Source of the DNA: Siphonodentalium dalli
Taxonomy: Eukaryota; Mollusca; Scaphopoda; Gadilida; Siphonodentaliidae
Reading direction: 5' to 3'
DNA length: 64,000 nt
NCBI GenBank assembly: GCA_032622095.1
Contig: CP136064.1
Coordinates: 47,319,573-47,383,572 of the forward strand
Positions within the stretch are counted from its first letter, which is position 1, and every line of letters begins with the position of its first letter. A program made the position numbers and the translations under genes. Shown piece by piece: positions 1 through 64,000 of the stretch. The notes under the pieces were generated by a model that saw only the letters and a list, made by a program, of their open reading frames with translations, was not told the DNA's origin and searched no databases.

Positions 1-55
1 GCACAGGGTAAAAAAATCCCGACTTACGACTGGATTTGATGTGGCGGGTCACATA
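1..55. repeat. Right end of a nested-palindrome MITE cut by the window edge
   Basis: Positions 1-53 match the right terminus of the element at 523-918: a CACAGGG motif, an A-run, then a terminal arm ending GGCGGGTCACA. The rest of this copy lies outside the window. Confidence 0.75.
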
Positions 56-522
56 TATATATGACTTTGGTAATGTTAGACGACTTAGAATTTACTGATT
101 ATTCTTATGTCTGATAAAATAAAACTAGGCCATGCACAGCCTAGCGGTGTTTTAGTTTGTCAGAGTATATACTTGTATAGCATGTAGATCGGTATTTGTG
201 CATGCGCTCCATACTGTACACGAGCTATGCATGAATATTGTCTACGACAATCGACGACATTAAGTCTGTTAATTCTCCACAAAATATTGCGCAACTGATA
301 TTAACCTGAAGCACTTACATGGGCATGCTTTTTTTCTCAATTAATTTTTTCAAATTGCATGTTAATGTATACATGCACCTGTATAACCCCCAACACAACA
401 ATTGAAACTTGCTTTGAAGCAATATATAAGAATATTTTATATCCAATCAATATATAAAATTGGTAAACAAAAATAAAATAAGTTTAGTGAATAAACAAGA
501 TAACAACAATATAATTCACATT

Positions 523-918
523 TGTGACCCGCCATATCAAATCCAGTCGTAAGTCGGGATTTGTTTTACCCTGTGCCAATGCATTCTCTTATATATATGC
601 GAGTCGACCATAGGACCATAGGACCATAGGACATAAAATAAAAAACATCCATTACCCTGCAGGGAGCCCCACACATATATAGAAGCATATAGAAGAGTGT
701 CGTCTGCTCATGTTTGTCTGGGGCTCTGTATGGGTGAAATTATAAAATTGTTAAAGAATACAAGAACAAATTATTAAAATTGTAAAATATTGTTAGGCCA
801 GTGCATTCTCTTATATATGCGAGGCGACCTATGGTCGACTCGCATATATAAGATAATGCATTGGCACAGGGTAAAAAAAAATCCCGACTTAAGACTGGAT
901 TTGATATGGCGGGTCACA
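523..918. mobile_element. Non-autonomous DNA element with GTGACCCGCC termini and internal palindromes
   Basis: The ends are inverted repeats of about 40 bp, reading TGTGACCCGCCATATCAAAT on the left with its reverse complement on the right. Inside each end lies a palindromic module carrying CCAATGCATTCTCTTATATA. The right module (796-872) is a near-complete hairpin. The left one (577-640) has lost its second arm and instead carries three tandem ACCATAGG units. No transposase is encoded and no clear target duplication is visible. The same hairpin module occurs in the TTAA-flanked elements at 2152 and 33341, which have different outer ends. Confidence 0.75.
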
Positions 919-1862
919 TTTGATAATAGCATATATAAATATAGTCATCACCAGGAAACACGTAGATACTAATGATATAGAGCGTCACTTGATCATCACC
1001 TAATTGCGGTTCCGGAATCAAATTATATAGGTCGCTATGAACGGATTATATATTTGCCTAATAAATATATGTTATCACTGTCATGTGAGTTTCCAATATC
1101 CGCATTCAAATCGAGAGCTACCTTCTCAGGGCAGTCTGTCGACGAGTCCGCAGGACGAATCGACAAACGCCCCCATATAAATCAATGTTTTTAGAACAGA
1201 AGTAAGTTTCTCCACAACTCACGTTCACTCACTGTTTGCATCCAGGATATGGAGTCGTCTCTGCGTGTAATTGAAGAAAAGGGTGGAGAAAACATACAAT
1301 TGAACGTTCTTTATATATTGTCACATGCCATGCATAGCAGAAAGACTTATTTCGATCACTTCAGCAATAAGCATTTTTATCTGACAACAAGCCTAGTTCA
1401 CAGCTAATCAAAGCTATTTGAATCCGACCACCCATGACTGAGATATAGAGCTCCAAGTTCTGACGAACGCGAATGTATTTTTTACTTTACAAAAGTAGAT
1501 GGACGAACCCCATTCCATGTGGATATTCTTTCTGTGATATGGTTGTCCACCCGCATGCCAAATATTATTTGAATCCGTGATATAGAGTCTGTGATATAGA
1601 GCTTCAATGTTTGGTGGGACGCGGACGCAACCAATTTCTATACCCCCGCCAAACTTCGTTTCCTTGGGATATAGAAAGTTTGTGTGATTACAGATACTAC
1701 ACTTCATCCACAACCAATGAGGAGGAGAGGACTTTAAAATAGCATTTTGCTTGTTGTCCAATCCTCTAAATCTCTATGTATCTATATGTGTATTGTGTTT
1801 GTGTAAAATGTTTTTGAAAATAAATATTGTTTACATCCACAACCAATGTTCTTACATTTTCT
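919..1862. other. Unassigned region
   Basis: No recognisable gene. A 115-codon open frame on the minus strand (1414-1761) resembles no family I know; its DNA contains short repeats of a GATATAGAG phrase, so it is probably repeat-derived. Around 1129-1166 a short perfect hairpin has a hammerhead-like loop (see findings). Near 1812-1834 lies a GAAAATAAATATTGTTTAC phrase that also ends the LINE at about 17988, suggesting a LINE 3' tail remnant. Confidence 0.4.
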
Positions 1863-2146
1863 TACTGTGCACTAAATCCGGTCATTTATGGGACCTTCTC
1901 ATTTTATAACCAACAAAATATATGCAACAAATAAATGAATTTGAGCCATGGACTAGTGCAAAATACACTCATGTGCTCTATGAACGATGCAAGTAGCATG
2001 CTAATTATAATGACATTTGCATCGTTCATAAAGCACAAGAGTGTATGTTGTACTATTCCATGGCTCAAATTCATTCATTTGTTGCATATAGTATGTTGAG
2101 TATAAACGGAGATGGTCCCATAAACGGCCGGAGTTAGTGTACAGTA
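1863..2146. mobile_element. Foldback MITE, arms about 125 bp
   Basis: The left arm (from TACTGTGCACTAA at 1863) and right arm (ending TTAGTGTACAGTA at 2146) are reverse complements over roughly 125 bp with scattered mismatches, around a short centre near 1995-2015. Both ends begin with TA, compatible with a TA-targeting (Tc1/mariner-type) MITE. It ends six bases before the TTAA MITE at 2152. Confidence 0.75.
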
Positions 2147-2151
2147 CCCCT

Positions 2152-2531
2152 TTAACCCTTTACCCAACAAACCGGCCAAATAAAGCTTCAACAGCCTAAA
2201 ATATCTTCGGTCTGTCTCAATAGAACCATACAAATATGGATATCATTGGAACCGGCTCCTTGACCACATTGTGATAGTTACAGTTATGCCCTGTGCCAAT
2301 GCATTCTCTTATATATGCGAGTCGACCATAGGTCGCCTCGCATATATAAGAGAATGCATTGGCCTAAAAAAAATCTTTTTTTACCATTTTTTCTTACATT
2401 CTTTAACAATTTTATAATTTTTAATGTGTTAAGCCAATGCATTCTCTTATATATGCGAGGCGACCTATGGTCGACTCGCATATATAAGAGAATGCATTGG
2501 CACAGGGCCGTTCTGTTGGGTAAAGGGTTAA
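2152..2531 (+). mobile_element. piggyBac-like MITE with TTAA sites and two nested hairpins
   Basis: The element is bounded by TTAA on both sides. It has an inverted terminal repeat CCCTTTACCCAACA, with TGTTGGGTAAAGGG at the right end. TTAA duplication with CCC-type ends is the hallmark of piggyBac-superfamily elements. The interior from 2287 to 2511 is an inverted pair of 76-bp modules. Each module is itself a hairpin centred on GTCGACCATAGGTCGCC, so the DNA could extrude a four-armed structure. There is no coding capacity. A second copy lies in opposite orientation at 33341-33717. Confidence 0.85.
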
Positions 2532-3034
2532 GGTTATTTATCGATAACCTAACTGTCTTGATTACTTTCCGTTATAGAAATGACAGCAGCATCGAGTGAT
2601 ATGACCACGCATATAAACGCCTGCCTAAAAACGTACATGAATACTATTCGATACCTCATACGATTTTTAATGGAATTTCGATGTTTTCATCATATGTTAA
2701 CCGCCACTGCACAAGTACCTATAAAAATAAACAAGACTCGTGCTAGCATTTCCAAAGAAATGGAATTGAAACTAACAACTCATAGAGCTGCAGTTGGAAT
2801 ATATTAGGAACACGGGTGCACAGTGTAACTTGCCATTGCGTGACACGTGTCGCTACCCAACAAAAACGATTAATTGTTGATGCCACTTGATCAATCGATA
2901 ATATGAGGTCTAAGTGACAGCATGTCTTTTTCAACTTCGTGTGTCTTTTTCTTCAGAAACTATCTTAGAGTTTATAGCTTGGTTTACTTCTATTTTTCTA
3001 CTTATGGTCGTTCTCCTGCGAAATGACAGATGCA
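2532..3034. other. Unassigned 3' flank of the SLC22 gene
   Basis: No gene recognised. The 3' end of the SLC22 transcript should fall in or near this stretch. I see no canonical AATAAA on the minus strand within 400 bases of the stop codon, so the polyadenylation site is not assigned. Confidence 0.3.
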
Positions 3035-3039
3035 ATTAT

Positions 3040-3176
3040 AAGAATTAACTCTTGTTTCGATTATGGTTAAGAGTTATAACGGACAAGTTTAATACAATTT
3101 AGTATAACAAAATATAACATGTCTTCAAACTTGTTGGTTATAACTGCATATTCTTAATCGAAACACAAGTTATTTT
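3040..3176. repeat. Short foldback repeat
   Basis: The left arm, with AACTCTTGTTTCGATTA and GTTATAACGGACAAGTTT, is the approximate reverse complement of the right arm ending TAATCGAAACACAAGTTA. Each arm is about 55-60 bp around an AT-rich centre. Confidence 0.6.
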
Positions 3177-3360
3177 TCAAATAGTTTGATCCCGGGAATG
3201 TGACAGCATGCAGCGAACAATTGCCATAGTTCCGTTTATACTAGATATACCGCTCAAATGGCACAGCAATTGAGCATGTCCGTCGGTACATGTATGTGTG
3301 TAATATAGATGACACGATTTGGGTTGATTTTTTGTCAGGTCGCGCGTTTTTAGGTTGATG

Positions 3361-3525
3361 TCAAGTTCCCTCCTGGTTCGACACGGGTCTTCTCTTTTGA
3401 ACGATATCTTGTATCCTATCTGGAAGTTCCATGCCTTTTGTGTCGGGAAGAGCAAACGCAAGTAGACCAGATATGATACACGTCGCACCAAATATAATCA
3501 CAGGCAGATAATGTCCAAATTTAGA
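3361..3525 (-). CDS. SLC22-like gene, final coding exon (residues 483-536)
   Basis: Starts SKFGHYLPVIIFGATCIISG (helix 12) and continues FALPDTKGMELPDRIQDI, the family C-terminal LPET...LPxTI motif. It then has a short basic tail ending QEGT and TGA at 3361-3363. The acceptor is ATTTTGCAG, phase 0. There is no PDZ-binding-like terminus. Confidence 0.92.
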   Translation of the reverse strand, partial: SKFGHYLPVIIFGATCIISGLLAFALPDTKGMELPDRIQDIVQKRRPVSNQEGT

Positions 3526-4782
3526 CTGCAAAATAACAAAATTAGGTAAAGCTTTTTTTTCAAAGTCTATATTGAATTCACAGAGTAGTCGGAGTGTAAT
3601 TCATGCGATAAAAATAATCCCAATGCGGACATAAAGTCTTCCATAAACAAAAACAATGAAGCGTTATATATAATATTCGGCAATACGTCTAGTCAATCAG
3701 TCGCGGCCATCCAACCCGTTCCGTTTGTTTAGTGCTACAGGTCAAAGTTCTGGAGTAGCATTCCATATATGGAGCTTTTGAATTCCACATATGGAATGCC
3801 TACTCCATAACTTTGACCTGTAGCAATAAAAAACGGAACGGGACTGGATGGGTCCAAAATGGCCGCGACTCAGTGACGTATTGTTCCACCATGCAACTCT
3901 TTACAGAGTTACCAACGTTTGCATATGGTTTCCCGAAGAGGGACTATACATGTTAATATTTATAGAAGAACTAGTCACATGTTTCATAATATTATATCAT
4001 ACCAAGTGATTATTATTCTGCTTTCGGTAGGTCTTAATTGTCATACGTTCTTCTTCATTAAACCAAGCTTACTTTTGGGGACTATACGCCTTCTATCGTT
4101 ATTAGCTCGTCATCAAGAGATATATGGACAGTACTTACCAATAATAGAATCTGTGGAGCCAAAACACCACCAAGTCTATTGAAAAATGAACAGGCACCAA
4201 TTGACACACTCCTGAAAGCAAATCCACATTTTATTACACGTTCCATACGCATCTCGTTGACGTAAAATGACGTACTTCGCCTCAACCATGAAACCGGAAC
4301 TATAAAATAAAAGCATCATCACACATGACAAAACACACCCTCTATGTGCCTATAAATAAATCTTTATTTGTAATTTTGTATTTTTAATGCACGGATTCTA
4401 GGACGCGAAGCGTGTAATAATCACAGAAGCACGAGTGCCGTATCGACAAACCCATTTACACATCGTGTCCTTCTGTGTATATATGAAACGGGAACTGATT
4501 TACCATTGAACTATATATTCACACATACCATTCGATTTGCAGCATCTCTCGCCGAAAATACCACCCTTTGGCATGCCAGACCGCCTATCTGGCTGAAGCG
4601 TTGGTTTTGTCGTGAGGCTGCTGGTGTTTCACAAAATAAAAAGGAAGCGGACAGGATTGGTAGGAATACTTATCCACCTCCCATCCCTCTATATATATTA
4701 TACAGATAAAGCCCAATTGCTTGTTGATGCCTATTTTTCTATCTTACATTTATTCTCGTTGTATCCTACATAAACATAGGTT

Positions 4783-4818
<36 letters not shown>

Positions 4819-7800
4819 GGTTTAACGTCATTTTAGCAACAAAGACATATCACGACGAGGAGCAACAGATTATCAAAATCGTGTGAAGCAACTGTGATTA
4901 GAAATGACAGTGAATTAGACGAAAACAAAACAAAACTACGTAAACATAGGACCCTCCCGAAAAAAGCAACGTTTCAGACAGATAGCCGACCTTGCATGCC
5001 ATATATCGAACGGCATTGTCGAATGGTAGGTAGGATAATCTGACATATATACATATGGCTTACAATATCCAACGGGCAATATATCCGGCGATCAAAACAA
5101 GAAACGGCAAATCCAATATCCAACGGGCAATATATCCGGCGGACAAAACAAGAAACGGCAAACACACTATCCAACGGGCAATATATCCGGCGGACAAAAC
5201 AAGAAACGACAAACACACTATCCAACGGGCAATATATCCGGCGGACAAAACAAGAAACGGCAAACACACTATCCAACGGGCAATATATCCGGCGGACAAA
5301 ACAAGAAACGACAATACAATATCCAACGGGCAATATATCCGGCGGAAAAAAACAACAAATGGCAATTAAATACAATATCCAACGGGCAATATATCCGACG
5401 GACAAAACAAGAAACGCGAATACAATATCGAACGGGCAATATATCCGGCGGACAAAACAAGAAAAGGCTAATCTTATAATACAATATATATAATGTTTAA
5501 TGCGCTCAAATTAAATGCTCTTTTCAACTCACGGTATAACAAGATCTTGATAAACCTAGCTGCCTTCATAAAATATGCCCTTGTCAGACAAGGAACACCC
5601 CGAGGCTCATGATTGACACTATATATACATACCCCTTATTTTGGATGGCGCGGGCCACAGTGAAAACACATATAAAAAGCATACATCTGTCTTCAAATAG
5701 GTTCATATTGAACCTAGATATTCACATCTATTTGATTCTGAAATAGGCTCATATATATTTTTTATTTATTTAATCATATCAGGAATTTCCTGGTAAACAG
5801 ACCATAACGGTTATTAGAGCACAATCCCATTGTTGCAATCGTTCCCTGGTAGACTAACTAGGAATGCCCTTTATTATTGTTCGATATTCACATCTATAGT
5901 TTTCACTTTGGAAAATCTTTCTGTTAATTACATAAGCAACATAGTATATACAAAAGTATTTTACACATGTATTATCATGTTTTTATATTCAGAACGGGAC
6001 CATGATTGACCAAAATGCGAGCATAGTGTGGACTATTTTCACTGGAAAAATTAACAATCAACTATGATTTTCGAAAATTACAACCACATCGACTGTACCA
6101 TTTCAGAGAACACAACGTTTGAACTTATACACGAATGTAAATATTTACAACTTTATTCGGGACGAATTATTGGGCGATAAACAAACGGCAGTAATTCCAC
6201 CAACAAAGTCAAAGATCACGTGACTGCATGTAATTCATTTATAACAATGACGTCGTGTCAATTTGTATATAACAGTTAGGAAAATAAAACAATTTGCTTA
6301 TCCACTATGAAAACAAGCCTATTGGAGTGTTCGACATCACTTTAATGCGTGTGGACAATGAATTGTCCAGCCGCTTTATGGAGACGATAGCAGATCACAT
6401 TTAGATTGTGTTCTCATCATAATTATGTCTGCACTTAAAACATGGACAAATCGTTATAAATTCGTGCCCCATTCACGTTCATTTTGAGCGTAATTCAGAT
6501 TAAAATAACGCCAATATGGGCGTATTTGTTTTTTTTTAAATACGTTCAATATGAACCTATTTGCACGATGATACATTCGAAATCGTGTATAATAACAACT
6601 GTACCTTATTGAAGTTGGATATAGCTCACAAGTGAATGTCAGAATAATTTTTGCACGATGATACATTCGAAATCGTGTATAATAACAAATGTACCTTATT
6701 GAAGTTGGATATAGCTCACAAGTGAATGTCAGAATAATGCAAAATATTCCAGTCACAGCACACTTTCCAGCCATCGCCAATGAAGTTGCCAGCATTTCGA
6801 GATTAATCGGGAAATCTGAAAATGGAAGTCAGACAAATCCATCAAAGATGCCTCCGATTTGATAATAAATTGTCAAAATGTTCATTTCCCATTAACGGCA
6901 ACAAATTGAAAGTAATAAGACATCCCTATCTACGTGCTGATGAAGATAAAACAAAGGTATAAAAACAATTACAATTCGCCCTTTAATATTTACAGCCAGT
7001 TGACAAAGATATCATAAACGCTCTGTATCATATGCGATTTATTTGGGGCCTTGGGCGCCTGGCAAAAAAAGACAAAAGCAAGTAAAACTGCCTTTCATTA
7101 TCTATATTTGACCATCAAAACACCACATGATTCCTATTACATGATCAATCTGCAGTTTGTCGTGTAATTAAAACGTACACAGTAGCCTGTCATTTGTGAA
7201 AAAAATGGGTTTCGTAAAAGTTTTGGGGGATTTTGAGCAACATATTTTGTTTAAGCCCATATACTGGAGATATTGAAAACCAATATTGACAAGCTTCTTA
7301 TCGCTTAGTTGCCTCAAAAATGGTGTCACCATAGCAAATTTCTGAGAATTCTGGAAATTTACAATATATGAAGTATATTAGTGATAGCGGTGGACCTATT
7401 GGTGGATATAGTTATATAATAATATTTATATATATATTCTCCATGGCGGACCGCCATAGATCATGTCGTGAATCTCTACTCTGGCTACCGCCCGCAGAGA
7501 TCATATTCCACCAGTACAAAGCCTTGGATCTTTTTGAAGTTTTGACAGGGAACCTCATACAGTAAAAAAATAACGCGGGGAATATATTTATTATCTGTTC
7601 CTTAATGTTTGTGAAGGTCCCAACTCAAAATTTCACCATTTAAGTGACTTTGTGAGCGATTTTGCTTCGCGTCGCTTGCAATTATGGAATTTCTCCTGGG
7701 TAATTAATTCAATGTTTGTTGCGATATCGGCTCACAAAAGGCACGGAAAAGCATGCAATTTCGAGTTGTGACATTCACTTACAGCGAAGTACATTATTAA

Positions 7801-10800
7801 GGAACAAATAATAACTAAGAAATATATTCCCCGCGTTATTTTTTCGACTTTATAAGGTTCGCTGTCAAAACTTCAAAAAGTTCCCAGGTTTTGTACTGGT
7901 GGAATATGATCTCTGCGGACGTTAGCCAGAGTAGAGATTAATGGCATGATCTAGAACTGCCAGTACTTAGCTAAAGGGTCAAGGTCACTGAGAAAGGTCA
8001 AGGTTTGTAAAAATTGCTGTTTTTCTCACTTAACTTCCTATTATTTGTCTTTATGATATGTTGTTAGATGCTGGAGATCATAACCTTTATTTTGAACTAA
8101 ATATCATATCCATAGAGTGAGTATTACTCGTGTTAGAGATTTTACGAAACATGTGACCGGGTGAATGCCCACCCCTAAAATGAGGAATCGTTCTTCACAA
8201 CAAACAATGCCCACACATTAGTGGGGCGGATAGAGGACAAAATCGTGAATTTTGTGGCAAAAGTATCAAAGTTGGCACACATGTTGTTCATATGATCCAA
8301 ATTTGGAAAATGTACACCGTTGCCACGGCAACCATTATGGTGAAAACATCTGTTTTTGGTTTTTAAAACACATCAGTGTGATTCATTTGAAAAAAAGATC
8401 AACCAATAAACACATTTGATACCAAAGATAGTTCCATATTATTTGAAAAATGGTCCAAACCTGAACAGTAAATTTTTGCTGATTTTGATGGTGATAGAAA
8501 AAATTCAATAATTCTTATTCTTGTAATGTAAGTGGTTAAAATTGTAACAATTAACAAAGGTGCATCAGAAATGTTAGTATTCGATGGCTATGAGACAGAA
8601 TAGCCAATTGTGTGAACCAACCACAACATGTAGACGGTTGCATGGCAAGCTGGGGCGATAGTTACCATTTTTCATAATTTGGCCGCTATTTTGGCAGTTA
8701 TTTTGAGACAAAGTGACAACTAGGGTTCCATTAAGTTGGAATATCCATTAGAAATGGAGTGCATCACTTACAGTGCGCAGTTCTTCCCATTTCTTGATGA
8801 AATATGACTCGAGTCCCAACGGTGATTTTTGGGGTGGATACCCAAAGAATGGCATATTTAATTGTTAACATGGAAAATACAAAATGCTCACAATTCTCAA
8901 CCAGTTCCAAACAGAAAATTATCATAAAGATATTAGTAAAAAAAACGTAATATTTCCACTTCTGAAAATGACGGCCATGTTTGACGGGGAGTTCCAATTT
9001 TGGGAGTTCCAATTTTGGCATAAAAAGGTGGCGTTGTGCCTTAGCTTCACCAAAATGTATACATGTGTGTAAATATGACACGATTTTCTCATTACAATTG
9101 CACCAAACTGGCTTTCGGAAAATTGCAGCCATCTTGGACGCCATCTTGAATTATAAAAAATGCTCAAAGCGGATTTTAGCGGATTTCGGATAATTTATAG
9201 AGGATATATTCCTCTTCAAAATGGAATAAAAACCAACTTAGTCCAGATTTTTTCTAGATTGACCCTAAAGTTTGAGTTTATCGACCAGACTATATATAAC
9301 ATGCATCATGGAAACTCTGACCCACAACAATGCCAATGTGTGTATAAGTAAATATTTTGAAGAAATAGAACGAAAATAGTCAACTTTGATAGAATATGTA
9401 CATATTGCTTTCGTAAGCCCGTTCAGTGCCGTGCCAGCCTATCACCTGTTGAAAAAATACTGATGATGTTGCACTTCATCAGGTGGGTCCATAGCAACGG
9501 TTGACAACGAATTTTAAGCTGGATACAAGTTCATTACAATATATACATCCTTGCTAATATGGCAGGATGATATATCATGGATGGAGAAAGACCGAGATTC
9601 AACTCTCAAATAATTTGGTATCGAATTTATTATAATTAAACAACATATTAGTAAATGAGGCGAGTAATTGAACTCTATATGTGAGCGCTATCCCAGCATT
9701 ACATGGCCTACAGTCAAGTTGTTAGTATGTTCTTAAAGGCACGGGCGGCGTTCGTTGCAGAAATATTCATATTTGTTCAAATCGCCATCAACAGAAGGAA
9801 TATTAAAATATATATAGTTTTGTTCATATGCCAAACATAATCAGCGAGTACATAGTATATTGTCGTCAAGACGCACGATGGTGTACGTAAACAAGAGCCT
9901 GCTCGTGCTATAGAAGTTTTGCTTCCGTTTACATATCTACGGGCGTTAGCAAGAGTAGAGATTCATGGCATGATCTAGGACCGCCAGTACTTATTGAAAG
10001 GGTCAAAGTCACTTTACTTCACATTATTTGTCTTTATGATAATACTTTGTTAGATACGGGAGATCATAACCTTTATTTTGAGATACATATCATATCCATA
10101 GGGCGATTATTACTCGTGTGAGAGATTTTATAAAACATGTGACAGGGGCAATGACCACCCCTAAAATACGAAATTGTTCTTTCTAATAATTGCCACACCA
10201 TTGGTGGGGCGGGTAGAGGACTCAATCGACAATGATATGGTAAAATTATCAAAGTTGGCTCACATGTATATCACATGAATATAAGTCACATTGGATATAA
10301 TCCCAATCTGGTAAATGTACACCGTTGCAATGGCAACCATTTTGGTAAAAACACCTGTTTTTCCCAAAATCTAGCGTTTATGCATTGCTATTTCCTAGTA
10401 ACCTCGGGGAAAACTGTTCATTATGCATCTATTTGGATTGGACATGTATCAGACCATATACTTGTTAGAACATATACCTTTTGTATATGGGTAGATTGAA
10501 AACGGCGGATAAAATGGGCGCCATTTGAGCAAAATAAACCTTTATGTAATATGTGTGTATCGCCATTTTTGGTGGAATTTGTGTACCATGTTTTATTTGA
10601 AAAATAAAATTGTGCTAGACAAAACAATACTCGGTGATTCTGATATATGTGTTGCATTTAAAGATACGGGCGGTGTTGGCGGTGGGTATGCTGTTAAAAT
10701 ATCCACCTCCGTCAAAAACCGCCATAAACAGAAATAATAGTAAAATATAGACATACTTTGTTCTTATACAAATCAGAAATATGGCATCAACAGTATGTTA

Positions 10801-13800
10801 TTGTCAAATGTGTTTCCTTTGTTATATAAACAAAAGCAAAAAACGTTGCAGAACCTGGCTTTTGTTTAGATCCGGATGTGGTAAACATAAAGAGCGTTAT
10901 TTCTTACTGTTTTCCTGATATGGAAATAATAAAGAGCGTTTATATCATGTGTGTGTGATTAACCAATAGAATTGCGCTGTGTTATGTAAACAGAAGCAAA
11001 ACTTCTGTAACACGAGCAGGCTCTGGTACGTACACCATCGTACGTCTTGACGACAAGATACTATTTAAGCGCTGATTGTGTTTGGCATATGAACAAAACT
11101 ATATATATTTTAATATTCCTTCTGTTGATGGCGATTTGAACAAATATTAATATTTCTGCAACGAACGCCGCCCGTGCCTTTAACGAATTTCGTGGGGGGG
11201 GGTCGATGGTTCCCATATAGGGGTCACCCTGGCGATCCATATAAGGTTTGGTGATGATCGGATGAAGGATGCGGCCTGTTGGGTGAGTCAAAGGAAATTG
11301 TTGACGGACGGACGACGGATGCCAACCCACGGCAATAGCTCAAACTTTACAAAGTAAAGTTGAGCTAAAAAAGAGAGAACATGCTTGCGTAGTAAGCTTC
11401 AACTATAACTTATTCAAATTGAACATAAATGTCAAAAAAATGTAATAAGTATTCAGTTACGTGCATGAACTTCTGCTATCACGAAATAGCCATCTGGATA
11501 GATATGTAACAATAAAATCCAATTCATTCGCACCTTTTTGGTCTGTTGGAATGACCCCGGCTGCAACACAAGTGACCCCAGACACAAAGAAGAAAGCAAT
11601 CTGTGTTCTCTTACAACCAAACCTGAAAGCAGTCGCACACAACGGGTAATATATATCATATATGTGCATGCACGTGTTCTCAAATCTGCCTGGCAAATTT
11701 ACAGGCAATCCGTCCCAGAGGGCTGCAGTATAGTATACTAGGATATGACGGAATTAAACGGACATGGCTCATTCGAACCTCCAAATGTTTTTTTTTATAC
11801 ATAATTTGGAGCGACGGATCCATACGATAGGGGGATAAATAAACGAACTATTGACACACCGGCTTCATATGCTCTGAAAAACACATACCGATGTCACAGC
11901 AATTTTTCAGCCGTTTTCAACTTTTCGCCAGAAGTCAGGAAAACGCTCTTTATTGCTACAATATCAGGAATATACTACCACGGAACGCTCTTTTCTGTTC
12001 CATTTCGTGCAAAAATGCCTGTTTTGTGTTTGGGATCCGAACAGCGTATTTACAGTTGTATTTTTCATTACTTTTTTCGTTACTTCAATGCGTCTGTTTG
12101 GGTTACATAATGTTCGTAGAAGGAAGTTAAGATATTTTTTGACATATTTCGATACTTAGAAAAATTCAAAAGCGAATATTATGTGTATTTTGGAGCGCAA
12201 ACCGCCATATGGCTATAACTTAACCCGGATTCCGGACCCACTTTAAAAAAATGCTTTAAACAGGGGGGTGGGGTAGTAAACAATTCGCAGGAAGGTATGC
12301 CGTTTTTTTTTTGCATCTGGCATTTTCGGGGACCCACCATGTGCACCACCAAACCTGCACACAAAAAAAATTTAGTCCCAATTTTTTGACACCCAACCCC
12401 CAAATTTCACTAAAATTGGTCTAAAATCGCATAAAACTCTACTGATATCACTCATATGACTGGGAATTATCTCAATTAGTTCAAATAACAGTTTAACCTG
12501 TTTCAGAAGCTGTTTTAATTGAAAAAAAAATGTTTTATAAATTGCTGATCATCTGTAAACCTAGGTCATTGTGCAGAATACACAAAATTTCATAATTTCT
12601 AACTATTTCCTGATTAGTCTGTCAACCAGCCCATTATCTAACATATTCCATACCGCTTATATATTATGTTAGTCTATTGGAGCAACTTACTCCTGTTATA
12701 CTAAACTAGCTGAAACAGTCTGCCTTTGGGAACCTATATTCAGCATCGGAAATATATGTGGCCCCATTTGTGGGACTTCGCAAACATTTTGATCTTAGAC
12801 AGAGCCTTCATTTAGCGGCGGCCCATTTGTGTGCTTCAAGCACATTTGGTCATTGACATTAAAACATTTTGATATATATATTGTTTTAATATATTGTTTT
12901 TAAAGATTGAATTCCGTGCTCAATTTAACAAAACAAATTATATATTTTTTTTTTTTAATTAAAATTTTTGAAAAACTAACATGATTAGAACATCCGCCAG
13001 GGTAACCCGAGTCACCACACCAAATTTGGTTGAACTCGGTCCAGGGGTCTGAGAGAGAAATCCGGACAGATCCTACTCATTTATATATAGATGGCAGGCA
13101 GTCACAGAACTATACCAGACTTGGATACTGTTCGGTCTTGTGAGAGATCATCTGAGTTGAAAGACATGCAAATAATTCACTGATTGGCTTGATGCACTGA
13201 TGACAGATATTTTATACCCATTGTTAGTCACATTAATGTTTGAGACAGTTGCTCGCTCTTTGTACATGCACACAATGATCTAGGCATTAGTTACATCAGG
13301 ACAAGTTTACTTATATATGTAAACTTAGGTCATTGTACAGGATACACACAATTCCATAATTTCTAACCATTTCCCGATGAGTCTGTCAACCAGCCCATTA
13401 TCTAAAATTATGCCTTAACACTTTTGTTAGTCAACTGGAGCAACCTCTGTTATAATAAATGACAAACAGTCACTATGCCAGACTTGGATATTTTAGGTGT
13501 TGTGAGAGTAACAGATCATATGAGTTGATAGACATGCAAATATTTCACTGATTGGCTTGATGCACTGATGAACAGTGTGATGACAGTTATATTCTAGCCA
13601 TTGGTAGTCACATTAATGTTTGAGACAGTTGCTCGCTCTTTTTCCATGCCACAATGATCTTGGCTTTAGTTACATCAAGACAAGTTTATTTATTTCAGTT
13701 TTCATTTCTCGAATCTACTTTCCGAAGGGTGTCGAGAAGGATTTTGTTCACCCCATCGCCCCATATATGCAACATGCCGCATAGCTCAATGTCATCTCTA

Positions 13801-16800
13801 CTAAGGCCCATGTGAGGTCCCAGTACCATAAATATGGTGTTTTTGCAGTTATAAATTCTTATAATATGTTTTAAACTGTTACAAAAGGTCTTTATTTCCC
13901 CACTTTGAAAATGATTGAAATTGCTATATATAGGGCCAAAGTTGGTGTCTTTCATGGGATCGCAGTCAGGCTTTCCAGTAAGGGCCGCCTCGACTTGAGA
14001 CAGTCCTATACCCTTCTTGTACTTTCTATCCTGATGGCAAATAAAATAAGACCCCATGTAGCACTGAGTATCATATTATTGTGCTTTGTCATGTGGAACT
14101 ACCTAAACTTGTCGGAATCATTACTTAGAATTAGGGATTTGAGCACACAGAAAAGTGTGTCAATGCCAAAAAACGTTTAAAATATTCCCATTTCCAATTC
14201 AAATTGTACGGTCTTATGTATGACAGTGATACTGGCTGGGGCCATGTCTATGCTCTTACTACTTGCGGGTGATGTGGAAACTCACCCAGGGCCACTTAAC
14301 ACAACTAATACCGAACCCAATTGTTCTTTCATGCTTCTCAATACTCAGAGTATACGTCGTAAAATTGACACTATTGCCGCCGAAACGACTGAAGGCAAAT
14401 ATGATTTCTGTTTATTCACCGAAACCTGGCTTAGTCGATCTATACCCGACAGCGATATCAAACTTCCTGGATACCATGACCCTCTACGCCATGATAGGGA
14501 CGATGGAAGAACAGGGGGTGGGGTTTGTATATATGTGCGCGACTCGATTCCATTCCACATCAGAAATTACCTCTTTTCCCCAGACATTGAAGCATTATGG
14601 ATAGATGCCACGGTTAAGAAAAAAAGGTTATTAATCGGCTGTTTCTATAGACCACCAAACACACCCGTGAGTATATGGAAAAAAATTGACAAGAGTATAA
14701 CAGTTGCACGCGATGAAGACCTTGACATTGTAATAGGTGGCGATTTTAATGAAAACTATTTTGTAGACGGTAATGGAAAAATTAATGAACTCTGCAGCGA
14801 GCGGGGATTTACCCAACTAGTTAGCGACAAAACCATTATACGGAGAGGACATCAACCACGTTAGATCTTTTCTTGACAAATAATAAGAGTATTATTGAAT
14901 CTTGTAATGTACATGGAAACTTTTTCGACAATACCGTGAGATACCACTGTCCGGTTGTCCTGCGACTAACTCTAGAAACGTTTAATACATCAACAACTCT
15001 AATGCGAAAGATATGGAATTATAATATGGCGAATTACAATGATATGAATAAAACTGTTAGCGATTGGAATTATAAGGAGCCTTGCAACTCCCTAGTTTCA
15101 AAACATGTTGAAATCTTAACAGATAAACTGATTACGACATGCCGAGAATATATCCCGAACAAAAATGTGATCGTCCGTAAGGGACTACCACCCTGGCTTA
15201 CATGCAATATCCGAAAAATAATGAGACAAAGGAATAGACTACATAGGTTAGCTAAAGGAAAGAATACTCCACACGCGTGGGTAAACTTTAAAAACAAACG
15301 TAACGAGGTAATTTCAGCTATTCGAAAAAGCAAGAGACAATTTGATAGCAAAAATGAAAAGCTGCTCAATGATCATACAACTGACCAATCATCCTGGTGG
15401 AAAACACTCCAGAGCTATCTCTTTTCTAATGATAGTAGATCTATTCCCCCCGATCGCGTCAAATGGCGAATTCCTTATCTCATCAACTGACAAAGCCAAC
15501 GCATTTAATACATACTTCTCTACTATTTCGTCAGTTGATGATACTGGGAAGAGCCTACCCCAATCCGTACCTGACCCTGACCGCCCACAAATATCTTTTA
15601 TAAAACTTACATCTGTCGACGTGTATACCGCACTGAGGGGCCTCAAGGTGGCAAAATCCAGCGGACCAGACTGTGTAAGCCCAAAAGTCCTGAAGAATTG
15701 TGCATCATCATTGTGTGAACCATTATCATTGTATTTCAATTCTTTTATCAAGAATAGCTATTATCCACCAGAATGGAAAATATCAAATGTCACGCCGATA
15801 TTTAAAACTGGTGATACCAGTCTTGTGAACAACTACCGCCCAATCTCTCTTTTGAGCTGTGTATCAAAAGTATTCGAGAAGTGCATTCACAAATATCTCT
15901 CGGAATTTCTTAAAGAAAACAATATATTATCTAATTATCAATCGGGGTTTATGAAGGGTGACTCAACTGTATTCCAGCTAACAGACATATACGATTACAT
16001 AAGCATTTCTTTAAACGAGGGTAAAGTAGTCCGATGCATATTTTGTGATATCAGCAAAGCATTCGATAAGGTCTGGCACCTGGGACTAATCCATAAACTC
16101 GAAAAAGTCGGAGTATCTGGGAATTTGCTTAACCTCATCAAATCATACCTTGCTAACAGGAAGCAGAGAGTAGGGATTGGAGGAAGTTTTTCCGAATGGC
16201 AACAAGTAACCGCCGGTGTACCCCAGGGATATATGCTTGGCCCTCTTTTATTTTTGGTCTACATACACGATATTGCAGTAAACATAACAAGTAACATCCG
16301 CCTCTTTGCCGATGATACCTCAATATACCTGACAGTTGAAAGTCCTGCGCTAGCCGCTAATGTACTAAATGATGACCTATATACGCTCGATCAATGGTAA
16401 AAAAAATGGCTTGTCGAGTTCAATCCACTAAAAACCGAATCAATGTTAATAGCAAGAAAGGATACAGACGTCCACCACCCCCACTAACTATGGGAACTAC
16501 CACCTTATTCGAAGTTCCTTTTCATAAACACCTCGGACTTATCTTCAATAACCGAGGTACGTGGTGCACACACATCCGCATCACGATCGAAAAGGCATGG
16601 AAACGGGTTAATCTAGTTAGGAAACACAGATTTACATTGAACCGAAAAACACTGGAAAGAATATACTTTGCCTATGTAAGACCAGTGCTTGAATATGCAT
16701 CACCAGTATGGGATAATTGTCCTAATTATCTCAGCAATGATATAGAGAAAATACAATTTGAAATGGCAAGGATCGTTACTGGAGCGACGAACAGTGCCAG

Positions 16801-19800
16801 TAAAGAGAGCCTACTATTAGATACTGGTTGGGAGACCCTGGCATCAAGGAGGAAAAAACAAAAGCTTATACAATTCCACAAAATAGTTAATAGTACAGCA
16901 CCCGTGTACCTACGAAATTATATTTGTCACTCTGAAAACCAAACCGGTTATAATCTTAGACATCATGCAATACGACTACCATTGGACGCCACAAAGGATA
17001 TTTATAAAGATACATTTTTACCCTCTACAATAAGCGATTGGAATAGACTGCCAGAGTGTGTAAAAAATTGTACCAACCTGGACAAGTTTAAAGAGTCACT
17101 TGCTGACGATCGTATATACACACATCCATACTACTATCATTGCCATAGTCGCAAATCCCAAGTATACCACACACGATTGAGACTGAAATGTAGTAATTTG
17201 AACTTCGACCTCATGACCAATTTTGTTAGTCCCGACCCATATTGTGCATGCGGTGCTGTTGAAACAGCCCATCATTACCTGTTAGAATGCCATTTATACC
17301 AGGCATCAAGATTGGAATTGCTATCATCTCTACCAAACATAATATTATCAGAAAGAACCCTACTCGAGGGTTCACCCGAAAGTTCCATTAGGGAAAATCA
17401 TAGTATTTTCGAGGCCGCACAAAGATACATAATTAGTACAAAACGATTCTAAACGTAATACTATGTCACATGTCTTCTGCCATTGAGTCATATATAAAGT
17501 CATATATACATAATGTCATAATTCGGAAAGCCTGACTGCCCATCTAACTCATGTAGTCTATGTACGCCAAGTTATACACAATTGACATATAATTCTACAG
17601 CCGAATGTTAAACTACCCCGCCCCTATTGACCATCCTATCTTTCTGACCTTTCTTAAACATAACTACTCTCCTTTCGTCCCATTGGTTACCTTTAATTCC
17701 CTAATCACACCCCACTCCAGTTCTTATCTTATCTCTTGTTATCTGTTGTTGAGTGCGATCTATATCAAAATCACCAATAAGTTATTTAAAGTACAAACCA
17801 GAAAAATTCCCGTCTGACACGCCCGAACGGCCTTGTGTAGTTCGGAAAATTTAAGCGATCTGGGAGAGGACTTACAAAAAAGCCACAATAGGCTTGTTGT
17901 CTCATCCCTTTCCAATCACCCATACTTATCCATTAGCATTTTTGTAAAATATTCATCTTGTTTTGTATTGGGAATAAATATTGTTTACACCAAAAGGTCT
18001 TTAGTAAAAAATGTGCATGAGGGTGTAAAAAACGCGTTTTTTGCCCCTCGGGCCACCCACCACCCCGGCATACCTTCCTGTAAATGTTTTACTACCCCCC
18101 CCCCCCCTGCTTGCTTTAAATCATTATTATGTGGCATATTCGCATTATATCACCGCTATGTGTGATCACACATTGCTATTTAACAGGTTGCAGTCATATA
18201 CGGTTAACAAATGTTGCCATATATCATGTCATGAATCTCTACTCCACTAAGTCCGTATACGGCGTATAGAGATCATATTCGACCAGTACAAAACCTGGGA
18301 ACTTTTTCATGTTGTGACAGGGAAGTGTATAACATTAAAAAAACAGGGCAGGTAATATAGTTCTTATAGTTATTACCTGTTCCTTAATATTCTTCACTGT
18401 AGGTGAAGGTCCCAACTCGAAATTGTACGATTTAAGTTTGTGAGCAATTTTGCTTTGCGTGGAATTTCTCCCAGGTAAATAATTCAATTTTTATTGGAAT
18501 ATCTGTTCACACAAGTCACAGACACTTATGCAGTATCGAGCTGGGACCACCCTAAGGCGAAATAGATTATTGAGGAACAAGTATATAATAACACATAATG
18601 TATTCCCTGCCATATGATATCTACGCTGCCACATTTGAAGGGCGAATAGCGTCTGAAGAAAACGCCGGTTATGCAGTAGTGTGTAGGCTCTACTATCATA
18701 GCATACATGTATATACCGAGATGAATGTGGAACGTATGTACAAGACATCTAGCTTGAGTTTCCGCATACGAATCCGGGTTTTTTCTCGATTAGTAATCGG
18801 TGACTGGGGTCCAGGTTTACGGAACTTAGTGTTGATTCACGGTATATTATGGAGGTCTCAATACTATCCCTCTCTCCGTGTACCTCCTTGTCATTCTGAA
18901 TATCACTTTATATATCCCTCCGTCCCATTCACTCGTTCCTCCAAACGAAAATAATTCCGAACGTACAATTATTGTATACGACATTTTCCTCCAATTCTTG
19001 GACACGAATCCGAGTTTTTCGTGATTAATTATAATCGTGGACTGGGGTCATCGTCGTCAATGCGCTTAATGTTGATTCATGGTAACCATGGTTAAAAACG
19101 TGCGCACAAGTTGATGACGTAGTAGTGCTATAAACGTAGTCGTAACTATCCGTGAGATTTTCGAAATATCTCTTTTATATATTACAGTCAATGACATTTA
19201 TTAAATAAATGTACTCCAACTTGAAGGTTCCATTTCCATAAGACGCCGAAAACTAAACACTTCCGGCCAATCCAAAGACTGATCTGCCAAAGATCGTTAA
19301 TTCGATTTTACCTGACGTCCTAATTCAAAATTAAATTCCTATAGTCCATATGGGAGGATCGATTTTATAAACGGAATCGTTCACACATTCACTTACCTTT
19401 TCATTGCGAATGCTGCTACGATGAATGAGGGGACTTCCAGCAACCCTGCGACAAAGAAGTTGAAATATTTATCCCCAGCGAAGGAAGTGAGCTTCAAAGT
19501 CAGCCCAAAATACCCAGCAGAGATACCGAACCTGTAAGGAAATATAAATTTAACCCTCACCTGCCTCCCCCCCCCCCCCCCCCGCCAATAAAATGAGAGG
19601 GATATGGCGTTTTCCGTAGATTGTATAATGAAGTCAAGACCTCACTTGATATTGACTATACTATTCACAATACAATCCGGCCGTTTCAGTTACTTAGCGT
19701 ACGTTCACACTGCCGAATTTTCTTGACAATTTTCAGGCAATTCAGTTCAAAGGTATGTGGGGTAATGTGGATATGAACGAATTTTTTTATTATAAATTGT

Positions 19801-22800
19801 ATGTAAACAAATGTTTACTAAACAAGATCTTCGTGATTACAACTTATTTTTATATAAGTTCATGCATAGCTCTAAAACAGATTCAAACATCGAAGTCATA
19901 TACTCGGTTGAGAAGCATGTCACACAATGCATACATCTAGGATGATTTAAATGCCTGGCAAATTGTGAACATGCATGGCCTTGTAATGATATAGTTATTT
20001 AATTATATATGATAGCTGAAACGGGCTGGCTGCGGCCTCTTAGTGCTATGGTACGTTCCGCACATTTTGATCAGGCAGATTGCGTCCATTCTTATGTCTT
20101 CATAAGTTCTGCAGTTTTACTTGTTATCATGTTAATTTGTCAGATATCCCAGAAGAGTCATCGCGATGCGAAGAGTCATACTTCCTTTCTGACTCTGTGA
20201 CCGGCTTGGTACTGGTTTGTAGTTTTCTATATTTAGCGCGGGTTTTTCCAGCCAAAATGGCGAAACCGATCGCCTCAAAGTCAAATTTCCTATGTGCTCT
20301 GAAAACAATTCCTTCACTAACATCTAATTGACAAAATGGAGAATTAGAGCAGTAGTCTTGTTGAAGATTTTCGCACGCTACTCAGCAAAATGGCAGCAAA
20401 TTAGAACTCGAATGTCTGACTTAACTGATGTTTACCATGCATGTTGTAGTCCATGTGCGTTTAGACTTTTGTGTCGCTAAATAATCGGAGAACCAGATCA
20501 CACCCTTTTGCGATATAGTTCTTTGGTTCTAGTGGGACTTTTCCAACATGTGGCCCTGTTCGCTTAGTATAAATATTAATATCACGGAAGTCCACAAAGG
20601 GAGATAAACCATGCATGGATTTTGGCGAAGCGGGGTGATACAATCAGTTTTGTGGTCAAATTTGACGATACACGCTGATGCGCCATGTATTTAAATCTTT
20701 TGTAATTTGACTTTTATAATTTGACTAATTTGTACTTTGAATGCAGATATTTGTTTCAGACACTAACTATAATAGTCCAGTTCCTTGTGATATAATTCAT
20801 CCACCAGAAAACTCGTTGACATATTTTCTTGTTTTCTTATTTAAGCTTTTCAGTTCTCTATCTGTTTCAGCTCAAATCATAACTATAATTGGTACATTGT
20901 AGGTAGCCATTCCATGTCTCTTTCGTCATTAGAATAACATGATTTGAACGACTTTATCCAGTTCGCCTGTGTTTATAAATATGAGGATTCTGAAAGTCTG
21001 AGATGGATACACAATTTAGCGTGGTTTATTCGTGAATTGTACCACAAAACGACGTCGAAATTTCCATGGGAACACAGACTATACTGACCAACCAGGACGA
21101 GCATATCATTCAGTTTTCGACAAGGTCGTATAAGAGTTATGCTTACCACGAGAGGAATAAGATCATGGATCTCTTTCTCAGTTCCGGGTGCCTCAACAGA
21201 TCTAATACAAGGATTTCACCACAAGCTGTCTTTGTCTTGTGAGTGTCTTGATCTTCGTCACCACCGGAATTCAACATTTCAGTCTTGTCTCTCATATCTT
21301 TATATTTTCTAGCTCGCATGTGCTTCCATAACACTGATTCTGGAATCACACTGAAATGGTTCCATACAATATTAAGATGGCGCCGCCGAGTTGGCTTGTA
21401 TTAGCAATCATAACCAATAACCATGACATTTATCTCGAAAACTAAATATTTCATAAGTAAAAGTTACATCCTCAAACTAGTTGTTTCTTTGAAAATCTAA
21501 TTCACTTAAATATACGGGCGGCGTTGACGGTGGGTATGCTGTTAAAATATTCAGCTCCGTCAAAAACCGCCATAAACAGAAATAATAGTAAAATATAGAC
21601 AGACCTTGTTCTTATATCAATAAGAAATATGACATAAACGGTATGTTATTGTCAAATGTTTTCCTTTGTTATGTAAACAAAAGCAAAATTCGTTACAGAA
21701 CCTGGCTTTTGTTTAGATCCGGATATGGTAAACATAAAGAGTGTTATTTGTTACTGTTTTCCTGATATGGAAATAATAAAGAGCGTTTATATCATGTATG
21801 TGTGATTGACCAATAGAATTGCGCTGTGTTATGTAAACAGAAGCACAACTTCTGTAACACGAGCAGGCTCTTGTTTATGTACACCATCGTACGTCTTGAC
21901 GACAATATACTATTTGCGCGCTGATTATGGTTGGCATATGAGCAAAACTATATATATTTTAATATTCCTTCTGTTGATGGCGATTTGAACAAATATGAAT
22001 ATTTCTGCAACGAACGCCGCCCGTGCCTTTAACGAACGCGAGCATTTGATTTGGTCAAGTAATATAATTTAATAAGCTCAAAGTAAACTTTTAGTGAATT
22101 TATTTTAATAATATTACATTATTGCTGCGACCCATTCTTCATTGCATCACCACACAAGATCGGGATGACATTTGGTTTGTAATTTCAAAAATGGTACTGT
22201 CTGGAATTTGAGACACATCTTCCAAAAATACTTTTCAAGACAAGAACCCTTTGTACAGCAAAATGAATTTATTTGAAACAATAAACAAATGAGTGTACCA
22301 GATAACAATATTAGCGTTCAGTTTTCGTGAATTTCCGAGATATCCAGCTAAACATCTCAACTTTAGTTTTCAGAAATATTTTCTGCTCAAAAACATGTCA
22401 CATAATTGTCATGGATTATCTCGTTTGAAATTAAACAGTACCTACATGTATTATTTAGAAAAGATGTCTTAGGTATAGTTTACTATAAATGCGAATTTGT
22501 TACCTTAAGTATGTATATAATTTAATATTAATTCAGTTCTTGCTGGAAGAAACTGATATTTCTACAATTGTGAACAATTGCCATCTTATTTTATCTTAAA
22601 GCGATATGTTCTCATTCACAAGTCTGGCCAATTGGACATGTATATATCATGTGATGGGGCATGCAACGCAATTCTGTTTCAAAATGATCATAATTTTTAT
22701 CAGTGTTATTTGCCTGGTTATTGACAAATACGAACTTTTGTGCGATGATCAGAGAGAGAGGGAGAGAGATAGAGAGGGCGCTAAAATAAATACATGCAAC

Positions 22801-25800
22801 GATTCTTGACGGTAAACATGGTGATCTATCTCTTCATGGCTGCGCCTCCAACAACAACAACAACAAGATTTCAATGAAACTCCGCTTCAATGCACGTTTC
22901 AAATTTAACTATAAACAGAAACAGTAGCGAGTTTGCGATTTCAAACCGGTACGAGTACGGGTACGGGTACGCGTACGGGTACGCGTACGGGGGTCAATAC
23001 TATGAAACTTTTTCTTTGTAAGAATCTACAATTGTTTGTAAGAAATAACAATTTATCATTCCGCCAATACTATGAACCTACGATTACAAACATAAATCAC
23101 AAATAGTACGTGTTCTTTGTATTTACAAATATTTCCAATCACAAAGAATGTTCGAGTACTATGAAACATAATTTTTCAGTTTTCAGACCCTTAACCCGGA
23201 TAATATATCTATCTATGATACGCAGGGACGTGGGAACAAGGGGTCGATTCACCCCCTCGTGAAAATATTTTGTCAGCTGGAAATCTCAAGTTCAACCCAC
23301 AGGGACGTCCCGACAAGGGGGTTGGGTTATGTTTCTTGCCCCAAACATTTTATCAACACGATCAACAGCTGGAAATTTGATACCTGGAACAACATGAATT
23401 GGAAATTTTACAACAACAATAGGTTGAACTTGTTCTGTTATTCAGTTTTTCCAACAATTTATAGGGGGTATGTGTTTGTTTTAGACCAGCATTTGCATAT
23501 TTACCACCTTTGGTCAAAAGTTGGGATTGAAATGGCCTATATTTAGAATTTGTCAAACCTTAGGGGGTGTCAGCTTGGACGTGAGGTATCAGTATGTGTT
23601 CCTTGTAACTACTGAAATTACCCAATTTATTGAAAGATACAACGCTAAGGAACTTGTCTAGAATGTCTATATAGGGTGTCAAACATAAATTGTCGCTTTT
23701 CACATCCTTAAACCGGAGCATATAACCATCTGATTCGTAGGGATGTAGCGCCCCCTTATAAAAATGTGTTATCAATGGAAATCTCATAAACAGGGTCATG
23801 GCAATAGTGGTCTTGGGAACACGATGACTGGTGAGTAGTCTGGTGAGTAGTCGCCAAATCGTATGAGTCACAACGTCTCTGACAAAAGTTAGTGATTGAT
23901 ACAAATAGTGAGTGATACTCGCAGGACGTGACAAGATGCTCTCTTCGATGCGTCAACGTCGATATCCAACTGTATCCCCCACCCCTCAATTAGAAACTTC
24001 TATTTCTGTGAAATGTAATTGTTTACCCCGGTTGGCTTCTGATTTTCAAGCTGTAACAGTAAGTTGTCGACCCCCCCCCCCCCCCAAACTGACTAAATAT
24101 GACTAACTTAGTGTTAGTCACAAACATTTTGAGTAACTTTGGTCAAGTATTGGAATTATTTTCACATAATTCAGCAACTTTAATTTTCGCCTTCCAATTG
24201 ACTAAGAAAAGTTATGACTAAATCCTGGCAATTTTGACTAATTAGTCATCTTGAATCCCCATTTCTTAGTCGTTATGACTAACAACACCCTAGTAATTTT
24301 GATTAATGTTATGCCTCAGTCATGTTGGCTGAACTAAGTCAGTCATCCTGAGGAAAAACGTTTGACTAACATATGTTAGTCATATTGACTAACTTCTGTT
24401 ATCAGCGTAGAAAAATTAAAATACTTTCCTCTTGATATACGATTCCATCGCTATGTGGAATTTATAGGCATTTTTTTATTCAAAGGGTGCATATGGAAAT
24501 TATAGGATGGACACCCCATCGCCAAACTGAGCCCATATAGCCACGTCCCTATCTAGATTATAAGATATCGAAGCAGTTTGAAATTATAAAATGACCACCA
24601 CTCCTATTGGTTTGGTTTATTGGGGTTTATCGTCGTTCTAGCCGCTAGGCGTTGTCGTTGTCAAATTTACGGGTGGAGGAAAGACCACACAGAGACTTGA
24701 TTTCACCGAGAAATCGTCGCACTGCGTGTAGAAACCACCGACCCCGGAATCAACTGACAAACTTGCCCAGATACACGATTCCGGTCACCCTCCCTATGAC
24801 GGGGTTCGAACCAGCTTCGTCAGCGCTGGACGGCCTGTGACGGTGTAATGCACCTAACACTCTACCGACTGGACCACCGGGGGTCCCCAACACTACTATA
24901 ACCGAGACCATTAGCACGTCCCTGCTTCGATACACCCCCGATCAAATGGAGCTACGTTACTGCCTTGATGTGTTATGATAAGAGTAGCGGATCAGTTTGA
25001 AATCATAGTATGGTCACAATATATATAATGCTATACCATCAAAATAATATTTTATTTTCACAAACTGAATGGTTGTTAATTTGTAAAAACAATGATACCA
25101 AATTGGTTGTAGTACTCGTTATTACACTGACTTGTACTTACATACACACACTGCAAACGAACAGTTTATTTGTTAATTTTGCGCAGACAAGTGGTCATCA
25201 ACTTAGCAATCCGTGAACCGATTGGACAGCTCTGATAAGCGATCACCTCTCAACTTATGATTGGTTATTTCTTTTGTAACTTTGGCTTGCCGTGATTCAA
25301 TATATTGTGAATCACTCACAGGCAAATGTTTGGGTTAGTCTCACTTTGCAGACATGCGGCAGGGGATTAACTCAAGGTGCGACCGGTTGTGTTGTTACAA
25401 CGCTGGCAATTAGGCCGATCAAAGTTAAGCGTTGTGTTCAGGCCAACTTGTTTATACTAAGGCCACGGTAACCGTTGTCACTTGTTTTTCGCGCATATGT
25501 AACTAATGTTCACAGTGAATATTTAATGTTGTGTCCAGGCCACCTTAAACGTGTTTATACTGTTGTCACTTGTCAACCTTTCACCGACATATATCTTCAC
25601 CGATTATGAAACTGCTGCTCAGAAAGCCCTGCTATTGAGTTTCTCGACAGCCATAATCAAAGGTTGCTTTTTCCACAAAAGCCAGTGTGTAATGAAATAT
25701 GCCACGAAAACATGTAGGATGAAGAAAGAATACGACGACAACGACCCAATCGTGAAACCATTAATCAGAAGAGCCATCGCGCTGCCATTTCTACCGGTTG

Positions 25801-28800
25801 ACAAGATTAGCGATGCTTGGTTCACCACACTCGAAGAGAACGACATTTCACCGAACAACGACCAACAAGTAGACCCCAGGGTAACGCAATTTACAGACTA
25901 CATGACAACCTTCTGGGTAGAGGGCGACCACGGAAGAATAATGTGGAACCACTTTGACACTGTTGGGCCAAGGACCACGAACCACGTAGAAGGGTGGCAC
26001 AGACAACTAAAACTGACGATAACGGGCTCCCGTCCAAACATATTCCGGCTGATAGACTTCATAAAGAAGGAACAAGCATTCAATGAATGTAAAATATTAC
26101 AGATAAGTGCGGGCGGTAAAGTGAACCCACAGAAAAGAAAGTATCGTGCCTTGGAAAATTCAACACGGCATTTCAAGAGAGTGTACTTGGCAGGCGAAAT
26201 AGAAATAATTCGTTAATGTTTGTACCTCATGTTTTTGTGTTATAATATTTGCCAGCATTTTATAAACCTCCGTTATTTCCCATAATCAAAAGGACAGAAA
26301 AAAAACCGAATCCAATCAATAAGCAATCTACAATAATCAACAGTAGATCTTTGTGAAATTTGCGAGATTTTGTTAGCTCATCGTTTCATAGTACCGGCGT
26401 TATCACTAATCACAAAATAATAGCACGCATTGTAACTTCCCCAAATCAATTGTTGTCAGTTATTTTAGCTCTATATACATGTCCGTCTAATTTGAACTGG
26501 TATTCAGATAACACTGATAACGGGTGCATGGGAGCAGAGTGGTGAGTTAGTTTTTTCCAAGTTTTATAGCTGCGTTTTAGGGGTTTCACCTCTCGCCCAG
26601 TCTAAGGTATTACAATAATACGGCTACATTTTCCCTGTACTATGAATCCACTGTGATTGTTTTTTATTTTCTTTTAAATTGTTTTTATTGGAATAAACAG
26701 ACATCAATGAAGAATGTAAATACAGACAGGGTACATGTTATTATAAATAAAGTTACATTCTTCCAATTCTCTCACATCTTGCTCACTTCATTTACACGTC
26801 TTTCGTACGTCATATGCACTCCCAGTGACTTACATGTAAATAGGGATAAATCGAATAATGTGTTCATTTTATATAGTAATCCAGATTTTAAATCTTTTGA
26901 ACTTTGTTCCTGTGTACGGCGCATCGGTACGACATCTAACTATAGACGGCGTTGTGGTATTGGGGCGATAATAGTATTTCTTGGGTATAGTAATTAAGTG
27001 AGTTTTTGAATTGGTGAAGAGAAAATTTTCAGGTCAAGTTTATTTGTGTTGACTCGTGCGTATATTTATGGCCTTTTCTAAAAGGAACCAGTTTTTCGAA
27101 AATTCTTGTTGTTTCGATTGGCATCGTGCGGTATACTTCTCACTGTGATTGTTAACACAAATTTGTAATTACAAATTAATAAATACAATTTGTATTTACA
27201 GGTATAAAATTGTTCATAGTATTGACCCCGGGTAGCTACCCGTACCGGCACACGTTTTGTAATCGCAAACTGTTTTACGGGTAGAATTCATCACATCGAC
27301 TGGTAATGTATGGTGAGCCAACTGCAACAAAAAAGATATTATAATATAGATATATTGTTATTCGCATTCGCTTTATTGGCCGATGTTATACTTACCGTTA
27401 TTGATTGTTGGAAATTTGTATTTAGATTAGATGGGCGGGCCTCATGATAATCAATTGCTTTCATCAAGGGCGCGGCGGCAGTTGGAAGGGGTTGGTGCTT
27501 TTCTATCACTCATCTTGATAAAATTTTCAACAATTGGATTCTACAAGTCATAGACCGTACGAGTGTTTACTATAAATCGGTTGGAATTTTCAGACTTAGA
27601 AAATAGATTATGATAGCTCAAATTTACAATTACGTTAATTTTCCCAACCAATAATCGGTATAAAATGTATTGTTTTAGACCCAGGGTCTAATAATGTCGT
27701 GCATGTACTTTCAGTCAGATATAAGACCGAATGTGTCCCTTATTTTAGTTAGGGAATATTTAGTCATATTACGTAATCTTTGGTTTGGAATCTCTCAACA
27801 GATCGAAGGGTCGGGATAAGGGAATATTTATCCCAAGAATCAGGGGGGGGGTGTTTGAAAAAAAAGTTCCGGCACGTATGCCGGGGTGGGTGGGTGGTCA
27901 AAGCCACCAACAAGCAATTTTTTCCGCAACTAAAAAAAAAAATCCTGCTTGTTTTTTAGTGTTTTGGCAATGAGTTGGGCTTCAAAACCACTTTGGATGA
28001 GAGAAATAATGTAATTCTAACTGTAAACTGACTGCAGGCAGTTATCGTGTTGTATTTTGTTGCAAATTTTGAAATCCAAGATGGCCGCTGGCAGCCATAT
28101 TTTGTTGGCCGAATGACCTCAAAATGACTCATTCCTATTTACATGTCCATGTTAACATCCATGATAAATAGTATGCACAGAAATTCATATACAGCTGTTT
28201 ACAGTGAATTCCCCCCCCCCGCAAATATCTGTTTTAGTGTTAAAAGGGGGGGTGGGTGTCAAAAAATGGTCGGAAAAAACTGCCGAAAACGGAAAAAAAT
28301 TTGGCGGTGGGGGTGGGTGGGTACAAAAAATTATCGAAAGGGGAAAAATGCCATACGTGCCTGAAATTTTTTTCCGACCCCCCCTGCAAGAATTGGGATT
28401 TTTGTCGGGATCTAAACCCGGAGGTAGGTTTGAAAAATTAAACTTGGAAGCATAAAAGGTGTTAAAATGTAGTCTGTTTATTTTAATGTATTGAATAAAG
28501 AGCGTTTGCTTCACTTCTGTGCGAAACACAGAAAACAGCTGAAACTCGTTATGATTATGCTTAGATTTTGTAGAGTATGTATAGGTATTTCGTGTCTTTA
28601 GCGACCTATATTATCCCCGCTACAATATACACAAGTACTGTGGTTCAAATGCGTTATGTCCGTTCAGATGGTAAATATAAATTAAAATGAGAAATCAGTC
28701 CCCAATTATATACGATAAATTAACTAAAGGGTTGTATTCAAATGTACAATGCATTGATACATACACGATATATTGATTCCCTTGTACAAAGGGTTGACAC

Positions 28801-31800
28801 AGGGACTTGACGACAGGGGTGTCTCGCCCCCCCCCCCAACTTTGGTCAAATGTTCAACTGTTGGAAATGTGATATACCTGACACAACATTTGTTGGAAAT
28901 TTCACACCAACAATAGGTTGAAATTGTTCTCGTAGTTTGATTTTCCAAAACATTATTACTGGAGAATTTGTAGTTTTTAGACCAACATTTGCATATTTTC
29001 CTAGTATTAGTAAACAAATTGGACTGAAATGGCTATCAGAAACTGTTGGGGGGGGTGTCAGGTCTCAAAATTTACAACAATTGGAAAGCTTGATGCCAGT
29101 CTGGGTGCTAGGATTTAGCAAATTTCATGTTCAGATTTCAAAAATTTCTCACACCGGGCCAAACCATGGTCGATCCGGTGTGTCCCGGTCCCTCCCCAGT
29201 GGCCAGTCAGAAACTGATAATTAATTTAAGAAAAAACAAATCTGGGTGAGTTTGCATGGCGTTAGACCACTGGATATTAGGATTTTTCAGGCTCAGATCT
29301 ACACATTTTCTTGTACTGAATGGTCGACCCAGTTGATTAACCCCCCCCCCCCCCCGATTAGTGACAAAAAGACTACTGATTTATTTAGAAGATGCTAACC
29401 ATCCAGGAGATTGTGAGGGACCAGTTGGGAAAAATCAAAGCTCAACCGGGGGGGGGGTGCAAATGGAATTACGCGCAAACTTGTGAATTTGATATGGTTC
29501 AAGGGGTGTAGTTAGACATTCGAAGGTGGACACCCCTCCTTACGCGGAGACCATATATAGTCACGTCCCTGCAATGGGTCGAGACTGTGTCTATAGCGCT
29601 ATCTACTCACTCTATTAACGACAACCTGTCATTAATGCGTGAACAAATTGTCAGTGAAATGATCGGCCTTCCGTATTTATCTAAGTGCTAGAAGCCGCCT
29701 CGAGAATTTGAACATAAAACCTGGCTTAAAATGACAACTTTATCAATGATGTTTGCTCATGACATCTTGCAATAGATAGGTTAACGCATAGCTGACTGGA
29801 ATTTCATGTAATTCATGAACCTTTGAGTGAGGAAATCGTAGTGAAAGGTTACCGGTCAACAGGACACATCTACCCGTTCCAAATCGCTATCGCTTTATGA
29901 GCTGCTTTGAAAGTACACAAGAGACGATATTCACCGATTTACCCGTACCCGTTCCCGTCGGACGGGTATCGCAAACTCGCTACTGTTGCATAAATTTCAC
30001 TTAAAATGTTTTTCAAAAAATATAGTTTATTCATCATCTTTATTTATTAATCTTGCGGGGCTTCTTCAATTATTCAATCTCATACCGGGTGACTATATGG
30101 TCTTTTTGAAGGGGGTGTTTAATTTCCAACAGCATCACCACTTTCACCAAAATCCCCAACTCAACGAAACTTCATTTACATCCCTTGATTTTCCTCAAAA
30201 CTTTCCAATTGTCGGAAATTCCTATCTAACACCCTCCCTATAGCCATTCAAGCATAACATTTTGACTGAAAATAGGAACATAGTAAAATCGTTGTTTAAA
30301 AACAACTTGTTTTACATTATATATCGTTGGTCAGAGAGTTAATCTATCATAACAATGTCGAACTCTGTTCAATCTGTAATTCCGTCTGCTGTTGACTCAG
30401 CCATGACATTTCTAACTGTTGAACATTTTGACTGAGTCGCCCCCCCCCCCCCCACACAACCCCCGGTATTTCGGTATATTATTTACCACGTGTAGAAAAC
30501 AGCAACCGAGGATGGCACTGATATCAACAGCTGCATTTGTCTCCAATCACGCAGAAAATAAGCCACGCCTCCCATGGATGCCGAGCTCACGCCCCAGCAC
30601 GTGTTCATGAGGCCCACAATAAGGCCTCGATGTTTGTTCGGAGCCAGTTCTAACGCCAACACTTCCATCGATGTCTGTATTCCCTGAAACGTTTGTTTGT
30701 CACGTGAGATCTACATAAGGCGTTATGCGCGACGCGTTTTCTACGTATGACGTTGGTTGGTTCCTTTGTAACGTGCACACACCTAATAAAACAAATAACG
30801 ACGACAAATGCACAGCTTCGCCGAGGTTTATACAATCAGGGGACCTGAATAAGAATAACATAAACTTGCTGAGGCATTCACATGACATGATTGTGTCGCG
30901 AGCACCACAGACGCAAGAATGGCGCAATCATAAACTCGCTGAGGCATTCACATTACATGATTGTATCGCGAGCACCACAGACGCAAGAATGGCGCAATCA
31001 TATAGTTGGGTTTCGCGTGTCGTGCGATTATATATGGAGACTGTCGAAGATACCGTAAATGCGTCGACCCTGAATTAAGGCTGCGTGGGTACACATTGTG
31101 GTCGCATCATGTTCATTTCTGATTGAAAAGTTTGCGCATCGTCCAACATATATATATGGGTCGGCACACGAATTGACACATTTCGCGTAATGAACTACTA
31201 CTGATAAAAATTACTAACAGGGTACTATACATCACTCGAATTTGAGTTCTTTCTATCGGTTGTCGTTTTTGCCATGTCCGTAGTTAAGATTGCGGTTTAG
31301 AGAAGTCAAGCGTGGACACACGAGCTTTGACTGCGATCATCGAGCATACATATGGACGCGTTCCTAGCGCTCAGCCTCCCTACGCTAAGGCGCAACGTTA
31401 CGTCGTGGAGTGAGTGAGCGGAGTGTCTAAGCCAAGTACGAGACTAGCATACTGACTGTCCTGATAACAACATAATTAAGTACAAAATAATCAAGGCAAA
31501 CAGAACCGTGGACATCACATTACTGCGTGCGTTTTTTACAAACGGACTCGTAGTCGTCAATTCTGCTAAATGTGTTTTTTGGACTGTCGGAAAAATTTAC
31601 TAATTATTAGCTATTCGTAATTCTTATCAGTAGTAGTTCATTTTGCGAAAGGTGTCCATTATCTAAGCCTGATGATGAATTTGACCTGTTCATGTGTGAT
31701 ATAGGTTAGACACCAAGCCGATATCACTCTGTATAACGTGCCCACACCTAATATAACTAATAATTAGTCGCAAACGATTTCGCAGAATTGACGACTATAC

Positions 31801-34800
31801 GAGTCCGTTTGTGAGAAAATATTGCAGTTCAAACTTCTTGCCACTCGCAGTAATGTTATATATAGAGGATCTCTAATGAGTCGCAATTCTATTACAAAAT
31901 GGATTAACCGAGTGCACGAATCGAATTTAGTGGACAAGATTAACAAATTTCGTTTAGGATTGCGACGAATTTTAGATCCATTTTATCACATAATCATTTT
32001 GGCAACGAAAAACGATCTCGAAATGCCATGTGTGAAACACAATTAATATTGCTTTCCTTTTATCGCAACCGATGAGGAAGTAAAGACACCTTGAAAATAT
32101 AGGTCCATTTTAAATGTTTCTTTTCATGTTGACAAAATTGTTCAGTCACCCTTATCACCAATGTTTATCTCACAGTCAACACTAAATAACCCAACACAAA
32201 TCGAATATCAAAATTATATTCCAATTATAAAGTTCCGGCATTAATATAGACACCATTGCGCTAAATTCGTTACTGTGCGTGACGATATTGCACGTTTGTC
32301 TTACTAAACTATGAAGCCGGGTTTATGGGGCTAATTATGTGATAAAATATATTATGATTCGGTTGCCATGATTATTTTGTATTTATATATGTTGCTATCA
32401 TGTCATATCTTAGCGCTTTGTATTTCACAAACGGGTCAATACTCGTGGTGATGTGTGACCCCCCCCCCCCCCCATCCACCCCCCCCCCCCCCACCACGTC
32501 GAGGAAATATGCAATGGTCAGTCCGGTAGCTTCCGGGATAATATAGCCCATGCGTTGGGAAAATCCTTGGTATAACAATCAAGAGAAGACTGACAATGAT
32601 TTAAACAGAACGTCCACTATTTGGGTTATCGCGCGAACAATTATTTTAAGCGACCTGACGACTTCGTCCAATCAACTGTGGTCAAACATGGGCGCACTGA
32701 TTTGGGTTGTCAGCGGACACATATTACACCGTCTGTATTACTCATGTAAAACACAAAAATACACGATATTTACAGAGATTACATGCATGAGTGTATCCAC
32801 TCATATACCCTGTTCGCAATTCGTATCAGTAGTAGTTCATTATGAGACAGCTATAAGCTATTCACAATTCTAATTGGTAGTCGTTCATTATGCGAAAGAT
32901 GCCTAATGACGCAATGCTCTTACTGCAGTTCGGCTTCACTTCCGTCCGTTCATATGAAGACTGTCAAATGTGCCGTAAATGGTTCGACCCTGAACTGAGG
33001 CTGCGTGAGTACATATTGTAGTCGCATCATATTCATTTCTTATTTAAATTATTCAGCATCGTCCTGCATGGTCGGCTCAATATTATTTACAAACAAAACA
33101 CGATGCACGAAGTATGACGTAAAATAAGCCACTATATAACTTAATACCGGCGCCGACAACGGTGACGAACCAATCGCCAGTCCGTGTGTAAGACCCTTTA
33201 GACTGTATACGTTCACACGGCTGACAATTTTTCATGAAATTCGTCAAATATATAGAAGATCTCCAACGAGTTATGTTGGGATATAAAATTTTATGAAACG
33301 AGTTTGATAAATTTGATTCACAATGAGTCGCAGAGGTCCGTTAACCCTTTGCCCAACAGAACGGCCCTGTGCCAATGCATTCTCTTATATATGCGAGTCG
33401 ACCATATATAAGAGAATGCATTGGCTTAACACATTAAAATTTATAAAATTGTTAAAGAATGTAAGAAAAAATGGTAAAAAAAAGATTTTTTTTAGGCCAA
33501 TGCATTCTCTTATATATGCGAGGCGACCTATGGTCGACTCGCATATATAAGAGAATGCATTTGCACAGGGCATAACTGTAACTATCACAATGGGGTCAAG
33601 GGGCCGGTTCCAATGATATCCATATTTGTATGGTTCTATTGAGACAGACCGAAGATATTTTAGGCTGTTGAAGCTTTATTTGGCCGGTTTTGGCCGGTTT
33701 GTTGGGTAAAGGGTTAAACGAGTTTCATAACATCTTATAGCCCAATATAACGAGTTGAAGATCTTGTATATCACATGCAAAACTAGAGCTTTATGCCTTT
33801 TTAACAAATCAAAATCCTTTAAAAAAGCTGAAGAATACATACATTTACCGTGACAGCGTTGTTTGAGACGCATCACAATTGTATACAATTGCGCGCTCTG
33901 TGGCTGACGACAGAAAATATAGCCCCCAATTTGCCTCTTTCTTTTTGTGTCTATTTTCAACGAAGTTGGATAATAATTTAACTTTAATGAACAAAGCAAC
34001 CATTTTGCATTGTCTGGAGTTGGTGCCATGCGCGGCTTTTCGAAATAGTATTAATCCGCCTCAATCAATGTAAAGACGCGCGTGGTCATTTTGTTGGCGC
34101 GCTGCCAAGTGATATGTAGCCCGCGCCTCTTCATCACTAGTTATGAATAAGGAAATATGTAATGGCATTTTTAATGATATAATAGGGGTTTCATGTGTCT
34201 GATATATTTTGGAATCACAGCATATGTGTCTTCAAATTTTGTATCGCTTATGAGAGCGATGATATACCACGCATATTTCACAGATGATTATTGGCAGATA
34301 TTTGAAGGCTAAATTTGAGCAAATTAATACTATAGAATAACTGAAGAAATAATATATCTCACAGTGCATTTAACAAATGGTTGGCATGAAGATTGTATAA
34401 GTAGTTTATCGTTCATATCATATCACACGACCATTTATTTTGCCCACGTACGGACGCACCCTTGGGACACGCTCATGATATTTCTGTAAGCTTTGATTGA
34501 GTTATTTTTTAATATCGGGAGTTTCGGTGTACATCTAGACAAATATGTTTGGAAAACAGCAACGAGGGGTATAAATGAGAGCAAGTGCATACGCCTTATA
34601 ATTGCAGTCTCCATTTGCATGAGTGAATATGTTACTCGGACACAACTATCTAATATATAGCGATCTTTCTGATGACAATGATATAATGCGCCAATACAGA
34701 TCAATTTGTTCCCGGTCAAATATTCTGATCAGGAAATTCTACAAATGTTCTTCTCATGTTAAAATGTACTTATTTCACATGTTTGTATCTCCTCTATACT

Positions 34801-37800
34801 GTGCTCACCTTTGGGTGAATTACACCAAACGTTGTTTTAATAAGTTAACAGTATGTTTTAATAATGCATATAGGAAGTTAATGGGATATGAAAGAGCGTG
34901 CAGTGCCAGTGGAATGTTTACAGAATGTGTTCGATTTCAGTGTTAGTGCGCAAGGGTGTGTATGGGTTCCGAGAGAGAACGTCTAATTCTACAAATAAGA
35001 TACTATATGCCATTTATAATTCTGATTTGTTATTCAGCTCATACTTATTTCGTCATTGGAATAATCTACTTTATATGTAATCTTTAATATAATCTCTATT
35101 ATAATGTTACATATGCATGCTAAATTGTGATATAATATATGGGCGCTTTATGCCTGATTCAAAATAAATAATAATAATAATAGTGTATGTATGATGTGGA
35201 CATCCCACGGAAATATATAGTCTCACGCGCTCGACCTTGTCGAAACTTACCTGTATAAGAATTCCAATGACGAATCGAAGAACCATGAATGTTGTCATGT
35301 TTGGACTGAATGCCACCACCGTCCCGATAATAGACTGTCCCAGTAACGAAGCCACGAACACCCTCTTCCGGCCAAACATGTCAGACAAGTAGCCGAGTAA
35401 AGGTCCACCAATCATAACGCCGAAGAAATATATGCTCGTTGCCAGACTGGGTAAGTAGGCATCTTCACAAACCAGTCCCCACTGTAGAATCGAAGATGAA
35501 ATAATAAACTCCTCAACCGTTTTTATTTAGAAAAATTAAACCTGATCATTGGTCGCATTATATGTATAACGGTATTTCTATATAATACACATGATCTTAT
35601 GCGCTCGTGTGATAAATGAATTTTTATATTGATAAAGTGTAGATACAATTAGCACTCTACGCATAGTTAAAGATGCCATGTTCGATTTTACACCATGAAC
35701 CACCATCTGCGTGCACGTTTTCTATACCAGAAGCTAACTATAGATGGGCCTGTTCCAGGTGGGACTAAGGTATACATGTATATTCAACATGTTAATCCAA
35801 TACAGAATTGACCGGAAAATGTACGAATATAAGCTCGATCTAAGTAAAAGCTCGAAAAAGGAGGGATAACTCCACAAAATAAATGTTGGACATACTTCAT
35901 AATCGCAGGAGCACATGTTCCCATGGTACTAATTATCTGTGCTAATGACTGAAAACTGTAGGAATAAAAGCTCGGACAATCTGATTCCATTATACCCCCT
36001 ACAAATAAGATCGGAGCCACGAGCGGATTAATGTTAGGTTTAGATGGACAGATATCGACTGTCAAAAAGAGGAATTTACAACGCGTTTTGAATGTTTGTC
36101 AGTCTGGCAAAATAAAACAATTCGAATGATCGCTTGTTAAAAAGAGCATCCATGCATGGTCCAAACAATCGGTAGATAATAAAGTGCGTTCTCAATTATG
36201 AGCTTTTGTGATTATTTGCGATGTATTAAAGGTACTCAATCCGATTCGATGATCCCCATCTAATCAGATTCCAAGTAAAACAAGAATTATATGTAGAAAA
36301 ATATTGCTAACCACTGTCAACTATAGTATAAAATTGCACGAAAGGTGTTATTTATCAACATGTTGTTCGACAAAATTTGGCCTTATTATCGACAAAAAGC
36401 CTTTTGATTTTAGAGTTATCCATCTTCATCCGCAATTTGGTACGAGACCGTCGTCTCGTCGACTTTTTACTGGGCCACTAATAAGTCTCGATGGTGAAAA
36501 AATAATAGATTTCAAAAATCGGTATCTAATAACTATGAGCTTTGATAGGTGGGTTCCTCGACTCGAATGGAATATTTTTTACACCCGAATCCAAATAAAT
36601 AGTAATTAAGGAGCTCTTAATCGAATTATGCATCTTTAAGCCTACTTGTTTGTGATTTTGTGGATTGTCGATGATTGTGCGATATGAATGATGGCGATTG
36701 CTACTATTTTTTTTCATTTTCTTTTTCCTGGTATAAGCGGAAAATATTCTGAATTATTTGGTCAAATCGGGTATCATTGAGGGTCAGTGTGATGTAGAAA
36801 ATTACGCCATACTGACACATCGCTGATTGTACTCTACCTGGAGTGGACAGCGCTAGCATAACCTTCCTGTCATCCGGACCGACATTGTTGAATCAACTAC
36901 TGTTGGGTTTAAACATACACACAAAAAAACCGAAGTGCTAAACCTATCCTTTAGAGTGCTGTATATCACACTTAACAAGTGCTCGAATAGGGACAGCACC
37001 CGAAGTGCGCGGACAACACTTATTCAGGTGCTAAACATATAGCACTTACCAAGTTTTACATTGCAGCACCCGAAGTGTAATACTACTGCACCTGGGGATA
37101 TGTAGAGATGCACTTACAAGTGTAGAAATAACACCTTATGACTACCTTGGTCCCGATTTGGAAATGTCTGAAGCACACTTTACCTCTTTCTTAAAACACT
37201 TCTTAGTCCAATACTCACTGCATTCAACATTCAATACTCACCAAAGTGATCCAAAGTGAAATAATGTTGTTTTTGTTGAAAAATTGTTGAAAGAAGCTGG
37301 TCGTCACAGTCACTTTCACTTCAGTTGATCAAAATGGCGACCAGTTGACCGCGTGGAAAAAACTTTATCTGTGATTGAGTCTCAGACTAGTGACGTCGAA
37401 TCTAGTGACGTCCAATCAAAATGGTCCTTGTCCGAAACGATGAGTCCGTAGAAGTGTTGGAAATTCAGCACTTTGCGAGGTGCTACCGAAAACGCATTAC
37501 ACCTGACGTAAGGCTCTTTTGAGTACACTTCAGGTGTGAAAATGGCACCTGTACTGCCGAAATCAGTGTAACACTTGCCAAGTGTAAGAATACAGCACTT
37601 GAGTTTTTTGCGTGTATTTTAATAGTATATTCATATACAGAGACTATATTAGGGGATTGGAAGACAAGTTCTTGAAACTTAGATAGACCTCCGCTCCCCA
37701 CAATACAGAATAAGTATAACAAATGTAAACAGTATTTTAAACAGGATATGTTTGACATGACGGGTCCATGAATACAATAATAATTTGAATATGAATAAAT

Positions 37801-39542
37801 GTACTACTAGTATTTGGTGTTATATACTGCATGGTGCGTGCTAATGTGGTGGTGGGGGAGGGGTAAGTGTGGGGTGCAAGTTCACTATATAGGTCATCTT
37901 GTTCGTTAATGGGGTGATAATGGGGTTGTACATGTGTTAGGGGTGGCCTCCTGTTATGATAGAAATCTTTAATTGAGTCGAGGGACATCTCAATGTGCCA
38001 TTCCAATCGATACAAAAGCCATTGCTGTCATAAATATTATATGCGTGTAAATATTTTATACCAATATAGCGCCGACTATATACTAGGGAAAGACTTTCTG
38101 CATGATGGTATAAATTATTGCCAGAAAGAGTAAATGGGTCCTGCTTTCTCTTCGAGCTAAAGAGTAAAGACGAGCGTTATTTTCACTTCTGTCCGGAAAG
38201 CTGAAAACAGAATATTTCTTCAAACCTTTCGGGCGTAACTTCATGAACTTAATGGAAATAAGAGTTAATTCTTGGAGCTATAACCAAGGTTTCAGAAACA
38301 ATATCCACGCCAGCATCACGTTGTAATTCTTTTTTACTGGAAAACTATATTGAAATTATAATTGTGACATAAACTATAGACTTATAAATTCCATTTTGTT
38401 ATTGAAATATCAAATTATGGCTGCCCTTCATCGACACGTATGAAATAAATGGATAGAACATTCAATATAAAACAAGATGGAGTCTATCGCATCACGCTGC
38501 TCGTTTCAAACCTATTATGGTGTCCACTAGAATTAAATCTAAATGGAATTCAATTTGAAAATTTGTCGCTGAAACACGCATTCTGATTGGCAAAGAGCTG
38601 ATTATTTTAATTTTCGATTCACCAAGCATCGGTCTTTGGTCAGAAGACAAATTTGGAATTGAGCACGGTGCGAGTGACAACGCACGTAAAATACGTCACT
38701 TCGTTGCCAGGAGTCGCGTTATCGAGTCAAACGTAACATTGTTTTCGATAGATACAACTAACATGGAACGTACCCAGAGATTTAATCACCGCAAAAAGGA
38801 TATCTCACTTCAAGCATGTACTGTCGATAAAACGTGTTTTTTGGTGGAGTTTATTTTTAATTTGTTGGTGGATTGAATTAAAACAGAGATAAACGTTCCC
38901 TACTTCGTTGGATATTCATGGATTTGAGCATGAAAACGCTTTGTGAACTCACCGACAAGCCCGCTCTTTCACAAACTATGCTCGAATCCTCGAATATGAA
39001 ACTCAACAGAGTACGTTTATCCCCTAAACATAAAGCGAAACAGACTTTGTTTTAAATTGGCCTGGAACCCTTAATTATTTTATACTGGTGAATGAATGGA
39101 CATAGCACGAAAGACCTAATAAGTTAAGTGTAGAATATCGCCTTACCTCTGTGACGATTGTCACATCTTGTTTGTCGATGAATTCAAAGTCCTTTCGTGA
39201 GCACGATTTGCCTTCTGAATCAACACCACACACAGAAGCATGTTGACTGTTGGGCACCATTTCCCCCGTGTGCAGAACAAGCCCCACACCATCGTCAAAA
39301 TTTTGAGTGTTATTTCTGTCGACTGGCAATGAATATTTTTGCACGCTAGCATTATTATCACTGATTCTTTGATCCGATGTGTTCGATCTGCACACGTATT
39401 CAGGTTGAACTCCAAAGAACGCCATACATATATGATTGAGTACGATTGGGAAATACGTCAAGGACAGAATAACTAAGACTAATAGTCGGCGTCGCCCAGA
39501 TGTCTTCGGATCTGAGCGTCTGTGGTTCTCATAGTCTGTCAT
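3361..39542 (-). CDS. SLC22-type organic ion transporter, whole nine-exon gene
   Basis: A 12-helix major facilitator transporter of the SLC22 (organic cation/anion/zwitterion) family, expected in the plasma membrane. The nine exons join with GT/AG introns and consistent phases into 536 residues with no stop. Seen in order: helix 1 (about residues 19-42); a long extracellular loop with N-glycosylation sequons at N54, N64 and N78; TIVTEWGLVC at the loop end; the MFS signature GYLSDMFGRKR (162-172); IPES (277-280) where the family has PESPRW; the second-half repeat RFGCKRTQ (388-395); CELYPTSIR in helix 10; R-x-GG-x-x-AP in helix 11; and LPDTKGMELP near the C-terminus. The altered PESPRW motif (PESVLW) makes substrate class unpredictable. 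The family is certain; the subfamily is not. Confidence 0.93.
3681..3883. mobile_element. Foldback MITE, about 200 bp
   Basis: The left arm starts CAATACGTC and runs through TCGCGGCCAT and GCTACAGGTCAAAGTT. The right arm is its reverse complement and ends GTGACGTATTG. The centre is an ATATGGAG palindrome. It sits in the last intron of the SLC22-like gene. Confidence 0.8.
4139..4211 (-). CDS. SLC22-like gene, coding exon 8 (residues 458-482)
   Basis: A 73-bp exon encoding (R)SVSIGACSFFNRLGGVLAPQ and ILLL, the helix 11 block (family S-x-x-ARxGGIxAP). The acceptor is GCTTTCAG and the donor GTAAGT, ending on a codon boundary. Confidence 0.92.
4785..4960 (-). mobile_element. SINE 3' part with AATC tail
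   Basis: Read on the minus strand, the sequence runs into AACGTTAAACCCCAATC followed by about eight AATC units, seen on the plus strand as GATT repeats at 4785-4817. The complete copy at 24605-24900 shares the CCCCAATAAACC end and carries a tRNA-like head, so this is a 5'-truncated copy. The left limit is approximate. Confidence 0.6.
5067..5470. repeat. 51-bp minisatellite, eight units
   Basis: Units begin ATCCAACGGGCAATATATCC at 5067, 5118, 5169, 5220, 5271, 5321, 5377 and 5427. Most are 51 bp (17 codons), so open frames run through the array on both strands (17-residue repeats containing RAIYPADKTRN or RRIYCPLD). The frames have no host-gene context and I treat them as by-products of a period divisible by three. 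Confidence 0.9.
5471..6450. other. Intron 7 interior, repeat debris
   Basis: No gene recognised. 5640-5760 is related, inverted, to 42170-42345 (shared phrases GGTTCATATTGAACCTA and ATTTGATTCTGAAATAGG), pointing to a dispersed element that also lies inside the Helitron at 41951. Confidence 0.4.
6560..6738. repeat. 90-bp tandem duplication over exon 7 end and splice donor
   Basis: 6560-6648 and 6650-6738 are identical except for one base (C at 6599, A at 6689). The unit contains the last 36 coding bases of SLC22-like exon 7, the GT donor and about 45 intronic bases. The single difference is at donor position +6. Confidence 0.95.
6695..6815 (-). CDS. SLC22-like gene, coding exon 7 (residues 418-457), duplicated donor
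   Basis: Encodes (D)FPINLEMLATSLAMAGKCAV, then helix 10 ending TFTCELYPTSI(R), the family's E-x-x-PT-x-R motif. The acceptor is CCATTTTCAG. The donor used here is GTACAT at 6694. A 90-bp tandem duplication repeats the last 36 coding bases and the donor, giving a second donor at 6604 (GTACAG) with an open frame between. Use of the distal donor would extend the exon to 6605 and add 30 residues. Confidence 0.9.
7457..7954. mobile_element. Foldback element, arms about 150 bp
   Basis: The left arm begins TAGATCATGTCGTGAATCTC and includes CACCAGTACAAAGCC, AACGCGGGGAATATATTTAT and TGTTCCTTA. The right arm is the reverse complement, ending ATGGCATGATCTA. The core between them is about 190 bp. A half-copy lies at 18213-18580. 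Confidence 0.75.
7919..9190. repeat. Dispersed repeat related to 9948-10370 and to the 48-52 kb element
   Basis: 7919-8380 is repeated at 9948-10370 (shared GTTAGCxAGAGTAGAGATT, AAAGGGTCAA, GGAGATCATAACCTTTATTT). 8340-9190 resembles the right arm of the large inverted-repeat element at 51125-51893 (shared ACACATCAGTGTGA, CCAAAGATAGTTCCAT, CAAGCTGGGGCGATA). No protein is encoded. Confidence 0.6.
9733..9937 (+). mobile_element. Truncated copy of the TTAA/GGCACGGGCGG MITE
   Basis: Starts TTAAAGGCACGGGCGGCGTT like the copy at 62453, runs about 200 bases, and then breaks off into the repeat that also follows 7919. The inner and right parts are missing. Confidence 0.8.
9948..10370. repeat. Second copy of the 7919-8380 repeat
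   Basis: Matches 7919-8380 in the same orientation over about 400 bases with indels. It abuts the truncated MITE at 9733-9937, so the junction probably arose when the MITE interrupted or was joined to this repeat. Confidence 0.65.
10658..11183 (-). mobile_element. TTAA-flanked MITE, 526 bp (piggyBac-like)
   Basis: Bounded by TTAA on both sides. The ends are AGATACGGGCGGTGTTGGCG and GAACGCCGCCCGTGCCT, imperfect inverted repeats. The interior shares phrases such as CTGATATGGAAATAATAAAG, AACCTGGCTTTTGTTTAG and CACGAGCAGGCTC with the copies at 21506 and 62453. There is no coding capacity. TTAA targets point to piggyBac-type mobilisation, though the ends differ from the CCCTTTACCC family at 2152. 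Confidence 0.85.
11184..11345 (-). repeat. Dispersed GTCCGTCCGTCAACAATTTC repeat fragment
   Basis: On the minus strand this reads as a TTGAGCT start, GTGGGTTGGCATCCGTCG, then GTCCGTCAACAATTTCC and a TCCGATCATCACC block, the same phrases that recur as four diverged units at 46838-47560. Confidence 0.6.
11534..11622 (-). CDS. SLC22-like gene, coding exon 6 (residues 388-417)
   Basis: Encodes (R)FGCKRTQIAFFFVSGVTCVA and ends IPTDQK. This is the second-half MFS loop (family R/D-x-x-GRR) followed by helix 9. The acceptor is GCTTTCAG. The donor is GTGCGA, the weakest in the gene. The final G joins AT of exon 7 to give D418. Confidence 0.87.
12541..13686. repeat. Tandem 370-bp units, first unit split by a Helitron
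   Basis: Unit A runs from 12551 to 13315 with an insertion at 12706-13091. Unit B is 13316-13686. They share TCAACCAGCCCATTATCTAA, CACTGATTGGCTTGATGCAC and GAGACAGTTGCTCGCTCTTT. Without the insertion unit A is 379 bp and unit B 371 bp. The pair ends 534 bp before the LINE coding start at 14220. Confidence 0.85.
12706..13091 (-). mobile_element. Non-autonomous Helitron, TC...CTAG, inserted between A and T
   Basis: On the minus strand the element begins TCTATATATAAATGAG and ends TTTCAGCTAG, with A before and T after. The neighbouring tandem unit B keeps the empty site (AATAAATGACAAACAGTCAC), which places the junctions exactly between A and T with no target duplication, as Helitrons require. 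A related copy with the same TC start and CTAG end is at 41951-42415. No Rep/helicase is encoded. Confidence 0.85.
14220..14872 (+). pseudogene. LINE N-terminus: 2A-like peptide and endonuclease domain
   Basis: Residues 1-26 are a hydrophobic stretch ending LLLLAGDVETHPGP, a 2A-like sequence of the kind known at the N-terminus of CR1/L2/Rex1-type LINE ORFs. The invariant asparagine of the D-V-E-x-N-P-G-P consensus is histidine here, so activity is doubtful. The apurinic endonuclease motifs follow: LNTQSIR, FTETWL (catalytic E), GCFYRPP and GGDFNE (D and N). The frame is lost between about 14838 and 14850; the expected TSTTLDLFLTNN continues in the other frame. Confidence 0.88.
14849..15470 (+). 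pseudogene. LINE linker between endonuclease and reverse transcriptase
   Basis: Continues TSTTLDLFLTNNKSIIES, the end of the endonuclease domain, then VRYHCPVVLRL where active copies have SDH-x-x-V. A basic linker with a KIMRQRNRLHRLAKGK segment follows, as usual for LINE polyproteins. The reading frame changes again between about 15450 and 15470. The missing SDH aspartate-histidine pair removes endonuclease catalytic residues. Confidence 0.8.
15450..16487 (+). pseudogene. LINE reverse transcriptase domain
   Basis: Picks up at SNGEFLISSTDKANAFNTYF and contains NNYRPISLLS, motif A FCDISKAFDKVWH, motif B TAGVPQGYMLGPLLFLVYI (usually S where Y is seen) and motif C LFADDTSIY with both aspartates. 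A TAA at 16398-16400 falls in the conserved QW-S-KKWLVEFNP block, and a further frameshift occurs near 16485. Confidence 0.92.
16485..17452 (+). pseudogene. LINE C-terminal domain with zinc motif
   Basis: From LTMGTTTLFEVPFHKHLGLI through YVRPVLEYASPVWDNC, a block conserved after the RT in CR1/L2/jockey-type LINEs, to FLPSTISDWNRLPECV and a terminal CACGAVETAHHYLLECHLY. The last is a C-x-C-x8-H-x4-C zinc-binding motif. The frame ends TKRF and TAA at 17450-17452. Confidence 0.9.
17995..18200. repeat. Dispersed repeat with C-tract, also at 12230-12400 and 27840-28400
   Basis: The phrases GGCATACCTTCCTG, ACTACCCC plus a C-run, and CTTTAAA recur in reverse complement at 12230-12330, and similar GGTGGGTGGGT blocks occur at 27870 and 28310. 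The open frames here (proline-rich) come from the C-tract and are not genes. Confidence 0.45.
18213..18585. repeat. Half-copy of the 7457-7954 foldback element
   Basis: Matches the left arm and core of 7457-7760: CATGTCATGAATCTCTACTC, TAGAGATCATATTC, GGTGAAGGTCCCAACTC and TGGAATTTCTCCCAGGTAA. The second arm is missing. Confidence 0.65.
18586..19396. other. Unassigned intron sequence
   Basis: A 118-codon frame at 18598-18954 has no family resemblance. An ACxAATCCGxGTTTTTxCGTGATT-like phrase occurs at about 18770 and again at 19010, followed each time by GACTGGGGTC, indicating a diverged local duplication. Confidence 0.35.
19397..19531 (-). CDS. SLC22-like gene, coding exon 5 (residues 343-387)
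   Basis: Encodes FGISAGYFGLTLKLTSFAGD then YFNFFVAGLLEVPSFIVAA, matching the helix 7-8 block of SLC22 (YYGLSL, then NFFLSGLVEIPAY in relatives). The acceptor is TTCCTTACAG and the donor GTAAGT. The exon is too short to stand out as an open frame and was found by matching the family and the phase. A 17-base poly-C run lies just upstream. Confidence 0.92.
19700..21146. other. Intron 4, nothing recognised
   Basis: Several 60-83 codon frames in both directions show no family features, low-complexity signals or repeats that I can link to the rest of the window. Confidence 0.3.
21147..21350 (-). CDS. SLC22-like gene, coding exon 4 (residues 275-342)
   Basis: Begins CVIPESVLWKH, the cytosolic PESPRW motif in altered form, followed by a charged central loop and LDLLRHPELRKRSMILFLSW, matching the family's LDLFRTPxLRRRT segment before helix 7. 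The acceptor is CATTTCAG and the donor GTAAGC. The exon is 204 bp with split codons at both ends. Confidence 0.9.
21506..22032 (-). mobile_element. TTAA-flanked MITE, 527 bp (same family as 10658)
   Basis: TTAA sits at both ends, with termini ATATACGGGCGGCGTTGACG and GAACGCCGCCCGTGCCT. It is nearly colinear with 10658-11183 and in the same orientation, inserted in intron 3 of the SLC22-like gene, about 155 bp 5' of exon 4. Confidence 0.87.
22922..22989. repeat. hAT-like end plus GGGTAC tandem repeat
   Basis: A CAGTAGCGAGTTTGCGAT terminus is followed by tandem GTACGG/GTACGC hexamers. Related termini, inverted, occur at about 27245-27280 (ATCGCAAACTGTTTTAC) and 29942-29990 (ATCGCAAACTCGCTACTG). 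The layout resembles the hAT element at 59210, which also has GGTACC hexamers just inside its ends. Confidence 0.5.
24060..24420. repeat. Cluster of TGACTAA motifs in both orientations
   Basis: About ten copies of TGACTAA or TTAGTCA fall in roughly 340 bases, several as close inverted pairs (GACTAATTAGTC; GTTAGTCATATTGACTAAC). The motif equals an AP-1-like site but its density suggests a repeat expansion or transposase-binding array in the MULE-like element. Confidence 0.6.
24605..24900 (-). mobile_element. tRNA-derived SINE, near full length
   Basis: On the minus strand the head at about 24795-24893 has an A box in GTGGTCCAGTCGGTAGAGTG and a B box GGTTCGAACCCC, spaced as in a tRNA promoter. 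The body continues to an ACGATAAACCCCAATAAACC tail near 24605. The predicted cloverleaf is degraded, so this is a SINE and not a functional tRNA. Confidence 0.75.
25551..26216 (+). pseudogene. Truncated MULE-family transposase
   Basis: The 221-codon frame from about residue 16 reads IFTDYETAAQKAL, the second catalytic aspartate block of MULE transposases (family F-x-D-x-E-x-A), then GCFFHKSQ. Later, VGPRTTNHVEGWHRQLK holds the catalytic glutamate block (family TNN-x-x-E-x-x-H). The N-terminal zinc-binding region and the first aspartate block are absent, and no frame for them is visible upstream. The product would be catalytically incomplete. Its position inside matching terminal repeats fits a decayed autonomous copy. 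Confidence 0.8.
26690..26830. repeat. Dispersed 140-bp repeat, second copy at 52125-52265
   Basis: Both copies contain GGAATAAACA, GAATGTAAA, ACATTCTTCCAATTC, CATTTACACGTCTTTCGTAC and CACTCCCAGT or GCTCCCAGTA in the same order and orientation. The family is unknown. Confidence 0.7.
27840..29470. repeat. Low-complexity C- and G-tract region
   Basis: C-runs at 28211-28220, 28827-28837 and 29341-29355 and G-runs at 27843-27851 and 29448-29457 are set in diverged repeats. 28850-28990 resembles 23370-23500 (TTGGAAATTT, ACAACAATAGGTTGAA, TTTTTAGACCA), so this is old duplicated transposon debris. No gene recognised. Confidence 0.5.
29942..29990. repeat. Inverted partner of the 22922 terminus
   Basis: ACCCGTACCCG hexamer-like repeats run into ATCGCAAACTCGCTACTG, the reverse complement of the 22922 end. 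No matching target duplication was found. Confidence 0.5.
30487..30683 (-). CDS. SLC22-like gene, coding exon 3 (residues 210-274 plus 2 nt)
   Basis: Encodes GIQTSMEVLALELAPNKHRG, where the family has a glycine-rich start followed by an E-x-x-P-x-x-x-R-G motif, then helices 5 and 6. The acceptor is GTTTCAG and the donor GTAAAT. It ends in a split TG|T codon. A 14-base poly-C tract lies 34 bases beyond the donor. Confidence 0.92.
30861..31000. repeat. 70-bp tandem duplication
   Basis: 30861-30930 and 30931-31000 share GCTGAGGCATTCACAT, GCGAGCACCACAGACGCAAG and AATGGCGCAATCATA with three or four mismatches. It lies in intron 2, about 180 bases upstream of exon 3. Confidence 0.9.
31020..33075. 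repeat. Diverged direct repeat and foldback (31175-31656)
   Basis: 31020-31160 and 32940-33075 are related (GTCGACCCTGAATTAAGGCT against GTTCGACCCTGAACTGAGGC; GTCGCATCAT; TCATTTCT). 31175-31656 has inverted ends, GACACATTTCGCGTAATGAA against TTCATTTTGCGAAAGGTGTC, with AACTACTACTGATAA inside. A third GTAGTAGTTCATTATG copy is at about 32830. These appear to be pieces of one foldback element family. Confidence 0.6.
32459..32492. repeat. Double poly-C tract
   Basis: Two C-runs of 15 and 14 are separated by ATCCA. The opposite (gene-sense) strand is a double G-run able to form a G-quadruplex. Confidence 0.9.
33240..34200. repeat. Dispersed segment, second copy at 43635-44180
   Basis: Excluding the MITE at 33341-33717, the sequence parallels 43635-44180: GATCTCCAACGAGTTATGTTGGGATATAA, CGAGTTTCATAA, GAGCTTTATGCCTTTTTAAC, CCAATTTGCCTCTTT and TTTTCGAAATAGTATTAATCCGC. 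A further colinear block (36290-36610) matches 44385-44680, with 2.1 kb including exon 2 present only here. Confidence 0.75.
33341..33717 (-). mobile_element. piggyBac-like MITE, second copy, inverted
   Basis: TTAA is at both ends, with CCCTTTGCCCAACA and TGTTGGGTAAAGGG termini and the same nested hairpin interior as 2152-2531 in opposite orientation. One hairpin (33371-33425) has lost its loop. The related segment at 43635-43880 lacks the element, giving an approximate empty site. Confidence 0.87.
34610..35085 (+). pseudogene. LINE C-terminal fragment
   Basis: Frames at 34623-34946 and 34898-35080 read SDLSDDNDIMRQYRSICSRS, KMYLFHMFVSPLYCAHLW, NNAYRKLMGYERACSASGMF and, after a frame change near 34945, VLVRKGVYGFRERTSNS and FSSYLFRHWNNLLY. 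This succession is the conserved region downstream of the RT in several invertebrate non-LTR retrotransposons. No RT motifs survive. It lies next to exon 2 of the SLC22-like gene, in the opposite orientation. Confidence 0.75.
35251..35481 (-). CDS. SLC22-like gene, coding exon 2 (residues 133-209)
   Basis: Begins with the W that completes the family motif TIVTE-W-x-LVC. It contains helices 2-4 and the MFS signature GYLSDMFGRKR, then AFSPNMTTFMVLRFVIG, matching the family consensus. The acceptor is TTCTACAG and the donor GTAAGT, phase 0 on both sides, 77 codons. Confidence 0.93.
36290..36610. repeat. Dispersed segment, second copy at 44385-44680
   Basis: Shares AAAAATATTGCTAACCAC, GTATAAAATTG, TTATTTATCAACAT, GATTTTAGAGT and GGTGGGTTCCTCGACTC in the same order and orientation with 44385-44680. 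Open frames on it are not conserved between the copies. Confidence 0.75.
36915..37617. mobile_element. DNA element with many subterminal AAGTGC motifs
   Basis: The ends are inverted (TACACACAAAAAAACCGAAG against its counterpart CAAGTGC..GCACTTGAGTTTTTTGCGTGTA) and flanked by TA. Within about 230 bp of the left end and 180 bp of the right end, AAGTGC, AAGTGT or their complements recur about twenty times, as expected of an array of transposase-binding sites. The middle (37150-37440) lacks them. No protein is encoded. Confidence 0.7.
37760..39146. other. Intron 1 interior, nothing recognised
   Basis: No gene or strong repeat seen. An ORF at 37737-38015 on the minus strand is rich in H, P and T and shows no known family. 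Confidence 0.3.
39147..39542 (-). CDS. SLC22-like gene, coding exon 1 (residues 1-132)
   Basis: Starts MTDYENHRRS, with helix 1 at about residues 19-42, then a loop of about 90 residues with four cysteines and three N-x-S/T sequons, typical of the SLC22 extracellular loop 1. The ATG has A at -3, and an in-frame TGA lies 51 bases upstream. A possible acceptor (TTTTTCAG, exon base 39625) suggests this exon also carries 5' UTR after an upstream non-coding exon. The donor is GTAAGG, phase 0. Confidence 0.88.
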
Positions 39543-39625
39543 AGTGATGTTAGTGATGGTATCGTGTTGCTGATTATTCTTTTTGACTCACATGGAAGCG
39601 TTGATGTTCGTTGTGGTGAAACCAC

Positions 39626-41080
39626 CTGAAAAATTAGAAACAACAAGGGTCATATTCACCAGGAAGTACCATTGTTATAAACCACACGGTTATACTAGTG
39701 GGGCTCAATAGCCAGGGTATCTGCGGCCGTCGATCGGACAGCCATCGCCACGGTTGGATTATATTCAATCAATGAGATTTGACAATGTGTGGCGCTATAA
39801 ACGCTAATAAAGATGTATGATATTAATATGAATCGTACGTGACACGTAGTGGAAGAACCACACATGCTGTGCCTCAAAATTGCCTTTTATCGGCGACATA
39901 ATGCGAAGAATAATGTATGTAACAGCATGCAGTGGTCACGACGGAGACGACAATGAAAACCTGACAAGACGTGTCGTGGATTGTGCAATTTTGTCTGGAT
40001 TCTGGCCCACAAATCCAAAATGACGTCAGAAACCGTATCATGACGTCTTCATTTTAAGTTTTCATTAAGCTACCCAACGAAATGGGTATAAATTAAATTA
40101 ATAGGCTAAATCACATGGGAATTTTTCGTAAGTTGTGAAGTAACTACTTTCATTTTCAGCGCGATGATCCATTCCCGATTCCACGTTTTGGCAATCTCCA
40201 CACTGTTGCTAACCGGAAGTCACGTGACAATTTCTCCAAAATCCATACCCGCGATCTTTGAAAAATCACTGATGGATACAAACTCCAGGCAGAGTTATCT
40301 CCCATCGCTCCGCTGAGATACCATAGCCATAAGGACATTTGGTAAAGATTCCTACGTGTTCTTAGTTCTTATGTTTTAGGATTAAAATTGTCTATGTCTG
40401 GCTCAGTTCATATTGTTCTTATCAATACCGAAAGAATTACCATTAGGCCCTATTGCAAACGTTTGGTGCTCAAAATAAGAAAATAGGTGACTAAATATAG
40501 TTCCGACGATATGTAAAAATAGATGCATCGGTCCGCAAAGTGCCATCCTTGTGGCGGTGATATATCGTAGTGATAACATAGGCGGCGCTGTATGGAGTTT
40601 GTGATGGATAAAGAAAAAAATATATGACGTCATTCACCTGCACCTGAGGTATAAACAACCACGCGCACCTGCGGCGCGCTGGTGGTTGCTATTATCACGT
40701 TGGTCATCCTATAATCCCCGCTGCAGGCACGTAAACGCCTTATAGCTGAACCCAGCATCTAACTAAATGTTGACATTATAGGGAGAATACGGCTTAACTT
40801 AGTGACAAAATGGCCGAAGGTTAGTGAGAATAAGCTGATTGTATACACGTACGTAGAGTTCGCAGATGATCATGTTGTTTTTTGATTTAATGAAGCGTAT
40901 CCACGTGTCAGAGAGTAGTATTTCTGAATATCTACGTTATTTCGTCACATGTTGTGCCCGTTGTCAGTTCAGTATTAAGATTTATATAACGTAATGATGG
41001 GCTTGATGGGCGTACACGGTACACCATTAAGTATCTATAGATGGTAAATAATATCCTCAATTAAGTGTCTATATCTGATA
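39626..41080. other. Upstream region of the SLC22-like gene
   Basis: No coding exon recognised. The promoter and any 5' non-coding exon should lie here or further upstream. A polypyrimidine-CAG acceptor at 39626-39634 supports an upstream exon. I see no TATA box or initiator that I can defend. Confidence 0.35.
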
Positions 41081-41081
41081 A

Positions 41082-41175
41082 TGGAGCTCCGTGGTCCGGT
41101 GGTTAGCGCGTCGGACTTGTGTTGCTGTCAACGCATCGGCATGCGTTCGCGCCTCCAGCTGGCCAAAGTGAGTTC
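41082..41175 (+). mobile_element. tRNA-derived SINE head
   Basis: GGAGCTCCGTGGTCCGGTGG then TTAGCGCGTCGGACTTG matches a tRNA 5' half with A box, and GCGTTCGCGCCTCC about 45 bases later is a degraded B box. The body and tail are not distinct. Confidence 0.55.
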
Positions 41176-41950
41176 CACACAACACTGGCTTGTCCAAAAA
41201 TTGATTAGCGGGCAATTGTGAGATCGCACGCTGTTCGAATTTCGCGCCAAGTTGTGACCCCTGAGCAAGGTTACTCGTACTGTGTCTGTTTCGCTCCACC
41301 CAAGCGTTAACACGGGTACCCGATTATGAGCAGTGAAAGATCTTGTCAGTATGCTAGTCACATTGTGACTGTACCTCCCCCTGTCCACGGGGAGCAGTAG
41401 ATGGATTACTGAATGTTCAGGCTCATCGGGGTAATAATTGTCCAACGCATTGAAACTAATTCCATGTCTAATGCGTGTAATTAAATGTATGATTATTATA
41501 ATGCTGTGCGGATGAGTGGTAATTTCGGGCAACATTTTACATTTTAAAATAAATTTACCATTCAAGCCATTTAAATGTTGCATGAAATCCAACGAAATTG
41601 AACTCTCATAATGATGGCGCAATTGAAAGCGCAGTTAGTGAAAATCAAACCAAAACGAAGATAATCTGACATTCGTGGAAGTGTTGTTACATGTAATCTG
41701 AATACCGTATTATACGAAATGTATCGTTGATGACGTCATACTATGAGTGGAGTTTTATGGTCTAATTTTGCGACGGAATGCGAGAGTAATCCAACTACCC
41801 CGGAATATAGCGCGCTTAACGGGTTCAATTGTCTGCCTTCAGTCAGACGGTATGCAATGTGTACTAAACAGTACGCAAAACTTAATGATGAATCCCAGAC
41901 ACCTCAACACTGGAAGCCGAAGAATTCTAAGTCAAACTGGTACTACTATA

Positions 41951-42415
41951 TCTATATAGATATATACAAAAGAACAGGATATGTATGTCCGTCTGCCCGT
42001 CTGTCTGTTCGGATTTTTCTCCCAGATCCCTAGACCAATTTCTACAAAATTTGGTGTGGTACGTGACTCGGGGTACCCCGGGGGAGGTTATAACGGCTTC
42101 ATTTTTTCTAAATTTTGATTTCAGAAAATTTTATTAAATAAACAAACAAAAAACACACAAATAAAAATAAGCTCACTATGGGCCTGTTTCAGAATCAAAT
42201 AAATGTGAATATTTAGGTTCAATAATGAACCTCTTTGCAGACCAGATGTACGCTCTTTATATATGTGTTTTCATTGTGGCCAGCGCCATCCAACATATTA
42301 TTTCAGAATAAAATAAGTCGAATATGAACCTTTATGAATATTTAGGTCCAAATGTGCGCGAAGTGCACACAAAGGGACCACAGGCCCCTCAGACGTTGAA
42401 GACTGCTTCAGCTAG
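41951..42415 (+). mobile_element. Non-autonomous Helitron, second copy
   Basis: Begins TCTATATAGATATATAC after an A and ends GCTTCAGCTAG before a T. The hairpin TGAAG-ACTG-CTTCA lies immediately before the terminal GCTAG. It shares GGATTTTTCTCCCAGATCCC-like and CAAAATTTGGTGTGG blocks with the copy at 12706-13091. A second repeat family (42170-42345) lies inside it. Confidence 0.75.
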
Positions 42416-43189
42416 TTACTATATATAAAGCCGATGTGTTCGAGCAAGGGATCGTAGGTTTTGGGTTTTTATATATGAAATTCTACCCAGAACTCGTTGG
42501 CTGCATGTTTCTAAATAGACTCGAAATAGTTTGAACGACAGAAGACATATGACTATAGTATCAACGTTATTGCACGCGTTTGTTGCAACGCGATGGTAAA
42601 ACGACAAATGTATGGTGTCGTTACACTATTTAGTCGCGCCTGGGGCTCATCAGCAATATGCGAAAAACGCTATATATAGACAGTATTTTTGGAAATAGAT
42701 TTGTCTGGTTGGTGCTTTAATTGCTTAATAGCTTTCATACTGGGTTCTGCTATTTTGATGACCAGACCTCTCTCAATTAAGCCAGATCTATAAATTGTGC
42801 TTCGACGACGTGCAAATCCGAGTCTGCCAAAATGACCTCCCTGTTTTTCTATGAATCTAGAAGTGTCATGCAATATAGGATCTTGTGAGAAAAGTATACA
42901 GATATCTATACCTTTTGTGGCTTACATTTATAGTATCTTTCATGTTGCTTCTTTCCCCGAATTTACAGTGAAATACACGAACTCGTAGTTTTAGCAATTT
43001 TGGGTCAAATATAGGCAAATTTTCACAAAAATCAGCTCGTATAAGGGTGAAAACATGCAGTTTTCTAAATCTCAGTCATTTGACATTTTTTTCAGGTTGC
43101 CACCTGTTGTTGTTATTGCCATGATTGTTGTATATGAACTAAAAAGGGCGCAATTCAGTTTGCATATAAGTCTAGTAGGCCTGAGGTTT

Positions 43190-43600
43190 TGCTATATCCT
43201 AAATCGCTCAGTGTCACTTAACATACTATGGCTCGAGATGGGCTGGCGCATACTACACATGCGTTGGCAACACTGCCATTTGAAAGCCATTTACAGAATT
43301 ATCAATGAAGACGCACCTTTGTATCTGACATATCTCCTACCAACAAGCTCCGGGGATCGATCGGAATATAACTTTACAGATTCCAAATAAATTTTATCCC
43401 TATTTCGCCAATAAAACTGAACATTCTAAACAGTCATTTCTCCCATCCATTGTTCAGGAATGGAGCAAACTATCCATGCATATAATGAACGCAACCCCAA
43501 TTTCAGATTTCAAAGCCAATTTAGGGATGATAGTCCCAATAACACCCCCTCCTATTTGTATACAGGAGAAAGGAAAATTAATACCATACACTGTAAAGTG
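43190..43600 (+). pseudogene. LINE C-terminal fragment
   Basis: Reads AIYRIINEDAPLYLTYLLPT, then SEYNF, and after a stop FLPSIVQEWSKL and ISDFKANLG in shifted frames. This is the Y-L-x-x-L...Y-N-L-R...FLPS-x-I-x-x-WN-x-L region found downstream of the RT in CR1/L2-type LINEs, including the element at 14220 (YNLR, FLPSTISDWNRL). It ends where the foldback at 43641 begins. Confidence 0.7.
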
Positions 43601-43640
43601 TGGATTCATTGTAGTGATCTCCATTCGGATATGTTTTATA

Positions 43641-43805
43641 TATAGGATCTCCATGCAACGAGTTATGTTGGGATATAAGGTTTTATGAAACGAGTTGGAT
43701 AAATTTGATTGACAACGAGTCGTAGACGAGTTGTGAATCAAATTTATCAAACGAGTTTCATAAAATCTGATATCCCAACATAACGAGTTGAAGATCTTGT
43801 ATATC
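43641..43805. mobile_element. Foldback element, arms about 70 bp
   Basis: GGATCTCCATGCAACGAGTT through GTTTTATGAAACGAGTT is the reverse complement of AACGAGTTTCATAAAA through AACGAGTTGAAGATCTTG, around GTCGTAGAC. The copy at 33250-33770 has the TTAA MITE inserted near its centre. Confidence 0.75.
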
Positions 43806-44689
43806 ATATGAAAAAAACTAGAGCTTTATGCCTTTTTAACAAATAAAAATCTTTAAAATAAGCTGAAAAATGCTTCACAACCGTATACGACAGTATTGTG
43901 CGCTCTGGCTTGCGACTAAAAATATAGTCCCCCAACTTGCCTCTTTGTTTTTGTGCCTATTTTCGTTAATGCAACGAATGACAATAATTGAACAAAGCAA
44001 TAATTTTGCAATGTCTGGTATTGGTGTCAAGTGCCTCTTTTCGAAATAGTATTAATCCGCGCGGTAATTTGGTTGGCGCGAAGACAAGTATCCCGGGAAG
44101 CACGAGCCTATACGTCACTAGTCAGATATAAGAAAATATGTAATGGCTTTTTAAATGATATATATGATAGGGGTTTCATGTGATATAATCACATATCAGA
44201 TTCGCCTATATGCCCCTGTAATGTATCCATTGAAGACCCCAATCACTTTTTTCATTTATAGATCAGAGAATTGACTTTTATCGAAATCTAAATATTAATG
44301 GCTTTCATTCATTAGAAGCAAATCACAACAACATTTTTTTAAATACCACTTCAGTTATCAGAATCGATTAATTGTCCAAAAATATTGCTAACCACAGTAT
44401 AAAATTGTCCAACACGTCTTATTTATCAACATTTTGTTCAACATATCTGTCAATATATCTGATGCCAGAGCCACTTGATTTTAGAGTGATCCATTTTCAT
44501 CAGTAATTTGGTCCGAGAACGTAGAATTTACGACTTTTTACCAGGCCACCAATAACTACATATTACGAGAAATAACAAATTTCATACATCGATATCTGAT
44601 CACTCTGAGCTTTTGGTGGGTGGGTTCCTCGACTCAAATCAAATATGTTTTAGCCCCGAAGCCAAAGAAATAATAATTTGGGAACGTTA

Positions 44690-46830
44690 ATTCGGATTAT
44701 GTATCTTTAATGAGTTTGTCCATGTAATGACATTGTATTGGTCAAGGACAAGACGAACATTTCTATTAAACGTTTTTAAATCGTTAAAAATAAACCATTG
44801 ATGGATGCTGAAAAAAGGTCGGGACCAGATTTTTCTGATAATTATGTTTGTGCCACGTGTGTAGATGTCAAATCTGGCATCTTTAAGATACTTAAAATTG
44901 TCACAAAGAGCACGGCCTGATGTAAATGCAATTGCAAATAGTTGTAACGCATACTGAGAATTATGAGAAAGATCTAAACAGAATCAAGTTATATTCAAAT
45001 GCTCACGCCATGCATTGCTACAATATATTCTTAAGATATAGATGCCGGTACATTTATCGCAATCTTAGCTCTAATAACATTCGACCAATTTTAAAGGTGG
45101 AAAAAAGAAGACGAACCAATAATATGCTCAAACTCATCAGAATGAAACTTTCAATAACCATATTTGATTATATCATATATATTATATCATATCATGCCAT
45201 GAGTTGTCACATTCTCTTAAGGGCCCACCCACTCTTGAGCCCAATATCTATTTATATCTTTATGATTTACCGTCGATCTGATCAAAATATGTAAACAAAT
45301 GTTGATGTATGTTGTAATACACGGAGTTTCTACATGTATACCGATATGAAAAGCTTAACAACATGAGAAATTGTTCAACTTTATTAACTTTCCGCACATG
45401 ACATGTAAATAAACGCTCTTTAGCTGTGCCATATCAGGAAACGATTAACTCACATGATTGTCTTATAAATTATCGATTCAATGCCACAGTATAATATGTA
45501 TCGCATGATTAATGATTTAGTACAGAAATTATTGTTTACATCCCATGCTCTCTTTGATCTTAGCGTGTATCGTATAAATTATCGATTTAACACGCAACGT
45601 AATATACCTGGGCTTGATTGTATCTCTGGATGCATTGTACTTACGCCAATACACGGTCATAAACGTTTTCACGCTCCAAATACTATATATACAGGGAAGG
45701 CAACGTTAACGGAATAATGGAATAGAATTTTATTATGCACCGAGAACAGTCTACCGAGTACATCGGACCAAAACACAAACACGGGGGTTTCATAATAGCA
45801 TGTAGCTAGTAAGCAGCAAATAATATGTAAACAATAGTTATTTAATTATTATTCCTCCTTTCAACGTAAAACAATTTCGTTTATTTATAAAGCCTAATTG
45901 TCTTTAACAACCCAGAGCTATAATTCTACAGAGAACCCACCATCATCGAAATAGTTGCCGAAAAAAATGGTAATGTACGATATACCTCGTGTATACACTT
46001 GCATGATGTTAGTATTTTGGTCATTTCGGTAACTGAAAACACAACATTGTCAATAAAATTAATTTGACTCACATAGTCATGTCTACTCACCAATACACGA
46101 AAGTCCGATGTGTGCACATTTGTCGTATAGTCTGAGCAGTGTCGATGCACAGTAAACTGTTGCCATATATACTTTAAATTCAGTCAATTAATCGCTTTAT
46201 GCCTAGGCGAAACATAAACCTCACTGCACCGCTAAACATACCCAATCGTAGCCGAGCATGCTGCTGACATCATGGTGCGATGGAGTTGTTCTCTCGACAA
46301 TTCAGAGAATTCATTCATTTAGAACATCATTATTTTAATTATATTCCCAACATGCGTTTTATAAGTGAATGAACAGACATTGAAACATGCCCATACGCAC
46401 CGGAACACAGCCGCTTTGAGGAATTACTATACAATATTCACTTCGACTCGATCACACAATTATGTGCACTGAAGACTCGTATATCGCGGAAGTATCACCC
46501 AACAAGACGCACTTGTCTTGTAATTAACGTTATGATTAGTTTTTTCCAAGATAAAATACAATAAAACAGTAAATATCTGCTTGGCAACGCTGTCAGTTGT
46601 AAATAGATCAAGGTGAAAGGAACAAATGTATCTTCAGTAGAGAGGTCTCGCATCATATACAACTGACGTTCTACAAAGTTCTGGGTCTATACATTTGGGC
46701 CTCAGCATCCACATGGCATCAATTATCAAGAGGAAGGCATTTTGCGACTAAGTATATTGGTTTGGGGTGTACCTACTTATTTTGCATGGGACACTGTCGT
46801 GTCTATTTGAACATTTCATGTGCGTGTTTT
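44690..46830. other. Unassigned intergenic region
   Basis: Frames at 44926-45294, 45481-45717 and 45926-46150 match no family I know. A CGCTCTTT...CATATCAGGAAA phrase at 45413-45441 is a scrap of the 10658-type MITE. Confidence 0.35.
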
Positions 46831-46837
46831 CGTGTCA

Positions 46838-47690
46838 AGTTTGAGTTATTGCCATGGGTTGGCATCGTCGTCCGTCCGTGTATCCATCCGTCAACAATTT
46901 CCGTTAGCACACCCTACAGGCCACATCTCTCATCCGATCGTCACCAAACTTCATATGGATCTTCGGGCTGACCTGTTTTGACAGAAATTCACTGAGAAAT
47001 TCGTTAAAAATATGGCCGCCGGAAGCATTCTTGGATTTCAAATTTGAATCCATCGGCACACCCTGCAGCCCGCATCTCACATTCGACCGTCAACAAACTT
47101 CAGATGATTCTTCGGGGTGTCTTCTAGATGGGAGTCTCCTATTTTGACCGAAATTCGTTAAACAACATGGCCGCCGCAGCCATCTTTGATTATACGCTTT
47201 GAATGACTAATTCAGTTAGCACACACTAAGACCACATCCCTCATCCGATCATCGCCAAACTTCTTATGAATCTTCGGGGTGACCTCTTGGATTTAAAATT
47301 TGACTCCATCAGCACAGCCTGCAGCCCGCATGTATTGGAGAATTGTTTTGAAAATATACATGTATATTTAGGATCACCTCTGGATGGGAGCTATCAAATT
47401 TGAACGAATTCGATTAAAAACATGGCCGCCGTCAGTACTCATCACCAAACTCCATATGGATATTTTGGGTGACCTCTAGATGGGTGCCATAACAAAAATT
47501 CCCCGCATTTCGTTGAAAAATTGCCATTAGCAGCCATGTTTACTTACAATATATATCATCATATGTCTTCATGATGACATCTAGTTTTACTCAGACATTT
47601 AAACGTTCCGCATTCCTAATCGCTTTATTGACTGTAACACAAGAAATTATTCCCCATCCAAGTTGAGCTACAGTGTCACTGACACTTTTT
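46838..47690 (+). repeat. Four diverged units of a dispersed repeat
   Basis: A CCAAACTTCATATGGATCTTCGG-like block recurs at about 46943, 47093, 47256 and 47444, each followed by GTGACCTCTAGATGGG-like text and ATGGCCGCC. The first unit starts with GGGTTGGCATCGTCGTCCGTCC, as in the fragment at 11184-11345. Confidence 0.65.
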
Positions 47691-49114
47691 TATTACATGA
47701 ACATCCCTTCAAATAAATAATAGACTATTCCGATATATGCAATGTATACTTTTATAACTGATTGGAGAATCCATTTAGTATAGAAAACGTTGTAGAATCT
47801 ATCGGCAACGAATTTAAACGAATAAATCATTGACGTTCACATTCACAATAATACAAAGTTCCTCTCCCGTTATCTCCCTTGTAGTGGATTAGATTAAATC
47901 CACTTTTCAAGGCAATTGTTCAATTTGTGACTAAAGCATGGAACTTTGCACCTATGTACATATTCACATACTAATTCATATGTGATATGGAGCCACGCTG
48001 AAATTTCACTTCAACCCCTCTTTTAAGGGGTTTTCCAAATTTAAAGAGCGTTTCTTCATTATGTAATTTATTAAATGTCGCAATTAGTCTTACTATGAAA
48101 TATGCGATTTAAAATTCGGCATATACATTAAGTATGATTCTTCGAGATATAATGTCACATTCTTATGGTAAAATTGGAACTCCCAACCAAGATGGCCGTC
48201 AAAATGGCAGTGGAAAATTTGACGTTTTTTCACTAATATCTTCTAAATCAGTTTCCGCTGTAGGGAACTGGTTCTGAATTGTGACTTTATTTTTGTTTTA
48301 TTCATATTAACTGATCATTGAAATATGCCATTCATGGGGACCAGCCCCTTCCAATTCCTAAAAAAATAGATTTATACAGAACTCGGTATGAAATTTCACC
48401 AAAAATCACCATTAGGATTCTAGTCATTTTAAAAAAAGAAATGGAAAGAATTGTGCAAACTAAGTGAGGCATACCATCACTTAGGAATATTTCAACTCAA
48501 TGGAACCAAACTTGTCACTTGCTCTGAAAACCTCGGAAATGGTAAATATTGGACCAGCATGCCACGTAATCGCTTACAGGTTGTGGTCGATGAATAAAAT
48601 TTTGCTATTCTGTCTTATATACATTAAATTCTAACATTTCTGATGCACATTGGTTAAGTGTTACTAATGTAACCACTGACATTACCATAAATATTGGATT
48701 TTCTATTACAAACTTGACATCAAAATCAATGGAACTATCTTTGGTGTAAAAAATGTTGATTGTTTTGATCTGTCTTAAATGAGTCACACTAATGTGGTTT
48801 AGACAGAATTGCTCAAGATGGCTTTTTTTTTACATATTTCCGGAACATTATTCTCTGTTAACAAGAGTTAGCAATTGTAATTAAGTCACTTGGTTATTAA
48901 CCGTGTTACTTAACCCGCTGACTACTAAATGTTTCATTCTCGTTGTCCCTGTTCCTTCTGAGGCATGACACATTCATTTTAAATGATATACTGTAGTGTG
49001 GAATTTTGCCAAAAATGTCTTTTGGGACTGGTCTTACTTTGAACGGAACTGAGTGAAACCATAATATGTGGCTGTTCTCGGCCATTAGCATAAAAATCAA
49101 CTTAATATATGATG

Positions 49115-50460
49115 TATGTCAAAAGGCAGTCAGGGAGTGAATGTGTGGGCATAGCGGAGGTGGATACAAGGGGTTATTGTATGAGCATGAATGGTGCGAA
49201 GGAGTGGCTATATGGTGATGGGTGGTGTGATGTATATGTATACAGGGGGTGACTGTATGGTAATTTTGTGAGGTGAATAGACATACAAGGATTGTTTGTA
49301 TGGTCATTGAAGTGTTTTATGGGTATAATGGTAGTAGCTGTGTGTTGTTTATGTTTATATAGAGTGACTGTATTGTCATGTGTGGAATATGCGTGCGTAC
49401 CTTGGGTGATTATTGTCATGGATGGGTGTATATGTATACATATGATGGCTGTATGATTATGTGTGAGACTGAGTGTATGGATAAATAGGGAGTGGTTGTA
49501 TGCTTAAGCGTAATGTATATAGGTGTACATGGAATGACTGCACGGTCATGATTGTTGAAGTATATTTGCATACATGTAGTATAGCTGGATGGTCAGTGGC
49601 ATGTGGGTATATTTGAATTGCCCTTGTGGTCAAGGTTGTATATGTGATGTCTATCCATCTCTGCATTGGCTGTATTGTCATTGGTGGATGTATATGTATA
49701 TAGAGAGTAGCTGTCTGATCATGTATGGGGTGTGTGAGTATACCTCGAGTGGCTGAATTGTCACGGGCGAGGTGTATATGCAAATCTAGAGTATACGAAT
49801 GGTCGTGCGGGATATTGATATATCCATTGGTGAGGTGTATATGTATACCTGGATTGACTATATGGTCATGATTGGGGTGTATATATATATCTTGAGTGGG
49901 TATATGGCCATGTGTGTGTGAGAGAGACTGTATGGCCAATGGTGAGGTGCTGTGCGTGGTATTGCTTTATGTAGCAGGTCTGTATGGTCAATGATGAGGT
50001 GTCAATTTATACCTGGAGTGATTCTATAATAGGCATTGGTGCGGTGTGCATGTACATTGTATATATTTATTGGTTATATGGCCATGGGTGTGGCCAATAT
50101 GTATACAGGGAGTGATCGTATGACCAACGGTGAGGTGAATTTGCAATCAAGAGGTGACTGTATGACCACGAATGTTGTGTGTGGATATACAGCGAGTGGC
50201 TGAATTGTCTTGAATGAGGAGTATTTTCAAGCCTAGAGGAAGTGACTACATGGTCATGTGTGAAGTGTATGAGTATACATGGTGTACCTGAATAATGACT
50301 CATGGCTGTATAGTCATATGTGTGATGTAATGGTAAACCCAAGTGTGGTTGTATGGTCATGGGCGAGGTGTACGTGTATAAAGCGAGTGGCTACATGGTC
50401 ATTTGTGTGGTGTTTATGTATATATAACATGATTGTATGGTCATGGGTGAGTTATACAGT
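49115..50460. repeat. Degenerate GT-rich minisatellite, 1.3 kb
   Basis: Recurrent phrases (GTGACTGTATGGTCATG, GTGAGGTGTATATGTATAC, GGAGTGACTG) recur every 45-60 bases, with about 25 diverged units. On the minus strand they produce long open frames rich in H, T, Y, S and I, which I regard as by-products. Confidence 0.85.
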
Positions 50461-50464
50461 TGGA

Positions 50465-51120
50465 CCTCTGGTGGCTAGCACTTTCCATAATAACTCAAGT
50501 ATATGTTAATCGATTGGGAGGTAAAGTCAGATAGTTCTCCATCTTGGTGGACTTTTATATGCACTATGGAGGAAACGGTTTTTCTAACACCAGTAATCAA
50601 TCTTTATGCCAATGGCCCAGAATTTGATGTTATTATGCAGTGTTTCACTAATCTCATAGTTTGTATTTCTAAATAGCCTCCTGTTCTATCTGCCAGTGCA
50701 TTACGATGGCTATTTCTCCGTCATTCTAGTATGCCAGGTGTGGGGATACCTATGTCGATTGACGTGTTACCTGGTCTGACACACAATTACATATAATGCT
50801 TACACATGTTATGGGGCCAGAGTAGGCACATAATTATGCCTATCAGAGTTCTGCTCATTTCCGTTAAAAGTCATGGCCAGAATCCCATAAGAAGTTTCCA
50901 GTACAGTTTCGAACTGCATGATTTAAAATAATATTGTGCCGCATGAGGTACTGGGACAACCATAGGACATTTAGTTGTCAGTTGATTAAGAAACATGTTT
51001 ATTAACAAAGTGAATCACAATGTCCTACCTTTACAGAAGAGCAGAGAATATTGTCCGGGATATATTTGAAAATATCAATTGTTCTACAAAATTTTGTGGA
51101 TATTTTGAAAAGCAGTTTGA
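50465..51120. other. Interior of the 4-kb element, unassigned
   Basis: Unique-looking AT-rich sequence between the minisatellite and the right arm. No coding signature seen. Confidence 0.35.
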
Positions 51121-52124
51121 GTATTTTTTCTTCTAAAAACACATCAGTGTGACCCGTTTAAGACGGATCAAAACAATAAACACCAAAGATAGTTCCATTT
51201 AACTTGAAAAAATGGCCCAAACCTGCCGATTTTGAGAGAAAATTCCAATAGTTTTGGTAATGTAATAGTAACACTTATCCAAGATGCATCATAAATGGTA
51301 GTATTCAATGTATATATGACAGAACCGCCAATTATATTTATCATTTACAACTTTAAAGCGATTGCGTGGCACGCTGGGGCAATATTTACCATTTTCCATG
51401 TTGGCCGCCATTTTGACAGCCATTTTTAGCCAAAGTGGCAAAGGGCTGGCATCCCAAGAATGGCATATTTCATTGCATCAGTGATCAGCTAACATGAACA
51501 ATACGAATTAAAGTCACATTTCCGAACCAGTTACATACAGAAGAAACTGGTCTAGAAGATATTAGTGAAAAAACGTCAAATTTTCCACTTAAGGCTGCCA
51601 GTTTGACGGTCATCTTGAACGAGGAGTTCCAATTTCGCCCTATAAATGTGCTGTTATATTTCTCAGAGTCATACTTACTGTATGCCTAATTTGAAATTGC
51701 AGATTCCATGGTAAGATTTAATGTGACATTTAATAAATTATATAATCACGAAACGGTCTTTAAATTCGGAAAACCCCTTAAAAGAGGAGTTAAAGTGAAA
51801 TTTCAGCGTGGCTCCAAATCTAATATCAATTAGTATTTGAATGTGTACATATGTGCAAAATTTCATACCTTAGTCACGAAGTGAACAATTCTTTTACTTA
51901 TCTTCTCCACTATTGGTGTGCTTCCAGTGTTATGGACAACTCATTGAGAACATATTATATAGCAAAACACTACAATTTGTCTTTCTGTAAAAATAGAGTC
52001 CTTCATATATCAGCGATTGTACAAGCACTGATAGTAAATGTACAGCCAAAGAATGTCTTTATCGCTGTATGAATAAACATTTATTTTGTTTTGTTTTGTT
52101 TTTTTAAATTTCTTACTGGAATAA

Positions 52125-52265
52125 ACATACATCGATGAAGGAATGTAAACATAAACAGAGGTACATATTATGATATATCAAGTGACATTCTTCCAATTCG
52201 CTCACATCTCGCTCGCTTCATTTACACGTCTTTCGTACACCACATGCGCTCCCAGTAATAAACAT
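52125..52265. repeat. Second copy of the 26690 repeat
   Basis: Colinear with 26690-26830, including CATTTACACGTCTTTCGTAC. It is preceded by a GAATAAACATTTATTTTG phrase. Confidence 0.7.
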
Positions 52266-52299
52266 TTATTAGTCTGTTGGAACACATAATAGAATACCA

Positions 52300-54760
52300 A
52301 TTTAGAATCCAAAGGTGTTTAAGCGTGTTCTCGCTATCTACAACAAAGTCGTTCTACCTGTCAGGCCTTTTGTGATTCTATACGGTCTAGACAGTTTATC
52401 TGGACTACTGGTTTCGCCCGGCAGATGGTGATCGATTTGGTATATGAAACCCATATAGTCATTGCTTTCTGATATATAGCCTGTATTATCAAATTCATAG
52501 TTTATAGACTTCTCCTTGTCATATATCTCAGAGCCACCATGGTGTATTGAAACGTTTAACGTGAGTGACATTCCGCTTATATTGTATTTAATCTGGAGTC
52601 TCCACAGTCATACTGTTTTCCCTAAGTTCAACCACTTTAATAGCTCTTTCGAAAAGTTGGTTGAAAAAGTGTTGAGTTTATTCTTCCGCAGAAGCACTTC
52701 ATCACCCAAAACTTATGTCAGTAGGTGCTGAATTCTATGCTGACCTGCATAAACTTTCCATTTTCCTTCATCTCATCATCACGGTGTAGCACAATATAAT
52801 CTTCACAATTAAACTCGACCAACTCATGTATTTTGGTTTTTATTTTCCGGACATAGAGCAGTCCCACCTTCCAGTCACCACCACATTGCAAGCAAAATTC
52901 GAATATGTTTCATGTGTGATCGGTTCTGACTCTCAATCTCCCCATTAGCTTGTGCCGCATTCCATTTCCATATAAAACGTTAGTGAAAACATCACTTGTT
53001 AGGTTACGTGCGTTGTCTGAGAGTATTGTCTTCGGATCTAGGGCGTGCCTTGTGATCTAGGGCGTGCCTTGTGATCTAGGGCGTGCCTTGTGATCTAGGG
53101 CGTGCCTTGTGATCTAGGGCGTGCCTTGTGAATATATCTGACAAGATATAGACATCTTTCTTTGGTGTGGTGTTCTTAGTAACACCATATCGAAAAATCG
53201 GCTATTGTAATCTATAATAAAGAAACTTTTGTCTCCTGTTGAAAGAGGCCCTAGATCCTCCCATGTGTGTAGTTGGCATAATACTACGGTTCATCGGTTC
53301 AAGTTTGTCTCCTGCAGATACTAGCTGGCAACCATGACAGCATTTACAATGTTTATCGACATCTGTATCCAGTTTTGGCCACCATACTTTTGATCTAAGG
53401 CGCTGTTTCATAGAGACAATTCCAAAGTTTTGTTGGAATCATAATTATTGTTCCTCACAAAACAATGTTCCCTATAGCACATAATTAATTCCGTAAAGGT
53501 AAGTACTGTGTATACTGAAGCAAATGCCACTTGATGTTGAGTAAACATTGTCGAATTACAATGAGCTCTCGATCGGTAGATGAATATTCTCAATTCCACG
53601 TGTTGTCAATGATTACGGTGTGGCATCTTCAGTCTCTCATAATGTTCTGTTTCATTACAACGACCTGTTAACGTTTGAGTTCCAATTCGTGTCACAAGTC
53701 GCGACAAAGAATCTACAATAGTCTGGTCACCAGGGATATGTTTAACAATAAAAATGTACGGCTGAAGTCTTAGTACCCATCGTCCAATTCGTGCACATGT
53801 TTTTGAAGTCGGTTTAATCATGAATTCGAGTGCATTGTGATCGGTGACTATTTCAAAGCTTTCCAGTCCTTATAACCACATGTGGAACCGTTCCCATGCC
53901 CAGACTGCACCAAGCGATTATTTCCCAGTAGTGGATTATCTGGACTCAACATCGGTAAGATCGCGGCTCTCGTAACAATTGACTCGATTTTACCCAGTTT
54001 CTTCTTGGACGATAACAACAGCGAGAAGACCTGAGATGCGTCAGTGATAAATGTAGTGTTATAGTTCTCTGATCAAAGTATCCCACCATTGAAGTACTTG
54101 ACATTCTGTGTTTCAATGTTTGGAATGCATCTGATTGCACCTTTTACCAAACAAATTTATTGTTCTTTCTGGCGAGTCTAGGTAATGGTTCAAACACTGT
54201 CGCCATGTCAGGGATAAGTACGAGAAAACTACGAATCTCGCCTGCATTTTCTATTCCCCGCGCAACTTTGGTTCCAGAAACTCCAATTCCATGAATTCGA
54301 TACTTGGCATGTTGAACTGACATTTAGTAATATTCAGAGTAAACCCCTTCGCTCGCAATGGACATATTAATTTATCCAGTCGGATGTCATGCTGTTCTCG
54401 CATCTGAGAATGAACCACAATATCATCGCAGATATTCACCACACCTTCACACGGTTCAATAATTTATCTCATGAACTTATTTACTTTTCCGATGCTGAAT
54501 TAACATTAGTCTACGGTACCTGTATTCTCCGCGGTGTGTCATAAACGTAGTTATTGAATGCGATTTTGGTGCCATAACAATCTTATTGAACGCACCCCGA
54601 ATATCAACGCGACTGAACACAGAAGAACGATTCAGATCCTGTAGAATTTCATTATCGGTTGGTGATATATTTCGCGTTTAATCGCTCGATCTGCTTGGCG
54701 CATATATATGCATATACGAGTGTCCCCAGATTGTTTTGGAACAATCACAATAAGCATTAA
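52300..54760 (-). pseudogene. Ty3/gypsy pol remnant (RT, RNase H, integrase)
   Basis: Reading the minus strand from 54760: an RT block (VFSRVDIRGAF, ITTFMTHRGEYRYRRLM) with stops; VNICDDIVVHSQ (RT motif C) and KGFTLNITKCQF at 54251-54442; an RNase H end GRWVLRLQPYIFIVKHIPGD and VDSLSRL at about 53690-53800; an integrase zinc region WWPKLDTDVDKHCKCCHGCQ (53250-53410); the core GPLSTGDKSF; and a scrambled C-terminal part. Many frameshifts and stops and two local tandem duplications show it is dead. The protease and LTRs are not identified. Confidence 0.85.
53035..53129. repeat. 19-bp tandem repeat, five units, in the integrase region
   Basis: Five exact copies of GATCTAGGGCGTGCCTTGT lie inside the integrase core of the gypsy remnant, between segments equivalent to the RHAL and TILSDN positions. 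Exact identity points to recent slippage. Confidence 0.97.
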
Positions 54761-54811
54761 ATTATTTGGCCGTTATCAAGCTCATCCAATTTCCTATCCA
54801 ATTTATCTCTC

Positions 54812-54917
54812 AAACCATACGGCACTCATCTGACAGGCTGGACGACTGGTGTGATATTACCATTAAACCATACGGCACTCGTCTGAGAGGCTGGACGACT
54901 GGTGTGATATTACCACT
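54812..54917. repeat. 53-bp tandem duplication in gypsy RT remnant
   Basis: AAACCATACGGCACTC is followed by GGCTGGACGACTGGTGTGAT and ATTACCA, twice, with three differences. Confidence 0.93.
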
Positions 54918-54949
54918 GACTCGTAATCTTTAAGCTATCCTATTCTACC

Positions 54950-56070
54950 ATTATGCAGCACAGATGTTTGTTTGTCGTCCACAAAACAGACTTCTTCAGA
55001 ATCGACTCAGTATTCCCAATTTAATGTCGTCAGTTAAAACAAGAAAACCATAGTCAGAAATGGTAACGCCACCAAGATTATAGTATTACATATAAATAGA
55101 AATTATAAAAAATACATAAAATATTTTGATAACAATTGCGTTTAAACAAGTAATCCTTCAAATTATTACTAACAAAGCAAGTAAACGACTGTGGGGTCAC
55201 TCAACAGATTATAAAGACTTGGACTTAGTATACTGTAAATACTAAAATTTAAATGAAATAATTCAAAGATAAAATTTAGCATGTAGTAAAAGTAAATTTT
55301 CTCATTTAATTTTTTGTTTTGGTTAAATAAAGCAATAATTTAAATGTAACATTTGTTTTTTTTTAAATGATTGACCGTGGTTCTTCCAATAATTGCGCGA
55401 CTGACCTGGTCAATTGTTCTTAAGAAGTTGTTTTGAGAATTACTATGGCGGGAAATAGTTATGGCTGTGGCTTCGCAAGTAATTAACTTGGTGACGTGAT
55501 GTTAACAAATCTGAACTCCAGTAAACCAAGGACGCTCCATACCAAATATAAGGTAAATTAATAATTCTTTAGAAGTTGTTTTAAGATTTACTATGGAGGG
55601 AAAGATTGTGGTGCTGGCTTCGCAACTATTTGACCTCATTGTAACAAAATAACAAATATAAATATTAGTCACTCAGGCAATAGATGTATCTATTCTGTAT
55701 ATTAAGTTATTGGGTCTTACGTGTCTTGAGATGTCTAAATAGTTTTCGATGGACAGATCGCACAAGGGACCCACGCCAATCTTCTGTTGGGATTCCAATT
55801 GTTGGTTTATTAAATATGCACATATGCTTAAGATACAGTCGCGCGGAAAGCACGCTCCCGTAAGTCGGGTTTTGGATCCCAGTTTATGAAAATATCATTG
55901 AAATAATCGGTTTCCCCCAATAAACATCCATATATTCAATATACATGTTTTGGAGCAGAATTAGGCAGTCCATATTGGACGCCATCATGGAATTTATTTT
56001 GTTTTGTTTTAATTTTCACACATATTTATTAGTTATGTGGATGGAGTTCTCATTAAACCTCACATCCTTA
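54950..56070. other. Unassigned AT-rich spacer
   Basis: No gene. 55420-55490 and 55565-55640 share AGAAGTTGTTTTxAGAxTTACTATGG and GTGGCTTCGCAA, a diverged direct repeat about 145 bases apart. Confidence 0.4.
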
Positions 56071-56077
56071 TATTGGT

Positions 56078-56559
56078 TACAGTAATGCCCAAAGTAATTG
56101 ACCACTTAACCACATCAGACTTATTGGTAATTTTTCAGGATTTAAAATCCTGAAAAATTACAAATAATTCTGCTCTGGTTAAGTGGTCAATTAATTTGAA
56201 CATTACTGTATGAGGATTGAGTTATCATAAACCTCAAATCCTTATATTGGTTACAGTAATGCCCAAAGTAATTGACCACTTAACCACAGCAGAATTATGG
56301 GTATTTTTTCAGCATTTAAAATTTTGATAAATTACCCAGTATTCTGCTGTGCTTAAGTGGTCAATTACTTTGAACGTTACTGTAACAGGATTGAGTTATC
56401 ATTAAACCTCAAATCCTTATATTGGTTACAGTAATGCCCAAAGTAATTGACCACTTAACCACAGCATAATTATGGGAAATTTTTCAGGATTTAAAATCAT
56501 GAAAAAATACCCATAATTTTGCTGTGGTTAAGTGATCAATTACTTTGGACATTACTGTA
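56078..56559. mobile_element. Three tandem mariner-like hairpin MITEs
   Basis: Copies at 56078-56210, 56252-56384 and 56427-56559 are each 133 bp, begin TACAGTAATGCCCAAAGTAA and end with the reverse complement ATTACTGTA, folding into a near-perfect hairpin. The TA target and CAGTAATGCCCAAAGTAATTGACCAC style ends are those of Tc1/mariner elements. The 41-43-bp spacers (GGATTGAGTTATCAT, CCTCAAATCCTTATATTGGT) are also repeated, so the unit of about 175 bp has been tandemly amplified. Confidence 0.9.
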
Positions 56560-57636
56560 TGTAGATGGGGTTAAACCTCACAACAGTGTGTTGGGGATTT
56601 GGACCTTGACTTGGGACCTTTGGTTTTTAACGCAACAAATGCGCGTACACCATATACACAAATTTCTTATGTAACCAGAGTTTTTCTTGGATAAGATGAG
56701 TTTGAAGCCTGCTAACATTTCAAAATGTTGTCAGTTTTGTATTCTCTGCAGCGGAACTCGACGCATTGAAGCAAAAGTTAAAAGAGATAAAATGTGTACG
56801 TAACGAGACTATAATACAAATGAAAAAATAAATTCAGGGAGGGTGGGCGATACAGGGAACTAAGGGTTGAACCGATATAAATTTATAGAGCGATAATGAC
56901 CAATGTTGACATATTATGCATCTCAACTCTACTGAACATTGCAACAAGGCTATAAAATAGGGGGTGTCAGAATCTTAGTCATCTCTATATAGTGCCAGAA
57001 TGGTCATTTATGGACTTCTATAAGATGATGGGTTGGTTATATGGACTCGGAGAAAAAGGGGTTTGTACCGATGAACTGACATAAATTAGTGGAGCGATGT
57101 TGCCATGTAATGTATCGCGACTGTACTAAAGCAGCAATGATATAAAATTGGGGGGGGGGGGGGTATGAAATTATCTCTATGTCTATATATGGCACCAGGA
57201 TTATATAGAAAGGAATAGCAATTGATATACGTATACGGTATACTATACTAATACCATAGACATATAAGTACAAGTATCACGCGATAAAATATTTCGTAAC
57301 GTGACTTTTCCGATGAAAGAAATAAATAAATTGGACCGGGATTAGAGGTTGGGTTGGCTATATGTGGATAATTGGATATGGATTTCATACCGATGAAACA
57401 ATACAAATTAGTGGAGCGATAAAGACCAATGTTGACACTTAGTCAGGCTACGCGGGAGAAAATAGGGGTTGATACGATAGACCAAAATAAATTTGTCGGG
57501 TGATAATGACCAATGTTGATGTATAAAGTAACGCGACTGTACTGTCGCACAATTATCAGGTGTAATCGGTCAAATATGGACTCTAGTGCCCAATATGGAA
57601 CAGCTCAGAAAATATTTGCAGGGCCCTAAAATTTAT

Positions 57637-57992
57637 TTAACATGGCATTTGCCATTAAAATCGATTTATGTCGATAAAACTGTCATTTTTCAAAATTTTA
57701 AGCTGAGACTTGGTGTATGTGCGTGGGATACATATATATTCCTAAAATGACAGAGTACAGCACGTAATTATGTTTTAGATGGAAGAAATGATATGTTTTC
57801 AATGATCAAATTTAATTAACATGGCATTTGCCATTAAAATCGATTTATGTCGATAAAACTGTCATTTTTCAAAATTTTAAGCTGAGACTTGGTGTTTGTG
57901 CGTGGGATACATATATATACCTAAAATGACAGAGTCCAGCGTGTAATTATGTTTTAGATGGAACAAATTTGTTTTCGATAATAAATTTGCAG
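57637..57992. repeat. 179-bp tandem duplication
   Basis: 57637-57815 and 57816-57992 both start TTAACATGGCATTTGCCATT and share ATCGATTTATGTCGATAAAA, GCGTGGGATACATATATAT and AATTATGTTTTAGATGGAA. ATGGCAAATGCCAT and ATCGA..TCGAT are internal palindromes. Confidence 0.93.
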
Positions 57993-58262
57993 CGTGGACG
58001 GGTCAAACCGGTCATCGAGTGCGCTCAATTTGTAAACAAAGTTTTGTCAATAGTCGTTTTGGTCAAACTATCCCTTTTTAGACCGGGACAGCAGATCCGA
58101 ATAGTAGCTAAGATGTATTTAGATAGAATTATCAAAAGAATTTGACCGATTCGGGTGTAGTTTAAGAGAATCGAGTGGAGAAATCTTGGTGATAATTCCA
58201 GAAAATAAAGATGGCGGAGAATCACAATGAAACTACCCACAATTCACTTCACTACACCAGGG

Positions 58263-58700
58263 GGGTTCGCAATGGGTTACACATTATTTTCAGTCTATCA
58301 AATTATTTATATTTTCAACAACAAGTGACTTTAAGTTTACAATTTCAGCCTATCCTGACTCTATCGATACGATTTATCATATTTTCATAAACATATTATA
58401 CACCGCTGGCGTTAACTTTACAATTTCGGCATCTACGTGATTCTTTCGGTACGATTGAGTAATGGTACAAAACAAAATGTCCAAGAATACATTAGGGGCT
58501 CCCAATGGGTTATATATTATTTTCAGGCTATCAAATTATTTATATTTTCAACAACATATTATTACACCGGTGACTTTAAGTTTACAATTTCAGCCTGTCC
58601 TGACTCTATCGATACGATTTATCATATTTTCATAAACATATTATACACCGGTGGCGTTAACTTTACAATTTCGGCATCTACGTGATTCTATCTGTACGAT
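58263..58700. repeat. 232-bp tandem duplication
   Basis: 58263-58494 and 58495-58700 share CAATGGGTTA, TATCAAATTATTTATATTTT, CTGACTCTATCGATACGATT and ACAATTTCGGCATCTACGTG. Confidence 0.92.
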
Positions 58701-58968
58701 TGAGTAAGGTACAAGAAATCCATCTCCAAGAATACATTCGCCCTGTCCACCACACAATATCAAAATCACAGAAACTAGATACACCACATGTGGCGTAATG
58801 ATTGTCTGCGAAAGCACGTGACTCGAGATTCGAAACGAAAACAAACAAGCTACCGGGTGAATAGGGTATCGCATCGGTGCTATATACTCGGGTGGCCCGG
58901 ATCAAGTTCGGTATCAATCGAATTATCTTATAGCTGTTTCCCTACCAAGAAGAGCCCGACCTTTCTCT

Positions 58969-60345
58969 TCAACGACCCAGAAAATGTTTTGCCGCCATAG
59001 TGAATGTCCGCAATAAAACTTTGTTTAAGTTGTTAGTTGTTCTGTCCATCGCACGAATACGATTCCTCCCACCACGGTTGACTGGCTCCTGTGTACTCTG
59101 TAACCTACAAACACCACGAACAGAACTAACGTCACCATCACTTCTTTCATCAGTTCGGCCCTCCATGTTCGCAGAATGTCGCTCAGACCATTCCATAGTA
59201 TGTGCAATCCAGGCTTGTCAACCGGTACCAGTACCGGTACCGGTACCGGCGGTACTTGGCCGTTTCAACGGTACCGGTTCTGATACTCAGTACCGACGGT
59301 TCTCGGTACTCGCCAAAAACAGTAAATAGATCAGTATAGATCGATTAAAATTGAAGGAACTTTGCTCTTTTAAGTGTGCCGCAACTGCCGCTTGCATTAT
59401 GGTATGCTACTATGTGTCAACGGATCAAGCACGCGGCGGCGGATGCCGAGTCTTGAAGCTGTTATCATTTTATTCAACAATGTATATATGTGCCATTTAC
59501 TCAATATGTGTTACATTATAACTTACAGTTGGGGATTGCAGCCATGCAGGTACATAGCATTTATTTCAGTTTAAATTGTCATATATACCCATCTTTTCGA
59601 TGTATGTATTTGAGCGTCTGAAGCCATAAACATAAAAGTTCTAACACCTATGATCAGGCTGCCTAAATTATGGCACATACGTGCATTAGGATACATGGTT
59701 GTATTTGTCATCCACAACAATCACCAAAAACTGGCACAAAGTGCCATACATTACCAGTAATTACCACATTATAATATACTCTTTTAAATGTGTGATATGT
59801 AGTGGAATAAACTATACAACACCAGTACCGGTACCGGTACCGCGATTCCAACGCAGTACCGGTACCGGTACCGACTCCCTTGGTACCGGCGGTACTTTGA
59901 CAAGCCTGGTGCAATCTGCATTACATCTTTCAGTGTCACATTTCCTCGCTCCCGAAATGTTCTTTTCAACCGTGACCAGTGCAATTTTTCAATCCATGAC
60001 CATGTCCTCTTCTGTGTTTCCAAACTCACAAAACAATGCTTGTTGTCCAAATCAAACAACAAACTGTCCAACTATTTCTCCACCGTCCTGTTTCAGTCCT
60101 CTAAACACACTTCGCTGATGCGAGATGAGTTGTCAAAACATCTTCAGCTACAGTGTAAACAGTTTAATTTTGTCCTGGTTGCTTGTCAGGGAGTTTAAAG
60201 AATATGTGCTGAACGTCATGGCCGACCGTGTGTAGCAGTAGAGCTTTGCTTCGTAATTAGTTATTCCTCTCCCCTCAATATACAGTTCGAAATACCGCAA
60301 CCGTCGTTGCCACGACTGGCACATAGTTGTGACGTCATCGTTCAT
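58969..60345 (-). pseudogene. Ty3/gypsy gag-like relic interrupted by a hAT element
   Basis: On the minus strand, CQSWQRRLRYFELYIEGRGI (from about 60320), VFRGLKQDGGEIVGQFVV (about 60100) and CEFGNTEEDMVM (about 60010), in different frames, follow the order of gypsy gag capsid motifs (W-x-x-RF, F-x-x-R-x-Q-x-x-x-E, C-x-FG). Then LKRTFRERGNVTLKDVMQIA is interrupted at 59908, and beyond the insertion HTMEWSERHSANMEGR resumes in frame. Gag and the pol remnant at 52300-54760 have the same orientation, so both may come from one element blown apart by later repeats. The gag assignment rests on motif order only. Confidence 0.6.
59202..59916. mobile_element. Non-autonomous hAT element with 8-bp target duplication
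   Basis: The element spans 59210-59908 (699 bp), flanked by the direct 8-bp duplication GTGCAATC at 59202-59209 and 59909-59916. The ends are CAGGCTTGTCAA and TTGACAAGCCTG, followed on both sides by GGTACC-type hexamers. An 8-bp duplication and CAGG-type short ends are diagnostic of hAT. No transposase is encoded. Removing the element and one duplication copy restores the gag-like frame across the site. Confidence 0.92.
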
Positions 60346-62440
60346 TTAGAATTTCTGTATATTTGCCATTATTGCCATGATTTACCTCTGTTTGAGCGCC
60401 GCAAATGTTCTTATATTTTCTTCGTCGACAGTTCTATCCCACCGCGGGCCCCACAATACTTGGCTTAATTAATAACAACGTATTTAAACGGGAAAAAAAC
60501 AATTGATTATTCAACAAAGTTCATCTCCCATTATCTCCATTGGTCTGCTTCCAGTGTTAGACAGAACCCATATTGAAAACATGCATATGATATAGCAAAA
60601 CGTATTTCGGTTTAAAAAAATGTGAGCATAAAGCCAGACTGGCATTGGAGTGCTAACAAATATGACACAGCAGAGTAGCAATGCATGCCATTGTCTATCC
60701 ATACTATCTTATATTCATGGTGGGGCTATATCTAAGTGAAAGTATATAATATACAGGCACGTTTGATTTATATATGAATATCCGTATGATATATGCCTAC
60801 GCGGTAAGCATGTGAAGTTATTTTAGTCAATTTCCAACTTTCCTCATGATGAAATCGGCACTTTAACTCACCCCCGTTCTTTGTAGAAGAGAATTATCTG
60901 GCTGACCCGTACCAGGAGTCAAACCTAAACCCCATAGATCGCATTGTGATGGTGGTGCCCATCCATAGACCACACGACTACCATGTACCCTAAACGGTTG
61001 ACGGCCAACGTACCAATGAGAACATGGATTAGAATCCTTCGCCATCAATTGGGATCAGCTCATAGTGCTTATACATGCAATAGTGTTCTATTGTGGTGCA
61101 TGCATGTGTTGACATGTGTTAATGCAACTATCAACGAGTTTTGCCAAAATCGGATTTGGTTTGACATAACATAGATTATTCGTCGATATTGGTGGTTTCT
61201 TTCAACAGGAATTATAACGACCCCGCTCGGTCGTGTATAGGTAACCGGCGGGCGTACGTACTTGTGACGTCACACATAATTTACAGTATACCGTTTGGGT
61301 GAAATTTTTAGCGAACCAACTTTTTCGTGTAAAAATCACGTGACTTCCGGCAGTGGTTTCCAAAATCGCGGAATCAGCAATGAAACGAATTTACTACTTC
61401 ACAACTTCCGATATGTGACAATGTACAACTGAAATATTTTATTTATTTATTAACAGTAAGTTGTTATGAATATGACCTGCAAAGGTTCATATTAGATCAG
61501 TATCATTTGTTAGCTAAATGAAGGCAGTTACGGCGTCATGACGTCAAAACGTCATTTGTCTCCGCGGGCCAGAATCCAGACATGGCTGAAAGTGTCATGT
61601 CGTCTTCGCTTAATGGCAGCGACGTACATTGTAGTCTATAGCATTCACTATATACATTACAATATAGAGGCTTTTATTATCAAAGACCGATAGGCTATAT
61701 TAAGGCATATATAATTATCGAAGCCCACTGGCATCCAAAACGATCTACACTATTATAATCAAGCATTCGCGTCGCTGACATGCGTATAGGCCTAATATAT
61801 TTGCATAGGCCTATACATGTAGTTCCACGACTATTTGCACGAACCTTCGCATTGTCCGTCTTCTTACTGTTATGCCGGGGTCGTTCTATATATGTCTTGC
61901 ATATTATCATATTACGCCAATCACATCTCATTGGGAATATAAATCTTAGGATACAACCGGAAATAGGATATATTTTTTTACCAAGGGTCAACATGTATGT
62001 CAATTCAACACTGGTCCCCATGGTTATTGGTAAAACGAGCTCGACCAGATTTGAAGTATACTTATTAATTCTAGTAAACCACAACGTTATGTCACGTGTT
62101 GATTGCGAACAACATGTATCTATATACGAAATTGATAGTTGTGTGTAATTTGGGTTTCTCAGAATGTTACTTTAGTGAAACAATTCAAAAACTCAATCTG
62201 ACATGTTCAGGGATCTTCGATCGAGGACCGATTTATATTGATATAGTTTGTTCCTGGCAAATTTGGGGAAATAGTTATCAAAAATGAGGGTTGCATCATC
62301 CAAATGGCTAATTTTGATATTATTTTCGATACCCGTTGCTATGAAATTTAGTTGCTTCACTGCAGTAAACAAATCCAATTTGTGAGAAAACAAAAATTGA
62401 ACACCACAATATATGCCATTATAAATAACTTGTTCTATAT
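60346..62440. other. Unassigned intergenic region
   Basis: No gene recognised. 60510-60610 resembles the outer flank of the 4-kb element (CTGCTTCCAGTGTTA, ATATAGCAAAAC), as do 51920-51970 and 63330-63390. A CCGCGGGCCAGAATCCAGAC phrase at 61562 resembles 39990-40020 inverted (TCTGGATTCTGGCCCAC), linking two old repeat copies. Confidence 0.4.
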
Positions 62441-62452
62441 ATTTAAAGGCAC

Positions 62453-62963
62453 GGGTGTCGTTCGTTGCAGAAATATTCATATTTGTTCAAATTGCCATCA
62501 ACAGAAGGAATATTAAAATATATATAGTTTTGTTCATATATATGCCAAACATAATCAGCGCGTAAATAGTACGAAGACGTACGATGGTGTACGTATACAG
62601 GCGCCTGCTCGTGTTACAGAAGTTGTGCTTCTGTTTACATAACACAGCGCAATTCTATTGGTTAATCACACAAACATGATATAAACGCTCTTTATTATTT
62701 CCATATCAGGAAAACAGTAACAAAGAACGCTCTTTATGTTTACCATATCCGGATCTAAACAAAAGCCGGGTAACGTAACGTTTTTTGCGTTTGTTTACAT
62801 AACAAAGGAACCAAATTGACAATAACATACTGTTTATGCCATATTTCTGATTGGTATAAGAACAAAGTATGTCTATATTTTACTATTCTTTCTGTTTATG
62901 GCGTTTTTGACGGAGGTGAATATTTTAACAGCATACCCACTGCCAAGGCCCCCGTATCTTTAA
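62453..62963 (+). mobile_element. TTAA-flanked MITE, 511 bp (same family as 10658, inverted)
   Basis: TTAA at both ends, AGGCACGGGTGTCGTTCGTT at the left and GGCCCCCGTATCT at the right. The interior is colinear with the reverse complement of 10658-11183 and 21506-22032. Confidence 0.87.
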
Positions 62964-64000
62964 AACACAGATATGTTCTGTTTATTGGAATAAATAAGAA
63001 TAGAAAAGCGCGTCCCCCTGTCGATTAACCATTGCTAAATTGTTACCAATACACTATTTCCAAGGCCATTAAGGCCAGTTGTATCATAAAAAATGTATAT
63101 TGCGATATGTTTTGTTTTTTTTTAGTTTTTTTTTTAACAACAAAATCTTTCAGTCAAAAGTAACCTCAATATGTCCGAAACCGGTTGACCTGGCAACCGC
63201 GCAACTTCAAGTAATGTCTACCCAGATTTTGTCTTAAAACAGCATGGAGAGCTTGTGTCTAAATTGATGAGGGTTTTGCTGCTAACAATTTGATCTCTCC
63301 CGCTAACATGCGGATATATCTCGTTGTCGCCCATGGTGTAATAGACAACTCATTGAAGCTGATATAAGCAGAATACATAACAAAACATACCTTGAAATCC
63401 GTGCGTTTCAAACTCCTCGCCTCGACCTTTCTCAAAATATATTTATTATAAACGACGCTGTAACTACGATCAACACCGTAGCGACGAAAATACATGCCGT
63501 TGCGACCAAAAAGTCACCAAATACACGCAACGATGAGTCTACGGTGTGTTGTTTAGACGTAAGAAAACATATGGGGTCGGCCAACAATGTGTTTCCGAGT
63601 CTTAGCCCTTATTTGAATCAGAATAACGCAAAACTAGTTGGTTTCCATGCAGATCATAACTTTAGTATTTGTTTTTCGATTGACACAAAACTAGGTATAT
63701 AAAAACGCAGATCATGTTCGAATATGGGATCGGTCCGACATATTTTGCCTGAGTTATAGCCCTTGTTGATTTTGGTTTTGGAATCGGTCTGCGCCCAAAG
63801 TTGCCCCAAACACTTTAGACAGCAGAATCAATTATTTTGTCTTTAAACATGATTATGAGCAAACAACTAGCGAATTAAGCTACGCTCCGGTGGTGCTCTT
63901 GTTTACTTGTAAGAATGTTAACCTGAACAAAATACCATGAAACCTGTTAGACATTCTATTCTGACATATTCACTGAAAAACATCGACGAAGCCGTCTTCG
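62964..64000. other. Unassigned
   Basis: No gene recognised. 63330-63400 (TAGACAACTCATTGAAG, ATAACAAAACATACC) is a further diverged copy of the repeat at 51930-51980. The 78-codon minus frame at 63259-63495 derives partly from it. Confidence 0.35.

Follow-up and report, generated by a model that had tools for sequence, protein, structure and literature searches.

Short tandem duplications across an exon-intron border can copy a splice site. In the potato RdRp gene, an acceptor-side tandem duplication led to a new intron, confirmed by genomic and RNA reads (PMC4974935, in the part that treats this gene). In the AGGT intron-gain model (ATP2A2 test of Hellsten 2011, as cited in the same part of PMC4974935), the AGGT-containing unit is exonic and a usable acceptor is needed. 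Alternative 5′ splice sites recognized in noncanonical U1 registers form a further group (Roca 2012 and Tan 2016, as cited in the pertinent parts of PMC12527174 and PMC8283771); bulged registers are used by endogenous U1, according to the part of PMC12527174 concerned with them.

The locus described here lies in the scaphopod Siphonodentalium dalli (GCA_032622095.1, contig CP136064.1, 47,319,573 to 47,383,572). "The window" refers to this whole stretch of 64,000 nt, and positions are those of the window unless another locus is named. As in the potato gene, a short tandem duplication across an exon-intron border has copied a splice site; unlike in that gene, as far as the cited part describes it, the copied site is a donor, and a good new acceptor is not apparent. 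AGGT is present in the unit, as in the intron-gain model; the unit differs from the cited outline of that model in already including the start of an existing intron. As at the noncanonical sites, the downstream donor pairs better with U1 when one base is bulged; unlike those sites as cited, two near-identical candidate donors that differ at one base are found. Among openly licensed papers, no matching paper on duplicated donors was found, which does not imply absence from print.

The duplicated border and its host gene

The repeat is head-to-tail and occupies 6560-6738 (Tandem Repeats Finder on the window: period 90, 2.0 copies, score 351). According to an ungapped repeat search, it consists of two 89-nt copies, 6560-6648 and 6650-6738, identical at 88 of 89 positions; the periodic run is 179 nt, made of the 89 repeated bases and an extra A at the copy junction (6649). 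On the minus strand, each copy comprises 44 coding bases of exon 7, an AAG/GT donor and 45 intronic bases. The upstream copy in gene order (6649-6738, junction A included) carries donor a (GT 6694-6693; AAG/GTACATTT). The downstream copy (6560-6648) carries donor b (GT 6604-6603; AAG/GTACAGTT). The sole mismatch between copies is donor position +6: GTACAT upstream, GTACAG downstream. The extra A brings the copy spacing to 90, a multiple of three, so that the reading frame hangs on base 6649. The stretch between donors (6694 to 6604) is 90 nt, i.e., 30 codons, and is stop-free.

The coordinates given in the preliminary description (repeat 6560-6738, donors 6604 and 6694, exon 8 start 4211) are correct according to both repeat searches and the exon reading. 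Its statement that the copies differ at donor +6 alone is borne out by their alignment, and 30 stop-free codons with an intact frame from either donor, as it proposed, are indeed present. The unit of 90 bp holds as a spacing; the unit itself measures 89 bases, with one A added at the junction, and its coding part is 44 bases of exon 7 rather than 36. The recent origin proposed for the second copy agrees with the 88/89 identity. The interpretation given there is supported in part; competition between the two donors and a polymorphic copy number, which it also raised, are possibilities. One difference in 89 bases indicates a young duplication; as a single event, it is compatible with a wide range of ages. 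The 90-base tandem duplication is recent, and is real in the assembly. The 180-base repeat region gave one match in 2.23 Gb in a single genome search, which does not by itself prove absence elsewhere; presence of the duplicated unit elsewhere in the genome is rejected as far as this one search goes.

The host gene is encoded on the minus strand. It has nine exons with GT-AG borders and no stop in frame. Exons were found with an intronless 550-residue SLC22-like frame (L011) as query and by direct reading of the sequence: exon 1, 39147-39542 (start: first ATG of its open frame); exon 2, 35251-35481; exon 3, 30487-30683; exon 4, 21147-21350; exon 5, 19397-19531; exon 6, 11534-11622; exon 7, 6695-6815 in its short form (121 nt); exon 8, 4139-4211 (beginning at 4211); exon 9, 3362-3525 (last base of the stop codon at 3361). 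A full-protein match at 11370-11627 that overruns exon 6 was taken as a chance extension. Use of donor b would give a long form of exon 7 (6605-6815, 211 nt) that adds YICYYTRFRMYHRAKIILTFTCELYPTSIR. The predicted protein is 536 residues long with the upstream donor and 566 with the downstream donor. With exon 8 as acceptor partner for both and an open frame either way, the two candidate donors form a putative alternative 5′ splice site pair. Other features of the window are a 70-base tandem duplication upstream of exon 3 (30859-31002, 95% matches), a 51-base unit present eight times within intron 7 (5061-5472), and a plus-strand peptide (15783-15908) that, judged by eye, resembles a non-LTR reverse transcriptase fragment.

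The product is predicted to be an SLC22-like MFS transporter, a kind of protein that would carry organic ions. The short form matches the Pfam families MFS_1 (124.8 bits, cut-off 33.4) and Sugar_tr (99.2 bits, cut-off 22.3). Its best match among 52 families is TIGR00898 (2A0119, cation transport protein; 348.7 bits); it spans positions 10-505 of the 506 of this family but stays below the curated cut-off (550.75), hence the name "SLC22-like". Of the 33 PDB sequence matches of the long form, the top 26 are labelled SLC22, OCT1, OCT2, URAT1 or organic cation/carnitine transporter 2, the best solved relatives being SLC22A3 and SLC22A6. The SLC22-like assignment of the preliminary description is supported by these Pfam profiles, by the coverage of TIGR00898 and by the SLC22 relatives in PDB. 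The insert consists of 30 residues that follow ELYPTSIR, with ELYPTSIR repeated. Its placement after this motif, assigned to helix 10 in the preliminary description, and the repetition of the motif had been described correctly; the spelling E-x-x-PT-x-R had not, ELYPTSIR being E-x-x-P-T-x-x-R. The insert lowers the profile scores (MFS_1, from 124.8 to 114.3 bits; Sugar_tr, from 99.2 to 90.3 bits). The alignment of the long form with SLC22A3 splits into 127-458 and 473-559, and the target ranges of the two parts overlap, a pattern to be expected if the end of a helix is partly repeated.

Intron 7, the repeat at the break and related loci

A paralogue search gave a best-scoring paralogue 39% identical over the C-terminal query; identity is 24-51% for single-exon matches and reaches 56% over short pieces. 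In five paralogues (L014, L015, L062, L063, L064), a donor is found at the same arginine codon and in the same phase (phase 2), which is the position of the upstream donor and the end of the short form of exon 7. The next exon was located in three of them (L014, L015 and L062), where it starts at the matching residue. Intron 7 is absent from L009, L010 and L011, and in 11 loci (L068-L078) the exon continues without a break across the position of intron 7. L011, paired with L038 (G000:C6:108.673 Mb), is an SLC22-like gene that lacks introns and encodes 550 residues in a single open frame. Since the donor has the same codon and phase in five paralogues, intron 7 is older than the duplication, and its birth from the duplication is rejected. 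The absence of an intron before duplication, on which the AGGT intron-gain model depends, is not observed at intron 7, given these five donors; an extra 90-nt intron falls outside the scope of this comparison.

The intronic end of the unit, treated as plain intron in the preliminary description, matches over its last ~19 bases the terminus of a dispersed repeat family. The start of the repeat occupies 6538-6578 (minus strand); its first ~19 bases lie inside the duplicated unit, and a 25-nt near-palindrome (6562-6538) begins at the unit end. A 401-base query at the break gave 40 scored matches out of 531 candidates, 39 of which cover only the part near the downstream end. Of 23 copies read, 16 start with a variant of CAACATATCCTCATGC followed by AAATAGG, a biased share as these copies were among the best matches. 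The window has GAATGTATCATCGTGC at this place, which matches the nearest copy at 13 of 16 positions (comparison with 15 of these 16 copies, all but L017); matches as good are found at 7 of 63,984 window positions on the same strand, this one included. As the ~19 bases of the repeat end are inside both copies, the dispersed repeat predates the duplication. An inverted match to the repeat end (6562) is also found at 5695-5713, ~0.85 kb away inside intron 7; the two may belong to one element.

Local repeats overlap an exon in 4 of 54 SLC22/MFS-like exons: those of the window gene, L062, L014 and L081. The exon set was obtained from 56 hits after pairing of L011 with L038 and of L061 with L080; some exons are only 24-30% identical and may belong to other MFS genes. 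Loci redundant with the window gene or with another locus (L001, L005, L006, L008, L012, L013, L036, L037, L039-L042, L044, L055, L067) and repeat-family loci (L002-L004, L016-L035) were dropped. L062 (4643-4731, G000:C4:215.154 Mb), the gene that gives some of the best single-exon matches and whose duplication was first spotted by eye, carries after its donor an older copy of the exon 7 end (34/39 identical, spacing 50); the donor is gone from this second copy, and an in-frame stop lies right past the first donor. L081 (717-982, G000:C1:100.455 Mb) carries an array of a ~76-base unit, with GTGAGTAT donors at 753, 829, 905 and 975 (spacings 70-76); all four have GTGAGT, and the exon is open up to the first of them, whereas stops interrupt the three longer versions. 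In L014 (574-658, G000:C1:81.927 Mb), the acceptor and the start of exon 7 are duplicated (spacing 57) and the upstream AG is lost. L014 is a nearer parallel to the potato RdRp gene as the cited part describes it, the acceptor being copied, but for this lost AG. One of the duplicated splice sites is lost in two of these three other cases (L062, L014). The duplication of the window has several counterparts at splice borders of a single gene family in this genome, and together they apparently represent different stages of decay.

The background was estimated from random 126-base intervals of the same sequences, of which 40/600 are touched by a local duplication (about half of them were drawn from the window). 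Window tiles are touched in 37/503 cases and intervals flanking P450 genes in 42/480; P450 coding intervals are touched in 0/240 (20 intronless P450 genes, 12 draws per region, not independent). Being single-frame genes, the P450 loci provide background only and do not amount to a second family of splice sites. Each of the 20 loci retrieved (L084-L103) holds its match in one open frame of 510-592 residues; the other 73 matches are mostly partial, which would be usual for genes with several exons. An enrichment of duplications at SLC22/MFS-like exons is rejected (4/54 vs 40/600, binomial P = 0.49); as the exons are few and the exon hits mostly exceed 126 bases, this comparison is rough, and the true exon rate may even be low. 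The exon rate being about that of the genomic background or below, the duplication is ordinary for this genome. The three other SLC22/MFS-like exons with border duplications, near the background rate, weaken the view that it is something special. A hot spot at exon 7 is not claimed: 3/6 copies of exon 7 with intron 7 are touched vs 1/48 other exons (Fisher 0.003), the split having been chosen post hoc and exon 7 of L062 having been counted through its own peptide after its duplication was seen (the paralogue search had already given it as a weak match).

Inserts of 90 nt stay open in 27.6% of 20,000 single-base shuffles, and real intron 7 stretches of equal length stay open in 976 of 2,193 cases (44.5%). 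With 1/3 for length included, an insert both open and in frame is expected by chance in ~9-15% of cases. The open in-frame insert is only mildly unlikely by chance; the repeat itself is not due to chance. Among donor duplications of the family, 1/3 is in frame, which with this expectation gives no sign of selection.

Predicted use of the two donors

The second copy is probably the product of a recent neutral duplication that was tolerated, the upstream donor mostly giving the normal 536-residue protein. On this reading of the sequence, a small tandem duplication would have arisen recently where exon 7 meets intron 7, in an SLC22-like gene that is otherwise intact. The downstream break lies a few bases inside a dispersed repeat and beside a palindrome, and the junction carries a base of its own; these features make local template switching or end joining the probable origin. 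The 536-residue protein is most likely still made from the upstream donor, which has the shared position and T at +6, while the second copy would be carried as intron; a normal protein from this donor would explain why the duplication is tolerated. A minor transcript encoding 30 extra residues after ELYPTSIR is possible. If the duplication is mostly neutral, the downstream donor is expected to decay, as in L062. The kept frame, which neutrality does not require, is a counterpoint.

At +6 of intron 7, paralogues have T in 4/5 cases and G in 0/5. Over 23 SLC22/MFS-like donors, +6 is T in 16, C in 4, A in 2 and G in 1 (tally excluding the two donors considered here, the downstream copies of L081 and one unclear exon 8 donor of L062). 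The assignment of +6 T as ancestral is based on distant paralogues (~35-54% identity over aligned exons). Both donors lack G at +5 and are weak. The calculated U1 duplex is -6.8 kcal/mol for the downstream donor vs -5.6 for the upstream one (pseudouridine and proteins ignored), since G at +6, with T at +7, pairs once C at +4 is bulged, giving 8 pairs. Energies of the other donors analysed range from -5.3 to -12.1 kcal/mol, which places both donors within the usable range. Intron-proximal donors are often preferred, which would favour the downstream donor. The upstream donor is nevertheless probably the one mainly used, as judged from its shared position, its T at +6, the loss of the second donor in L062 and the stops that follow the first donor in L081.

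Appreciable use of both donors, with proteins of 536 and 566 residues and the +6 change acting through a bulged U1 register that balances two near-identical sites, is a less probable outcome, and an unlikely one. The frame open across both donors, the length of 90 nt (30 codons) and U1 energies that both fall within the range of the other donors are consistent with it, as is the use of bulged registers by endogenous U1 reported in the cited part of PMC12527174. Against it, the insert interrupts a conserved junction of profile-matched segments, an open in-frame insert has the chance expectation given above, and the other two donor duplications of the family (L062, L081) are out of frame or stopped.

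Dominance of the downstream donor, with a protein damaged by the 30-residue insert and a gene heading to loss, is quite improbable. This donor is the intron-proximal one and has the better U1 duplex, and the insert lowers the profile scores; the nine exons are, however, open and without any other lesion, yet the duplication is too young for lesions to have gathered. It is likewise quite improbable that splice borders are repeatedly duplicated and kept as a natural competition series, in which the +6 base would here shift the downstream site to a bulged U1 register, balance the donors and provide a second transporter form with an insert that stems in part from the terminus of a dispersed transposon-like repeat.

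An assembly error is very unlikely as the source of the second copy. The near identity of the copies would fit such an error; the internal difference, the extra junction base and the single genomic match of the 180-nt stretch, placed in a 299 Mb contig, speak against it. That the duplicated AGGT provides a new 90-nt intron or a recursive step (upstream GT joined to the AG before the downstream GT, which would then be used, leaving an mRNA of the short form) is extremely unlikely, the would-be acceptor CTATATCCAACTTCAATAAG having, as judged by eye, A at -3 and no pyrimidine run.

Fate of duplicated splice sites in the family

The 44 exonic bases before the two donors are identical and the 45 intronic bases after them differ at a single position; the only other difference is their order. 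With little else varying, RNA reads would weigh proximity to the acceptor side of the intron against +6 and bulged U1 pairing. The 0/240 P450 coding intervals touched (samples small and not independent) fit exon edges as the place where coding exons absorb duplications. Together with the window gene, L062 (donor lost), L081 (four donors) and L014 (acceptor copied) make a small series on the fate of duplicated splice sites.
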